Of a stretch of DNA of 64,000 nucleotides, positions 1-64,000 are shown piece after piece. Position 1 is the first letter of the stretch; the number at the start of each line of letters is the position of its first letter. Source of the DNA: Dermacentor variabilis (lineage: Eukaryota > Arthropoda > Arachnida > Ixodida > Ixodidae); NCBI RefSeq assembly GCF_050947875.1, contig NC_134572.1, positions 158,245,105 through 158,309,104 of the forward strand. The letters run 5' to 3'. The notes beneath the pieces were generated by a model, which was given only the letters and a program-made list of their open reading frames with translations, did not search any database and was not told where the DNA came from. The position numbers were made by a program, and so were the translations under genes.

Positions 1-195
1 ATATTTTGTGAGAGTACACGCGAACATTGGACATCCCTCTTATTCAACCCTAAACGATATCGCCGCTGTCGCGCTTTTCCATAACCAAGCTGCAGTGAGG
101 AAGTCGTTCGCTTTGCCTGTGAGGCACCTCATTGAGGAAATGGGTGTTCCAGTATTTGTACATCGTCCGATGACTCAAGCGAAACTGTTACCGTC

Positions 196-1217
196 ATGCA
201 GTGGCAGCTCATAGACTGCGATACACCGTTTGTAGAGGTCACAAAACATACGTCAGAGGTACTTATTAAAACTCATTTCCTAGAACTCCAGTCCAAGTAC
301 ACTTGCAATAAGTTTTACACCGACGCTTCCAAGTCACGTGCAGGAGTCATGCATGCAGCCATCGGGGGCCTATCCTCCTCGGAATCCGGCGCACTGCGCC
401 GGAAACAAATATATTTACGGCCGAGGCCCATGCACTATTGTCGGCAGTGAAGCATATATGGAAATCCTGCGCCGGAACCAAATATATTTACGGCAGAGGC
501 CCATGCACTATTGTGGGCAGTGGAGCATATAAGGAAATCATAACCTCGAATAGCAGTCATATTTAGACTCCCTACGCGTCGTAAAAGCCGTGAACTCACA
601 CTGTAAACACAAAAACGCTGTACCTATCGAGCTCTACTACGTTATGTGTAGAGCATACATATCTAACCAGAATGTCATTATATGCTGGGTACCTGGCCAT
701 ACAGGCGTAGAGGGTAATATCCTAGCAGACATAATAGCCACATCAATTACATTCCAAGGTATATTTACCACTGGGGTCACTGCCACAGATCTCAAGCCTT
801 TCTTACGAAAGGAACTGTGAAACGACTGGCAATGCTTGTGGGAGCCCGAAACAAATACTAAGCAGCACGATATTAAGCCGCAGTTAGGTTTCTCATCCTC
901 CGCAACAAAGTAACGCCGAACAGATGTCCTGTTCTGTCGTATCACATAAGGACACGCATTTGGTACCCATAGTGTTCTACTTACTGGAATTGAACCTCCA
1001 ACCTGTGAAAAAGGGGGGGAGGTTCATTCAAAACGTTATTCCCGCATCTACTCCAACCTGTACTAGATGCGGGCAGAGGCTCACCGTCCTCCATGAGCTC
1101 CTGGTCTATCGGGAAACCGAAGCTGAAAGAAATATTTTCTTCGGGCATACCGCTATTGTGTCCCTCTTCACCCAGCTATGTTTCTTGCTAAATATCCGCT
1201 TTTTAACACCTACGTAG
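196..1217 (+). pseudogene. RNase H and C-terminal zinc-motif remnants of the LINE
   Basis: Frame fragments at 196-450, 590-820 and 924-1217 together give an RNase H fold remnant followed by the C-terminal zinc-like tail of a LINE ORF2. The catalytic region TDAS, the AEA motif and the WVPGHTG..GN..AD motif can all be seen, but three frame changes and multiple stops separate them. A 73-bp tandem duplication at 394-540 itself breaks the frame. No function is retained. Confidence 0.65.
394..540 (+). repeat. 73-bp tandem duplication inside RNase H
   Basis: Units 394-466 and 467-540 both begin CTGCGCCGGAA and run through ATATATTTACGGC.GAGGCCCATGCACTATTG. The length is not a multiple of three, so the duplication puts the second AEAHALL motif in a different frame from the first. 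Confidence 0.85.
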
Positions 1218-1645
1218 TCCTCGGTTTCTTGACTGATGTTGTCGTACATGTTATTATAGTCTCATACACTCGTAGCACTTCCCCTCTTCAGAAGATACCG
1301 CTGCGATAGCAATATCGTATAGCACATGTCTCCAGGCCCTTGTGCTTCAAGGGCGGTGGTGAGGCACTACTGCTGTGGGCAGTCTTTTCATGTGAAATGT
1401 TTTGTATATCGTATCATTTTTCTCAGTGCACTTTCAGGCTCATAGTACACGTCATTAGCCATCGCCATAATCTTGCTACACGTAGATTTTACGCACTTTA
1501 CAGCGACTATTTCAGGCTCTTTTACAGCCCCGTCACATCAACTTCATAGAACTCATCACTCCAGTGCAAAGTCACTAGCACAGGCATGCCTGGCCTTTGC
1601 GCGGCTAAAAACCATGGATCCATTCATTCATACATTCATGAATCT

Positions 1646-2026
1646 TCGCTGTTATAGGGGCTCATCAATATAGATGGCTTTGTATGATCAGCAGCGTAGT
1701 GGTTCTGATACATGAACACATGAAGTATCTAAAGCATCTGACTATGCATGAAAATGCTGTCCCAAGTGGCTGTCTTACAACAATTTTTGCCAGAGCCTTT
1801 TGTCCGGCCTACATTTTCAACATTCAACTCCACATTACCCAGTGTGGTGCATGAAGTGCTGTAGACAAAACTGTAGACACAACTGCGTGCGACACAATTG
1901 CGTGCGCAGGCTTGGGGGGAATGGGCTGACGTCGCACTTGCCTTCCTCCCTCGTGTCTTGTGGGGGAGAGTAGCGAACTTACGCCATCTTCTTCATTCAT
2001 TGTTAACCCATGCCCTAACCTTCCAT
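1646..2026. other. Unassigned interval
   Basis: No coding, RNA or repeat signal was recognised here. Open frames are short and without recognisable motifs. Confidence 0.4.
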
Positions 2027-2154
2027 GAACTAGGAAGGAACAGCGCCAACTGAGACGATCACGAGAGCGAAAACGACACAGGACAATCACTTATTGTCCT
2101 ATGTCGTTATCCCCGTCGTAATCGTTTTAGATGGCGCTTTGTTCCTTCTTAGTT
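2027..2154. repeat. Long imperfect inverted repeat (fold-back)
   Basis: The left arm 2027-2087 and right arm 2093-2154 are imperfect reverse complements: GAAC(T)AGGAAGGAACAGCGCC pairs with GGCGCTTTGTTCCTTCTTAGTTC, and ACAGGACAAT pairs with ATTGTCCTATGT. The loop is about 5 nt (CACTT). This is the structure of a fold-back/MITE-like element or a very stable RNA hairpin. No ORF lies inside. Confidence 0.75.
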
Positions 2155-2814
2155 CAAGTACGCAACGTCTAGCCCAAATGAATGTTGTTTTAACCATCCA
2201 TGCTTGGCTAGCTTACCGACAGGGAGATGTGAGCTCTGGAATCTTGAAAAATTCTCGTTTGTGCTTGTCATTCGCCTGCGATATCATTGCTTACACTTAT
2301 GCAACAAGTGCTCAAGGATTTTGTGAGTGATACACCTAATTATGGGGAAAGGCCACAAAAAAGCCAATGCTGTCGGTAACCGTCTTCGATGTGGAATGAG
2401 TTCAAAAACACAGGAACCTAGATCTCACAAGGGAGAGTGCATTTGTTTTGCCGATGTTGAGTAAGTTGCAGGATGCCAAATGGAGTGCAACTACGAGGGC
2501 GGCTCAAGGTTGCATGTATTAAAAACAAGGGTGTTTCAGGGAACTAAACTTGGCAATAAGGTTGGCAAATATACCGTGCTTCTCGAACGCTCTTTCTCGT
2601 CAGCTATTGTTGGTAGTTTGTGTGCATATTACTATTAGTAACACCAAGTTCTCAAATTTTATAGTGGTCGCTCCCTTTGGGCTGCAAATTCGTTCCGTTC
2701 ACGCGGCTCTCCATTGCTTGCATTAATCGTTTGAGGTGATCTGGAGCATGGTTTCTGTTTGTTGAATGCAGTGATCGTGGTCAATAGATGTGCGGATTTA
2801 AACTAATGCTGACT

Positions 2815-2816
<2 letters not shown>
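2155..2816. other. Unassigned interval
   Basis: No convincing gene or repeat signal. It ends where the (TA)n tract at 2817 begins. Confidence 0.4.

Positions 2817-2905
<89 letters not shown>
2817..2905. repeat. (TA)n microsatellite, left flank of gypsy G1
   Basis: About 44 TA units run directly into the LTR of G1. The matching right flank at 8329-8344 is also (TA)n. Confidence 0.95.
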
Positions 2906-2908
<3 letters not shown>

Positions 2909-3044
2909 ACCCAGCTATTACAATTAAAACAGTTTACCACCGACAGATTGGCAAAAGACGTCTGAGAGTGCGCGCGCAACAACTAACTTCGTCGTTTTCG
3001 CCTGAAGGGTCCCGTGTTATCACGTGCTAACTTATTTCGCGTCA
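2906..3044 (-). repeat. 3' LTR of G1
   Basis: It shares GTCACCCAGCTATTACAATT and the following ~30 bases with 8167-8215, and both copies end in ACTTATTTCGCGTC. Read on the minus strand it begins TGACGCG. The copy is shorter than the 5' LTR because a segment near 2957-2980 is missing. Confidence 0.85.
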
Positions 3045-3061
3045 TTGCTCCCCTCTCAAAA
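3045..3061 (-). other. Polypurine tract of G1
   Basis: On the minus strand TTTTGAGAGGGGAGCAA abuts the LTR start TGACGCG. A purine run at this spot primes plus-strand DNA synthesis in LTR retrotransposons. Confidence 0.65.
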
Positions 3062-3181
3062 GCGACCGGCCCGGTCGCTTCAAGGGCAGCGGGCGCGCAC
3101 TATGGGCAAGAGTGCCAACATGAAAAGACAACAAAAACATACAGGAATGTACACAATGCTGAAGCGGGTTGTGAGGGTTGC

Positions 3182-4340
3182 TTATCCCTCGCGTGCGTAG
3201 GACGGCTTCATCCTTACTACGTGGACGACTTCAGCACGGGGACAGCGTCGGTTCGAACCAGGATCAGAGCTTTGAGGCACCACCTCGTAGTTCACATCAC
3301 TGAGGCGGCGTGCAACTTCATAGGGGCCGAAATAGCGGCGCAACAATTTCTCTGAGAGCCCACGGTGTCGGATAGGTGTCCACATTCACACGCGGTCACC
3401 TGGTAAGTGCTGGACATTCCGTCCGGTGCGGTTGTAACGGTAGGCGTCCGTATTCTGCTGGGTGCCGATGCGATTCCGAGCAAGCTGGCGAGCTTCCTCG
3501 TCTTTCTCGACGTAATCTCCGATGGTGTCATTCCTTGTGGTTCCGTGGTCTACCTGGAGCATGGCGTCTAATGGGGTTGTAACGCGACGTCCGTAAACAA
3601 GCTCGAATGGTGTAAACTCGGTGGTCTCCTGCACAGCGGTACTGTAAGCAAACGTGACGAATGGCAAAATTTAATCCCATGTCTTGTGTTCCACATCAAT
3701 GTACATGAAGAGCATGTCGGCTAATGTTCTGTTTATGCGCTCTGTTAACCCGTTAGTTTTAGGATGATAGGCTGTGGTCTTTCAGTGGCCGGTGTGCGTC
3801 AGTGCGACGACTTGTTGCAATAACTGCGCTGTAAATGCTGCACCGCGGTCAGTAATGAGTACACCGGGTGCACCGCGGCGAAGCACAATGTTGTGGACGA
3901 AGAAGCTGGCGACTTCAGCAGCACTTCGCCGCGGCACAGCTTTCGTCTCCGCATAGCGAGTTAAATAGTCAGTTGCCATGATTATCCACTTATTTTGGAA
4001 GAATCACGTGGGGAACGGCCCAAGAAGGTCCATTCCCACTTGCTGGAACGGCGCCGGAGGCGGATCCAAAGGCTGAAGGAGGCCGGCAGGCTTGACGGGT
4101 GGAACTTTACGCCTCTGACAGTCACGGCACGTTCGCACATAGCGCTGAACCGACGAAAATAGGTGTGGCTAATAGTTTTTTTTTTGGCCGTATGCCCGCT
4201 AATGTCCTCGCGAAGCCTAAGTGGCCGGCACAGGGGTTGTCGTGACGCGTCTGTAAAACTTCCTCGCGCAGTGCCGTTGCAACGACGAGAAGGAACGTTT
4301 TCTGGATGTTTTCGAAATTTTTCTTGTACAGGGTATCGTT
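3182..4340 (-). pseudogene. Integrase of G1, broken
   Basis: Integrase pieces in several frames. From N- to C-terminus: a zinc-finger end with CRDCQRRK (about 4130-4110), the catalytic core with ATDYLTRYAETKAVP and ITDRGAAFTAQL (3979-3782), the region TPFELVYGRRV..PLDAML (3667-3540) and a GPY/F-type C-terminus with RRYFGPYEVARRL (3385-3250). A run of T at 4167-4183 coincides with one frame break. The integrase would insert the element cDNA into the host genome; this copy cannot be made. Confidence 0.8.
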
Positions 4341-4943
4341 TCACAGGCAGTACGACGTCAATCCCCCTGAAAGTGGGCGTGGTCCAACAACGTCAGCTCC
4401 CTCGAGATATCGGATGACTGGAAGCAGCTCAGAATCTGCACGTTGATAGTCACCCACGCGCACCACGTCGACGGCACCAAGAAACGGCAAATCTAGCTCG
4501 AAGTCGGAGGATGTCAAGGGAAAAGGAGAACGTGACAAGCAGTCAGCGTCGCTATGCTTGTGGCCGGATCGGTAGACAACAGTTATGTCGTATTCCTGGA
4601 GGCGGAGGCTCCTACGAGCGAGGCGACCTGACGGGTCTCGTAGGCTGGCAAGCCAGCAGAGCAAGTGGTGATCGCTGATCACTCGAAATGGCCGGCCGTA
4701 TAAGTAGGGTCGGAACTTGCTGATGGCCCACACGACTGCTAAGCATTCTTTTTCGGTTGTTGAATAATTAGCTTCTGCTTTTGTCAGACTACGACTCGCA
4801 TACGCAATTACACGTTCTGCGCCATTTTGCCATTGAACTGGAATGGCCCCGAGTCCTACGTTGCTGGCGTCGGTGTCTATTTCAGTTGCCGCGGCGTCAT
4901 CAAAATGCGCCAGCACTGGAGCGAATTGAAGGCGTTTACGCAA
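4341..4943 (-). pseudogene. RNase H domain of G1
   Basis: A 200-codon frame containing [48 protein letters not shown] and DADCLSRSP, the classic Ty3/gypsy RNase H/tether series. The catalytic D, E and D residues are visible. The frame is open here but disconnected from the RT. Confidence 0.85.
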
Positions 4944-5090
4944 TTCGGTGAAGGCCTGCTCTTGGTCTTCCGTCCACGCAAAGGGTACATCTTGTCGCGT
5001 CAGTCTCGTGAGCGGTCCAGCAATCCTTGAGAATGCTTCAACGAAACGACAGTAGTAGGCGCAGAGGCCCAGGAACCGCTGAACTGCCTT

Positions 5091-5669
5091 TTAGTCTTTA
5101 GAATGAGGAAACTCGGCAACGGCTGCGAGTTTTTCTGGGTCTGGTCCTACACCTTGGGAGCTGACCACGTGGCCTAGAAACTTCAGTTCCTGGAAGCCAA
5201 CGTAAGATTTTTCAGGCTTGATGGTAAGGTTCGCTTTGTGTATTGCGGTAAGGACACTTTGTAGCCGGGCGAGATGTTCATCAAACGTGCTGGAAAACAC
5301 AACGTCATCTCGGTACACTAGACACGTATGCCACTTTAGTCCAACGAGTACAGTGTCCATCATTCGTTGGAACGTAGCAGGAGCGGAACAAAGGCCGAAA
5401 GGCAGCACCTTAAATTCATACAGCCCATCGGGAGTCTCGAAGGCGGTTTTTTCACGGTCACGCTCATCCACTTCGATTTGCCAGTAGCCTGACTTTAGGT
5501 CTAGCGAAGTAAAGAACCAAGCATGACGCAGACGGTCCAAAGCGTCATCGATCCGTGGCAGGGGATAAACGTCGCGTTTGGTGACTCGGTTAAGCCGTCT
5601 GTAGTCAACGCAGAAGCGGAGTGTATTGTCTTTCTTTTTTAGTAGTACGACAGGGGATGGGTGGCCCAC
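5091..5669 (-). pseudogene. Reverse transcriptase domain of G1
   Basis: A 192-codon frame with [47 protein letters not shown] and the active-site box at 5304-5315 reading YRDD, where most gypsy elements have Y(L/V)DD. The two catalytic aspartates are kept. It synthesises element cDNA. The frame is disconnected from RNase H downstream and from the protease linker upstream. Confidence 0.88.
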
Positions 5670-5700
5670 GGACTTGTCGACGGCTGGATGACGTCATCAT

Positions 5701-6811
5701 TTAGCATTTCTTGAATTCGACGCTTATCACCTCCCGCTCCATAGGTGACACGCAAAACGGATGGTCACGAACAGGTCGTGCCGACTCCTCTGTAACGATC
5801 CGGTGTTGCGTAACGTAAGTGCGCTGGACTTTGGATTCCGTGGAAGAACAGCCGGAGAATTCTGTCAGTAGGCCCAGCAGCTGATCCTTCTGTACATCTG
5901 CTAAGTCAGCATTAATGTGGACGCGGGTATTCAGGCTGGCGTGAGTTGTTGCATCCGGTGAAGTCACTTGTAACGTGCCAATGCCGGAGAAGTCAGCAAT
6001 GTCGTTCAGGAATGCCACAGCTGTACCTTGAGGGACGTGCTGATACTCATGGCTGAAGTTTGTCAACAAAACTTGTGAGCACTTATGCTGTATTCGAACA
6101 AGGCCCCGGCTGATGCAGATGTGTCTTTCGAGCAGCAGCGGGATATTTGCCTCGGCAATACCCTCATAGCCGTCGAATGCGTCGCAGGTGACGAGGGTCA
6201 CAACGCTGCTCCTTGGCGGCACCGTGATGTTCTCGTCAACAATCCTCAAGGCTTTGACATACGTGTCGTCCGTGCTGCTCCGTGCTAAGGCCTGCGCCGT
6301 CGAAAACGTTACGCGCGACTTTTGTAAAGTAATCACAGCTCCATTAGCCTGCAGAAAGTCCATTCCCAGAATGAGGTCCCTCGAACAGCTTGGCAAGATA
6401 ACGAAATCTCAGAGGTACGTAAACCCACGGATGCCCACTCGCGCTGTGCATCTTCCTACCGGGGTTAGCAGATGGCCTCCTGCATTGCGAATCTGCGACC
6501 GAGTTCACTCGGTAGAAACTTTCTTCAGCTTGCAGGCAAGGTCCATGCTCATAACTGAGGTGTCCGCTCCAGTGTCGATTAACGCCGTTATTTCTTCGTC
6601 CTCTATGGTGTCGGGAATGTTCGACGTTACTACCTCTCGTAAGGTGTTTGACTCCGTCTGTAAGTCTGCGTCGTTCTGTTTTCGTCGTTGTCGTCGTAGT
6701 GGAGGATCTTGCGTACGGTCGTCGTCAGCGGCCTTACCTCCAGAGGTCGCTGAACTCCGTTTTCCTGACCCGCCGGGCTACGCGAGCGGCGTCTCAGAGC
6801 GCCGCGAGTAA
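5701..6811 (-). pseudogene. Protease and protease-RT linker of G1
   Basis: On the minus strand near 6580 the aspartic protease active site reads ALIDTGADTSVMSMD. In another frame (6396-5701) it continues with DLILGMDFLQANGAVI, the protease C-terminal motif (h-LG-hDhL), and the linker leading to the RT. At least one frameshift lies between the two halves. Confidence 0.8.
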
Positions 6812-6999
6812 AGGCTTGGCTTGGTGATGGGGACCTGTAACTAGCAGGAGACGACGAACGGGGCTCCTGCCATCGCTGATCAACACTGCGACGATTCCCG
6901 ACGAAACTCTATTTCCGGCGACCGCTCACCAGGTCGTCGACACCAGGTGTATTCGGCACCAGGTGTATTCGGCGAGAATCCACGGAGCCCCACATGACA

Positions 7000-8145
7000 T
7001 TAAGGACACATACTGTAGATGTGTCCGGCTTCGCCACAATGAAAACAAAGGGGGTTGTAGTCAGGGGTGCGCCAGACGTCGCTCTTCCTAGTCCTTGCTT
7101 CGGCGATGTGCGGTGGGCTGTCAGGCGGCCTGAAGCTTACGTCCATTTGTTGAGTGGGGTTTACCATGCTGCACGCACTTGAGGGTGGCGGACGGCGTAC
7201 TACTTCAGCGTAACTCATTTCGGCGTGCGGTCCCTGGTGTGGTGCCTCGTAATGTCCAGGAATATGGACGGCCTGTCGGACCTCGGCGCTCACCATTTCC
7301 GCAATGGAATGTTGTCCCACAATGGCAGTGGTTGTCTGCATCTTCTGCAGTTCACCCTTGACGACAGCCCTGATGAGTTCTCTCAAGGCGCCAACGTCGT
7401 TACCGAAGGTAACGGCAGAGAGCTCCCTTGAAATCATGGCGACGCGGTTGTTTTGCCATGCCCGCTGTTGAAGGGCCTTTTCCTAGTAGTGGCTTCGTCA
7501 TATAACTCTGCAAGTGTCGTCGGCGGATTTCGAATGAGGACAGCAAAGATTTCCTCTTTGACTCCGCGCATGAGATGGCGCACCTTCTTTGTTTCAGTCA
7601 TAGAAGGGTCCGCAAGTCTCAAAAGCCGATTCATGTCTTCTACGTACGCCATCACTCGCTCATTCGGGCCTTGAATTCTTGCCTCCAACGCTGACTCCGC
7701 CCTCTCCTTCCTGTCCGCCCTGGCGAAGGCATTGAGGAACTGCCTACGAGCTTCTTCCCATGACATCAGTGTCGCCTCGTGGTTCTCAAACCATGTTTTC
7801 GCGTAATCCTCAAGAGCGAAGTACACGTAGCGTAGCTTAAGCTCGTGGTTCCAGTCGATGAGGTTGGCAACACGGTCAAAATGGTGAAGCTAGTCGTCGG
7901 CGTCCTCTGAAGCACTTCCGTGGAACAGATTCGGCGTCCTGATGTGATTGACGACAACGTGCGATGTTGCAGGAGTGGCAGGTGGTGGTTGGTTCGTAAT
8001 TCTGGTTCGTTGGGGTAGCAGACCGTGCTGTGGCTGGAGTCCCTGGAGCCGTCGGCTACCACGTACGTGCACAGGGGTAAGCTCGGCTGAACTACTCGCC
8101 GGGCTTAGGTCTGGGTATGCTCCGGAGATCTTAACATCGACCGCA
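7000..8145 (-). pseudogene. Gag of G1, with zinc knuckle
   Basis: Capsid-like frame at 7826-7434 (AKTWFENHEATLMSWEEARR, then RLADPSMTETKKVRHLMRG), a typical Retrotrans_gag block, followed in another frame by a CCHC knuckle CFHCGEAGHIYSMC near 7050-7010. The N-terminal part (8145-7830) is in a third frame. Gag packages the element RNA. Confidence 0.8.
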
Positions 8146-8161
8146 CCCCGCACGTCCACCA
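8146..8161 (-). other. Primer-binding site candidate of G1
   Basis: Minus-strand TGGTGGACGTGCGGGG starts four bases inside the 5' LTR boundary. It begins TGG, as expected for pairing with a tRNA CCA end. The same region of G2 reads TGGTGGAGAGTGCGGGG. The tRNA was not identified. Confidence 0.5.
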
Positions 8162-8165
8162 GAAA

Positions 8166-8328
8166 TGTCACCCAGCTATTACAATTAAAACAGTTTACCA
8201 CCGACAGATTGGCAAAAAAACGTCTGCCTTAGCGATGGCTGGTCCTCGGAAAGCGCGCGCTCAACCACGAACTTCGTCGTTCTCGCCTTAAGGGTTCCGT
8301 GTCAACACGTGCAAACTTATTTCGCGTC
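8166..8328 (-). repeat. 5' LTR of G1
   Basis: Matches 2906-3044 in its first ~50 and last ~60 bases. It begins TGTCACCC on the plus strand and ends at CGCGTC, immediately followed by (TA)n. Confidence 0.85.
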
Positions 8329-8344
8329 TATATATATATATATA
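8329..8344. repeat. (TA)n, right flank of G1
   Basis: A short TA tract directly abutting the LTR. It matches the composition of the left flank and fits target duplication within a TA microsatellite. Confidence 0.9.
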
Positions 8345-9534
8345 TTCTTTTTTTCGCAAAGTGTTTTCCTTTCATTTGGTACATTACTGTGGCAGAACGC
8401 CTCCTGCCAAAAACCCGCTCTATAAACGATGAACTGTTCTTGAGTTCCCCGTTCTAGGGGAAGGACATTATGTGAGGAAACACCAGAAAATCGAAAATAA
8501 GGTGGTCGTCTTCACTGTGGGAAAACAGTGCTGTCTCAGTGAGTTCAAAGCCTAAAGAATCACATAATTCTGACGGCCTATTTTTAATTATTTGTCCCCG
8601 TGTGAAGTCACACAGTGTTCAATGTCTGGCAAAGGTCTATCACCTTCTTACTCAACATAAACGCTGTCATCTTGATAGACAATTCTTTTATGCTCCACTG
8701 GATGAATGCATGCTGATGTTGCTGCCAACGTTATCTTAGTCATGTGGTTTATTGGTATTGAAAGAACCCGGACTAGGCTACAGTGCCAGTACTGCCTATT
8801 TTTATTCACTGCCTTTGAATACCCCTAGCCTATAGCACTTGCTACTAGCGCTTAAAGAAATTGATATTTCCTTAATAAATGTTTGTCTGTTTACCTGTCG
8901 GTCATACGTTTAGGTTTCCCGCGCTTTCCGGCGCTAACTGTATATCTATCTGCCTATCTGTCTAGCTATCTCACCATCTACGTCTCTACCAATTTTTCTG
9001 CCAACCTCGGCCACTGAGTAGTTCGAGTGGGTCCTACATGCGGCTGTGGTGTTCAGGGACCAGCGTTCGAAATGGGCCATCGGACCAACCTTGGCCAAAT
9101 TGCACGTGGAAATGTGCACCTGTGTGCCGCTGTTCAGTGAACCTCTTAGATGCCGCCATAGGTCACTTGGCATGCTTGGTGGGTACTGTGCCATTTGGTA
9201 GGTGCCATTCTTCAATGAACATCTGGCAATTTTGGGTCACTGAAAAGGTTGCCATGCCTTCTAGAGTAAATGTACGCGAGAAATTCTGAAAAGCAGCCAA
9301 AATAGTCGTTAACTGCGGCAAAAGTTTCAAGTGGTTGACATGAAAGTAGCCACGGTGTGAAAAACCAAAAATTTTCAATGTTTGACGCGGAATTAAAGAC
9401 GCAAAAAAGCGAAAAAGACCTGTAGTTTTCTGCTTCACTGACGCTAAAGGAAAATAACAGAACAAAACAAATATTACCACATATTATTGCGTCATAATTT
9501 ACCACAAAGACCAGATGACGTTCTCTCGTAATTT
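8345..9534. other. Unassigned interval
   Basis: No recognised gene. A degenerate CTAT-rich stretch lies at 8945-8985 (TATCTATCTGCCTATCTGTC). Open frames here are short and give no domain motif. Confidence 0.4.
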
Positions 9535-9831
9535 TCACAGCCCACTTTCGTGATTTCTCCTAGCAGAAGCGGTGTCGGCAGTTTTAGTACAATAAACTGG
9601 CTGCATGGCGTCCTTCCACCAAAATGACGTAACTTCAAACGTGCTCGCGCCAATTGTATGACGTCCCACACTTCTCTCTGTGGTACGCAGTCGGGCAGTT
9701 CCGTAAAGATTTACACCTGTAAGGTCACGGCTGACACGACGCGTTTTCGGTTGTTGGTGTTTGTAGAGAAGAGAACCATGGTCTTCGAGATTGTCTATAG
9801 AGGTAAACGTAGCTAGGGTTGATGCTAACAC
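9535..9831 (-). CDS. Unrecognised open frame, 98 codons
   Basis: A clean minus-strand frame with no family I recognise, rich in S, T and R, with no signal peptide or membrane segment. It may be chance. It is listed because the surrounding DNA lacks any other signal and the composition is not low-complexity. Confidence 0.15.
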   Translation of the reverse strand: MLASTLATFTSIDNLEDHGSLLYKHQQPKTRRVSRDLTGVNLYGTARLRTTERSVGRHTIGASTFEVTSFWWKDAMQPVYCTKTADTASARRNHESGL

Positions 9832-10069
9832 ACCACCTATTTCTTCCGTCGTGCGAAGAACACCAAAGCGTTTCCTTTAGAAGTGGTTAATTCATTTTAC
9901 TCAGAGGCAACCGCTTGGCCTGTTCAATTATCCGTCAATGACAGTCCTGCACTGCCCAAAACGTTCATTTCCGCCAACGAGCGTTGCACATGAAGCATCT
10001 CGACCAGTTCTGGATAGCCCAGGACAGATCGCATAGGCCCACTGACCCACTGGCGGCTATGACATATAT

Positions 10070-10478
10070 TCAGCGCCTGAATTTGCTTCCGGAGCTTGCA
10101 ACACGCGAAAGCACGATCTTCAAGATGTGGCGTTTGGAGCTGTTGGTTCTAGCGGGCTGTTGAGGGGAATGTAATTCGGACACTACCGATAACCGCCACA
10201 AGTCGCCAGAAAGTAGCCAAGTCACTCCGCGCGATTTTCGGTAGCCAGGAGCTTTAAGATGAACCATTTTGCCGAGAAATCGCCAAGCTTGCATGGCCTG
10301 GTAGTTGTCGCTGGGCGTGCGGCCAGTGAGGTAACAATCCTCGGCGTTCACAAGAGCCTCCGTGCGACGCGTCTATGTTAGGCAAAGCCAGTAGATGGGG
10401 CAGCGTGTCCGAAAAGTCGCGCGAGAGGTGCCTCTCCTGCCGCATGGTCCATTTCTCAGCGTTAATACGAACCGGCAC
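10070..10478 (-). pseudogene. Unrecognised coding-like segment in two overlapping frames
   Basis: Minus-strand frames 10478-10254 (starting MPVRINAEKWTMRQERHLSR) and 10351-10070 (containing AEDCYLTGRTPSDNYQAMQA) overlap and together look like one protein segment with a frameshift near 10355. GC content is higher than around it. It could be a decayed transposase or a host exon. I do not recognise the family. Confidence 0.25.
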
Positions 10479-10559
10479 GCCGTGAAATAGTTGGTTGTCT
10501 ATGCACAGGCTTCGTAGCGGTGCCGCTAGATCGCTAGATGGTACAAACAGTTCCTAGGG

Positions 10560-11882
10560 TAGGGCAAGGTAAGTGCCCCCCTGAAACACATGCCTCACGC
10601 ATAATGCATTACGTACGGGATTCAGAATATGTTGTTTTCCAATATGGCTTTAATCCAATGCGCATCAGTCGAAAGTCTTCGTGAAATAGCTTCTTCCGGA
10701 TTTGTCTGTTCTCCTACCAACTTATGTTATTGCGTAAGTCGTGCGTGCTCGACTGGGCAGCGCATACGACTCTTGATCTTAGCGAACACGATTCAAAACC
10801 AACCCTCAGGACAACTTCGGTCACTTTGTATGTGGCTTTGGGCATGCGCCGCAGATCCACGAAATGAAACTCCTTGATGCCAGCTTCGAACACTGAGTAT
10901 GTACCACTGTTCAATCAATCTTATTGAAATCTATTTGGGTCACCGCGTATGGGCCCCTGGGTGCATGCTCTTCTTCGATTAAAAAAACATACTCGGCAGA
11001 ACCCCTCTATCGATTACTTTCAACGGCATTGCGTTTAGCATTAAATCAACATTGTGAACCAACGTATGCCACCGTCAAAACGAGTGATGCATCAGGCGTG
11101 TGCTGCAGCGGGACTCGTCTTTTACACTTGCTTAAAAAAATTCATCGCCATCTAGTGACCATGCCGAGCAGTCCACGCGTGGTCTCTGAGAAGAGAAGCG
11201 TGGCGCGTCGTGCAAGCGAACACTAAGAATTGTTCCCTCGCTTGCGGTGCGCTCAGTGGCGCATACACAGTGGACCAATTTAGGGAGATGTTTATTAAAT
11301 AGCGGAACATACGCAGTGCATTCAAGGCGCAGCTTGCTAATGTGTTGTGGTGAGAGGGGTTCGTCGAAATGGGGCACCTACTCAGTATATTTGTGGAGCA
11401 GACTGCTAACGTATGAGGTTGATGTCCTTCAGGACGCCATTTTTTAATCACTGTAGACCAGCCCATTCGCAGTCATACAATCCCAGCTACCCAACTTGCC
11501 ATCAAAATGTATATTCAAGGGCAGCCCATACCTGCTGGCACATACCTAGTGACCAAAGATGACATGAAAGTTGTTCATTGAACACTAGCACAAACGCAGT
11601 GGCATATACCCTGTGCTCGACGTCGGCATCAAAGAATTTCTTCAAACCGCGCTACATGCCCAGTTCTGTCTCTAGAGTGACCTAAGTCGGCGATAAAAAG
11701 AATTTGTCGAAGAGCGGCACATATGAACACATTTCCAAATATTCAAGGACTCAAGCTCATCCAACTGTTGCCTTGTAACCCTGGTCCCTAGCACAGCCAG
11801 CCCGATGGTCTAACCATTTTACTATGGACTACACAGTGACAGGTTTGGGGGAAGTGTTCGATAGGAGGATACAGACGCACAT
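10560..11882. other. Unassigned, possibly old degenerate repeat
   Basis: No gene recognised. Short related phrases recur (GGCACCTACTCAGTAT, GGAACATACGCAGTGC, GTGGCATATACCCTGTGC at about 11378, 11304 and 11600), which suggests a highly diverged tandem or dispersed repeat. Confidence 0.3.
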
Positions 11883-12258
<376 letters not shown>

Positions 12259-12509
12259 CCGGAAAGTGCGTGAAGTACCCCAAGAATGCTAACAAATTAA
12301 ATATGTTTTGAAATATATCCGGCAGTCGTAGAATTCAACTCATTCTCTGCGTGAACTACGCACCGCCGCTGGTAGATGGCGCGAATTATTGTCAGTATGT
12401 GGTGCAAAGCGCGAGTGAGGAATACGGCTGCATATAAGCTTCGGTGTTGGGAATATGGCGGACCGTTAAATTGCTTCATTGATAAACGCATTAGGTCGAA
12501 ATAGTATAT
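12259..12509. other. Unassigned spacer between GATA array and RTE element
   Basis: Nothing recognisable. Confidence 0.4.
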
Positions 12510-12511
12510 CG

Positions 12512-12585
12512 TGCAGCGGTGGCGTAGAGGCAGCACATCCGCTTCGCGTGCAAGAGGACCATGGTTCGAATACCGGTGCCCCACA
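12512..12585 (+). repeat. tRNA-like (SINE-like) head with pol III A and B boxes
   Basis: An A box-like TGGCGTAGAGGC (12520-12531) and a good B box GGTTCGAATACC (12563-12574) sit 32 bases apart, inside a tRNA-sized stretch ending GGTGCCCCAC. This is the internal pol III promoter layout of tRNA-derived SINEs. It directly precedes the RTE 5' region. Confidence 0.6.
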
Positions 12586-12829
12586 ATTTTCTACCGGATT
12601 AAAAAAATCCGCGTGTTGATAAAATTGCATAAACAGGCCTGGAGCGTGGCCTGATCCTGGTGACCAGAACCGGTAACGTACTCTCTCACCAAAGCGGCAT
12701 TGGCCACCCTGGTGCAGCACTTAGCCACAACCTCCTATATGAATACAACGATCAAACCCCGGCCCTCAGTCCCCAGCAGCTGCGAAGCAACTGACCACGG
12801 CGGAAAGAGGTATAAGAGGCACAAATGGA

Positions 12830-13110
12830 AGGTGATACAGGTCTACGCCTCTACATCCAGTCATGACGACCAGGAAGTCGAAAGCTTCTATGAAGACGTG
12901 GGATCAGCGATGGGTAAAGTCAAACTACACTATACTGATGGGCCACTTCAATGCCAGGGCAGGCAAGGAGCAGACTGGAGACAAGTCAGAGGGGGAATAT
13001 GGCATAGGCTCTAGGAGTAGCAGCGGAGAGTTATTAGTAGAGTTTGCAGAGTATTATGCGGATAATGAATACATTCCTTCGCAAGCATACTTTGCGCTAA
13101 CCCTGGCACC
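12830..13110 (+). pseudogene. AP-type endonuclease remnant of the RTE element
   Basis: Frame at 12820-12940 reads VIQVYASTSSHDDQEVESFY, and an overlapping frame reads LMGHFNARAGKEQTGDKSEG (normally GDFNAxxG). These are the two central motifs of APE-type LINE endonucleases, which nick target DNA. The G-D-F-N box has become G-H-F-N, and the frames are out of register. Confidence 0.7.
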
Positions 13111-13319
13111 ATAGAAGATGTGGATCCGCTCGGCAAGGTGCGCTTCAGGGACCATACGATGGTAACAGCTCGAATTAGCCTAGACTTGAGTAGGGAACGG
13201 AAGAAGCTGGTACATAAGAAGCCGATCAATGAGTTAGCGGTAAGAGACAAAATAGGATAATTCCGGATCAAACTACAGAACACGTATTCGGACAGGAAGG
13301 GGACCTTAGTGTTGAAGAT

Positions 13320-14834
13320 ATGAACGACAATCTTGTGGGCATCATTAAGGAATGTGCAATCGAAGTCGGTGGTAACTCCGTTAGACAGGATGCCAGTAAG
13401 CTATCACAGGAGACGAAATATCTGATCAAGAAACGCCAATGTATGAAAGCCTTTATCCGTCCATCTAGGATAGAACTGGCAGAACTTTCCCAACTAATCA
13501 ACAAGCGCAAGACAGCTCACATAAGGAAGCATCATATGGATAGAATTCAACATGCTCTCCGGAACGGAGGAAGCCTAAAAGCAGTGAAGAAGAAACTAGG
13601 AATAGGCAAGAATCAGATCTATGCGTTAAGAGACAAAGCCGGCAATATTATTACTAATATGGATGAGATCGTTCAAGTGGCTGAGGAGTTCTATAGAGAT
13701 TTATACGGTACCAGTGGTACCCACGACGATAATGGAAGATACAATAGACTAGAGGAATTTGAAATTCCAGAAATAACGCCAGAATAAGTAAAGAAACCCT
13801 TGGGAGCTATGCAAAGCGGGAAGGCAACTGGGGAGGATCAGGTAACAGCAGATTTGTTGCAGGATGGTGGTCAGATTGTTCTAGAAAAACTGGCCACCTA
13901 GTATATCCAATGCCTCATGACTTCGAGCTTACCGGAATCTTGGATAAACGCTAACCTAATCCTAATCCATAAAAAAGGGGACGCCAAAGACTTGAAAAAT
14001 TACAGACCGATCAGCTTACTCTCCGTTACCTACAAACTATTTACTAAGGTAATCGCAAATAGAATCAGGAACACCTTAGACTTCTGTCAACCAAAGGACC
14101 AGGAAGGATTCCGTAAAGGCTACTCAGCAATAGACGATATTCACACTATCAATCAGGTGATAGAAAAATGTGCGAAATATAACCAGCCTTTATATATAGC
14201 TTTCATTGATTACGAGAAAGCATTTGATTCAGTCGAAACCTCAGCAGTCATGGAGGCATTGCGGAATCAGGGTGTAGACAAGCCGTATGTAAAAATACTG
14301 AAAGATATACATAGCGGCTCCACAACCACCGTAGTCCTCCATAAGGAAAGCAAGAAAATCCCAATAAACAAAGGCGTCAGGCAGGGAGATACGATCTCTC
14401 CAATGCTATTCACAGCCTGTTTACAGGAGGTATTCAGAGACCAGGATTGGGAAGAATTGGGGATAAGACTTAATGGAGAATACCTTAGTAACTTGCGATT
14501 CGCTTTTGATATTACCTTGCTTAGTAACTCACGGGCCCAATTGCAATGCATGCTCACTGAGCTGGAGAGGCAAAGTCCAAGGGTGGGTCTAAAAATTAAT
14601 CTGCAGAAAACTAAAGTAATGTTTAACAGTCTCGGAAGAGAACAGCAGTTTACAATAGGTAGTGAGGCACTGGAAGTGGTAAGGGAATACATCTACTTAG
14701 GACAGGTAATGACTGCGGATCCGGATCATGAGACTGAAATCATCAGAAGAATAAGAATGGGCTGGGGTGCGTTTGGCAGGCATTCTCAGATCATGAACAG
14801 GAGGTTGCCATTATCCCTCAAGAGAAGTTTATAA
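13320..14834 (+). pseudogene. Reverse transcriptase of the RTE element, active site mutated
   Basis: Frames 13320-13787 (155 codons, thumb-side linker) and 13917-14834 (305 codons, RT proper) are separated by in-frame stops near 13787 and 13900. The RT frame carries the fingers and palm motifs in order. The catalytic box at 14499-14510 reads FAFD, whereas RTE elements have FADD; loss of one catalytic aspartate would abolish activity. Confidence 0.85.
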
Positions 14835-15185
14835 CAGCTGTGTTTTTCCAGTACTCACGTACGGGGCAGAAACCTGGAGGCTTACGAAAGGGGTTCTACT
14901 TAAATTGAGGACGACGCAACGAGCTATGGAAAGAAGAATGATAGGTGTAACGTTAAGGGATAAGAAAAGAGCAGATTGGGTGAGGGAACAAACGCGAGTT
15001 AATGATATCTTAGTTGAAATCAAAAAAAAGAAATGGGCATGGGCAGGACACGTAATGTGGAGGGAAGATAACTGATGGTCATTTAGGGTTACAGACTGGA
15101 TTCCAAGGGAAGGGAAGCGTAGCAGGGGGCTGCAGAAAGTTAGGTGGGCGGATGAGATTAAGAAGTTTGCAGGGATAACATGGCT
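14835..15185 (+). pseudogene. C-terminal region of the RTE ORF2
   Basis: Frame reading LTYGAETWRLTKG, RTTQRAMERRMIGVTLRDKK and KKKWAWAGHVMWRED then KRSRGLQKVRWADEIKKFAG. This block is characteristic of the C-terminus of arthropod RTE ORF2. It is joined to the RT by a frameshift near 14834 and carries an in-frame stop near 15075. Confidence 0.8.
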
Positions 15186-15902
15186 TAGAATAAGGTCATA
15201 TTAGATATTTTGCAATCTCAACTATTATTTAGCTGTCTACAGGCCTGCGAAACGCGAAATGAGCGTGCAACAAATAAGAGCTCATTCAACTCCACAACAG
15301 TCCGAGGCAACTGCTCGTGATTCAGCGGCAGAAAGAACAAGCAAAAAAGCGCAAAAACGACCACGCACGAGGCGGTACACAGGAAAGTGGCGTTTCCTGT
15401 GGGCTTCCCGGCTATTGCCATTCTCTTTACGTTTCCCATCATAAATTTACAGAGCCTTGCACAGTTTTCTATAAACTGAAAATACTGGGAAATCAATCCT
15501 TGTGTTTCCTCTTCTGTACAGGCTCGTCATCGCTTTGTCCACGTGCCTCAGGGGCTGCCAGAACACCATGCACACGTGACACCGTAAAGTCGTGCACTTG
15601 ACCTGATCAATCTGGTCTCATCCAGTCCAACTATATCATTACGAAAATTTGCCGTACACGCAGCAGTAAAACAACACCTTTATCTTTTGTACGTGAAAAA
15701 GTATTGCTCACATCAACAAACGTTGTGCCCGATGAAGCTCGACAGCAGCAAATTGAACGATGTGCTTTCTCGGCATACTGCAGTAGCCAAGTGGGGGCAC
15801 CATGCACCTGATGACGCTGATGTTGCTTTCTTCGCGTTTTATGTACAACATTACATCAGGAACACAGAATATACGGCGCCCGGGACACATCGAAGCCACG
15901 GG
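15186..15902 (+). repeat. 717-bp dispersed repeat, copy 1
   Basis: Clearly similar along its whole length, with scattered substitutions and small indels, to 58029-58748 in the same orientation. Shared phrases include GCCATTCTCTTTACGTTTCC/GCCATTCCCTTTACGCTTCC and AACCTTTATCTTTTGTxCGT. It starts near AGAATAAGGTCA and ends at AGCCACGGG. No conserved long ORF, LTR or terminal inverted repeat is seen. The class is unknown. Confidence 0.85.
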
Positions 15903-16048
15903 TAATGGCAGCTCTAGCTACGCAAAGCTCTAGCGCTGACAGCTCTAGCTGACACAGCTAGAGCTGACAGCCCTAGCTAGAGAGCTAGTTAGCTAGCTAG
16001 AGCTAGAGATGACAGCTCTAGCTCTAGCGAAGTATAGCTCTAGCTACG
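15903..16048. repeat. AGCTCTAGCT / CTAG-rich palindromic cluster
   Basis: At least eight copies of AGCTCTAGCT, CAGCTCTAGCT or their reverse complement AGCTAGAGCT occur in about 145 bp, interspersed with TGACAGC. The segment is close to self-complementary at many registers. Confidence 0.8.
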
Positions 16049-16059
16049 ACTCACAGAGC

Positions 16060-16553
16060 AAGTGCCCTCCATACAGACACTATCCTTCACTCCCAGACAC
16101 TCCACAGGCCACGGGATATCCAAGAACACCAGCGTCGCGAAAGACAGCGCTACCTCTCGCCACACCTTCATTGAAGTGTAAAGGAAGCGTATGAGTGGCG
16201 CTGTCTACAGATGAATACATACCCGAACCTACCGTTAAAACGCGCCATCCACCCCACCGCATACGTGGGCTTCTGCCCGTGGTGCGGAAGCCAGCCGAAT
16301 CTCGTCCTCATTACGTGGAATGCGAGCTAAGGCCACCAAAAATTGATAAGCCTCACATTACGGCTCGAAAATTTAGAACGGAGCATTGGGAGGCATAACT
16401 CGCCAGCGAGGAAAAGGAGGCACAAAGGGCAGTCGTCGACCAAGTATGGCGCGCTGCTGACACTAGTGGAGCACTGCACTAGCGGCCCCACCCACCTGCT
16501 TCCAAGACCGTTTCCTTATACAATAAACGGTGTTTCAACGCACGGCTACCAGG

Positions 16554-16556
<3 letters not shown>
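16060..16556 (+). mobile_element. LINE 3' terminal fragment
   Basis: Fragments of an ORF2 C-terminal zinc motif (YVGFCPWCGSQPN, then a lost H..C part) and a tail reading SEEKEAQRAVVDQVWRAAD occur in two frames near 16255-16470, followed by a 3' UTR with ACAATAAACGG at 16520. The fragment ends directly in (TA)n. It is the 5'-truncated 3' end of a LINE related to those at 39041 and 56560. Confidence 0.65.

Positions 16557-16597
<41 letters not shown>
16557..16597. repeat. (TA)n microsatellite
   Basis: About 20 TA units following the LINE 3' end. Confidence 0.95.
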
Positions 16598-16600
<3 letters not shown>

Positions 16601-16607
16601 TCGCTTA

Positions 16608-16662
16608 ATATAACACGGTTACCAGGCCTGTGTACATGTATATGACACATGCGTGGTAACCG
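16608..16662. repeat. Short inverted repeat
   Basis: CACGGTTACCAGG near 16613 pairs with the downstream GTGGTAACCGTG (16651-16662), leaving a loop of roughly 25 bases. No wider context recognised. Confidence 0.5.
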
Positions 16663-16793
16663 TGGTGCAATAAACCACAACCACATATGCGTAACTTCTT
16701 TCTGTGGTTTGGCATCACATATGAGTTATGCGACCATTTTTAAGACAGAATTGAATTTGATAAAAAAACGTAGACACATATTTAGACACACTC

Positions 16794-17092
<299 letters not shown>

Positions 17093-17112
17093 TCTGTCCC
17101 CCAGATAAATAG
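17093..17112 (-). other. Polypurine tract of G2
   Basis: Minus-strand ATCTGGGGGACAGA abuts the LTR start TGTAACG. Confidence 0.6.
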
Positions 17113-17649
17113 GCGCCATCCTTGCGATCTAAGCATATGGTAGCATAGACGGATCGTAGAATGGCTTGAGCAGATCTACGTGAACAGTTTCGCGACCGCG
17201 ACGGCGCTAATCAGAAGACGGTGACACAGGATCGACGACATTGTTCACGGGGGAAGTTTGTGCAATAACACGGTAAGGTCCATGATATCGTGAGAGCAGC
17301 TTAGAAGAAAGGCCAGGAGCTAAAGGTGGAACTCACAGCGAAACCAACGAATCGGAAGGGAAGCTTGGGGGATCACAGCCACCACGACGAAGCTTGTGGT
17401 GTGTCTGATCTACGGTGGTAAGACAGCGGGCGAGTTGTCTGCATTCTTCAGCATGCTGCGCAGCTTGAGAGACAGGACCACATTCTGATGAATCGGGCGG
17501 GTAGGGTAGACTTGTATCGATGGCGCAGGAACGTTCGCGGTCGTACAGTAAGAAAAACGGAGAAAAACCAGTGGTTGCTTGAGTGCCAGTATTATAGGCG
17601 AACATGACGAACGCAAGCACAGCGTCACAGTTCGAATGGGCGGACGCGA

Positions 17650-17659
17650 TGTACATGGC
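17650..17659. repeat. Target-site duplication of the nested LINE, left copy
   Basis: TGTACATGGC occurs here and at 18075-18084, exactly bracketing the LINE fragment. Removing the insert plus one copy rejoins the G2 integrase reading (..LAMY..). Confidence 0.85.
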
Positions 17660-18074
17660 AGCCCCGCGTGCTTGGATTGCGGCGAGGAGGAGACGCTTGA
17701 GCACCTTCTGCTCCGCTGCCCGGCCTTCGATGTTGAGCGCACTGCGCTCTTTGCATCATACCATCGTGTGGGACTGCCCTGTAACTCGGAGGGAGCACTT
17801 CTCTTTCCGGCAGCCCACCCTTCCATTGTCAAGAAAGTGCTTCCTGCCCTACTTGACTTTTGTTGTGACACGCAGCTGAGAGCGCGGCTGTAAGCCCCGC
17901 AGTGCTTTTTCAACCTTCTTGTTATTTCTTTCCGCCTTCTTTTCCTTCTCTCCCTGATTTTTTTCTCCCCACTCCCCTTTCCCTGTGCAGTGCTGTAGAG
18001 GTATCCTCCTCTCAGAGACAGTTACGGCACTGCACTTCACTCTTCCTCTCCTTCAAAAGTCACTACACACACAC
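17660..18074 (+). mobile_element. LINE 3' end nested in the G2 integrase
   Basis: It encodes the last ~80 residues of an ORF2: a zinc motif CLDCGEEETLEHLLLRCP, then FPAAHPSIVKKVLPALLDF, with the stop at 17891-17893. A pyrimidine-rich 3' UTR and a CACACACAC end follow. It is 5'-truncated, as is usual for target-primed reverse transcription. The ORF remnant is intact as far as it goes, so the insertion is younger than the G2 copy it disrupts. Confidence 0.85.
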
Positions 18075-18084
18075 TGTACATGGC
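18075..18084. repeat. Target-site duplication of the nested LINE, right copy
   Basis: Second copy of TGTACATGGC (see 17650-17659). Confidence 0.85.
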
Positions 18085-18801
18085 GAGTATGACGCCAAGA
18101 GTACCTTTCAAACACTCCGTCAACCCGTTTGTTTGCGGATGGTATGCACTAGTGTTCCTGTGTATGATGTTGCACTCCTTCAGAAGCGATGTCACGACAG
18201 CAGATAGAAAAAGCAAACTCGATCACTAAGTTCCCGAGGGGCTCCGTGACGGACAAAGTGCCGCAGTACGAATGATTCAGTCTTGGGCACTGGCAGATGG
18301 AAGTGCAGCGGTTTCTGCGTAGCGTTTGAGATGATACACTGCAACGATAATCCAGCGGTTGCCAGTCCTGGTACAAGAAAGTGGACCGTAAATGTCGATG
18401 CCGACGCGATCAAAACGACAGGACGCACAAGGAAGCCGCTGGAATGGTGCGGCAGTGGACGTAGGGACCGACTTTCGGCGCTGGCACTCGAGGCAGCAGC
18501 GGACGTACTTGTGAATGAACGTGTGCATTCCAGGCCAGTTATACCGGAGCCTAAGGCAGGTCTTTAACACGCTACCGTTTGCACATTGGGGATCAGTGTG
18601 AAACGTTGCGCATAAATCACCCCGAAGATGACGCGGCATTACGAGAAGCCATTGCCGACCCTTGGGGAGATAGTTGTGACGGTAGAGGAGTTGGTCGTGA
18701 ACAACAAAGTGATGCGCCGGCCGCCATAGCGTCTTAGATGCTGTAACAGTGGCAGGATCAGCAAGAAACTCCAAAAGCGAAGAAATCCAAGGGTCTTTGC
18801 T

Positions 18802-19331
18802 CTACTCAGAGCGCATGTCATCTATGGCAAGTGCTGACAGGACAACGTTGAGTGGGCAAAGACTGTGCCCGTCAGGGGAAATGGGCGAGCGGGAGAGAGC
18901 GTCGGCATCGGTATGTTTTGGTCCAGAGCGGTACACGACCTGGATGTCGTGCTCTTGCAAACGGAGCGCCCAACGTGCGAGGCGCCCAGAGGGCTCTTTC
19001 AATGAGGATAGCCAGCACAACGCGCGGTATTCCGTTACTACATCAAATTGGCGGTCCTATAAGCGAAGTCGAAATTTCGTAGTGGCATAGAGTATGGCGA
19101 AACACTCCTTTTCTGTAACAGAGTAGTTTGGCTCCGACTTTGTCAGCGTGCGGCTAGCATTAGCAACAACGTATTCCTTGAGCCCACATTGCGTTGGCCA
19201 AGAACTGCCCCAAGGCTGACTCTAGTATCATCTGTATAAACCTCAGTTGGGGCAGCGGGGTCGAAATATTGCAAAATAGGAGAGGTGAGCAGATGGTGAA
19301 GGGTTGTGAACGCGTCATCCGTTGCTTTAGA
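18802..19331 (-). pseudogene. RNase H of G2
   Basis: The C-terminal piece 19020-18802 reads [20 protein letters not shown] and [14 protein letters not shown]. The N-terminal piece up to 19331 is out of frame. The standard gypsy RNase H motifs are in the expected place between RT and integrase. Confidence 0.78.
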
Positions 19332-20225
19332 CTAGGTGGATAGGCCGTTGTCTCCAGCCAGCAGTTGATTCAAAGGGGCGATGATAATAGCAATGTTCTT
19401 CACAAAACGGCAAAAATAGGTGCAGATCCCGACGAAAATGCGCAGTGTCTTCAGGTTGGTGGGTTTGGAGAACTCCGCAACTGCACGGCGTTTTGCAGGA
19501 TCCGGAAGTAAGCCTTCATTGGATACGGCGTGGCCTAAGATGGTAAGCTTACGGGCAGCAAATAAGTATTTTTTGATAAGCTGCAGGCCAGCCTTAGTAG
19601 GGCAGCTTAACACCTTTCTTAGTCGTTGGAGGTGAGTCGGGAAATCAGATGAGAAGATGACATCATCTAGGTAGCACAAATACGTGTGCCACATGAGACC
19701 GCGCAAGATGTTGTGCATCATACGCTCGGAAGTAACGGGCACATTAGACAGGCCGAATGGCATGACATTAAATTCGTATAATCCGTACGGTGTGACGAAA
19801 GCGGTTTTCGAGCGGTTAGCCTCCGCCATGGGGACTTGCCAATACCCAGACCGCAAATCCAAAGAGGAAAAGAACTCGGCAGCTTGCAAACAGTGAAGAG
19901 CATCGTCTATGCGCTGTAAGGGATATACGTCGTTACGTGTAATTTTGTTAAGGCGTCTGTAACCTACGCAGAAGCAAATAAAACCATCTTTCTTTTTTAC
20001 GAGGGCGATTGGCGACGCCCACGGGCTATGGGACAGCTGAATTATGCCATGCCGAAGCGTATCTCTCATTTGTTCGTCGATGACACGTCGTTGAGAAGCT
20101 GAGAAACGGTAAGCACGCTGCTGGAGCGGGGCGTGCGAACAGGTGTCGATGCTGTGCGATACTGTGGTGGTGCGGCCGAGATAACGTTGATGGCAGTCGA
20201 AGGTGGTGCTAAATTTGCGTAGCAA
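19332..20225 (-). pseudogene. Reverse transcriptase of G2
   Basis: A 297-codon open frame, the longest in G2. It has SPWASPIALVKKKDG, LDLRSGYWQVPM, FGLSNVPVTSERMM, the active box LCYLDDVIFSS and the C-terminal connection RTLRIFVGICTYFCRF. Both catalytic aspartates are retained. Some conserved residues are altered (FCVGYRRLN where FCVDYRRLN is usual). Confidence 0.88.
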
Positions 20226-20254
20226 CCTGATAAGTTGCGCGCGTTGTGTGGTTG

Positions 20255-20895
20255 TCAGATCACCGGAGATCGACGGATGGAGGCACTACAGCGGCGGTTG
20301 ATTGGCAATGTCGAGAACAGCAAGGGACGTTGAATGTGCTTCGTCGGGAGAATCGAAGAGCATTGAAGAATCCACAGTTTGCACATAACCGAGGCACTTT
20401 CCGCGATGTAAAGTAATCGGCAGAAAAGACATTGCACACACACATAACACCACGGCCAGCACTGAGGGCGAGAACGCAGGGAATGGTGACGGACGAAGAA
20501 GTGACATGGCGTGAAAAGCACGGTTGCGCCACGTGCTGATGCGCAAGATACGGAGACGACGGCGGCTGACTGAGGAGGGATATCATTCAGTAAGTTCGGC
20601 CACAAGCATTTTTGCAGACGCCACAGGATCTTGGTCCATGGCTGCATTGGCAAGAAAAGACAACTCCCCCTCGGCGCGGGCACAGTCAAGGATGGCATTG
20701 TTTGACGAAAGGCAATCCCAGCCTAGGAGAACATCGTGCGAGCAGGACGCCAGCACAACGAATTCGACGACATGAAGCGCCTCCTCGGTGACAACACGTG
20801 CAGTGCAGGCTCCCATTGTTTCGACAGGCTGTGCCCTCGCAGCACTCAAACACACTCCGGAAAGTGACGTCGTTACTTATCCTACTCGTCGGCAA
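20255..20895 (-). pseudogene. Protease and linker of G2
   Basis: Frame 20855-20583 carries the protease C-terminal motif CSHDVLLGWDCLSSNNAILD. The active-site Asp region lies upstream near 20900-20940 in another frame. The frame past 20583 leads toward the RT with several breaks. Confidence 0.7.
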
Positions 20896-22324
20896 AGTTC
20901 TGCGCGTAACACCGAAATTGCTGTGCCTGTACCTACCAGTGTGAATGTTTGAATCCTTTCGTCGTATACCTCAATGACATTGCAGGGGTTATTTCGAGGC
21001 CTTTGGGAAATCGAAGGGGACGCAGTTCTCGCCTGGGGTACTGCGACACTTAGTTTCGCTGAGGATCTAAGTTGGTGAGATGGAGCGGCGGCCTGGAGAT
21101 GGGGAACGACGAGCTGTTTGAGAACAGTGGTTTCATCCGGCGGCACAGGAGATTGTAGCTGTCGAGTGACGTAAGTGCTCATGGGTCGGCGGTTATCATA
21201 AATATGTAGCATACGGCGTCGACAAACACGGGCAACGTGTCCCGGAATACCACAATGGTAACAAATTGGGCGGTTGTCCGCGGTGCGCCAAGTATATTTA
21301 GCTGACTTGGTAGCTGTGGTCCAGGCGGTGAGAAGAGAATCGGGGGTGGTCGCGCAACAGCTTGAAGAGGTGGACGTGAAGCGAAGGGCGGCCTTGCAGC
21401 GACGTCAGCGTACGTCAGGGGCGCCGCGACCGTAGGCGGTTAAATAACAGCTGGTAGGAACTCCGCGACTTGCTCCTTCATGACGCTCTGTAACCCCGGT
21501 GTCAATGGAGAGTGTGGTTGCGCGTTCGTAAAGGGCACCAGGGAAAGCTGCCGACCAACTTCTCGTATGAATTCCTTTGCCTAGTGCATTAGAGGCGACT
21601 CCTCAAAAGCTAGGGTCAGACCTGAGACAGCGGCGAATTCTGAGGACGGATGTCGTGTGACTACGCGCTGCCTTCGAAGTACGTTGTAACTCTGACACCG
21701 CGCAATGACGACAGACACTGTGAGCGGGTTTCGGGCGATCAACAGTTCAAAGGCGTTGTCCTCAATTCCCTTGAAGATATGCCTGATCTTGTCGGCTTCT
21801 GGCATTGTTGCATCGACTCTGTTGCACATATTAACCATGTCTTCGATGTAGCAGGTGAAATTCTCACCTGGTTGCTGGGCGCGTCCAAGCAGGCGTTGTT
21901 CGGCCTGGAGTTTGCGGAGAGCAGGACCACCAATGACTTCTGTGAAGTTGGTCTTGAACGCCGACCATGTCGGTATGTCTGATTCGTCGTTACGATACCA
22001 CAAAAATGCAACGTTGCTCAAGTAGAAAATTACGTTGTTGAGCTTTGCCGTATCGTCCCAGTCGTTGTGCGCGAAGACTGTCGTACGAGGCGTGCCAGAC
22101 CTCGACGTCCTGATCACCGGTGCCCGCAAAAATAGCAGGGTCCCGCTGACGCTGCACGCCAGGAGAGATGACAGTTCGTGCAGTGACTGCAGCTTGTTGA
22201 GCTGGATCGTCAGCCATGGTTCGAGAATGCTGGACAGGATCATACGGCATGGGCCGAGCAGGTTGAAGGGTTCGGCTTCGAACTTCCAGCGTTGATGGAG
22301 TCGTACCCCGCACTCTCCACCAAA
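20877..22324 (-). pseudogene. Gag of G2, with zinc knuckle
   Basis: Capsid block in the frame 22387-21581 (YRNDESDIPTWSAFKTNF, RLLGRAQQPGENFTCYIEDM, NRVDATMPEADKIRHIFKG) and a CCHC knuckle CYHCGIPGHVARVC near 21265-21225 in another frame. It resembles the G1 and G3 Gag layout. Confidence 0.8.
22300..22323 (-). other. Primer-binding site candidate of G2
   Basis: Minus-strand TGGTGGAGAGTGCGGGGTAC begins a few bases inside the 5' LTR. It resembles the G1 site (TGGTGGACGTGCGGGGTGC). Confidence 0.5.
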
Positions 22325-22627
<303 letters not shown>

Positions 22628-22975
22628 TAGTTAGATATGCAGCTAAATATCCAGCGTCAGCCAAATGCGAGATCGTAGTGCACTGCTCTTTGAAGTGCTT
22701 ATATAGTATTTTTATTTGTAATAACATTGAAGTGTATTCAGTGTCCCATCAAACCAACGTTTAGGGTTATATTGGCAGTGTGTAGATAACGTGCTAAAGG
22801 TATGTTGTAAAATAATGTTCACATTTTCTCAATTTCATATATTATTCGTCTCTAGTGCATACCTGATAAATTGTGCCTGCAACAGTTGTGGTACATATCA
22901 TTTACGTTTAATTTACATTACCCAAAAAAAGAGATTGTATTTTTAGAGCGCAGCTCTTTGGCGTCCGTTCCTGGG
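22628..22975. other. AT-rich unassigned interval
   Basis: No gene or repeat recognised. Confidence 0.4.
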
Positions 22976-23339
22976 TTTCGCGTCGTCGTCGTCGTCGGCG
23001 TCGTCGTCGGCCTCGTAACCAGCTCCGCCCCCCTTTCATCCCCCCAGCGCTAGCAGCGACCGACTGATACCGCTGGATGCCGCTGACGCCGCTAGAGAGT
23101 CAAGATAACGTGACTGCATAGAACACCGTCGCCGCCATGCAGAAAGAGGAGGAAAGGGTCCCCCCCCCCTGTTCTTGTGTGGCGGATAGCTGGGGTTGAC
23201 TCACTATCGCCGTCAGCGGCATCAGTCAGTCGCTGCTATCTCTTCCCTCCTCCCTTTATCGTGTTGTCCTCTTGCTGCGCGCGCTTCTGCCCCCATCGTT
23301 TGCCGCTGGGTGTACACGCCGCCCCCCTCCGCTTCCGCT
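22976..23339. repeat. GTC-rich and GC-rich low-complexity flank
   Basis: A GTC trinucleotide run (22983-23015), a C run (23160-23170) and repeated GCCGCTGACG/GCGGCATC phrases precede the 51-bp repeats. No ORF is supported. The composition is sharply more GC-rich than the preceding AT-rich stretch. Confidence 0.6.
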
Positions 23340-23481
23340 TACTGCTGGTTGCTCTCGACGGCGGCGATGAGCCTCCGCTTCGGCGGCGCGAACTGCAGGG
23401 TCTTCTCGGCGGCGGCGATGAGCTTCTGCTTCAGCCTCGCTTACTGCTGGTTGCTCTCGACGGCGGCGATGAGCTTCCGCT
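23340..23481 (-). repeat. 51-bp (17-residue) arginine-rich coding-like repeats, downstream part of split array
   Basis: Minus-strand translation gives units of the form AEAHRRRREQPAVSEAE and AEAHRRRREDPAVRAAE, alternating between a QPAVS and a DPAVR type. About three units lie here. The array is cut by retroelement G4, whose other side (30313-30366) carries a fourth unit. Whether the array is translated is unknown. A long minus frame (23642-23256) runs through it, but its start lies in the G4 LTR and so cannot be native. Confidence 0.75.
23478..23481. repeat. Target-site duplication of G4, left (CGCT)
   Basis: CGCT immediately precedes TGTTTGGG. The same CGCT follows the right LTR at 30313-30316. 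Removing G4 and one copy rejoins the 51-bp repeat in frame (..RAAEA|EAHRRRRE..). Confidence 0.85.
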
Positions 23482-23654
23482 TGTTTGGGATCCGACAGCT
23501 GGTACGATCTGTTGGGAACTCGGCGCTGACGCCCGTGGTTGTACCTGGGTCGCAAGCCCCAAGGGTAGCGTTGGCCTGGCGGCCTGGGGTACAACTGGAA
23601 GCATCCGAAGGTCCCGGCAAAGCATGAGTCGACTGGTAACAACGAAACAACTTG

Positions 23655-23660
23655 TTTATT
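23655..23660 (-). promoter_or_regulatory. Polyadenylation signal AATAAA in G4 3' LTR
   Basis: The plus-strand TTTATT is AATAAA on the minus strand, about 110 bases downstream of the TATA box, defining the likely R region. Confidence 0.7.
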
Positions 23661-23770
23661 TTAACATCGCAAAGAGTTGGCGGTCAGGTTTGACCGTAGT
23701 AGAGAGACGGGAGAGCACTTCACTCAACAGAAGAAATCGGAGCCCTCCCTTTGGCGTCCGGGGGCAGCTG

Positions 23771-23778
23771 TTTTTATA
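23771..23778 (-). promoter_or_regulatory. TATA box in G4 3' LTR
   Basis: Minus-strand GAGTATAAAAACAGC, a consensus TATA element between U3 and R. Confidence 0.7.
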
Positions 23779-23952
23779 CTCTCGCAGTTGAGGGCAAGAA
23801 GGAACCCCTCAAAAGACGAGCACGTGAATGTACAATGGGCTAATGGTGACGCACACTGTCGTAGCGATGCCGTAGCACCATGTCGAGCACGATCTCGTAG
23901 CACCCTGTCGTGGCGCTGCCGGTCGGACACAATGACTGTAATGAGAGGATGG

Positions 23953-24093
23953 TCCCTGCTTTGGCATCGCCTGTTTCGGGCACAATGACTGGAACGAGAT
24001 CCCTGCTTTGGCATCGCCTGTTTCGGGCCCAATGACTGGAATGAGATCCCTGCTTTGGCATCGCCTGTTTCGGGCACAATGACTGGAATGCGA
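23953..24093 (-). repeat. Three 47-bp tandem repeats in U3 of G4 3' LTR
   Basis: Units start at 23953, 24000 and 24047 with TCCCTGCTTTGGCATCGCCT, plus a partial unit before (23930-23952). Their position upstream of the TATA box is typical of retroelement enhancers. The same triplication is in the other LTR (30026-30166). Confidence 0.85.
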
Positions 24094-24239
24094 GGATGAT
24101 CCCTAGGCGGTCGCATCGCCGCAGTCGCGCCTGGAAACACCTGGCGATGAGTGTTGCGGCGACGACGATCGGGCCAAAATGTCTGCCGCCCCACCGCAGT
24201 CGCGCCGGCAAAACCACGTGTCGCAGGCGAAACGCAACA

Positions 24240-24725
24240 GACCGCCCCGCCGGGGGAAGGAGATCCCGATGGACAGGGGACTGCATCCGCTGTCCGGAGG
24301 GATGTCGCTCGATGATGCTCATAACCGAAGTCGGGCGTCCCTCGACGTTTCTTGAGCGCAGCGCACAGAGAAGGCCTCGTTCTCTTGTTCAGGTTCGCAC
24401 GGGACACTGCAAAGTGACTTCGGGAGAGTTCACATTTTTGTTCTCGTTCCCGGCAAGCGTTAGAACTACGCTGAAACTCAACCGCTCAGTCAGCAAGCAC
24501 GGCACAACCCTCACTAAGCCCTGCCAGGCTCTTTCCCCTTTTTATACCACTGCCTAGTTCCTTACAGTAGTCTAGCATCACTCAGAACGCGTCCACAAAT
24601 TGAAAAATTGCACTAGAAAGCATATCATCACTTTGAAACACTAAACAAAAGCAATATGTTAAAAAAAAAATCCTGCCTCAGGAAGAAAACATCAGTAACA
24701 AACAATTTTGAGGCTGATTCCTACG
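24240..24725 (-). other. 3' non-coding region and polypurine tract of G4
   Basis: Between the gag-pol stop and the 3' LTR there are 486 bases with no envelope-like frame. The last bases before the LTR read GGCGGGGCGGTC on the minus strand and are the candidate polypurine tract, interrupted by pyrimidines. Confidence 0.6.
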
Positions 24726-27700
24726 TTAGGGGCTTCGACTTAAGCCATCGGCGTTACCGTTGAGACTCCCCTTTTTGTAACGCACCTCAAAGGAATATTG
24801 TTGTAAAGCGAGGCTCCAGCGCAGGAGGCGGCCATTTTTGGGAGAGATGGTCTGCAGCCATTGGAGAGGGCAGTGATCCATCTCAATGATAAACCTCGAG
24901 CCGGCTAGATAGCATGACAATTTCTGAACGGCCCACACGAGACATGCACACTCTTTCTCGGTGGCGCTATACGCCTGCTCACGACTGGTCAGCTTACGAC
25001 TAGCATACAGGACGGGGTGTTCTACTTCTCCATTTTCCCGTTGGCACAGTACAACGCCCATGCCTCGCTCACTAGCATCGCACTGAACAATGAACCCTTT
25101 TGTATAGTCTGGCGATCGTAGCACAGGCTGGCTTGTTAGGGCACTCTTTAGGGCGCTAAAAGCTCTTTCCTTGGTCTCGTCCCAGACGACTGTTTGAGGC
25201 TCTGTCTTTCTTAGAGCATCCGTCAGGGGAGCCGCGATATCAGAGTACCTGGGGATGTACCTCTGATAGTAGCCGGCGACACCTAAGAACGACCGAATAT
25301 CGGTCTTCGTGCGCGGTTGCGGGAAGTCTCGCACAGCGGCCACCTTTATTTCAGAGGGGCGGCGACGACCCTGACCAATCACGTGACCGAGGTAGACAAC
25401 CTCGGCCTGTGCTAACTGGCACTTAGAAGCCTTGACTGTCAAGCCCGCTTCGCGCAGGCGGATTAGCACTGCCCGCAAGTGTGCCATATGCTCAGACCAG
25501 GATGCGGAGAATATCGCTACGTCGTCTAGATACGGTAAAGCGAATTCTTGCTGTCCCCGCAACACTTTATCCATGAGGCTTGAAAAACAGTATGGCGCGT
25601 TCTTCAAACCAAAACTCAACACTTTAGGACGGAATGTTCCCATTGGTGAAATGAACGCCGCATACCTACTAGCCTCTTCTGTAAGTGGAACCTGCCAATA
25701 ACCCCTGACAAGATCTAGGGTGGAAATAAACTGAGCGCTACTAACTTTCTCAAGGCGCTCCTCGATGTTAGGGATCGGATAAATTTGATCCTTAGTGATG
25801 GAATTAAGCCTGCGGTAGTCGACGCAAGGACGAGGTTCCTTGCCCGGTACCTCAACTAAAATCAAAGGGGAGGTATAATCACTCTCACCTGCCTCAATAA
25901 CACCGAGCTGTAGCATTTTCTTTACCTCAGCCTCCATAATATCGCTCTGGCGGGGTGACACCCGATACGCCTTGGATCGTACTGGCTCTGTGGAGGTAAG
26001 TTCTATATCATGAGTAAGTACAGAAGTCCTACCAGGCCTCTCAGAGAACAGACCTTGAAACTCTTGTAATAGCTGGTGTAGTTCGGTTTTCTGCTCGGGC
26101 GACAGCGGTGCTTTACTGATAAGGTCACTAATGACTTGACCGGTGTCTTCCCTGTTCGTCACTGAGCCTAGTCCCGGAAGCTCGACTGGAAGCTCTTCAG
26201 GAACGTTTATCATCATGCACACCACTGCTTCCCGTTGTCTATAAGGTTTGAGCAGATTACAGTGGTAAACTTGCTGTGCTTTCCGCTTTCCTGGCAGACT
26301 TACCACGTAGTTAACGTCCGACAGTTTCTGAACAATTCGTGCTGGGCCCTCCCACTGCACGTCTAGTTTGTTGTTTAGCGATGTGCGCAATATCATGACC
26401 TCATCGCCAACCTCAAAACGACGGGCCCTGGCTGTCCGATCATAATAAACCTTGGCCCTCTGCTGGGCCTTTGTCATTGCTTCACCTGACAACTCCTGTG
26501 CCCTTCTTAAGCGTTCGAGGAGCTTAAGCACGTACTCCACCACGACTGGGTCGTCGCCCCTACCTTCCCATGATTCTCGAAGCATGCGAAGCGGAGATCG
26601 AAGCGAGCGACCGTACACCAGTTCAGCTGGCGAAAACCCCGTAGCTGCATGCGGCGCGGTCCGTAAAGCAAACATCACCCCAGGCAGACACAGCTCCCAG
26701 TCAGTTCGATGTTCAAACCACAATGCTCTCAACACGCGCTTCATGACGGAGTGGAGCTTCTCAACGGAATTCGACTGTGGGTGGTACACTGAGCTGTGTA
26801 GCAGCTTTACCCCACACCTTTCGAGAAAAGTTGTCGTCAAAGCGCTAGTAAACACTGTGCCCTGATCTGATTGGATTTCCGCAGGAAAACCAACTCGCGC
26901 AAATATGGACAGTAGTGCATTGACTATCTCAACTGAGCTGAGTTCTTTAAGCGGCACTGCTTCAGGGAACTTTGTCGCTGGGCAGATCACAGTCAAAATG
27001 TGTCTGTACCCCGTGGCTGTTACCGGCAGAGGTCCCACTGTATCAATAACGAGCCGTCTAAAAGGCTCCGTTATGATAGGTACCAATTTCAACGGCGCCC
27101 TTGATTTGTCCCCTGGTTTGCCCACCCGCTGACAAGTGTCACATGTCCTCACGAAATGGTCTGCGTCCCGAAAACACCCTGGCCAATAGTACTCTTGCAA
27201 GAGACGGTCCTTAGTTTTCTTAACTCCTAGGTGTCCGGACCACGAACCCCCGTGTGACAAGCGCAACAGATCCTGACGATAGCATTGAGGCACGACCAGC
27301 TGATCGAACTCCACTCCTCTGCGGTCTAGATACTTCCGGTACAGGACTCCACCCCTTTCCACAAAACGCGCAGTTTTCCTGGCGATACCTTCCTTGACAT
27401 TGCAGCGAATGTTTTCCAGGCTGCCATCCTTTTTTTGCTCGGCTATCAAAGCCGACCGGCTGACTTTTAGCAACCTATCAAGTCCGTCTGACGTAGGCGC
27501 GATAAGCAAATCAGTAGATAGCTCTTCTAACTTTCCCGCGTCGGGCGTTTCCTCTCCAGTATCTGGCGCCTTTAACGTTACAGACTCAAGTTTATTCAGT
27601 TCGGGCGTGCTCGGAATATCAGCTTGCTGCGCCTCTGACCCTCTTTCGTTGTTTGATAACGTCGGCCCCGCAACTACCGCCTTTGCAGCGAGCTCCCGAA

Positions 27701-29201
27701 CCTTCGATCTGGTTAAGGCCTGAACACTAGCTTCACCAAACAAAAGCCCCTTCTCGCGCAGGAGGTGATCGGACCTGTTTGAAAATAGGTACGGGTACTG
27801 GGGTGGCAGCATAGATGACACTGCCGCCTCTGTCTCAAGCGCTCCGAAAGGTCCTTCAATAAGCACTTTTGCTACCGGCAGACACACGCTATGAGCTTCC
27901 ACGGCTTGCTTGATCCATGCGCACTCGCCCGAGAACATATGGGGTTCTACGTAAGACGGGTGAACTACATCCATCGTAGCTGCGGAATCGCGAAGCACTC
28001 GGCACTCTTTCCCGTTCACGAGGAGGTCTCGCATGTAAGGCTCGAGAAGCTTCATGTTCTCGTCAGTGCTGCCTATTGAAAAAAACACAACTTTTGGTGT
28101 TGTTTCCGGACACTGCGCCGAAAAGTGACCCGGCTTCTGGCACGTATAACAAACGCCCGCTCGCCTCATCTCGAACCGCTTTCTGCGTTCGGCTTCGGCT
28201 GCCGTCTCTTTACGTTTGGTCGGACTGCTTTCACTCGCATCCTCCCTACGCGTGTCCCCTTTTAATCTCATGGGCGTGAACTTCGGCCTCTCAAACTTCG
28301 AGCCAAATTCACCCTTTTGACCGTCCTTAGCTCCGCGAGCTCGACGCGTCACAAACTCCTCGGCTAGCTCAGCGGCTCTAGCCACCGTACTCACGTCTGG
28401 CCTATCCAAGACCCAGTATCGCACGTTCTCCGGTAACCGACTATAAAACTGTTCTAGCCCGAAACACTGCAGAACTTTATCGTGGTCACCAAACGCTTTC
28501 TCTTCTTTGAGCCACTCCTGCATGTTCGACATAAGCCTATACGCAAACTCTGTATATGACTCACTTCTGCCTTTCTCATTTTCCCGAAACTTCCGACGGA
28601 ACGCCTCCGCAGACAGCCGGTACTTTTTTAGAAGACTCGATTTCACTGTGTCGAAATCCTCTGCCTCCTCTCTATCCAAGCGAGCGACTACGTCGGCCGC
28701 CTCGCCGGGTAACAAAGTGAGCAAGCGCTGTGGCCACGTTTCCCGAGAGAACCCCTGCTTCTCGCACGTTCGCTCAAAGTTAACCAGGAACAAACCAATG
28801 TCCTCTCCAAGCTTAAACGGCCGCATCAGGTCAGTCATTTTGAACAATACGCGTTCTCCTGCACCGTGTGCCTGACTTCCATTACGAGCGCGTTCCATCT
28901 CTACCTCGAGACGCTTCATTTCCAAAGCGTGTTCGCGCTCTTCTTTTTTCTCTTGTTGCTCTCGCTCTTTCTGTTCTTTACGTTCACGCTCTTCTTTTTC
29001 TTTCTGTTCTTTAAGTTCGCGCTCCTGTCTTTTTGACCTCTCCTCAATAGTCTCAAGGCATTCCGACAGCTCGTCATCCTCAGCCTCTAACTCAAGAATA
29101 GCCTTTAGCAGTTCAGGTTTTCTTAGTTTGTCTGAGACATCCAGACCCAACTCTCTTGCAAGCTCCAACAATTTCGGTTTGCGCAACGACTTCAAATCCA
29201 T
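24726..29201 (-). CDS. Gag-protease-integrase-RT-RNase H polyprotein of G4
   Basis: One uninterrupted frame of 1491 codons starting at an ATG just after the leader. Approximate residues: 1-36 SAP/HeH-like helix pair (LRKPKLLELARELGL); 40-107 charged coiled coil; 125-290 capsid resembling the SCAN fold; 351-364 CCHC knuckle (CYTCQKPGHFSAQC); 405-407 protease DSA; 650-690 integrase HHCC finger (H650, H657, C687, C690); integrase triad D720, D779, E814 with 34 residues between the last two; GPY/F-like WEGPARIV near 950; RT about 1060-1320 with YLDD at 1224-1227; RNase H about 1370-1491 with D1375, E1417, D1442 and the final NADGLSRSP. Integrase preceding RT, and Gag and Pol fused in one frame, are both unusual for Ty3/gypsy. 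The catalytic residues I could check are present. Confidence 0.95.
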   Translation of the reverse strand: MDLKSLRKPKLLELARELGLDVSDKLRKPELLKAILELEAEDDELSECLETIEERSKRQERELKEQKEKEERERKEQKEREQQEKKEEREHALEMKRLEVEMERARNGSQAHGAGERVLFKMTDLMRPFKLGEDIGLFLVNFERTCEKQGFSRETWPQRLLTLLPGEAADVVARLDREEAEDFDTVKSSLLKKYRLSAEAFRRKFRENEKGRSESYTEFAYRLMSNMQEWLKEEKAFGDHDKVLQCFGLEQFYSRLPENVRYWVLDRPDVSTVARAAELAEEFVTRRARGAKDGQKGEFGSKFERPKFTPMRLKGDTRREDASESSPTKRKETAAEAERRKRFEMRRAGVCYTCQKPGHFSAQCPETTPKVVFFSIGSTDENMKLLEPYMRDLLVNGKECRVLRDSAATMDVVHPSYVEPHMFSGECAWIKQAVEAHSVCLPVAKVLIEGPFGALETEAAVSSMLPPQYPYLFSNRSDHLLREKGLLFGEASVQALTRSKVRELAAKAVVAGPTLSNNERGSEAQQADIPSTPELNKLESVTLKAPDTGEETPDAGKLEELSTDLLIAPTSDGLDRLLKVSRSALIAEQKKDGSLENIRCNVKEGIARKTARFVERGGVLYRKYLDRRGVEFDQLVVPQCYRQDLLRLSHGGSWSGHLGVKKTKDRLLQEYYWPGCFRDADHFVRTCDTCQRVGKPGDKSRAPLKLVPIITEPFRRLVIDTVGPLPVTATGYRHILTVICPATKFPEAVPLKELSSVEIVNALLSIFARVGFPAEIQSDQGTVFTSALTTTFLERCGVKLLHSSVYHPQSNSVEKLHSVMKRVLRALWFEHRTDWELCLPGVMFALRTAPHAATGFSPAELVYGRSLRSPLRMLRESWEGRGDDPVVVEYVLKLLERLRRAQELSGEAMTKAQQRAKVYYDRTARARRFEVGDEVMILRTSLNNKLDVQWEGPARIVQKLSDVNYVVSLPGKRKAQQVYHCNLLKPYRQREAVVCMMINVPEELPVELPGLGSVTNREDTGQVISDLISKAPLSPEQKTELHQLLQEFQGLFSERPGRTSVLTHDIELTSTEPVRSKAYRVSPRQSDIMEAEVKKMLQLGVIEAGESDYTSPLILVEVPGKEPRPCVDYRRLNSITKDQIYPIPNIEERLEKVSSAQFISTLDLVRGYWQVPLTEEASRYAAFISPMGTFRPKVLSFGLKNAPYCFSSLMDKVLRGQQEFALPYLDDVAIFSASWSEHMAHLRAVLIRLREAGLTVKASKCQLAQAEVVYLGHVIGQGRRRPSEIKVAAVRDFPQPRTKTDIRSFLGVAGYYQRYIPRYSDIAAPLTDALRKTEPQTVVWDETKERAFSALKSALTSQPVLRSPDYTKGFIVQCDASERGMGVVLCQRENGEVEHPVLYASRKLTSREQAYSATEKECACLVWAVQKLSCYLAGSRFIIEMDHCPLQWLQTISPKNGRLLRWSLALQQYSFEVRYKKGSLNGNADGLSRSP

Positions 29202-29555
29202 GGCTGCTCTGAATGCTGCTTTCTCTACTGCTTACTATTGTCTTGCCGCAAACTAACCCGGCAGCAACGACAACCACAATTACCAGCTCTGTTTCTGACA
29301 CTAACAAAAGCCTGGCAAAGCTCAGAAGAAGAAAGTCCCGCACTCACCAAACCTCGCAGGCAGGAATTCCGCGTAGTCGTTCCGCTGCAGGCAACCAGTC
29401 GTCACACAGGGCTCGTTGCACTGCTCCCGGATCGTCGTTGAGCTGCTCAGCATACAGTCAGCTGCATCTCTTCGCTGCTGGCCTCCGTTGTCGCGATCCC
29501 ACCGCTGGCAGACAGTTGTTTGAAGTCGGAGGCGATCTCACCGCTGCCAACCAGA
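29202..29555 (-). other. 5' leader and primer-binding site of G4
   Basis: Minus strand starts TC then TGGTTGGCAGCGGTGAGATC, beginning TGG as required for a tRNA 3' CCA. CAGCGGTGGGAT-type sequence is found in the complement of some tRNA-Leu 3' ends, so tRNA-Leu is a guess. A related phrase (GCCAGCGGTGGGATCGCG) recurs about 45 bases further in. Packaging signals cannot be defined by eye. Confidence 0.55.
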
Positions 29556-30312
29556 TGTTTTGATCGGACTGCTGGTACGATCTGTTGGGAACTCGGCGCT
29601 GAATCCCGTGGTTGTACCTGGGTCGCAAGCCCCAAGGGTAGCGTTGGCCTGGCGGCCTGGGGTACAACTGGAAGCATCCGAAGGTCCCGGCAAAGCATGA
29701 GTCGACTGGTAACAACGAAACAACTTGTTTATTTTAACATCGCAAAGAGTTGGCGGTCAGGTTTGACCGTAGTAGAGAGACGGGAGAGCACTTCACTCAA
29801 CAGAAGAAATCGGAGCCCTCCCTTTGGCGTCCGGGGGCAGCTGTTTTTATACTCTCGCAGTTGAGGGCAAGAAGGAACCCCTCAAAAGACGAGCACGTGA
29901 ATGTACAATGGGCTAATGGTGACGCACACTGTCGTAGCGATGCCGTAGCACCATGTCGAGCACGATCTCGTAGCACCCTGTCGTGGCGCTGCCGGTCGGA
30001 CACAATGACTGTAATGAGAGGATGGTCCCTGCTTTGGCATCGCCTGTTTCGGGCACAATGACTGGAACGAGATCCCTGCTTTGGCATCGCCTGTTTCGGG
30101 CCCAATGACTGGAATGAGATCCCTGCTTTGGCATCGCCTGTTTCGGGCACAATGACTGGAATGCGAGGATGATCCCTAGGCGGTCGCATCGCCGCAGTCG
30201 CGCCTGGAAACACCTGGCGATGAGTGTTGCGGCGACGACGATCGGGCCAAAATGTCTGCCGCCCCGCCGCAGTCGCGCCGGCAAAACCACGTGTCGCAGG
30301 CGAAACGCAACA
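29556..30312 (-). repeat. 5' LTR of G4 (757 bp)
   Basis: Near-identical to 23482-24239. It drives transcription of the element: TATA at 29844-29851 and AATAAA at 29728-29733 on the minus strand. The right boundary ACA|CGCT is defined by the target duplication. Confidence 0.93.
29844..29851 (-). promoter_or_regulatory. TATA box of the G4 5' LTR promoter
   Basis: Minus-strand GAGTATAAAAACAGC. It would start transcription shortly downstream, toward lower coordinates, giving an RNA through the leader and gag-pol. Confidence 0.7.
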
Positions 30313-30366
30313 CGCTTCGGCGGCGCGAACGGCAGGGTCTTCTCGGCGGCGGCGCTTAGCCTCTGC
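30313..30366 (-). repeat. 51-bp arginine-rich repeat, upstream part of split array
   Basis: Minus strand reads AEAKRRRREDPAVRAAEA directly up to the G4 LTR, a DPAVR-type unit. With the three units at 23340-23481 it forms one in-frame alternating array once G4 is removed. Confidence 0.75.
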
Positions 30367-30389
30367 TTCCCCCACGGCTGTGACAACCT

Positions 30390-30510
30390 CGCGAGGCACT
30401 TGTATAGATCTCGTCTTTGAGAATCAAGCATTGGTGTACCAAGTCGAACATATATCAGTCTATTTCTCCGACCACAAAGCTTCCTTCATGACTGTCAAGA
30501 ACTGTTAGTG
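30390..30510 (+). pseudogene. Endonuclease-like C-terminal fragment
   Basis: A plus-strand frame ending at 30508 reads TSRGTCIDLVFENQ and VYFSDHKASFMTV. This resembles the last motifs (S-D-H) of an APE-type endonuclease, as found in LINEs and at the C-terminus of some Helitron-like proteins. About 40 residues only. The parent element is not identifiable. Confidence 0.4.
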
Positions 30511-30955
30511 GAGTCTTTGTTAAAGGAATACGTGTGAAAAATAAAAAAAAATTATGTGATAGCGCATACATGTGTTGCTCGATTTCTTTGCCTCAATCTA
30601 TCCAAAAGGTGAAACAGCTTATTTGCTGCGCTCAAATTTCGCATTAGGAAGTAACGTAATCGTCGGTAATTTTTTTCTGGTGCAGTCTAAATATGATCGA
30701 ATAAAAAAATACAGTGAACTGGGAAGGTAACGCTATAACGAAAAATTTTTGCTAGTAGTTCAATTATCTTTTTGTAGCAATCATAGAGCACCCATAGAAC
30801 AGCAGTCAGGCTTTTGGTTTGAACCCAACTACGGCTAGATTTATTCTTAATTTAGACTTATGCAGCTACGGCGCCAGTTGGCTTGCCAAATGCGTGTGTG
30901 TGCTACTACTGCTACTGGGAATACTACTCACTTGAATATTACCTTAGCACAGCTA
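30511..30955. other. AT-rich unassigned interval
   Basis: No gene or repeat recognised. Confidence 0.4.
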
Positions 30956-31142
30956 TGCACATTAGAAAAGTCATTTTATTGTTACTTGTGGAAAGACACA
31001 GATTAAAGAGGCTATATACAGGCTATTTACACTGGAGACAGATAGCCAGGCCGACACTCGCTCGCGCCAAGGGCACAGACCCACTTCGTCGTCGTCCTCG
31101 CGGTGGCTCGTCCCTTGAGCATCGCTCGATGATATTGTAATA
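30956..31142 (-). repeat. 3' LTR of G3
   Basis: The transcribed-strand start TATTACAATATCATCGAG matches the remnant at 35410-35373. It holds AATAAA at 30980-30975 (minus). The left boundary is approximate because no complete second copy exists. Confidence 0.7.
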
Positions 31143-31165
31143 CTACCCCCCGGCCGCAAAAGCGC
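31143..31165 (-). other. Polypurine tract of G3
   Basis: Minus-strand GCGGCCGGGGGGTAG directly precedes the LTR start. Confidence 0.6.
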
Positions 31166-31244
31166 CGTCACGGTGCTGTTAAATATCCAAGGTGCGTGGA
31201 GAGTTGTAGGGTTTGAGTCGGGCGACGTGGACAATGTCACTGGT

Positions 31245-32400
31245 TTAAACAGCGGAGGACGCAGTGGGCGTGGCTAGAGCGATTTCGTAGGTGACATCGG
31301 TTACTTGGCGAAGCACGCGATATGGGCCTGTGTAGCAGGAAAGCAGTTTTTTACAAAGGACAACTTTACGTGATGGTGACCAAAGCAACACGATGGTGCC
31401 GGGCACAAAATGGACATCACGGTGACGGAGGTCGTAGCTTCGCTTTTGTTTGCCTTGAGAGACTTGTAGACGAGTGCGCGCAAGTTGGCGAGCATGGTCA
31501 ACATGGGCGATAGCATCACGGGCATAAGCGCTAGCTGAAGCTATGGTGGACGGAAGCAGAGTGTCCAGTGGTAGCGCCGGTTCACGGCCATACAAGAGGT
31601 AAAAAGGCGAAAAGCCAGCAGTTTCGAGACGGGAAGAGTTATACGCAAATGTAATGTGAGGTAGAGCCTGGTCCCAGTCACGGTGGTCGTCTGAAACGTA
31701 TTTGGATAGCATGTCTGTAAGGGTGCGGTTCAAACGCTCAGTGAGGCCGATCGTTTGAGGGTGGTAGGAGGTGGTAAATTTATGCTATTTGAGCAGGCAC
31801 GCATGATGTCGTCAATGACTTTGGCTAAGAACGTACGGCCACGGTCTGTTAGCAATTGACGCGGAGCACCATGAATCAAAATGATATCATGCAGGAGGAA
31901 GTCCGCTACATCAGTTGCGCAACTGGTCGGAAGAGCGCGGGTTACGGCATAGCGGGTCGCGTAGTCCACCGCGACTGCAACCCACTTGTATCCTTATGTA
32001 GATTCCGGAAATGGGCCGACAAAGTCTAAGCCGACTCGATGGAAGGGCTCGACAGGGATGTCAAGCGGCTGTACGTAACCAGCGGGGAGCTGGGAAGTCT
32101 TCTTGCGTAGTTGGCTAAGTTCACAAGTGGCGACGTAACTTCGTACGGAACGGGCACGGCCCGGCCAGAAAAAACGGCGACGCACACGGTCATAGGTTCG
32201 AGATACGCCGAGGTGTCCCGCCGTTGGTGCGTCATGAAGCTCTTGTGGAACGGTTGAGCGGAGGTGTTTAGGTATGACAAGTAGGAACTCAGAGCCGTCC
32301 GGATGAAGGTTACGACGGTACAGAGTACCGTCGCGGAGGACGAAGAGGCGTAGAGTGCCATCGGCCGGAGAGTGTTCAAAACGGTCGATGAGTGCTCTGA
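31245..32400 (-). pseudogene. Integrase of G3
   Basis: Frames 32632-31994 (containing a zinc-finger region with [22 protein letters not shown] partly changed to CELSQLRKK, and the core start [13 protein letters not shown]), 31969-31730 (DYATRYAVTRALPTS, LTDRGRTFL) and 31733-31245 (ITFAYNSSRLETAGFSPFYL, GPYRVLRQVTDVTYEI). The finger's second cysteine is lost, and frameshifts lie between the pieces. Confidence 0.82.
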
Positions 32401-32976
32401 TGTAGGCGTCACGACGTTGTTCGTCGGCGAAATGAAGCAGCTGCGACACAGATAATACACAAGCAGCACTGGAAATATTGGAGGAATCAGGGTCGTCAAC
32501 AGGGTAACGCGAAAGCTGTGAGCGTCCTGGTGCAGGCGGCCAGACTTGTAGACCATGGAATATGAAAATTTTTGTAGCCTCAAAGCCCATCGACCAAGCC
32601 CGCCTGTAGGATCCTTTAGCGATGAGAGCCAAAAGAGAGCATGATGGTCAGTGACTACGGAAAAAGGGCGACCGTAAAGGTAAGGACGGAACTTCGCAAC
32701 CGCCCAGACTACAGCAAGGCATTCTCGTTCCGTATTAGAATAGTTGCGCTCCAATGGTGTGAGGAGGCGGCTCGCATAAGCAATAACGCGATCCTGGCCA
32801 CGCTGACGCTGGGCTAAGACGGCACCTACGCCATGACCGCTGGCATCTGTACGCAATTCTGTAGGGGCATCAGGGTCGAAATGGGCGAGAAAGGGTGGTG
32901 AGGAGAGAAGAGTGCCGAGACGAGAGAGGTCGGCGGCTTGTGCAGTACCCCACGGGAATTGTACGCCTTTCTTCAA
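32400..32976 (-). pseudogene. RNase H of G3
   Basis: The N-terminal half of the frame 32976-32026 reads [40 protein letters not shown] and [20 protein letters not shown]. It loses register near the end, where the D.LSR motif should be. Confidence 0.85.
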
Positions 32977-33681
32977 AAGATTAGGGAGGGGTCTAGCAAT
33001 TGCCGCAGAATCTTGAACAAAATGACGAAAGTACGAGCATAGCCCGACAAAACTTCGAACTTCTGCGGCTGTCTTCGGAACAGGAAACTCTCGGACAGCG
33101 CGAGTTTTGTCGGGATCAGGCTGTACTCCGGAAGCGTCACTGAGGTGGGCCAGAACAGTAAACTGGCGGCGACGGAAACGACATTTGGACGAGTTAAGTT
33201 ACAGCTTCGCCTTTCGAAATACATCAAGTATAGCTGTTAGACGCTCAAGGTGAGTGTCGAACGTGAGCGAGAAGACGATGACGTCGTCGAGGTACCAGAG
33301 ACATGTGGGCCATTTGAAACCACGGAGCAAAGAGTCTATCATACGCTCAAAGGTGGCAGGGGCGTTGCACAATCCAAACAGCATTACATTAAATTGGTAT
33401 AGGCCGTCAGGTATGATGAACGCGGTTTTTTTTCTGTCCATATCGTCAACAGCAATCTGCCAGTATCCAGAACGAAGATCAATGGAAGAGAAATAGCTGG
33501 AACCATGGAGGCGGTCAAGGGCGTCGTCTATACGTGGGGGCGGGTAGACGTCCTTCTTAATAATGTTGTTCAGATGGCGGTAGTCTACACAGAAGCGCCA
33601 CGAGCCATCCTTCTTCTTAACCAACACTACAGGTGACGCCCAGAGACTCGAAGACGGCTCAATGATGTTTTTGTCCAGCAT
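32977..33681 (-). pseudogene. Reverse transcriptase of G3
   Basis: Frame 33681-33199 carries SPVVLVKKKDGSWRFCVDYR, IDLRSGYWQIAVDDMDRKKT, FGLCNAPATFERMIDS and the active box LWYLDDVIVFS. The C-terminal connection part continues in another frame (33227-32973). Catalytic residues are retained. Confidence 0.88.
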
Positions 33682-33691
33682 TTCGTTGACT

Positions 33692-34657
33692 TCACTTTGA
33701 ATTACTCGGCGTTCCGACGCAGAAACTCGATACGGTCGTCGGTGAATGGGAGTAGCATCTGCCAGTAAGAATCCGATGCTTGACCACGAGCGTCTGGCCT
33801 ATCGAGCGATCGTCGAACTCGAAAATATCTCTGTAGGACGTTAATACTTGGTAAAGGTCTTCAGCCTGCGCAGAGGACAGGTCCGTCGCAACCATTTTCT
33901 GTATCTTGGGGTCGGCGGCCGAGGCTGGAACGATAGGCCTGCTGAGCTCGCAAGAAGCATCGGTCGATAAAGTTGCCACGTGATGGTTGCCGAGACAATC
34001 AACGGTGTCAAGGCAAATACCTTGCGGTAGAATTTGTTTTGCCAATCCAAAGTGAAAGATAGGCATGAAAGTGCGGTTCGCAGTAATAATAAGTACACTG
34101 TGAGGCATGGCAACGTCATACTGTAGTGGAATGCCGGACAAAGGAGTGACGAGGTACTCGCCATCAAGAACTGGTGGGGAAGACAAGAGTTCAATATAGG
34201 CGATTGATTTTGGCGGCAGGCGAATAAAGCCGGTGGGGCGTAGGCGGTACTGAGGTGTGTAAGAAGGTTCTGCGAGAATCGGCAACTCAAGGCGAAGGGC
34301 ACTAGCAGAGCAGTGAATAAGAACAGAATGCGCGGAGAGAAAATCGTGGCCGAGAATGAGGTCGTGGGGGCAATGAGCAATCACAGTGAAAAGGACAGGA
34401 GTGTGGCGGTCGGCGATGCTAACGCGTACCGTGCACATACCGATGATAGGCACAGTACCGCCATCCGCAACGCGGACGACGCATGCCGACGCTGGGGTGA
34501 GGAGCTTGTTCAGTCGTCGTCGCAAGGCAGCACTCATAATAGAAAGATGTTCACCTGTATCGATGAGTGCAGTGACAGGATAGTCATCAGCGTCAACGTC
34601 AAGAAGGTATTGGTTCGTGTGTAACGTGAGCAGAGGATTTGAGGGCAGGGTGGACAA
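33692..34657 (-). pseudogene. Protease and linker of G3
   Basis: A 321-codon frame starting with the protease: active site TALIDTGEHLSIMSAALRR, C-terminal motif HDLILGHDFLSAHSVLIHC, then a long linker that reaches the RT N-terminal leader (DIFEFDDRSIGQTLVVKHRI). This is an unusually well-preserved stretch for this element. Confidence 0.85.
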
Positions 34658-34664
34658 CGCAGCT

Positions 34665-35372
34665 TCACCTCCAGAAGCTGCAGTGCCTAGTTTTCCGACT
34701 GGAGCCAGGAGGCGATAGGCGACACAGAGAAGCGACGGGGTTGGGGCGAACGAGACTGATGGCGTCGAGGTGAGGGCGAGCGGCTGTAGCGAAGGTTCGG
34801 GGCAGGAGCATCAGCGGCAATGGGTTCATGGCGGGTGGCATAGGGAACAGAAGGTCCAAAGGGGCGGGAATGAGCGGCGGTGTATGTCCGAGGAGGTGGT
34901 GGCCATCGCTTGCGGCAGTGACGAGAGACGTGGCCGATGCGACAGCAGTGAAAGCAGATCGGCCTGTCATCAGGGGTACGCCATTCGGCCGGGTTGCGGC
35001 GAGATGTGGCAGAAAAGGACTGCTGGGAACGAGGAGGGCTGCTAGAGAATTAGGGAACCGTGGGTGTAGACGATGAACACACGGAGTTGAGACCCATGTT
35101 CTCAAATTCCTGTCTGGCGACGGCCTGAATCAGCGCAATCGTGGTTGCTGGTGGATCGGGAGGCGTCGCGGAGAAAGCTGGCAAACAGGCAGCCTCGAGC
35201 TCGCGGCGAACAATACGAGTTACGTCGTCACAGGGGGTAGTCTGACGCGGTCGACCCTTACATGTCGACGTAGCAGCAGTGTTGGGCAGCCGCGTGATGT
35301 GTTGTGTGATACGGCGGCTCTTAGGTTGTTCAAGGCGACGACATTCTTTGATGATGGCTTCGATAGTCGAGC
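34665..35372 (-). pseudogene. C-terminal gag of G3 with zinc knuckle
   Basis: It includes a CCHC knuckle CFHCCRIGHVSRHC near 34955-34915 and the preceding proline/arginine-rich region. The frame begins abruptly at the deletion junction with the LTR remnant at 35372. Confidence 0.75.
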
Positions 35373-35410
35373 GGCTCGTCCCTTGAGCATCGCTCGATGA
35401 TATCGTAATA
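35373..35410 (-). repeat. 5' LTR remnant of G3
   Basis: GGCTCGTCCCTTGAGCATCG onward matches 31105-31142 except for one T/C difference. Confidence 0.85.
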
Positions 35411-36330
35411 TTGTGAAATCCAACGATACTTTCTGAATTATCTTCGAAAATCTAAGGCGAGAATTTCGGGCTATGCTGCGCGCGCAGTATTTATTTGACG
35501 CCTACAGACGCTTCCCACATAACCACACTTCGGCCAAAGGGTGCACGTCACTTTGATGAAATACTGAAAAAAATTGCAGTTTTGCTCGAGTGCTAAATAT
35601 TGAAGCGAATGCTAGGTGTAGCGTTGCGCTCGAGACATCTCAAGATAACAGCGTGATAATTTCCGTGTATGCATGGCACTTTGATGGTGAACTACGTGAG
35701 GCTAGTGAGAAACCATCGGAATTCGTCAGCCCCTGCACAAAGTATTCGACAGAATTTAACTTGACGTTTACTCTATGTTTCGTTCAGACTACTCTGCACA
35801 GCGATGCCGGAGGCACGGAGCCACTCAGCAGAAGTTGATAATGTCTGTGCGCGCAATGCTCGTGCCGGTAGCGAAAGCCAGAGTGGTCCTGCCTACAGCA
35901 GAGCCGACTCAGTGTAGCATAGAAATGCATTAAGTTGGATTTTTTTTTGTTTTTGCCGCCAAACGCGCTCTGCTTATCTGGGCGGCATTCTAGGCGATCG
36001 CTTTAAGCGATACTTTCACTTTCGCGTGATCTTATCAGAACGGTGCGTTAACTTGTTCTTTTTGGTTTTGGGCTCCAAGAGCAGTGTGCTTGAAAAAAAA
36101 ATTAATTCTGCGCTTTTACGCGCCCAAACAATGATATGATTGCGAGGCACGCCGTAGTTAGGGACTCCTGACATGCAGGCCCCCTGGAGATCTTTATTGT
36201 GCACCCAATGCAGGGCACCCGGGTGTTTATGCACATTGCCCCAATAAAAAAACTAAAAAAAACTGGGAGACGCTTCAGCGAGAGCAGCCAAAGATCCCTG
36301 ACAGCTCCTCATCCTTACCGACAACTGCAG
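35411..36330. other. Unassigned interval
   Basis: No gene recognised. A short frame at 35590-35838 has no known motif. Confidence 0.4.
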
Positions 36331-38140
36331 TTTATGTAACCCCAGCGTTTACTGGAAAAATCTGGCATCGAACGCTATGCACGAAGGCTAGCTTTCTGGT
36401 AAATGTGCGGCCTCTTGCGTGCACAGATTCCGGAGGCTATCTGCAGCCGGGCCAAGAAAGTAGATCATATTCAAGTTTCTGACTATTGTTTCCGCCTTTC
36501 GGTGCTTAAGTCTGAGAAGATTTAACATGAAAGTCATGCCCTGTGGGTGTATTAATTCACGAGATTTGTGGCCGGTTATAACCAAAATTCCGAGCAATAA
36601 CATTCTAAAGAATGTAAGCCAAGGTATGAGCAACTTTAGAGATAGAATGGTGCGGCAATATAGCCCGCATATACTGCCTTTCATGTAGCAAGGCGTGGTA
36701 TGTACAAATACCTAAATTAATACGAAAGTTGCCGTTCACGGACAATCCCGCCGACGCCGACTCTGACGCAGGATGTTTCGCGACACGGCGTTTTTAACGC
36801 TTTCGCGTTAAAATACATTCGCCGCAGAAGGAATTTGATCCGACGACCTCGTGCTTAGCAGCGCAACGCTATAGGCCTACTGTATTCATCTGGGCTGATA
36901 TTCTTGGGCGCTTACTTTCAGCGCTGCCTTATATTTCACGACATTTTGTGAGTATACGGGCAACAGCTGTTCTCAGGTGTACGGGCAAAAGGACTCTCGC
37001 ACTCTGCCAGCAGCGGTATGAGAACGTGCAAAACGTCATGACCCATCCCACTCTGTGACGGTGGATGTCCAGCGAAGTTGTTCGACACACGACACAGAGG
37101 TGACAGGCAATTTTGAGCAAAGGTACGAAACCGTTTATTGTCCTGATCTCTCTAGTCATCAGGACGATATAGGTAAGCACAGATATTCCGGTAGCACATA
37201 ACACCTTAAGCAATGGTTCGTACCCCTAGAAAACGCGGGCTCCCCATTACGACGACAGAAGTGAAAGGCTGGAATGATGTGCGACAACGGGGGCACCAGT
37301 GCAAGGAGACGACGCTCCAGCCACTGCAGATGATGATAGTTTTTTTTGCGTAGTGTATTCATTATCGAAACATAGTCTGTTACAGACGTTGGACATAGAG
37401 GCGAAATGAGGATGAAGCAAATAAATCTCTTTGGAACCTCACGTTTGGAACCAACTCATCCACGTGGATCTCTTGACGCCAAAGGCGCTTTGCGCCATTC
37501 TCTGACTCACGCTGTACTTCGTCGGTTCACGCTTCTCGCTTACGTGCTTTCTGGTGGGCACGATAATCGCTTGCCGCTTTAGCGCACACGCCGTCGCGAA
37601 TCACGCTCGCGTCGCAGTCGCAAGTTCCATGGGTGATGATGATAGTTTTTTCACAACAGAACAAGCAATCGACGAGGAAGACGATGACCAACGAGTGAGC
37701 AATGGCACGAGCGCGTTCGCACGGTTGCATGCCAACGAATAAGACGACGGCGCTGGAGCCATGCTACTGATGATAATTTCTCCTCGCAGAGTCCACGATA
37801 CCCCCGAAAATGCCGTCGCTCATAGACACTGATACGTCCGGTAGTAGTCACTCGAAAGCTGGCGAAAGTGAAAGTATCTGCGGAAGTGATCGCCAGAAAC
37901 TAACAGCCGTGGGGAACTTCTAAAGCTTCACGAGGGGGCCGTACATGCCTGTTAATAGCGCGACAGAATGACGACGGCTGTCGGAGCTCCACCGGCAATG
38001 GCGGCATCGACGACGCGAATGCGCGCTGAACGTTTATATAATTGCAATCACAATTCTATTTCCAATTTCTAAAGCAGTTTTCACTGCCTACATCGTCCCG
38101 TTGACAAAGTATATACCTGGTAAAAATTTCAGCTCTACAT
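36331..38140 (+). repeat. 1.8-kb unclassified dispersed repeat, copy 1 (uninterrupted)
   Basis: Similar along its length to 60998-62037 plus 63023-63697. Shared landmarks: AAGTCTGAGAA.ATTTAACATG, CGACACGGCG..TTTAACGCTTTCGCG, GATGATGATAGTTTTT and AACGTTTATATAATTGCAAT. Arbitrary strand. No RT or transposase, no LTRs and no clear terminal inverted repeats. It contains a tRNA-like segment. It serves as the empty-site reference for the DNA transposon at 62038. Confidence 0.85.
36820..36890 (-). repeat. tRNA-Ser-like segment inside the 1.8-kb repeat, copy 1
   Basis: The minus strand reads GCGTTGCGCTGCTAAGCACG then GAGGTCGTCGGATCAAATTCC, resembling the anticodon arm (CTGCTAA, GCT) and T arm of a tRNA-Ser(GCT), with a degenerate B box. 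The second copy is at 61415-61480. It is probably a tRNA-derived SINE component, not a functional tRNA. Confidence 0.5.
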
Positions 38141-39040
38141 GTTTAGTGCGATACTTGAAGGGTTATTTTTATGTGTCATTCAACGGCTTGTCGCAGGTTC
38201 TAGCCTGCCCTGCAGTGTATTGGTAAATATTTGCGCCTTGCTGAATTAACAACCGGACGTTCAACTTTCTCAAGGTTCCCACCTAAATGGCCCTGTTTCC
38301 TGCTTTGATTTACATCGCTCGTTATTTTCTACGGTCCCTTTACTCTCCACCTGAGGTATGCCGTGCTTTCCTTCAAGTACGACGTCATATTAATTGTGCG
38401 TCCCACAATGACCCCCATCGCAGTAATTTCTGACATCTGTTTTTCCACTTTTGTCCAAGCTAACTTGTGTTCTTTGATTTGTCCATGTGTCAACATTCCT
38501 TACGCCTGCTGAAACAAGTTAAAAGCTCACTTACTACCTCGCCACATGTCGTACAATATTTTCACGATTCCTATAAAGTTTCAGAACATTATTGAGATGT
38601 CTCGCAATGCTTTTAGCATAGAGATGTCTTGCAATCCTTGCTGGTACTTTCATGGTGAACGCTATTCCTGGAAGAGGAAAGTTCGAAAATTATTATAGCC
38701 TAGCTTTTGCTCACTATAAACGAAGCGAAGGGCCCACACAATTTCCTGTCTCAGCATGGAAAAACGAAACCAACCGCGTCAACGATACATCACAAATGGT
38801 AGCAGGTGCGTGTAATCGCAACATGTTCCGTGTGTGCTGCAAAATATATTAGGGTCAAACAAAAGCATGGCGTAAAGTTGCCTGCAGAATCAGCGACTGG
38901 CATCGCCTCTAAATGTACTGACCGTGATGCCAGCCATTTACCATGCGTAGCTTTCCAGCATTTCTGTTGTAAATCAAGACTGATAGTATTTACAATGATG
39001 AGCTGTTGGTCACTGACTCATTATTTCATTTTATTCATTA
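38141..39040. other. Unassigned interval
   Basis: AT-rich. No gene or repeat recognised. Confidence 0.4.
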
Positions 39041-39142
39041 TTTCACAGGTGAGCCTTGCACCAGCAGAGCACATTACACCGGAACCCAAGCACGAAATAG
39101 CTTTATTGAGTCCTGAGGAACACCTTCCCACCCACTCTTGGT

Positions 39143-40016
39143 TTAGTGGTCGGCAGGGGTGGCGGACCGCACCCACGTTGGGACGGGAAGCCCGTGAGCC
39201 TCCACCCTTTCGTGAACCCTCTGGACGGCCCGGAGCTGGGTCTGGTGGTCGTCGCTTCGCAGGGCGTCCACCCAGTCTTCTTTACTGAACACGGTGCCGC
39301 TTAACGTGGAGCATTGCCAGAGCATGTGCGCTATCGAGCAGTACGATTCGCCACAAGCACGACATTGCGGCTCTACTTCTGGTGAATAAAGGCTCAGTCT
39401 GCCTCTCGAGGGGAACGATCCTGTCTGAAACTTTCTGAATATAGATGACTGTGGTCTAATGAGTTTAGCGTGGGCGAGCGGGAAGGTCCACCTCGACTAG
39501 TGCGTGGTTATTTCGTTGAAGGTGAGCAGCGGGTCTCGGGGCTCCCCTCCCTCCCCGCCACTTCGCCCGCCAGCTCGCCACAATCGCCGCGGTGCGTGAG
39601 TCCTCGCGCACGTCCGTGCGCTAGCTTGTTGGCGTTGGGAAAGTCGGGGTGCAGGTCGGCCCCCTTGCGGGCTTGAAACCATTTGACGATGGCATGACCC
39701 GCGGCTTCCTCGCTGCCGAGAAGAGCCGCCGCGTCCCGCCATATTAAGCCCGAGGCGAAGGCTCTGGCCGCCGATCGCGAATCCGTGTACACGTAAGGAC
39801 GTTCGGTGTTCCTCATTGCCATGGCTATTGCCACCTGTTCGGCCACCTCGGACGTTACCCCCTAGACCGCTGCTGCGTTAATGATCGTACCATCCCAGCG
39901 TATCGAGACGGCCGCGTACCGGTAGCTGCGCCCTGTTGCGTACTCCAGGGTAGCGTATCCTACTGCTGCCGAATCGTAGCGATGCCTCCCTCTCGAAGCG
40001 CGACCGACGTTCCTAT
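39143..40016 (-). pseudogene. RNase H 3' part and C-terminal tail of LINE ORF2
   Basis: RNase H core with SEVAEQVAIAMAMRNTERPY and VYTDSRSAARAFASG (39846-39740). Then a zinc motif CRACGES..H..C near 39360-39310 and the tail WVDALRSDDHQTQLRAVQRV..PTW (39290-39150). Several frames are used, and a stop lies between AAAV and GVTSEV near 39860. Confidence 0.8.
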
Positions 40017-40540
40017 TGGGTAGCGTGGCGTTGTCGGAGGGCTGTAGGCATCCGGTAGACCATGGCGACCGGGCAAGGACGAGACGATTTCTAGTGCGAA
40101 ACTTGCACGGTTTATTCAAAGATTGGTGAAAATTGAAGAGAAGAGAATGAAGTGAACTAAAAAAGTACATTTCGGAGCCCCTTAAATAGGTTCTCTACAA
40201 TCTTGGGAGGGATCTTGCTTCCGTCGACGTCACATGACCGGCACAGAGTCTGATTCGCGGAAAGAGGGCTCCTCCTCCTCTGGCCATACCGAACATCTGG
40301 TTATACCGAGCCTGCTGCAAGGAGGAGAGCGTCCCGCCTCCGGTTATACCAAGCCTCAGGTCTGGGAATTGCAGATGCATGTCCTTCTCTTTTGGGCTCT
40401 GCTGGTTCGCGGAAGTTACCCTGTAGAGCTTGCCAGTTTGAGAAAAGAGTCCCTCTAAAGTCGCACACACACACATAAAAGAGGCCTGAAAACACTGCGG
40501 GGCTTCCGCCAGACCGGCAGACACTCGAGATGACCATGGC
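40017..40540 (-). mobile_element. Probable solo LTR inserted in the LINE RNase H
   Basis: The expected RNase H reading is lost between about 40690 and 40010. On the minus strand this interval has a TATA-like CCTATTTAAGGGG (40190-40181), AATAAA (40116-40111) and an end ...CGCTACCCA at 40017, consistent with an LTR in minus orientation. No internal domains accompany it. The upstream boundary is uncertain and I found no target duplication. Confidence 0.45.
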
Positions 40541-40551
40541 GAATTAGGAAG

Positions 40552-40686
40552 TCACGCTTCATTTCGACGAGGCATGGTGGGTGAAAGTCCATTCGGCACG
40601 AAGTGCCAACCGTAAAAGAAGTCACGCTTCATTTTTACGAGGCATGGTGGGTGAAAGTCTTTTCTGCGTGAGGTGCTAGACGCCAG
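40552..40686. repeat. Approximately 68-bp tandem duplication
   Basis: GAAGTCACGCTTCATTT.GACGAGGCATGGTGGGTGAAAGTC occurs at 40551 and again at 40619 (with T for C/G changes). Confidence 0.8.
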
Positions 40687-40689
40687 CCG

Positions 40690-42212
40690 TAACAGCCCAT
40701 ACTGGGCCGCGTCTACAAATGCCGCCAGTCCCGCGCATTTGGCGGTCGATTTCAGCAGTGCTCGGGTCCTCGCCTTTCGGCGCCCCTCGTTGAATTGCCG
40801 GTGCACGTTTCTCGGAAGCGGTTCCACCTTGAAAGTGCGCCTGACTGCCGCACTGAGCGCGACGTAGCGTGCGTTGCACTCTGCCTCTGCATTCATCCCT
40901 GCTTCCTTTAGGATGCGTCTGCCGGCCCTCGTGGTCGACAGCCGTACGACCTGTGCCTTAGTCTGTGCTTCGATGATTTCTGCTAGTGAATTGTGGACCC
41001 CTAACCGATCGAGCCGCTCCCTTCTTGTAGTGATCGGAAGAGCTAGCACCCTTTTAATGTTCTTGCGCATCAGTGTCTCTATCTTGGCCTCGTCTCTCTC
41101 GGTCCATTTTAGCGACGAGGCTACGTAATTTACGTGACTCATGAGGAAGGCGTGGTAAAGTCTGATAAGATAGCTCACGCTGAGCCCTCCCCTGCGATTC
41201 GTCACCCTGAGGATCAGCTGAAGCATGCTATCCGTTTTTGACGTGAGTTTCATGACCGTCTGCGTGTTACCGCCTTTAGCCTCAATTAGCAGCCCCATGA
41301 TTCTTATAGGATCCACTCTGGGGATCGGTTGGCCGGCACTCGTGTGTAGTTTGATCGGTATTTCATCGATCGGCGTCAAATTCCTCATGCCTTGTTTCGA
41401 GGGCCTGTACAGCAACAGTTCCGATTTGCTGGGTGACAGACGGAGTCCCGTTTCCTTCAGATACTCTTCCGTTGTGTCCAGTGCCACTTGAAGAGCCCGC
41501 TCGAATTCTTCGTCGGACCCTCCCGGGCACCACACCGTAATGTCGTCTGCGTACAGGGCGTGGTTGACGTTGGTCACTCTCGTCAACCGGTCCGAGAGCC
41601 CTTTCTTTGCTAGATTGAATAATAGTTGGGAGAGCACCGCCCCTTGTGGGGTGCCCCTTGCACACAGTGTGTAGCAATCGGACGTGGCTTGTCCTATTTT
41701 AATCGTGGCCTTCCTGTCTCTGAGGAAGGAGCCTATGTAAGAGTGGAATTTCCGGCCGAGCACCATCGCCGAGATCGCTTCCATTAGAAATCTGTGTTTG
41801 ACCGTGGCGAACGCTTTCGTAAGGTCCAGGGCCAGTATGCCCCTGGTGTCTCTGGTCATGCTGTTGATTATATCCTTTTTGAGTAGTAACATTACGTCCT
41901 GTGTAGACAGACCCGGTCTGAAGCCCACCATGTTATCTGGGAAGAGGCCCTCTCTCTCTATGTACCACGATACTCGGTTATCAATGGCATGTTCCGCCGT
42001 TTTGCCTACGTTAGCGATATTGGCAGCATGTTCTCCGTCGCAGGAGGTTTGCCGGGTTTTGGTATTAGTATGACCGAGGCCTCTTCCCAGACCTCTGGTA
42101 CTCGTCCCATTCCCAGCTTCTCGACCGACTTTCCGTCTAGGTTTCTCAACAGTTTGTTCGAGACCCCGTCAGGGCCCATCGCGGAGCGTCCGTTGAGGCC
42201 TTGTAAGGCATC
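40690..42212 (-). pseudogene. Reverse transcriptase of LINE ORF2
   Basis: The 459-codon frame 41931-40552 includes MVGFRPGLSTQDVMLLLKKD, LALDLTKAFATVKHRFLMEA, ARGTPQGAVLSQLLFNLA and the active box NHALYADDITVW, then thumb motifs and FVDAAQYG, the RNase H start. The upstream part (42212-41932) is broken by a stop and a frameshift. The YADD catalytic box is intact. Confidence 0.88.
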
Positions 42213-43503
42213 TCAAATTTCTGATTCCGTGAAGGGTGCGTCGAGTTCTTCGACCTCTGTGGCGGCGCATTGTGGATAGTCGCCGTCGCCTGGCGGGCCC
42301 AGTGGCACATACGTCTCCGCCAGCTCCTTAAGGAACTGCCTCTCCGTTTTGCCCTGCTCCTTTTGCTTGTGTAAAATCCTATCGATTGCCAATCTCTGAT
42401 CCCCTTTGGACTGCCTGTCGTCTAACAGTTTCTTTAGGAGGTTCCATTTGCGCCCGGTTCTCATTTGTCCGTCAACCGACGCGCTCACCTCATTCCACTG
42501 TTGCTTGGAAAGCTCGATCGAGTACGCTTCGATTTCCCGGTTTAGTGCCGCTACTTTCTTTCGTAGTCTGCGATTTATTCTTTGCGTTTTCCACCTGGCC
42601 GTGATGTAATTCTTTGCCTCTAATAGGTGTGCCGATCTCGCGTCCATCCTTCCCACGTTCAGTTCAGTTTGGACAACCCTCGTCGCGGTGCTAACGTCCT
42701 CTTTGAGCCTTCTAAAAAGGCTGTCTAGGTCCGCGTATTCGCTTGTGTTTTCCTTCCTTATTTTGCGGAAGGCGTCCCAGTCTGTGACCTTAAATTCTCT
42801 CGGTGGTGCCGCCCTGATGGGGGTCGTCACCGCCAGTATGTAGTGGTCGCTGCCGAGGTTCTCGTGCAGGTTGTGCCACTCGGCCCCTCCGCGCGTTTTT
42901 CACGAAGGTCAGGTCGGGCGTAGTGTCCCGCGCCACCGACGTGCCTAGTCGAGTCGGATAGCGGGGGTCCGTCACCAGCTCTAGCGAGCTCATAGTGACT
43001 GCCTCCAATAGCCGCTCTCCCTTAGGCATTCGCCTTGCGTAACCCCAGGCTCCGTGGGGCGCGTTAAAATCTCCTGCCACTATTAGCGGGGCCCCCTTGG
43101 CCATTGAGGCCGGCTTCGTTATTATCGATGCGAACGCCTGTCTGTGGTCAGAGGGCGGGCTGTACACGTTCACTACGAATAAGCTGTTTTTCAGCCAACT
43201 GTTCGGTATGATTTCGATCGCGGTCACCTCCGCTTTCGCGTTGCCTAATTTCAAATCTCGTTCCTGGAAATAGCATTTGTTCGCGACGAGGGTCGCCACT
43301 CCGCGCTCACCCTGTTGGAATTTCGACGAGGCGACCCGGTAGCCGGGCAGCGACACCTCGCTACCCCAAATTTCTTGTAAGATTATGACGTACGGTTTGT
43401 CCGCCTGTGATGCAACTAACTGTATCAGCGGAGCGTTGCGCTTTTTGAAGCTAGTGCAATTCCACTGCCACGCGACCAGCTCTCTAGTTGAGTTGTTCGC
43501 CAT
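42213..43503 (-). pseudogene. APE-type endonuclease and linker of LINE ORF2
   Basis: Starts MANNSTRELVAWQWNCTSFK at 43503. Motifs: VIILQEIWGS, LFVVNVYSPPSDHR, LIVAGDFNAPHGAWGY and, after a one-base frameshift near 42895, LGSDHYIL. The linker to the RT occupies 42830-42213. It would nick target DNA to prime reverse transcription. Confidence 0.88.
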
Positions 43504-44127
43504 GATTGGTACCTTGGATTTGTTTAGCACCAACATGCGCCATGTGTGCTTCGATACGCGTCACTCTTGGCCCGAGCGCTACAATGCTTTCCGCTAGTTG
43601 CTGGACCATTAGCTGCAAAGAGCTAATTGACTGCTGAATTCCCAATAGGATGCTACTGGACTCGGGTTCCGCCAGGTTTCCCGCCTCCGTCACGGGAGGG
43701 GCCCTGCATTTCACCGAGCGAACCGACTGCTCCCATTGCAGGCTGTACTTTGCGGCACCTGCTGCTGCTGTTGTTCGACTAGCTGGGGAGTGGAGCCTTG
43801 TTTCCCAAACGATTCGAAATTAGGCCTCATGTGCTGAATCTCCGCCTTGAGGCGCGCGTTTTCTCCCGCTAGCTGAGCTATTCTAGAGTCTTCCTTGTTA
43901 TGATTTGGCAATGCTACCTGCGTTACCTTTGATCCCTTTGATAGTGATTGTGGCTCTGGCTTTGGCTTGGCCCGGTCCGCCCAAGTTGGCCCCTCTTGAA
44001 TGCGCACTTGAGAGCGGGAGCGCTCCCTGGAGCGGGAACGGCCTCTCGATCGGCTGCGCTGTCGTAGTGTCGGCATTGTCGAACGTCCCCGCCTGGAGGC
44101 GCTTGCCACGTTGAAATCGCGTGATCT
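43484..44127 (-). pseudogene. LINE ORF1, C-terminal part
   Basis: An RS-rich basic segment (RSRSRGRSRSRERSRSQ) followed by WADRAK and a coiled-coil region, then after a frameshift near 43712 a helical C-terminus ending at 43484, overlapping the ORF2 start by 20 bases. It is separated from the zinc-knuckle part by the DNA transposon at 44128-45115. Confidence 0.78.
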
Positions 44128-45115
44128 AGGGCCGTATAACGTAAAACTATTCCAAGATGTTTTTATTCCAATCGCCTGACGTCAAATTTGCGTAACCGCT
44201 GACGCAAGCAACGGGCTGTCGCCCGCAGGGTTGTCTGAACAAACGAATCAAATCCTCCCCTCGTTCATAGGAGGTCACTTTTGTTTGCTTGAAAAACGAA
44301 CATTGCCTGCACTCAGCGGCTTGCATTATCTAATTGGCTCACAAAAGGCGAGGACCATGCTCAAGTGGAGAGGGATTCGATGGGGCCGAGCCACTGCACT
44401 AAATATCGATAACCGGATGAAGAGGGTGGTGCGGTGCCCGTGTCTGCGATTGGTCCGCTTTCTCTTACTTAGCTTGCGGTGGCTCGTCGGCAATCCGGCG
44501 GCATGCAAGGGAAAGTCAAGAATGACGCTAAAACGGATCCTCAGCAAAGAAGAGTTGGCAGAATAAGGTCGTAAACGTGCCGAAATTCTCGAAAACGTTA
44601 GACGGCCACGCAAAATGATTTATTACACGCAAATAAACCCACGCTCTCCGGCAGGGGCGCGCAGCCAGTGCGGGAGCGATCAGCGGCAGCCATCTTTTAT
44701 TCCTTTCGGAACGGGGCAGCCTGCGGCTATTCAGATGAAAATTCAGTTTTGTTCGCCATATTAATGCATCTTTAACGCGTACGCGTCACTTTGACGCATT
44801 AAGTTTTGCGGTTTTGTGACCTCGCGTGAGAGGCAGGTGAAGTGGGTGCAGCGTGAAAACTTTTAACCAATAGCCGCGGGCTAATGGCAAAAAGGCGTCG
44901 AATCAGAAATAACAATTTTTGCTTTCTTCGGTCAAATCATGCATAATCAGTGTGTACACGTCATATCAGAAGAGGGGTTATCGCGGTTTTCGTGACGTCG
45001 CGTAACACACAGGTGAAGTGGGGGTGGTCCAAAAAAAGTTTTTGACCAATCGTGGTGGGCTGATTGCTGAATTGGAATAGAAAATTTTGAAATAGTTTTA
45101 CGTAATAGCGCCCCT
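44128..45115 (+). mobile_element. Non-autonomous DNA transposon (TIR element), copy 1, inside LINE ORF1
   Basis: Left terminus AGGGCCGTATAACGTAAAAC, right terminus (reverse complement) AGGGGCGCTATTACGTAAAA: about 26-bp terminal inverted repeats. The sequence is homologous to 62038-63022 in the opposite orientation. About 988 bp with no transposase motif. A frame at 44231-44566 has a diverged counterpart in the other copy, but this is probably nucleotide-level similarity. The insertion splits ORF1 right after its zinc knuckles. Confidence 0.85.
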
Positions 45116-46107
45116 ACTCTCCATCTGTTGCGGCTGGCTTTGCACCTGTGCTTTCTTCGCATTTCTGCATCGGCGCCTCCTGCGCCGCACGACGTAAGGG
45201 ATTTAATATCGTTGCTTGCACTTTCCGTCCGCCGTCGGGTGTTGCCCCCGCAGAGGGCGCACTTGCGCGAGCACTGGTGGTCTTCAGCAGGGTCATTGAC
45301 TCTGCAGCCGCGGCACCTCTTCTTGTCAGGATTTGGGCAGACGTCGACTCTGTGGCCCAAGTCACCGCACCCGTAGCACACGTCGTTTTGCCGCCTGCAT
45401 AGCGTGCAGCGTATTAGGCTTACGCCACACATGACATAGTTCGGCACTTTCATGCCGTCGAGGAGCACTACCACCGTGGAGGTGTTTTTGATCCGCTTGG
45501 CTTCCAAGGCCTTGTGATTTATTTGGTTCACGATCATGGCCTGAAGCTGGGCCTCGTTGACTTCGGGGTCCACTCCTCTGATGACCCCCTTGCCCGTGTT
45601 GTCCGGCGCCGCAATGTATGCGGCCACATTGCATGCGCCTTCTCTTGGGTGAAGCTTGTGAACTCCGGCGTATGCGTTCACGTTCTTCTCGGTCGGCGTG
45701 TACACGACGAGAATTTTCAGGGTTGCGTTCGGACAAACGATGTCTTCCTCGGTCTTGCTCGTCGGGAGCGAGGCCGGTATTGCTAGCGCGTGCGCCAGGC
45801 GAATTTGACTCACTTTGTTCACGTCGAGGCCGTCTCTCGGCCTCACTATGATGCGTATGTGGTCGCTCAGTAGCCGGGGGAGCCTCGATGCGGCGACGAG
45901 CCGCTTGACCGCGCTCTGGGGGCCGGCCGTGCGGTGACCGCCCTTCGTCTCTGCTCGTCCGTCGTTGCCTCTGTCCGGAAGCGTGGGTCCCGGTTTGGCC
46001 TTCTTGTTTCTGCCCATGGCCGTCATCCAGCCTGGGCGATTCGCTTCTTCTTGGGAGATGCCCTCTCCCTCCAAGACGGTCTCCATAGCGGGAATGCTGC
46101 TGCGCAC
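45116..46107 (-). pseudogene. LINE ORF1, N-terminal and zinc-knuckle part
   Basis: A long frame starting MRSSIPAMETVLEGEGISQE, with a central RNA-binding region and a zinc-knuckle cluster: CYGCGDLGHRVDVC, C.GCRVNDPAEDHQC and CALCGG. Three knuckles in a row are typical of ORF1/Gag of I-group LINEs. The frame runs into the DNA transposon at 45115. Confidence 0.85.
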
Positions 46108-46230
46108 ACGTACGAGCGAGGTCTGGGCCTGCTCGCTCCTTGCCCCCTAGGATAGGCCTAGTCAGGTAAGGCTAGCTGAGCCGGGGCGTGGTCCGAACTA
46201 AAAAGTCTCGGGAAATTGAAAATAGTTCTC

Positions 46231-47039
46231 TAACCGGAAGAAAATCGGACATCGGCGTATTCCTTAGAAGAAACTGCTAGTGCACATTTCGTTGCTAGGA
46301 ATCACAGAAATCAGTCCGAAAACGTGTACAGAAGCGGGAGCCGAAAATTCCACATCCGCACCGGTCGGCTTCTTCTTCCTCCACTCACCAGGACACAAGA
46401 AGCGTCTTTATTCCATCTATTCTCACTTCAGATTTTTTCTACTCTATTCACTAAATGACTGTTTTCAGTACCCAAAATCTACACAAAGCAGTGCAAGCGA
46501 GAGAACTACCATCCGAAAACAAGTACAGCAGAGTTCGAGTAGAACTTCTTGCGATAGGTGGCGGTGCTTGTCAGACAGCTGTTTTCTCCGCACTCCTTGA
46601 AGCTTTTTAGAAGGCTGCGAAAATGTATATTTGGCCAGGTTCTCGAGAGTCCTTAAAAATGACTAAATCATATTTTTTTATCATTCCCCTACGAAGTGCT
46701 TTTGGCAATTATGAGGTTGCGCTTACGTCTTCTGTTTCATCACCTCGATTCCTGCTTCGTGTTTAAGCTATTCCAGTCAGCAAGAGCTTTTGCCTTTTAA
46801 TGTTTCTTGATCCTAACTCAATTTGCTTGAGAGACTTCGTATTCGCTTATATGGGACAAGATCAAAAGATTACTTAATACTTTGATATTTAACCGCTAGC
46901 TACCACGGCCAGCCACTTTAGTTTTGAAATTGTCGTTGCAGGGTCACACAGCTTAGTGCAGATGAGTAGAACCATTCTCTACAAATCCCACAATAATGCC
47001 ACAGTATTTAGTATTGCCACGTATTAGCTAAGGTGAAGA
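46231..47039. other. Unassigned interval
   Basis: No gene or repeat recognised. The first part may belong to the LINE 5' UTR. Confidence 0.4.
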
Positions 47040-47500
47040 ACGCATCAAAACTGTGAGTGAAGAATCTAGCATTTTATTGGGCGTATCTATGCCCTCAATA
47101 ACAGGCTACACTCAAGAACAATGACAGCAGCAGACAACACAGGCGGCAGTGGTCGAAAATCTGATCAGCGTGTCAAGCATGTCGGCTTTTACATAAGTCA
47201 TCGAAGGTTCCAGAGGAATCGATGGTGCGCGCGTGTCTTCCAGAAAGTACTACACAATTCTCGTCGCACATGCATACAGTCAGATTGCGCAAAGTTCGGT
47301 GGCAATAGACAATGGATAGAACCATCGATAACATTCGAGAGACTTCCAATACATACAGGTGCATCCTGCGCTAGGCGACAACGTCCGTTAGATGTTGGAA
47401 ACGCTGTCAGCCGCCAAACAAGCCCACTTGTGAATAACCCCCTCTTATAAAGTATCCTCCCTATGCTACTAACCCAACCCAAAACAAAGCCACGCATAAT
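47040..47500 (-). repeat. LTR-like repeat, copy A
   Basis: 47070-47345 matches 63756-64000 at many places (TTTTATTGGGCG, ACAGGCTACACT, GATCAGCG.GTCAAGC). The minus strand has AATAAA within CGCCCAATAAAA, suggesting the 3' part of an LTR. No associated internal domain in minus orientation is adjacent, so it is a solo LTR or fragment, lying directly upstream of G5. Confidence 0.6.
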
Positions 47501-47529
47501 AATGAAAAATCAGCATTGACATCTAACCC

Positions 47530-47840
47530 GAACACCAAGTGCCGATTTACAAGTTAACTTAGATGGACATCGTGTGGTTGTACTCGTCGACACCGAGGCC
47601 GATTATTCCGTCGTTGGTGCACGACTTTTGTCACAACTCAAGAAAGTCAAAACCGCATGGGAGCGTCCTCAAATGTGCACAGCAGGAGGCCACCTATAAC
47701 CCCGACGGGACGATGCACTGCGCGAGTGGCTGTTCACGGTCACACCTACCCTGTGAACTTCATCATCCTACAGCACTGCTCTCGCGACGTAATCCTCGGG
47801 ATGAACTTCCTGAACGAAAACGGTGCGGTGATCGACCTGC
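47530..47840 (+). pseudogene. Protease of G5
   Basis: VVVLVDTEADYSVVGARLLS (normally DTGADYS) near 47565-47625. The C-terminal motif FIILQHCSRDVILGMNFLNE follows at 47757-47820 in the frame that continues into the RT. The active-site glycine is replaced by glutamate. Confidence 0.75.
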
Positions 47841-49110
47841 AGACGAAAACCATAACAATGACGGCAAAACGGTCAGAAAGAATGCAAAGCAATCATAATC
47901 ATCGCGCCGCGTTCACCATCCTCGACGATCAAGAGAGCCACCTGCCAAATACTAGCGTCATGGCACTAGTCGAAACAGACGCGTTCTCAAGTGGCGATGC
48001 GATTGTCGAAGCGAACTTGCAGCTGCTTCTGGATCGCCAAATTTGCGTCGCACGCGGTGTAGTCCATCTGGGTGAAGGCAGAGTGGCTGCGCTAATAACC
48101 AATTCCAGCACCGAATACAAGCACCTCAACAGGGGTGTGACGGTCGCTTTCTTGGAAGAGTTCGCCGAAATAAGCGACGCATTAGCTCTCTCCGAGTCGT
48201 CCCATGAGGCATCGTCGACGGTGACTGATGAGGTTAACTTCGACATTAACCCAGCCCTGCCTCAACAAAAGCAAGAAAAGTTACGTCGCCTTCTTCTGCG
48301 ATATGCCGAATGTTTTTCAATGTCGGCGAGGCTCCGGCAAACGCATATAGCGAAGCATCGCTTTATAACGGAAGAATCGGCTCGTCCCGTCCGCCGAAGT
48401 CCCTACCGCGTTTTAACGCGAGAACGTGAAACAATCACGACACAACTTGCAGAAATGCTTCGCGACGACGTCATTCAGCAGTCCAACAGCCCGTGGTCTT
48501 CACCCGTGGTGCTTGTAAAGAAGAAAGGCGGTACCCTACGATTTTGCGTCGATTATGGGCGTCTCAACAGCGTCACGCAAAAAGACGTCTACCCGCTTCC
48601 GAGAATCGACAACACATTAGATCGACTGAGCGGTGCCAAGTATTTTTCGTCGATGGACGTCCGGAGCGGCTACTGGCAGATTGAGATCGACGAGAGGGAC
48701 TATGAGAAGACTGCCTTCATCACGCCGGACGGTCTTTACGAATTCAAAGTTATGCCATTCGGACTCTGCTCAGCGCCAGCGACATTTCAGCGTGTCATGG
48801 ACACCGTGTTGTCTGAGTTAAAATAGCAGATATGCCTCGTATATCTCGACAACGTAATCTTTTTCGCATCCACCTTCGACGAGCACCTTAACAGGCTGCA
48901 GACCGTGCTCACTCTGAAACCAGAGAAATGTCGTTTCGCCAACGAAGAGATCCTGTTCCTTGGCCACGTAGTTAATCGCGAAGGCCTTAGTCCGGACCCC
49001 GAAAAGACGGCAGCCACCGAAAGTTTCCCGATACCCAGTGAAAAGAAAGCTGTCCGTAGATTCTTGGGGCTCTGTGCTTATTACAGGCGTTTTGTCTGAG
49101 ATTTCCCTGG
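47841..49110 (+). pseudogene. Reverse transcriptase of G5
   Basis: The frame 47657-48826 (389 codons) holds the linker and RT motifs [40 protein letters not shown] and [16 protein letters not shown], ending at a TAG (48824-48826). Past the stop the active box reads VYLDNVIFFAS (48842-48853 = YLDN), so the second catalytic aspartate is lost. The connection domain follows at 48905-49099. Confidence 0.87.
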
Positions 49111-49147
49111 AATCGCAGAGCCTCTCACTCACCTTACGAAAGCCGAC

Positions 49148-49620
49148 GTGCAGTTTACATGGAAGAAGCCACAACAAGACTCTTTTCGCGAACTCCAAAG
49201 ATGCTTGCAGTCGCCACCAGTACTCGGCCATTTCGACGAGAGCGCCGAAACCCAGATCCACACGGATGCAAGCGGTATAGGACTCGGTTCTGTGTTGATT
49301 CAAAAAAAGAACGGCCTCGAGGGAGCCATCGTCTTTGCGAGCAGATCCCTGTCGAAAGCCGAATTGAACTATTCGACGACCGAAAAGGAATGCCTCGCTG
49401 TCGTTTGGGCGGTCACAAAATATCGGCCGTATCTTAACGGGAAGCGCTTCAAGGTCGTCAGTGACCACCACGCTCTGTGCTAGCTCGCTAACCTGAAAGA
49501 CCTATCAGGTCGCCTCGCTCGTTGGAGCCAGCGACTACAGGAGTTTGTTGTCACCGTCGTGCATAAGTCAAGCCGAAAGCGCACAGGCGCCGACTGCCTT
49601 TCGAGAGCCCCTGTCGAATC
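49148..49620 (+). pseudogene. RNase H of G5
   Basis: QIHTDASGIGLGSVL, SRSLSKAELNYSTTEKECLA and VVSDHHALC, a TAG at 49481-49483, then LARWSQRLQEF and GADCLSRAP in continuation. Motifs are complete apart from the stop. Confidence 0.85.
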
Positions 49621-50651
49621 TGCCCCGCCTTGCGATGATGACGACGATGCCTTCCTTAGTCCCATAAGCTCTAACACCTTCGCACAACATCAATGTGCCG
49701 ATCCTGATCTACGCTGTTTTGTTGAGTATATCGAAGGCAAGACACTGCCTACACTGCCTACAAGGCCTCCTGCAACCAATCGAACCACCATGGAAACTAT
49801 TCCAGCATATAGGGATGGATCTGCTTCGCCCCTTCCCGACGTCTACTTGCGGGAACAGGTAGATAGTGGTAGCAACGGACTATCTGGCGCGCTATGCCGA
49901 GACAACGGCGTTACCATCGGGAAATGCAATCGAGGTCGCCAGATTCTTCGTAAAGAACATCGTTCTCCGTCATGGTGCACCCGAGGTCCCTATTACCGAC
50001 AGAGGTACGGCATTCACAGCAGAACTCACGCAACATATTCTGCACTTGAGCTACACGAGCCATCGGCGCACTACAGCGTACCAGCCACAGACAAACGGCC
50101 TTACGGTGCGTTTAAATGAAACCATCGCCGACATGCTCGCCATGTATGTCGATGTCAGGCACAAGACTTGGGACGAAGTTCTTCCGTACTCGCGTACAAA
50201 CACCGTGCCACAGGAGACAATGCAGATGACGCCATTCGAACTTCTCTTCGGTTGCCAAGTCGTCACCATGCTGGATACGATGTTGCCTCACGTTGAAGGC
50301 GACAACATCCATGAAAACGCTGCCGGCTTCCTTCAACGTGCCGAAGAAGCTCGCCAGCTCGCCCGAATGCGTATTAAAGAGCAGCAAAACGTCGACGCCC
50401 GACTCTACAACCTACGACGACGAGACCAAGAGTGCGCACTTGGTGAGCGCCTTATGGTCTGGACACCCATTCGTCGCCGAGGGTGTGGTGAGGAGCTCCT
50501 GCGCCGTTACTTCGGGCCCTGCAAGATAACTCGACGACTTGGGCCGCTGGTCTACGAGGTTGTGCCCGATGGAGTGACTCAGTCACAGCGACGTCGAGCG
50601 CGACCAGAGATGGTCCACATCGCTCGCCCCAAAAAGATTTTTGAGCGTTAG
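49621..50651 (+). pseudogene. Integrase of G5, zinc finger deleted
   Basis: After the RNase H tail the sequence jumps near 49760 straight to the start of the catalytic core (IGMDLLRPFPTSTCGNR), so the HHCC finger is missing. The frame 49866-50651 then holds ATDYLARYAETTALP, ITDRGTAFTAEL, YQPQTNGLTVRLNETIADML and the GPY/F-like RRYFGPCKITRRLG. The third catalytic residue position reads V-R-L (normally VERL). Confidence 0.85.
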
Positions 50652-50742
50652 CGGACTAACATACATTCTTTTTGTTTAGTTTTCCATGTTTGATTGCATG
50701 CTTACAATTTCCTTGTTTTGTTTAGCACCGGGGCGATGCTCT

Positions 50743-50756
50743 TTCACAGGGGCTAA
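50743..50756 (+). other. Polypurine tract of G5
   Basis: CACAGGGGCTAA immediately before the LTR start TGCCACG. Confidence 0.6.
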
Positions 50757-51049
50757 TGCCACGTGCGTTTATTTCGGCTTGTAGCGACGCGACGCAGCTC
50801 GCGTCCCTGTGAGGCGACCGGCGTCGCTACGACGCAAGCGGCGTCTCTTGACGTGTTTCGATCGTGGGCGCGAAATGTATAAATAAGGGACCACCGGCTG
50901 CACTGTCTCACTCCGACGAACGCCCCAGTTGTGCTTGCTGCTTTCGCCGTCATCCAGTTGTACGCTTGATTTAGGGCACAAGTTCGCCCATTAAGCTGTC
51001 TTTAAGTCTACCGCCGACGCAGTCTCCCTTTCTGTATGGCTGCGTAACA
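50757..51049 (+). repeat. 3' LTR of G5 (293 bp)
   Basis: TGCCACGTGCG...GCGTAACA, with the TG...CA ends typical of LTRs, and a TATA box TATAAATA at 50878-50885. No second copy occurs in the window, so the boundaries rest on the PPT and the TG/CA rule. Confidence 0.7.
50878..50885 (+). promoter_or_regulatory. TATA box in G5 LTR
   Basis: GTATAAATAAGG, in the expected mid-LTR position. Confidence 0.6.
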
Positions 51050-51061
51050 GGTAGCTCACCG

Positions 51062-51620
51062 TCACCTAGGTGAGAATATTCACTTCGAAGATGACGGCGT
51101 CATCCAAGTAAACAAGACAGGCTTGCCACTTCAATCCTGCTAGCACCGTGTTCATCAGGCGTTCGAACGTTGCAGGCGCCGAGCACAGTACGACACTGAA
51201 CTCATCGCGACCATCTGACATGATGAAGGCATTCTGTTCGCGATCTCTCTCGTCCCTTTCTATTTGCCAATATCCAACTTGAGGTCCATCAACGAGAAGC
51301 ATTTAGATTTGCAGAGCCGATTCAATCCGTCGTCTATCGGTGAGTGGTGGCATACGTCCTCCTCTGTGATCTTGTTCAGGCGGCGATAACCCTTGCCCCA
51401 GGAACATAGGGTCCCGTCCTCTTTCTTCACCGAACCGCACGCGATGCCCACGGGCTTTTCGACAGCTGGATGATGTCGGTGCGTTGCATTAAGTCAACTT
51501 GTTGCTTTAAAGCTTCACGCTCTCGCGTCGAAACTCGGTAAGGGCTCCGGCGGAGTGGTCGAGCACACTGTTCGGTTATTACGCGATGCTTTGCAGCAGG
51601 TGTTCGTGAAATCCTCGATC
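51062..51620 (-). pseudogene. Gypsy reverse transcriptase fragment (minus strand)
   Basis: Frames 51451-51260 and 51302-51066 give YRRLNKITEEDV, YWQIERDERDREQNAFIMSD, CSAPATFERLMNTVLAG and CLVYLDDAVIF. It is an isolated RT piece from another gypsy copy, lying against the end of G5 in the opposite orientation. LKSGYW has become LKLDIGK across a frameshift. Confidence 0.82.
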
Positions 51621-52670
51621 ACGTCGAAAAACAGAACATTTCTGAGCTATTGCTGCTTCCACTCGGGGAGACGTGGATCTGTTTCAAAGTCTGGTACTGG
51701 AAATATGGTCGTCGTGGTAGACGCGGCAGAAGCCCAGAGGGCAAACACAACGCTGGTTTGCTCAATTTGCTCGATGTATGGGATTGTTGTGACCGTGTTG
51801 ACAATCAAACATACCCAGGCCATAAGCATTTCCAGTCATGAGAAAAGCTACCAAAGCGCATAAAAAAGTGCTTGCCCGCTGTTTTTATGATGAAAATACA
51901 GTATATACAGGCAGTTATAAATATAACCCACTGTGTACATTGCACTATTTTTCCATATAGTCGCCAGACGGGCTCATGCATTTGTCTCATCGCGCCACTG
52001 AATTTGAAGTGTCCCTGCGGTTGTCAGCGAAACACGTGGCCTCCCGAACGCTCATTGTCATGCAAGTCTTCACGGACTTTTGCCGATTCAGAAACCACCA
52101 CCTCAGCCTCGTCGAAGCGAGCTGCTTTTTCCAATATGTTGGCTGCATTTTCCTCTGGATTTCAATTTATATTCATCGCTTCGTCTATAGAAAACGAATC
52201 AGAATTCCTTGCTCGTGCGCCATGGACGTATGAAGCAGAACCGCCATCTTTATCTTACAGCAGTGCCGTGCCGCGTTGGTACCGTTAGATAAGGCCGGGT
52301 TGGTCCAAGAAAGGTCCATCACTGCGAATGGATGATATGTTGACTTCGCCTTTGAAACTGCTTTTTTGGTTGAAGAAATAAGAGCAAAGACTTTATGATT
52401 CGCCCTCGGATAGCGGAAAAATTAAATCCGATCACTACTACTCATTTGTATCTCAGATATTCCTTATCGTGCTAAAATTCTCATTATTTGTTACAGAATT
52501 ATCTTTTCTCGTATATTCAAATTACAATCCGACGCCTTTGTACCTATAGGCTCTGTCTAAATGGTGCTTTACGATTTTCTTGTGCAATATACTTTCAGAA
52601 ATTCAATGGGTGCAGTAATGCCTATTGTACCATATCGTTGCCAAATTTTTAAAATTAATTCAACCAAAGG
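51621..52670. other. Unassigned interval
   Basis: No gene or repeat recognised. Confidence 0.4.
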
Positions 52671-53246
52671 CTATGCTGAATTTAGTGCTTTCTTTTTATT
52701 CCGATAGCAATTATATTGATACTCCAGGCGCATTTTTACCGTCGCCGTTGGCATCGCTGTGAGGCTGCGTAAGAGTGAAAGCGTGTGAGGCTGAGCCGGC
52801 GAATGGTGTTCAATCTGGTGTGCTCGAGAGAGGAAGGCGGCCCGATGTCTGCCTTCTCGTGTGGCGCCCGAGGCGAGGGAGGAGCGGTGTTCTTCACCGG
52901 TGGCTGCTACCATTCCTCGATGTCCTCCTTGCCCGGCTCTCCGCATAGAGTGGAGACAACCACGGCGTCTACTAAGGTGTTGGCCTACGCGAATCGCGGA
53001 CGCTGCATTGGACGCTTTTTCGGACACCGTAGGGACGCATTGCACTCGCTCGTTTGCCTTGAAAGCGATCTGCAACATGGCTAAAGCGCGCGCCCGCGCG
53101 GGCTTCATCTTCAAAGCGATCTCCAACGTTTGCAGAGCTCGCGCGTTGCCGGCAGCTTCGTATGCGCTATGCTTTCCATGTTTTGTTCGCGCTGAAGCGA
53201 TACAGGCATGAAGGTCAATTCTGTTGCTGCTGCCTCGATTCCTCAC
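52671..53246 (-). other. GC-rich open frame, probably repeat-derived
   Basis: A 191-codon minus-strand frame without a recognised domain; an overlapping plus-strand frame (52861-53211) is also open, which is typical of GC-rich repeat DNA. Composition contrasts sharply with the AT-rich flanks. I do not regard it as a supported gene. Confidence 0.3.
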
Positions 53247-53801
53247 CCCTAATTTTCACAGCAAGTTTCCGCGTCCATAGAGACACTTGCGTTCACATTT
53301 ACCTGTGCTCGCGTGGCACCGTGCTCGTTAATTTAGTTAAAAAACATTCATGGGCAGGTTGCTTTGAATCCATAACAATATATGTTAGTGCGACTCCACA
53401 AGGACGTAGAAACAAGCAGACACACAAAGACTGTGCTGCCTCTGTGTGAATGTTTCTTTGGACGTCCTCGTTGAGTAACACTTACATATTCTATCATAGA
53501 TCATTTAATTAGTAAGCGAATGTTTACAACTTTATACGGCCGATAAAAGGGCGTCAGACGGCCGGTCTGTCGCCCTCCTCCTTGTGTTCATAGTGAGGTG
53601 AAGATGAAAGAGCGGAACAGTTCTTCCTTTCGTGGCGCCGTTTTTGCGCCTTAAGAAAACACACCTGAGAAGGAAAGTTTTATAGTGCTGGATTGAAATG
53701 AATGATTCCAGATATTTTATCTTTGCGACCCTCATCTCTGGAAAATTTCTCTTATAGAATATTTTTCCTAAATCACCCGATATTTAGCCCTACCCAAGCA
53801 G
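53247..53801. other. Unassigned interval
   Basis: No gene signal except the acceptor site at its right end. Confidence 0.4.
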
Positions 53802-53882
53802 TGGGTGTGAGCTGCTCTCCGAGGCAAGCAAAGAAGAGAAGAAAGAGAGATTTGGTAAAACAACGTCGATATGGAGAACCAG
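53802..53882 (+). CDS. Candidate internal exon of an unrecognised host gene
   Basis: Bounded by a pyrimidine-containing acceptor (CTACCCAAGCAG|TGGG) and a strong donor (CCAG|GTAAAG). 81 bases, open in two frames. One reads QAKKRRKRDLVKQRRYGEP and ends with one base over, which is in phase with the next candidate exon at 54258. Family not recognised. Confidence 0.3.
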
Positions 53883-54257
53883 GTAAAGCGAGACAAAAGC
53901 TGCCATGAAGAAGGTACGCATGGAAGAAGTCGCATAGTTCATTCTTAAGTATGATTTAAACTGCATGATCACTATTCCGTTGTCTTGTATTATGAGGGCT
54001 AAGTCACACTACATTTCCGCGTAAGCTACGTGTTTGTTTTTGCTTTATTTCTCTCTTGCTTGCTGTTAGGGCTTTCTTCTTTTGCATGTCACTCGTAAAA
54101 ATATTCCTGCATATTCTCTGTTGTCGGCGATATTCCAGTTTGTAAATACTGCGTGTCGGCTCTGCCCTTCAAGCGCGATGCGGCTTTGGCAGAGCTATCA
54201 TGTATCGGTGTTGGTGAAACTTATCTTAATAAAGTATTATTCTTATTATCATTACAG

Positions 54258-54653
54258 AACAACCAAGCAAAGAGCTAAAGGCAGATCAAGATGATATCCA
54301 CTCGAAGACAGCTTTGGATGCCGAATCTAGCCCCAGTTATAGCGGCAACAGTCAAGATGTGCCACCAAGATGGTGACAGCAAGCAAAACAAGCACCCTGT
54401 CCAAGGACGTTTCGGTCAGAAATGTGGCGTCTGGATGCCTTCTGGACAGCGTGAGCCGCAGCGTCTTCCATCTAAGAGCTGCAAGGAGCTGCTGCGAATT
54501 TGTATATTTTGGTGAAGATATCATGCACTGCACCGTGCAAGAAGATGTGTCCGCGTGCATTTCAAACAGTGAGATCGGCCAAAGACAGCAAGATGATGAT
54601 TCAAAGAAAGAAATCCTGAAGAGGATATCGTCAATGATCAGGACAAGATAAGG
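54258..54653 (+). CDS. Candidate exon of the same unrecognised gene
   Basis: Acceptor TTATTATCATTACAG|AACA and possible donor AAGG|GTAGGC at 54654. In phase with the previous exon it reads EQPSKELKADQDDIHSKTAL and stops at a TGA near 54372. A longer frame (54340-54651) is open in another register, so either an indel, another splice form or chance is involved. Confidence 0.25.
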
Positions 54654-54767
54654 GTAGGCACACGAACAGATCCGGAGACCGAGTAGCTTACCTCGCTCGC
54701 ATATCAGTATACAACTGCGTTTTATAATTACTTTTAAATTTCGCTTAGATCACTTAATTTTGCCACA

Positions 54768-55110
54768 GCATATATTGTAAAAATCGCATCGGTCGGGCGC
54801 CAAGTCTTCCGGAGCCATATCGAGCATTTGCTGCAAGACGAAAGTGGACCCCAAGGGCAAATTCTAAAAGAAGCTCTAGAAGCTATGAAGAAATCTATTT
54901 TGCACAGCTTCCGTAAACAAGTTTTTTACCAGAATATGCCCAACTGGGCGAAGCCCCTGGCTGAGTGGGCTCTCGAGCAGGCCGTGGGAAAGGTGATCGA
55001 ATACTCCAAGCAATGAGCAGGTGTATTGCCAGCGCAGTGATTAAGTTCACCATGCTACATCCGCGAAGAAACTGAAGAACAGTAATAAAGATCAGCTTTA
55101 TTACAACACT
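54768..55110 (+). CDS. Candidate terminal exon and 3' UTR
   Basis: Acceptor TTTTGCCACAG|CATA followed by a frame of about 83 codons rich in helix-forming residues (EALEAMKKSILHSFRKQVFY), ending TGA at 55014-55016. A polyadenylation signal AATAAA follows at 55083-55088. Phase with the preceding candidate exon does not fit cleanly. No domain recognised. Confidence 0.3.
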
Positions 55111-55544
55111 TGAAGGATGCGTGCAAAACTTTTTTGGCGGAAAGCCTATGTGGGTAGTACATTGTCCAATAAAGAAAAACATATGAGTCAACTAGGTATA
55201 TATTTGCTTAACGAGTAAGAGCATCGTTTACATGAACAACTAATTATTTGTGACACAAAGGTATCACGTTTGGCAAGACAAGAAGATGCATTTACAAGCG
55301 TGGTCAAGCTTTCTGGTTGCGTTCATTTTCACAGGCGCAGCGTGCCGAGCTATAGAGCCACAGAACTCTAATATTTGTTCACGGTGGACATTGCTGCAGT
55401 AAGGAAACTAGGTCAAAGTTAATTGCTTGCCTAGTGTTTGCTCGTGGTAAGTTAATGTTATGTTGGATTACGGGAAGTTCGCGTTGAGTAGATTGTGAAC
55501 TAAGCACGTGATCGTGTAATACATCATCATTATCATCATTATGT
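55111..55544. other. Unassigned interval
   Basis: No gene or repeat recognised. It ends at the TCATCATTATCATCAT tail of the RTE fragment. Confidence 0.4.
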
Positions 55545-56350
55545 CCACTGCAGAACGAAGGCCTCTCCAAGCGACCTCCGATTACCCTGTCCTAGGCCAT
55601 CTGATCCCAACTTAACACCCGCAAATTTCTTAATTTCGTCGCACTAGCTACTCTTCTGCCGTCCTCTACTACGCTTCCCCTTGGTACCCATTCTGTCGCC
55701 CTGATGGTCCAACAGTTATCTAATCTGCGGGTTGAATGACCTGCCCAGAGCCATTTATTCTGTTAATGTCTATTAGAATATCGTCTATACCCGTTTGTTC
55801 TCTGATCCAAACCGCTATCTTTCTGTCTCTTCAAAATATGCCTAGCCTTCTTCGTTCCATCGCTCTTTGCCTGGTCCTTAACTTGTTCTCAAGCTTCCCT
55901 GTCAGTCTCCAAGTCTCAGCGCCATACGTCAGCACCGGTAAAATGCACTGATTATATATTTTCCTTTTCAATGATAACGGTTAGCTCCCAGTCAGGAGCT
56001 CAGGACGTCTGCCGTATGCGATCCAACCCATTGTTATTCTTCTGTGAATTTCCGTCTCCTGATCAGGGCTGCCTGTGATTAGTTGACCTAGGCTGACGTA
56101 CTCCTTCACAGACACTAGTGGCTGACTTGCGGTCTTGAACTCTTGTTCTCATGCCCGGTTATTGATCAATATCTTTGTCTGCTGCATAATAATCTTCAGC
56201 CCCAGTTTTACACTCTCCCTGTTAATGTGCTCTATCAATTGTTGTAACTCGTCCGCAGTATGGGGAAATAGAACAATGTCATCTGCCAACCGAAGGTTGC
56301 TGAAGTATTCGCCGTCGATCCTTACTCCGAAACCTTCCCATCTTGTATCT
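55525..56350 (-). mobile_element. RTE-type LINE 3' fragment
   Basis: Minus strand encodes the end of an RTE ORF2: FADDIVLFPHTADELQQLIE with an intact FADD box near 56285-56270, then PVLTYGAETWRLTGKLEN, RQRAMERR and KRSRGRQK. The 3' end is an (ATG/ATT) simple tail at 55525-55545. It is 5'-truncated inside the RT palm, belongs to the same family type as 12510-15185 and has two or more in-frame stops. Confidence 0.82.
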
Positions 56351-56559
56351 GTTAAAGCTTAATAAAAAGGATACGAAGGTAAGTAAACATTGCTAGATGG
56401 TGTTGAGTAGAGGGAAATGTTATTGTTGGGGCGCGCTTTTCCTACGGCAGTATTGGTGTTAGGTAACTTTTATATCTTAGGCGCCATATTTCACAGCAAT
56501 AACCCATGTAGGCATGAAATAAACATATTTGCAACGAAGCAAAGCTCGAGAGTGAGAGA
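56351..56559. other. Spacer between two LINE fragments
   Basis: Nothing recognised. Confidence 0.4.
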
Positions 56560-57716
56560 CAGAGAGCGACTCAAATTTTATTTATGCCAGCAATCAGGAT
56601 GGAGGACGCAGCCTCCCTCCGTCTTGCGGACGACCGAGATACCCTGGATCTCTGGGTTAGGATACATGTTTGCTTGCAGGAGGCACCAGGCTAACGCCTG
56701 TTTTTTGGTCAACTCTGGATGAAATGGTGGGTACCGGGCACTTCCCAGCCGATAGTAATCGGTGATTTCTCTATCTGAACATGCGGTCTCCTTTCTTTCC
56801 AGGCTGGGTTGGCTCACTTCCTCGGTGAACAAGTCCTCGAGCCACGGGACAGGAGGTATCCCGCACGCGAATAATATGGATCGTCTCACGATGGTGGTTG
56901 CTGTTACAGTTTAGAAGTTTGAGCACCTCTGGCGATATGTGTCCTTCTGTGAAAATATTAACTGCGACCTTTGAGTTGCTTATGATAACTATAGCTTTAG
57001 TAAAGGCCACCGCTAATGCTATTCCTTATTCCTCCGAGGGTTTGCAGTCGTCTGTTCTCATGGTTCTGCTCTCTAGGGGCTCTCCGTCCGCATCTACCGC
57101 TACTACGGCCATTCCTTTGCGTTCTCTATATTCCGCGGCGTCTACGTAGGCTAAGCCCTCTACATCTGTGGTATTTGCACTGAGCGTGGCGCACCCTTGC
57201 CTCTCGTCGCTATTTGTGGTACTCTTGGTGCATCTTCTTTGTGAGTGGAAGAATTGCAATGTTCCTCCTCGTCTCTATTGGAAGGCTGAGTTTCGTGCCG
57301 CGTTGTGCTTCGTAGTGCAAGTCTAGTTTACGTAGAACGCGCCGACCCGTGGGACACAGTGCGAGTCTTTCATATTGGGCTATGGTGTGCGCCTCGATTA
57401 ATTCATCAAGCGCGATATTTTGTCTGAGTTTTAAGCATTTATGTTTGGGTGTTGTGCCAGGGATGCGAACTGCCTGTTTTAACGCTCGTCTGATGATGCA
57501 TTCCATCTTGCTTTTTTTCTGGCACGCCAAATGTTAGGTACGGTGCCAAAGAAACTACGCGGCTGATGGCAAAGTTCAGCACTAAACGGATTAAGCCACC
57601 CTCCCTCACGCCGTAGTGCCCATTGGCAATCCATTCGATTAGTCTTAGTATGTGCTGTGCGCTGTTCTCTAGCGCATTGATAGTATCGAGGATTGTGCCT
57701 TCCACATGCAACGGGG
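56560..57716 (-). mobile_element. LINE 3' fragment with RNase H
   Basis: Minus strand: RT C-terminal region (57716-57260), RNase H start AYVDAAEYRERKGMAVVAVD (near 57140), AIVIISNSKVAVNIFTEGHI near 56990, and a tail reading FHPELTKKQALAWCLLQANM..PNPE (56735-56650). 5'-truncated, three frames. The RNase H VSDSQ-type motif reads ISNSK, losing the catalytic Asp. Related in layout to 39041-46230. Confidence 0.8.
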
Positions 57717-57746
57717 GGCCTTTCACAGTTGTCGAAAAACGTAATG
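57717..57746. repeat. About 29-bp segment shared with integrase of G6
   Basis: GGGGCCTTTCACAGTTGTCG continuing AAAAACGTAATGA matches 60629-60660 (GGGGCCTTTCAAGTTGTCGA...) except for a two-base insertion. It lies exactly at the truncated 5' end of the LINE fragment. Confidence 0.7.
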
Positions 57747-58028
57747 AGAGTGAGTAAAAGGCAATTCCTGAATTTACTCTAAATGAGACTGATTATTGTA
57801 CTTTATTAGGATCAGCGCATACAATGAAACTATGTAAGCTTAGGTGCACAATATAACCGGTGCCAAGACGAAAGGTTCCAAGGTATAATTGCGTACTTTT
57901 GTGCCTAATGATATAATGATTTCTTGAGGGAGTGCCTGTTGATATGGTGTATGACGTAAGCTAACTTGGTGCTTGGGCTAACATGTCTTAATATTATTTG
58001 CATGGCAACACTTCTATTAGGCAAACCG
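57747..58028. other. Unassigned interval
   Basis: Nothing recognised. Confidence 0.4.
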
Positions 58029-58748
58029 TAGAATAAGATCACATTGGATATTTTGTAATATAAACTATTATTTCCCGCTCGACAGGCTCGTGAAATGGGA
58101 AATGAGTGTCCCACAAATAGCTCATTGAACACTATAGCAGATCGTGGCAACTTCTCATTATTGAGCGGCAGAAAGAAAATGCAGAAAAAGCGCAACAACG
58201 ACGACGCACAGAGCGGTACACAGGAAGGTGGCGTTTCCTCTGGGCTTCCTGGCTGTTGCCATTCCCTTTACGCTTCCCATCATAAAGCTACAGAGCCTTG
58301 CACAGTGTTCTATAAAATTCAAAATACTGCGAAATCTATCATTGCGTTTCCTCTGTGGCACGGGCGCCTCATCGCTCTGTACACGTTCCTCAGGGTCTAC
58401 CAGAACACTATGCATAGCTCACAACGTAAAATTGTGCACTTAGCTTGACCAATCCTCTCCTATCCAGTCTCCCTACAGCATTAAAAAAATTTGCCATACG
58501 CGTAGCACTAAAGCAAAACCTTTATCTTTTGTGCGTAAAAAGAAGTATTGTTCACAGTGCGAAACATTGTGCCGGACGATGCTCGACCGCAGCAAACAGA
58601 ACGGTGTGCTTTCTCGACATACTGTAGTAGCCAAGTTGGGGCACCATGCACCTGAACAGGCTGATGCTGCTTTCTGCACATCTTAGGTACAACATTACGT
58701 CAGGAACACCGAATTATATAGCGCCGAGAACACATCGCAGCCACGGGG
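58029..58748 (+). repeat. 717-bp dispersed repeat, copy 2
   Basis: Matches 15186-15902 from AGAATAAGATCA to AGCCACGGG in the same orientation. Flanking sequences differ (RTE element versus unique DNA), defining the ends. No TIR or LTR; a few indels. Confidence 0.85.
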
Positions 58749-59004
58749 ACCGACGAAGCGGACGCTGCAGCTCGAGCTAGGGCTCACAAAGCCAGCATCT
58801 CCAGTACATGCACCCACCTCCCCGCCCAGGCGCTCCACAAACATACATACAGAGTCTTGAGAGAGTGGCCACAAGACAAGTCGGCCTTGTCGCTAGGTAT
58901 GTGTCTCAGGGGAGAAGCGTTAATGGTGGTAGGACGCATGTCTGCTTAATATTCCACGGACTACGCAAAGCTGAAGCATACATTGCTACAGCGGTTCTAT
59001 ACAG
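58749..59004. other. Unassigned interval
   Basis: No gene recognised. It precedes the truncated G6 gag. Confidence 0.4.
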
Positions 59005-59530
59005 AGAAGAGGGATACTGAGTTAAGCTCCGGGATGCCCGGCCCAAAAATACTGAGACAAGACGACAGTTCGCAGGGCGCCGCTTGGGATGTTTCGCCCA
59101 TTGCAAGTGCTAGCGAAGACGTCGAAGTCTTATGAAGCATTACGAGACAAGATTGAATCCGAACAGTTCATAAGACGGTGCGACGCGAAGTTGACTATTT
59201 TCCTGCAGGAAAGAGGATGTCTTAATCTGGACACGCTAGCGACGACGGCAGATCAGTACTTCGAAGCCCAGGCAATCGTTAATCTCGCTAAGCGGACAGA
59301 AGGTGTTTAGGTAGGCCCTACAAACAAAAGGAAAGGAAAACATGTTTGTTTTCTGTCTAACAAGCAGGACACAGTGCTTCAGACTACTGGACGAAATCCT
59401 GAGCACCGAAGTCGCCACTGTGCTGGACGTGCAAGAAAACAGGACACAGAAGCGATAGTTGTACCTCTGACTCTGGAAAACGCGAGGAAGCATCATGCTC
59501 TCTCAGGTTTCCAGAAAGCGCAGCATGAAG
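59005..59530 (+). pseudogene. Gag of G6: SCAN-like capsid and zinc knuckles
   Basis: Reads VKLRDARPKNTETRRQFAG, KTSKSYEALRDKIESEQFIR and FLQERGCLNLDTLATTADQY up to 59310. Beyond a stop the knuckles are CFLSNKQ..GHSASDYW (degenerate, across a frameshift) and CWTCKKTGHRSDSC (intact CCHC, about 59425-59466). Confidence 0.75.
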
Positions 59531-59624
59531 ATTTAGTGGAACCTGAACGTGAGAGAAAAGGCTAACCCACAGTCATGATATTTGCGAGTGTACACCAAGC
59601 AATGCGACTTGCGATGGTGGGTCG

Positions 59625-59905
59625 AAGCAGATGCCGACAGCAAAGGGCTACTTAGAAGGAAAATTAGTTACCTTATTACGGCATGTAGGATGCAATACAG
59701 TTTCAGTGAAATGGTCATTGGTTTGCAACTCCAAACTGACTGGTAGCATCCGCACTATCCGCTATTGGACCGGTCTACAAAGAGTTTAGCGGAAGCAGAA
59801 GTGTACGTGTATTCATTCTCCGCTCTTCAAGGAAGACGTTCTTGCTCTTTGTACGGAGAACCCTTATATGAAGTTGTGCTAGGCTACGTTACAGAAGTAT
59901 ATTCA
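59625..59905 (+). pseudogene. Protease remnant of G6
   Basis: Reads KGYLEGKLVTLLRHVGCNTV then KLTGSIRTIRY and, in another frame, AEVYVYSFSALQGRRSCSLY. The position of the catalytic D-S/T-G is H-V-G, so it is dead. The spacing from the knuckles fits G4 (knuckle about 50 residues before the protease). Confidence 0.55.
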
Positions 59906-60159
59906 GGCACACCCCATATCCCGAAGCCGGCACAGCGACCTCGGTCATCAGCGCTGGTCAGCACGGATCAGGTTACCCATAGAGACGAAAGTCTCTTCAC
60001 GAAAAGTGGACGAAAAGAGAACGTGTTAGCTACTGGAGGAAACGAAGGGAAGCAACTAAGAGAATTGTCAGTTCCATGAATTAACCCATTGGTCATCTGC
60101 CCGGAAGAGCTGCGGAAATTACAGAGCACCGATAAATAAACTTATTTCATCAACCTTTC

Positions 60160-60740
60160 ACTACTCCATGTCATCCCATTGCGAACGGACTTGTGGTAAG
60201 GCTCAATATACCTCTCAAACAAATGGTTCACCGCATGGGCCTAGAATGCCGTAAACGATGGGATAGATACCTTATACTTGCTTTATGCATACCGTGAAGT
60301 TCCTCAATCAAGCCTTGGATTCTCAGCATTACACCGGTCGATACCAAATTCAATTACGGTCGATTCGTCCGGCCACGGATGTCCATTCTGAAGGAATTGT
60401 GGATAGGCGATAACGTGGATGCCGGAACGAAGAAAACTTGTGGATACGTTGTAGAGCTCCAGGAGCACCTTCAGAGCACAGTAAGTTGGCCCATGCAGAA
60501 CTACAGAAGACAAAAGTAAAAAAAAGGATGTATCATGATAAAACAACAAGAGTTCGACAACTATCGACAGGTCATAAAGTATTGGTGCTCCTACCATCAG
60601 ATAGGAACGAACTGATTCTTACATGGAAGGGGCCTTTCAAGTTGTCGAAAAACGTAATGACTATGACTATTTAATAGACCTTGGGGGTCGAGTGAGCCTA
60701 TTTCATATCAAACTCCTAAATAAATGGGAGGAAAGGGAGT
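60160..60740 (+). pseudogene. Integrase C-terminal part of G6
   Basis: Pieces: HPIANGLVVRLNIPLKQMVH (the core's third-residue helix, normally N-G-L-V-E-R), WDRYLILALYAYREVPQSSL, LAHAELQKTKVKKRMYHDKT and WKGPFKLSKNVNDYDYLIDL followed by SLFHIKLLNKW. These are the end of the core and the GPY/F-like domain. Upstream core and finger are absent. Several frameshifts. Confidence 0.75.
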
Positions 60741-60749
60741 AAACGGCTG

Positions 60750-60985
60750 ACATCCTGCAACACGACCCAGTTACTGTGCCGATGGAGAAAACAGAAGAGC
60801 AAGAAATGCGTTTTCTTGCTCTACACCAACGGAAAGCATACATGATTGCGTTAGTAGCAACTCACTTGAGCAACTTCCAGACAGCCCAGATTAATGATCT
60901 CCTGAGTTTCAAGCTGTATTTTCAGATGTGCTGGGCAAGAGTAACTTTGTCGAATGCAAGTTGCGCGTCACAACCGCAATACTGG
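60750..60985 (+). pseudogene. Linker and RT leader of G6
   Basis: About 165 bases after the integrase end, the frame reads EFQAVFSDVLGKSNFVECKL, the phrase that precedes the RT fingers in gypsy-type Pol (compare EFQGLFSERPGRTSVLTHDI in G4). The RT body is missing; the sequence breaks off near 60985. Confidence 0.7.
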
Positions 60986-60997
60986 TAAATAAACGCC

Positions 60998-62037
60998 GTT
61001 TATGTAACCGCCATATTTACCGGGAAAAGACGGCGTCCACAGCCGGGCCAAAAAATTACATCATCTTCAGATTTTTGCTATTGTTTCCGACTTTCGGTGC
61101 TTAAGTCTGAGAATATTTAACATGATAGGCATGCACTGTCGGTGTTTTGTTTCATGAGATTTATCGCTAGTCATAATCGAAATTCCGAGGAATAACGTTG
61201 TCAAGAATGTTAGTCAAGGTATGAGCAACTTTCGTTATAAAATGGTGCGGTAATATAACCCGCATACACCGCCTCTCACGTAGCAAGGCCTGGAACGTAC
61301 AAATACCTAAATTAATACGAAAGTTGCCCTTCACTGACAATGCCGCCGACGCCGACAACGACACAGGATGTTCCGCGACACGGCGCCTTTAACGCTTTCG
61401 CGCTAAAATGCGTTCGCCGTACAAGGGATTTGATCCCACTGCATCGTGCTTCGCAGCGCAACGCTATAGACACTGTGTTCATCTGGGGCGATATTCCCGG
61501 GCGATTACTTTCAGCGATACCTTATATTTCGGCAGATTTTGTGAGTATACGCGCAACAGCTCTTCTTAGGTCTGCAGCCAACAGTGGTATGAGAGCATGC
61601 AAAACATCATGACCCATCCCACTCTTTGAAGGTGGATGGCGAGCGAAGTTGTTTAACACACGACATAGAGGTGACAGGCCATTTTGAGCAAAGGAACGAG
61701 CACGTTTATTGTCCTGATATCTCTCGTCATCGGGACGATATAGGTGAGCACAGATATTCTTGTATGGCAGTGAATGGCTCATAACAGCGTAAGCAATGCC
61801 TCGTACCCCTAGTAAACGTGGCCTTCCCATCATGACGACTGGCGTGAAATGCTACGCTGGAATGATGAGCGGCAACGGAGCCACAGGGGAAGAAGACGAC
61901 GACGCTCCAGCCACTGCTGATGATGATAGTTCTTGCGTAGTGAGGTAGTTATCGAACCATAGTCTGTCACAGACGTTGGACATAGAGGCGCAATGAGGAT
62001 TAAGCGAATCTCTTTGGAACCTCACGTTTAGACCGAA
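60998..62037 (+). repeat. 1.8-kb dispersed repeat, copy 2, left part
   Basis: Matches 36331-37450 with a few indels (a ~60-bp segment of copy 1 near 36370-36430 is absent). It contains a second tRNA-Ser-like segment at about 61415-61480. Confidence 0.85.
61415..61480 (-). repeat. tRNA-Ser-like segment inside the 1.8-kb repeat, copy 2
   Basis: Minus strand reads GCGTTGCGCTGCGAAGCACG then ATGCAGTGGGATCAAATCCC, a better B box than in copy 1 but with the anticodon changed. Confidence 0.5.
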
Positions 62038-63022
62038 GGGCGCTATAACGTAAAACTATTCCAACCTTTTCTATTCCAATTCTGCAATCAGCCCTCCGCG
62101 ATTGCTAAAAACTTTTTTTGGGCCAGCCCCACTTCACCTCTCTGTAATGCAGCGTCACCAAAACCGCGATAGCTCACCATCTGATATGACGTGCACACAA
62201 TGATTATGCATGATATAACCGAATAAACAAATATAGATATTTCTGATTCGAGGCCTTTTCGCAATTAGCGCTCGGCTATTGGTCAAAAGTTTTCGGGCTG
62301 CACCTACTTCCCCTGCCTGTCACGCGACGTCACAAAACCGCAAAAACTCACCGTATGAAAGTGGCGTGTACGCGTTAAAGGTGCAATAATATGCCGAACA
62401 AAACTGAATTTTCTTCTGAATAGTCGTTGGCTGCCCTATTCCGAAAGGAATAGAAGATGGCTGTCGCCGATCGCTGATGCACTGGCTACTCGCACCTGTC
62501 GGAGAGCATGGGTTTATTTGCGTATAATAAAGCTTTTTGTGTTGCCGTGTAACGTTTTCGAGCACTTTCGGAACGTCTGCGACCGCGTTCTGCCAACTCT
62601 TCCTTACTGAGGATCCGTTTTAGCGTCAGTCTTAAGCTTCTGTTGCATGTCGCCGCGATTTTCGATCAGCCACCGCCAGCAAAGTAAGGGAAAGCGGACC
62701 AATCGCAGACGCTTGCACGACCCTCTTCATCCTGTTATCGATGTTCAGTACAGTGGCTCAACCCCATCGAATCCCTCTCCACCTGAGCGTGCTCCTCACC
62801 TCTAGTGAGCCAATTATATAAGACAAGCCGCTCAGCGTAGGGAATGTTATTCGTTTTTCAAGCAAACAAAAGTGACCTCCTATGAACAATGAGAGCGCTT
62901 GATTGGTCTGTTCAGACAACCCTGCGGGGGACCGCCCGATGCTTGCGTCGGCGGTTACGCAAATTTGACGTGAGGAGCTTGGAATAAAAACATATTGGAA
63001 TAGTTTTACGTTATAGGGCCCC
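62038..63022 (-). mobile_element. Non-autonomous DNA transposon (TIR element), copy 2
   Basis: Left end GGGCGCTATAACGTAAAACT, right end (reverse complement) GGGGCCCTATAACGTAAAAC: terminal inverted repeats of about 26 bp. It is inserted in the 1.8-kb repeat, whose uninterrupted copy at 37445-37460 reads straight across (ACGTTTGGAACCAACTCAT). Homologous to 44128-45115 in inverted orientation. No transposase. Superfamily unknown; target duplication not clear. Confidence 0.88.
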
Positions 63023-63697
63023 AACTCATGCACTTTGATCCCTTGACGCCAAAGCCGCTTTGCGCCATTCTCTGACTCACGGCATACTTCGTCGGTTCTT
63101 GCTTTTCGCTTGCGTGCCTTCTCGCAGGCGAGCTCATCTCTTGCCACTTTAGCGCGCACGCCGTCGCGAAGCACACACGCGTCGCACTCAGAAGTGCCAG
63201 TGGTGATGATGATAGTTTTTGCACAACAGAACAGGCAATAGACGAAGACGATGACAAACGCTTGAGCAGTGGCACAAGCGCGTTCACGTGGTTGCGTACC
63301 AACTACCAACTAGCCACTGCTGGTGATGATAATTTCTGCTCGCAGAGTCCAAGATACCCCCGAAAATGCCGTCGCTCGTAGACACCAATACATCCGGTAG
63401 TATTCTCTCGAAAGCTCGCGAAAGTGAAAGTTTTTGCGGAAGTAATCGCCAGAAATTAACAGCTCTGGGGAACTTCTAAAGCTGCTCGAGGCGGCCGTAC
63501 ATGCCTTTCAATACCGTGACAGAATGACGACGGCGGTGGGAGCGCCACCGGCAATGGCGGCACCGACGGCGTGAATGCGGATTGAACGTTTATATAATTG
63601 CAATCTCAATTCTATTTCCAATTTCTAAAGCAGTTTTCACTGCCTACATCGTCCCGTTGACAAAGTATATACCTGGTGAAAATCTCAGCTCTACATA
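63023..63697 (+). repeat. 1.8-kb dispersed repeat, copy 2, right part
   Basis: Matches 37455-38140 and ends at CAGCTCTACAT, the point where an LTR begins. Confidence 0.85.
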
Positions 63698-64000
63698 TGG
63701 TCACGTGGTGGTGACGTTGAAGAACGTAGTCGCAATACTGTGTAGAACAAAACTAAATTTTATTGGGCGAACCTGTGCCCACAAAAACAGGCTACACTTA
63801 TAGTACAACGATAGCGGCGAACACGGAACAAATGTGATCAGCGGGTCAAGCGCGTCCGCTTTTATACATCAGTAGTCGAATGTTGTAGAGTAATCGCTGG
63901 GACCCGCGTGCCTTCTACAATGTTCTACATTATTCGCGTCGCGCACACATGCGATCAGATTACACAAGGCTCGGTCATAGACAGCACATGGAAGCATCGA
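63698..64000 (-). repeat. LTR-like repeat, copy B, truncated by window end
   Basis: Starts TGGTCACGTGG at the end of the 1.8-kb repeat. It holds minus-strand AATAAA within CGCCCAATAAAATTTAG (about 63758-63764) and matches copy A at 47070-47345. The orientation implies an element on the minus strand that continues beyond the window, or a solo LTR. Confidence 0.65.

Follow-up and report, generated by a model that had tools for sequence, protein, structure and literature searches.

Anatomy of the element and its polyprotein

We analyzed a stretch of 64,000 nucleotides from the tick Dermacentor variabilis (the window). Its minus strand carries a frame that opens with an ATG at 29201, closes with a stop at 24726 and encodes 1491 amino acids with no internal stop; the runner-up among the frames listed for 20000-34000 has 321. 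Long terminal repeats (LTRs) and a target-site duplication lie on either side of the frame, as follows:

30313..30316, no strand: target-site duplication, left in element orientation, CGCT on the plus strand
29556..30312, minus strand: 5' LTR, 757 nt, with TG...CA ends
29536..29553, minus strand: primer binding site (PBS), 2 nt past the 5' LTR, imperfectly complementary to the 3' end of tRNA-Leu(AAG)
29493..29510, minus strand: second PBS-like unit, 39 nt further on, 16/18 identical to the PBS region
24726..29201, minus strand: single Gag-Pol frame, 1491 aa
24240..24255, minus strand: G+C-rich stretch abutting the 3' LTR, where a polypurine tract would lie, not made up of purines alone
23482..24239, minus strand: 3' LTR, 758 nt
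23478..23481, no strand: target-site duplication, right in element orientation, CGCT on the plus strand

Because the frame lies between the two LTRs and these are bracketed by a 4-bp target duplication, we read the element as whole. The 5' LTR contains 47-nt tandem repeats, together with TATAAAA and AATAAA, which we take to be a TATA-type box and a signal, respectively. The two LTRs differ by six substitutions and one 1-nt gap, and five of the six substitutions fall within the last 50 nt. The env frame of errantiviruses and other env-bearing elements was not found between pol and the 3' LTR, where there are just 486 nt (24240-24725), and the minus-strand frames of at least 100 amino acids that reach into this interval continue into the LTR. 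The stretch at 24240..24255 is atypical for a polypurine tract, which counts against the identity that we propose below; one 16-nt sequence before the 3' LTR is common to 66 of 67 copies of the family.

An earlier note, made from the letters of this DNA, had described an intact single-frame polyprotein with integrase ahead of reverse transcriptase (RT). Pfam analysis confirmed this reading, with the integrase zinc finger and rve core preceding RVT_1 and RNase H, and the residue numbers given for the knuckle (from 351), D405, H650, D720/D779/E814 and YLDD (1224-1227) were correct. The SCAN domain and the LTRs both go beyond that note's text. Along the 1491 residues the order is SCAN-type Gag, zinc knuckle, protease, integrase, RT and RNase H, located by Pfam except where indicated (all on the minus strand):

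28341..28607, minus strand: SCAN domain of the capsid C-terminal type, aa 199-287, with E 3.5e-14 in a scan of the first 500 residues
28104..28154, minus strand: CCHC zinc knuckle, aa 350-366
27702..28070, minus strand: retropepsin-type protease region, aa 378-500, with D405-S-A-A-T and L-F-S, by alignment and predicted fold
27120..27293, minus strand: integrase zinc-binding domain, aa 637-694
26778..27071, minus strand: integrase core (rve), aa 711-808, with D720, D779 and E814 (D-D35-E) present
26244..26348, minus strand: integrase C-terminal domain (p58_C), aa 952-986
25377..25841, minus strand: reverse transcriptase (RVT_1), aa 1121-1275, YLDD at 1224-1227
24795..25184, minus strand: RNase H, aa 1340-1469, with D1485 as its last acidic residue

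A Rho_N-like match at aa 2-42 fell below the Pfam cut-off. The polymerase matched RVT_1 and a gypsy-type RNase H, and its best PDB relative was Ty3. Among the 14 Pfam families listed with E values of 1 or less there was neither RVT_2, the RT family expected of a Ty1/copia element, nor the chromodomain that follows the integrase in a chromovirus.

Relatives, copies and identity of the element

In phylogenetic trees the element grouped with integrase-first elements, with support of 99/95 for RT and 100/98 for integrase, the RT-first references in both coming from one species. The trees were built from representatives (46 of 113 integrase-first pairs and 23 of 139 RT-first pairs); the integrase-first rows were chosen by similarity to the query, and all 23 RT-first rows are from Cordylochernes scorpioides, five of which sit on long branches. 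The Gmr1 type element of cod is represented by stand-ins, integrase-first proteins of frog, turtle, urchin and amphioxus. The element itself belongs to a distinct 33-row subgroup (support 100/100 for RT and 100/99 for integrase); its named hosts include ticks, spiders and a beetle, and several of its rows carry no host name.

For the search of relatives, the 7,984 candidates with the most shared words were scored, and the best 120 of 2,066 matches were listed. Among these, the closest protein is from Amblyomma americanum, 96% identical across 92% of residues 600-1491, and long relatives carry the names of Haemaphysalis, Ixodes, Ornithodoros, Rhipicephalus, spider and beetle proteins. Two protein scans of viral contigs gave no relative. 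Literature searches, with subscription journals mostly outside their coverage and thus weak as evidence, found nothing on tick Gmr1 elements by title or abstract start (15 of 19 papers listed in the broader search on tick gypsy elements), and of the 15 papers listed out of 14,210 for Gmr1 and chelicerates a single one contained Gmr1.

The tick genome holds at least 172 near-identical copies of the family at dispersed places, taken from best matches only, a sample that favours intact copies; most of the copies scored have long open frames. LTRs were compared in 67 copies, 4 of 71 having been dropped with LTRs incomplete in the fetched stretch. The left flanks are distinct in 67/67, and insertion shows a preference for a weakly palindromic site with a 4-bp duplication.

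Two other identities were weighed. Broken RT-first gypsy elements in the window could have supplied the parts of a chimera or misassembly, with a gypsy RT joined to the integrase of another element. However, the integrase-first order recurs in all eight own-genome loci read, seven of them other than the window's own copy (L001), and in 116 of the 120 best-listed relatives; the LTRs and the 4-bp duplication bracket the whole element. The two trees also agree, both placing the element on the integrase-first side and not in the separate gypsy clades that the earlier note had named as a sign of chimerism, and none of the seven other loci read has RT before integrase. Because independent copies share the order and RT and integrase group alike, we consider chimera and misassembly refuted, at a probability that is next to nil. 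A domesticated host gene, instead of a mobile element, would account for the long intact frame, and the domestication of SCAN domains in vertebrates is reported in PMC3424704. This reading is likewise scarcely credible, and we rejected it, given the LTRs, the target duplication and the dispersal of the copies among distinct left flanks.

The locus is very probably a complete, recently inserted Gmr1-like Ty3/gypsy LTR retrotransposon from a young, high-copy tick family. Domains, trees and LTRs support the earlier description of Ty3/gypsy-type sequences in Gmr1-like order and in a complete copy. Of the features of Gmr1-like elements, it has integrase upstream of RT and a SCAN-type Gag, the latter common in the group and not universal (over half of frog Gmr elements, as reported in PMC4131045). 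In the proposed life cycle, transcription would start from the 5' LTR and the frame would be translated as one Gag-Pol polyprotein, with the SCAN-type capsid and the knuckle packaging the RNA. The embedded aspartic protease would cleave Gag-Pol, tRNA-Leu(AAG) would prime reverse transcription, and integration would take place at a weakly palindromic target with a 4-bp stagger. The near-identical copies are numerous enough to show, for the Gmr1 lineage, which targets are preferred, which primers and templates are used and how the insertions rank in age. The presence of a SCAN-type Gag in a tick also bears on the origin of the vertebrate SCAN domain.

Protease motifs, primer binding site and LTR ends

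With the threshold relaxed to E 10, still no Pfam protease model matched the first 500 residues; a Spuma_A9PTase match at aa 998-1084 (E 0.013) lay below the cut-off and outside the protease region. The protease was assigned because of its alignment to relatives and its predicted fold, a retropepsin fold predicted with confidence. It carries D-S-A where D-S/T-G is canonical and L-F-S where I-L-G is canonical, the clan-AA template with both motifs being given in PMC2642776. Of the clan AA retropepsin features, the predicted fold and the catalytic Asp are present and the two glycine motifs are absent.

The D-S-A state occurs in 45 of the 119 readable rows (of 138, window included), 44 of which carry Ser in place of the ILG glycine as well, and the Gly/Ala state has undergone at least three changes, gains or losses, in the group (tree of 76 rows). 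This replacement of both signature glycines would suit a non-catalytic, protease-like domain kept for folding or assembly, with Gag-Pol cut by the protease of another element or of the host. We consider such a domain unlikely, although it retains some weight. All rows of the 75-row alignment keep the catalytic Asp (among all 119 readable rows, P0050 and P0072 are the two without it), the retropepsin fold is predicted, and further stretches of the domain are conserved. In addition, D-S-A-A-T and L-F-S are unchanged in 6/6 other copies read from a family that has multiplied. We infer an active protease despite the replacement of the two signature glycines; if so, D-S-A and L-F-S would show that both are replaceable in a retropepsin. 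A literature search on retropepsin glycine/alanine replacement, weak since subscription journals were mostly outside its coverage, returned a single paper.

The PBS is the exact 18-nt complement of the tRNA-Leu(AAG) 3' end in 12 of 67 copies. It is another sequence in the remaining 55, which counts against the proposed identity and against priming by one tRNA only. The PBS sits in a repeat, and the second PBS-like unit has a core match in 63/67 copies. ARAGORN called a tRNA in one of three tRNA-Leu candidates fetched.

In the assembled sequence of this one family, 20 of 67 copies have paired LTRs with substitutions between them in the final 30 nt of U5 and 0-2 outside it. One of these, L039, lacks a target duplication and could be a tandem junction; among copies with a target duplication the count is 19/65. 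The discordance co-occurs with a retropepsin that has neither signature glycine. Canonical reverse transcription derives the two copies of U5 from a single strong-stop DNA. U5 discordance within one insertion, if real, would not be predicted by that scheme.

Ectopic exchange of whole LTRs was rejected as the source. Differences within the last 24 nt were seen in 22 copies, and in these the paired LTRs have 0 (15 copies), 1 (5 copies) or 2 (2 copies) substitutions outside the final 50 nt, versus a mean of 18.0 in 300 random pairs of 3' LTRs, of which 11 have three or fewer. A first-strand error at tRNA initiation was also set aside: it would put the same error in both LTRs, and the unique end is not clearly one-sided, the end shared with another copy being the 5' only in 7 of the 22, the 3' only in 4, both in 7 and neither in 4. 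Tentatively, paired LTRs may often take their U5 end from different templates, the last ~30 nt acting as a recombination site during reverse transcription, a possibility to which we give somewhat less than even weight. These ~30 nt resemble the adjacent PBS in some haplotypes. As an example of a route, minus-strand synthesis might continue beyond the PBS and enter the U5 of a second packaged RNA, leaving a heteroduplex beside the PBS. If the discordance is real, LTR pairs would show which template was chosen at the primer site, and would do so for a natural retroelement.

Comparison with known elements

Gmr1-like elements of vertebrates and other deuterostomes were reportedly described by Goodwin and Poulter in 2002. 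The tick element shares with them the protease-integrase-RT-RNase H order, a SCAN-type Gag and the same side of both trees; it differs in its protease signature and in its own 33-row subgroup. The earlier note had expected an arthropod copy to extend the group. This expectation did not hold, as decapod members have been known since 2013, when PMC3587641 reported them as the first protostome cases, and databases already contain relatives from tick, spider and beetle; an annelid followed in 2021 (PMC8220671). Neither the integrase-first order nor arthropod membership is new here, both being already known from relatives. The decapod elements (GyRex4, GyRex5 and others) are likewise arthropod members of the clade; GyRex4 and GyRex5, partial (RT/RH and INT) as described in PMC3587641, are set beside the tick element by description only.

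The Amblyomma americanum hypothetical protein V5799_014060 (P0004) and related tick proteins have the same Pfam domains in the same order; V5799_014060, 96% identical over the part of residues 600-1491 given above, drops to 88% identity over residues 1-600, and its listing shows no LTRs. Ty3/gypsy elements of the usual order, namely yeast Ty3 and the gypsy fragments at 31248-34810 of the window, share the RT/RNase H and integrase families with the tick element. In yeast Ty3 and in the window fragments, unlike in the tick element, integrase follows RNase H.

Gene order and kinship of the Gmr1-like element

The Gag-Pol frame of the Gmr1-like element is a single 1491-aa frame (29201-24726, minus strand) without a stop. 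Pfam matches along it run in the order Rho_N-like N-terminus (a match below cut-off), SCAN, CCHC knuckle, integrase zinc finger, core and C-terminus, RVT_1, and RNase H. We confirmed by alignment to relatives that the catalytic residues listed in the earlier note lie where it had placed them. Only 486 nt separate the stop from the 3' LTR, leaving little space for an env gene, and the sequence flanking the element consists of parts of a 51-nt tandem repeat.

29556-30312, minus strand: LTR, 757 nt, TG start and CA end
23482-24239, minus strand: LTR, 758 nt, TG start and CA end
Both outer sides of the LTRs: target duplication, CGCT on the plus strand

The integrase match precedes the reverse transcriptase (RT) match in 116 of the 120 database relatives listed (query residues 600-1491). 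Also among these 120 are two RT-first pseudoscorpion proteins (P0084 and P0114), one predicted protein with its RT match between two integrase matches (P0072), and an Amblyomma americanum protein with no integrase match (P0049). Trees of RT and integrase (70 rows each), which had been proposed as a check, both separate the 47 integrase-first rows, the element among them, by a branch supported at 99/95 and 100/98, respectively; the integrase-first rows were picked by query similarity, and all 23 RT-first rows come from a single pseudoscorpion species. The element's neighbor in both trees is P0004, from A. americanum. RT before integrase in other genomic copies would have spoken against this gene order, but the integrase piece lies immediately ahead of the RT piece in 8/8 loci (the window's own copy and seven others); in one copy, L006, the integrase part is broken by an insertion.

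P0049 and one locus of this genome (G000:C5:164488420-164491572, with two stops) run from Gag-protease directly into RT, with integrase match absent. P0049 matches this genome at 94% over its entire length and at up to 98% in the RT part, levels that probably indicate a tick near to, but other than, A. americanum. We read P0049 and this locus as an integrase-less derivative. In two Ixodes persulcatus predicted proteins, P0249 and P0258, the SCAN/Gag part is joined to host domains (vitellogenin-type, IQ); these are probably annotation fusions.

Four other places in the window hold gypsy fragments whose best match in the relative set is a pseudoscorpion RT-first protein.

31248-34810, minus strand: broken Ty3/gypsy element beside the Gmr1-like element, with protease, RT, RNase H, and integrase in the usual order
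4344-7889, minus strand: related gypsy fragment
17336-21404, minus strand: related gypsy fragment
47558-50648, plus strand: related gypsy fragment

The broken element thus offers a local example of the usual RT-first order, whereas integrase comes first in the Gmr1-like element. RVT_1 frames without an integrase or RNase H match, perhaps non-LTR elements, lie at 40555-42168 (minus strand) and 13902-14831 (plus strand). The window also holds diverged direct repeats, 76-89% identical (36474-38061 with 61069-63617, ~24.6-25.6 kb apart; 15344-15870 with 58185-58714, ~42.8 kb apart), and a long (GATA)n array at ~11803-12357.

Copies, integration, and primer site

Searching the genome (2.48 Gb, 605 contigs) gave 87 best places for RT and 86 for integrase. 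The window copy is the sole overlap, which puts the number of distinct copies at 172 or more, with 99-100% protein identity over the searched piece. Open frames of at least 1450 aa hold 152/173 best places, a sample that over-represents intact copies. LTR and flank pieces were taken from 70 further copies, 71 with the window's, and are complete in 67. Median LTR-LTR substitution in these 67 is 0.0012 per site, and 29 have none; the window pair has 6 substitutions (0.0080 per site). In 4/67 copies, the LTRs (5'/3' pieces L013/L014, L047/L048, L051/L052, and L075/L076) are unequal, one being 46-94 nt longer, roughly the size of one or two 47-nt U3 repeats.

In 65/67 copies, the target duplication measures 4 bp or more. 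The two copies lacking one lie next to element-like sequence, L039 on its left side and L059 on its right, the layout expected of tandem copies. The target around the 4-bp duplication is weakly palindromic, with T at -3 in 34/65 sites and A at +6 in 40/65 (binomial p 5e-6 and 3e-10 against flanking composition).

The primer binding site (PBS) starts 2 nt past the LTR. In 12/67 copies, all 18 of its nucleotides are perfectly complementary to a tRNA-Leu 3' end plus CCA. Another 35 copies share one variant and 17 a second, both of which have an additional T along with other changes; the remaining 3 copies have other sequences. A genome search for the 22-nt tRNA end gave 109 occurrences (reversed control, 0), and ARAGORN called a tRNA-Leu(AAG) ending exactly at the match in one of three places fetched. 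A second PBS-like unit lies 39 nt downstream, 16/18 identical in the window, and its core is present in 63/67 copies. Separately, tRNA-Leu 3' ends form a dense array at G000:C3:79660680-79738435, spaced mostly by ~749 nt and multiples; one member is called tRNA-Leu(AAG), the tRNA matched by the family's primer site.

Discordant U5 ends

Substitutions between the LTRs of the 67 copies concentrate at the U5 end: the final 50 nt hold 53/97 (6.0 expected), the final 30 nt hold 50 (3.6 expected), and the final 20 nt hold 39 (2.4 expected). By the 30-nt measure, 20 copies show the effect. Of the 39 copies in the first batch, 14 are affected versus 1.9 in shuffles (0/2000 as high); of the 28 in the second, taken as a repeat, 6 are affected versus 1.5 (2/2000 as high). 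When only copies that have a target duplication are counted (65), 19 are affected versus 3.4 in shuffles.

Assembly error could produce such discordance, or it may be a general property of this genome's LTR elements. A mutational hot spot is another possible explanation. The U5 end is more variable between copies as well, but random copy pairs differ outside it by a mean of 18.0 substitutions, versus 0-2, repeat-number gaps aside, in the 22 copies whose last 24 nt differ between their own LTRs. The 5' end of these discordant copies recurs in another copy in 14/22 cases and the 3' end in 11/22. Some of the changes therefore resemble swaps among ends already present in the family, and others are unique. 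Some U5 ends resemble the PBS (CAGCGGTG-GATC, 12 of 13), a likeness reaching the 1% level against shuffles in only 21/67 copies and the 5% level in 36/67. Tentatively, and with more doubt than conviction, we suggest that the two U5 ends of one insertion may come from different templates, through recombination at reverse transcription.

Protease motifs and comparison with known elements

The protease region (aa 378-500) matches no Pfam protease model. Modeling a 133-residue piece from its alignment with 74 relatives gave a confident fold (mean pLDDT 88.4); the solved structures that match it best are, for the most part, retroviral and Ddi1 proteases. The motif is readable in 119 rows including the window's: DSA in 45, DSG in 34, DTG in 33, and other in 7. 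At the ILG glycine, 44/45 DSA rows have Ser; of the DSG and DTG rows readable at this position, 45 carry Gly, 18 Ser, and 1 Ala. One DTA row, P0076, retains this Gly, which counts against a strict order of changes. On an RT tree of 76 rows, a quick method gave at least 6 changes of Gly/Ala state, 3 of them forced by starred branches, whether gains or losses. The window's state recurs in 6/6 other copies read.

The window's motifs, D-S-A-A-T and L-F-S, depart from the canonical clan AA template as outlined in PMC2642776 (D-T/S-G and I-L-G), as might be expected if the domain were dead and served in trans. Against this, the family has multiplied while keeping the catalytic Asp, the predicted fold, and a large part of the domain, and we therefore read the protease as probably working but non-canonical.

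Integrase before RT and a SCAN Gag are already described for Gmr1-like elements (PMC2774666, PMC3424704, PMC4131045, PMC2582038). The earlier note expected an arthropod copy to extend the group, but arthropod members have been on record since 2013 (PMC3587641). No paper on tick members turned up in the literature searched, which is weak evidence that none is in print. By sequence kinship, the window element is a new member of this known group, and its two departures, in the protease motifs and the U5 discordance, lift it above a routine addition to the group.
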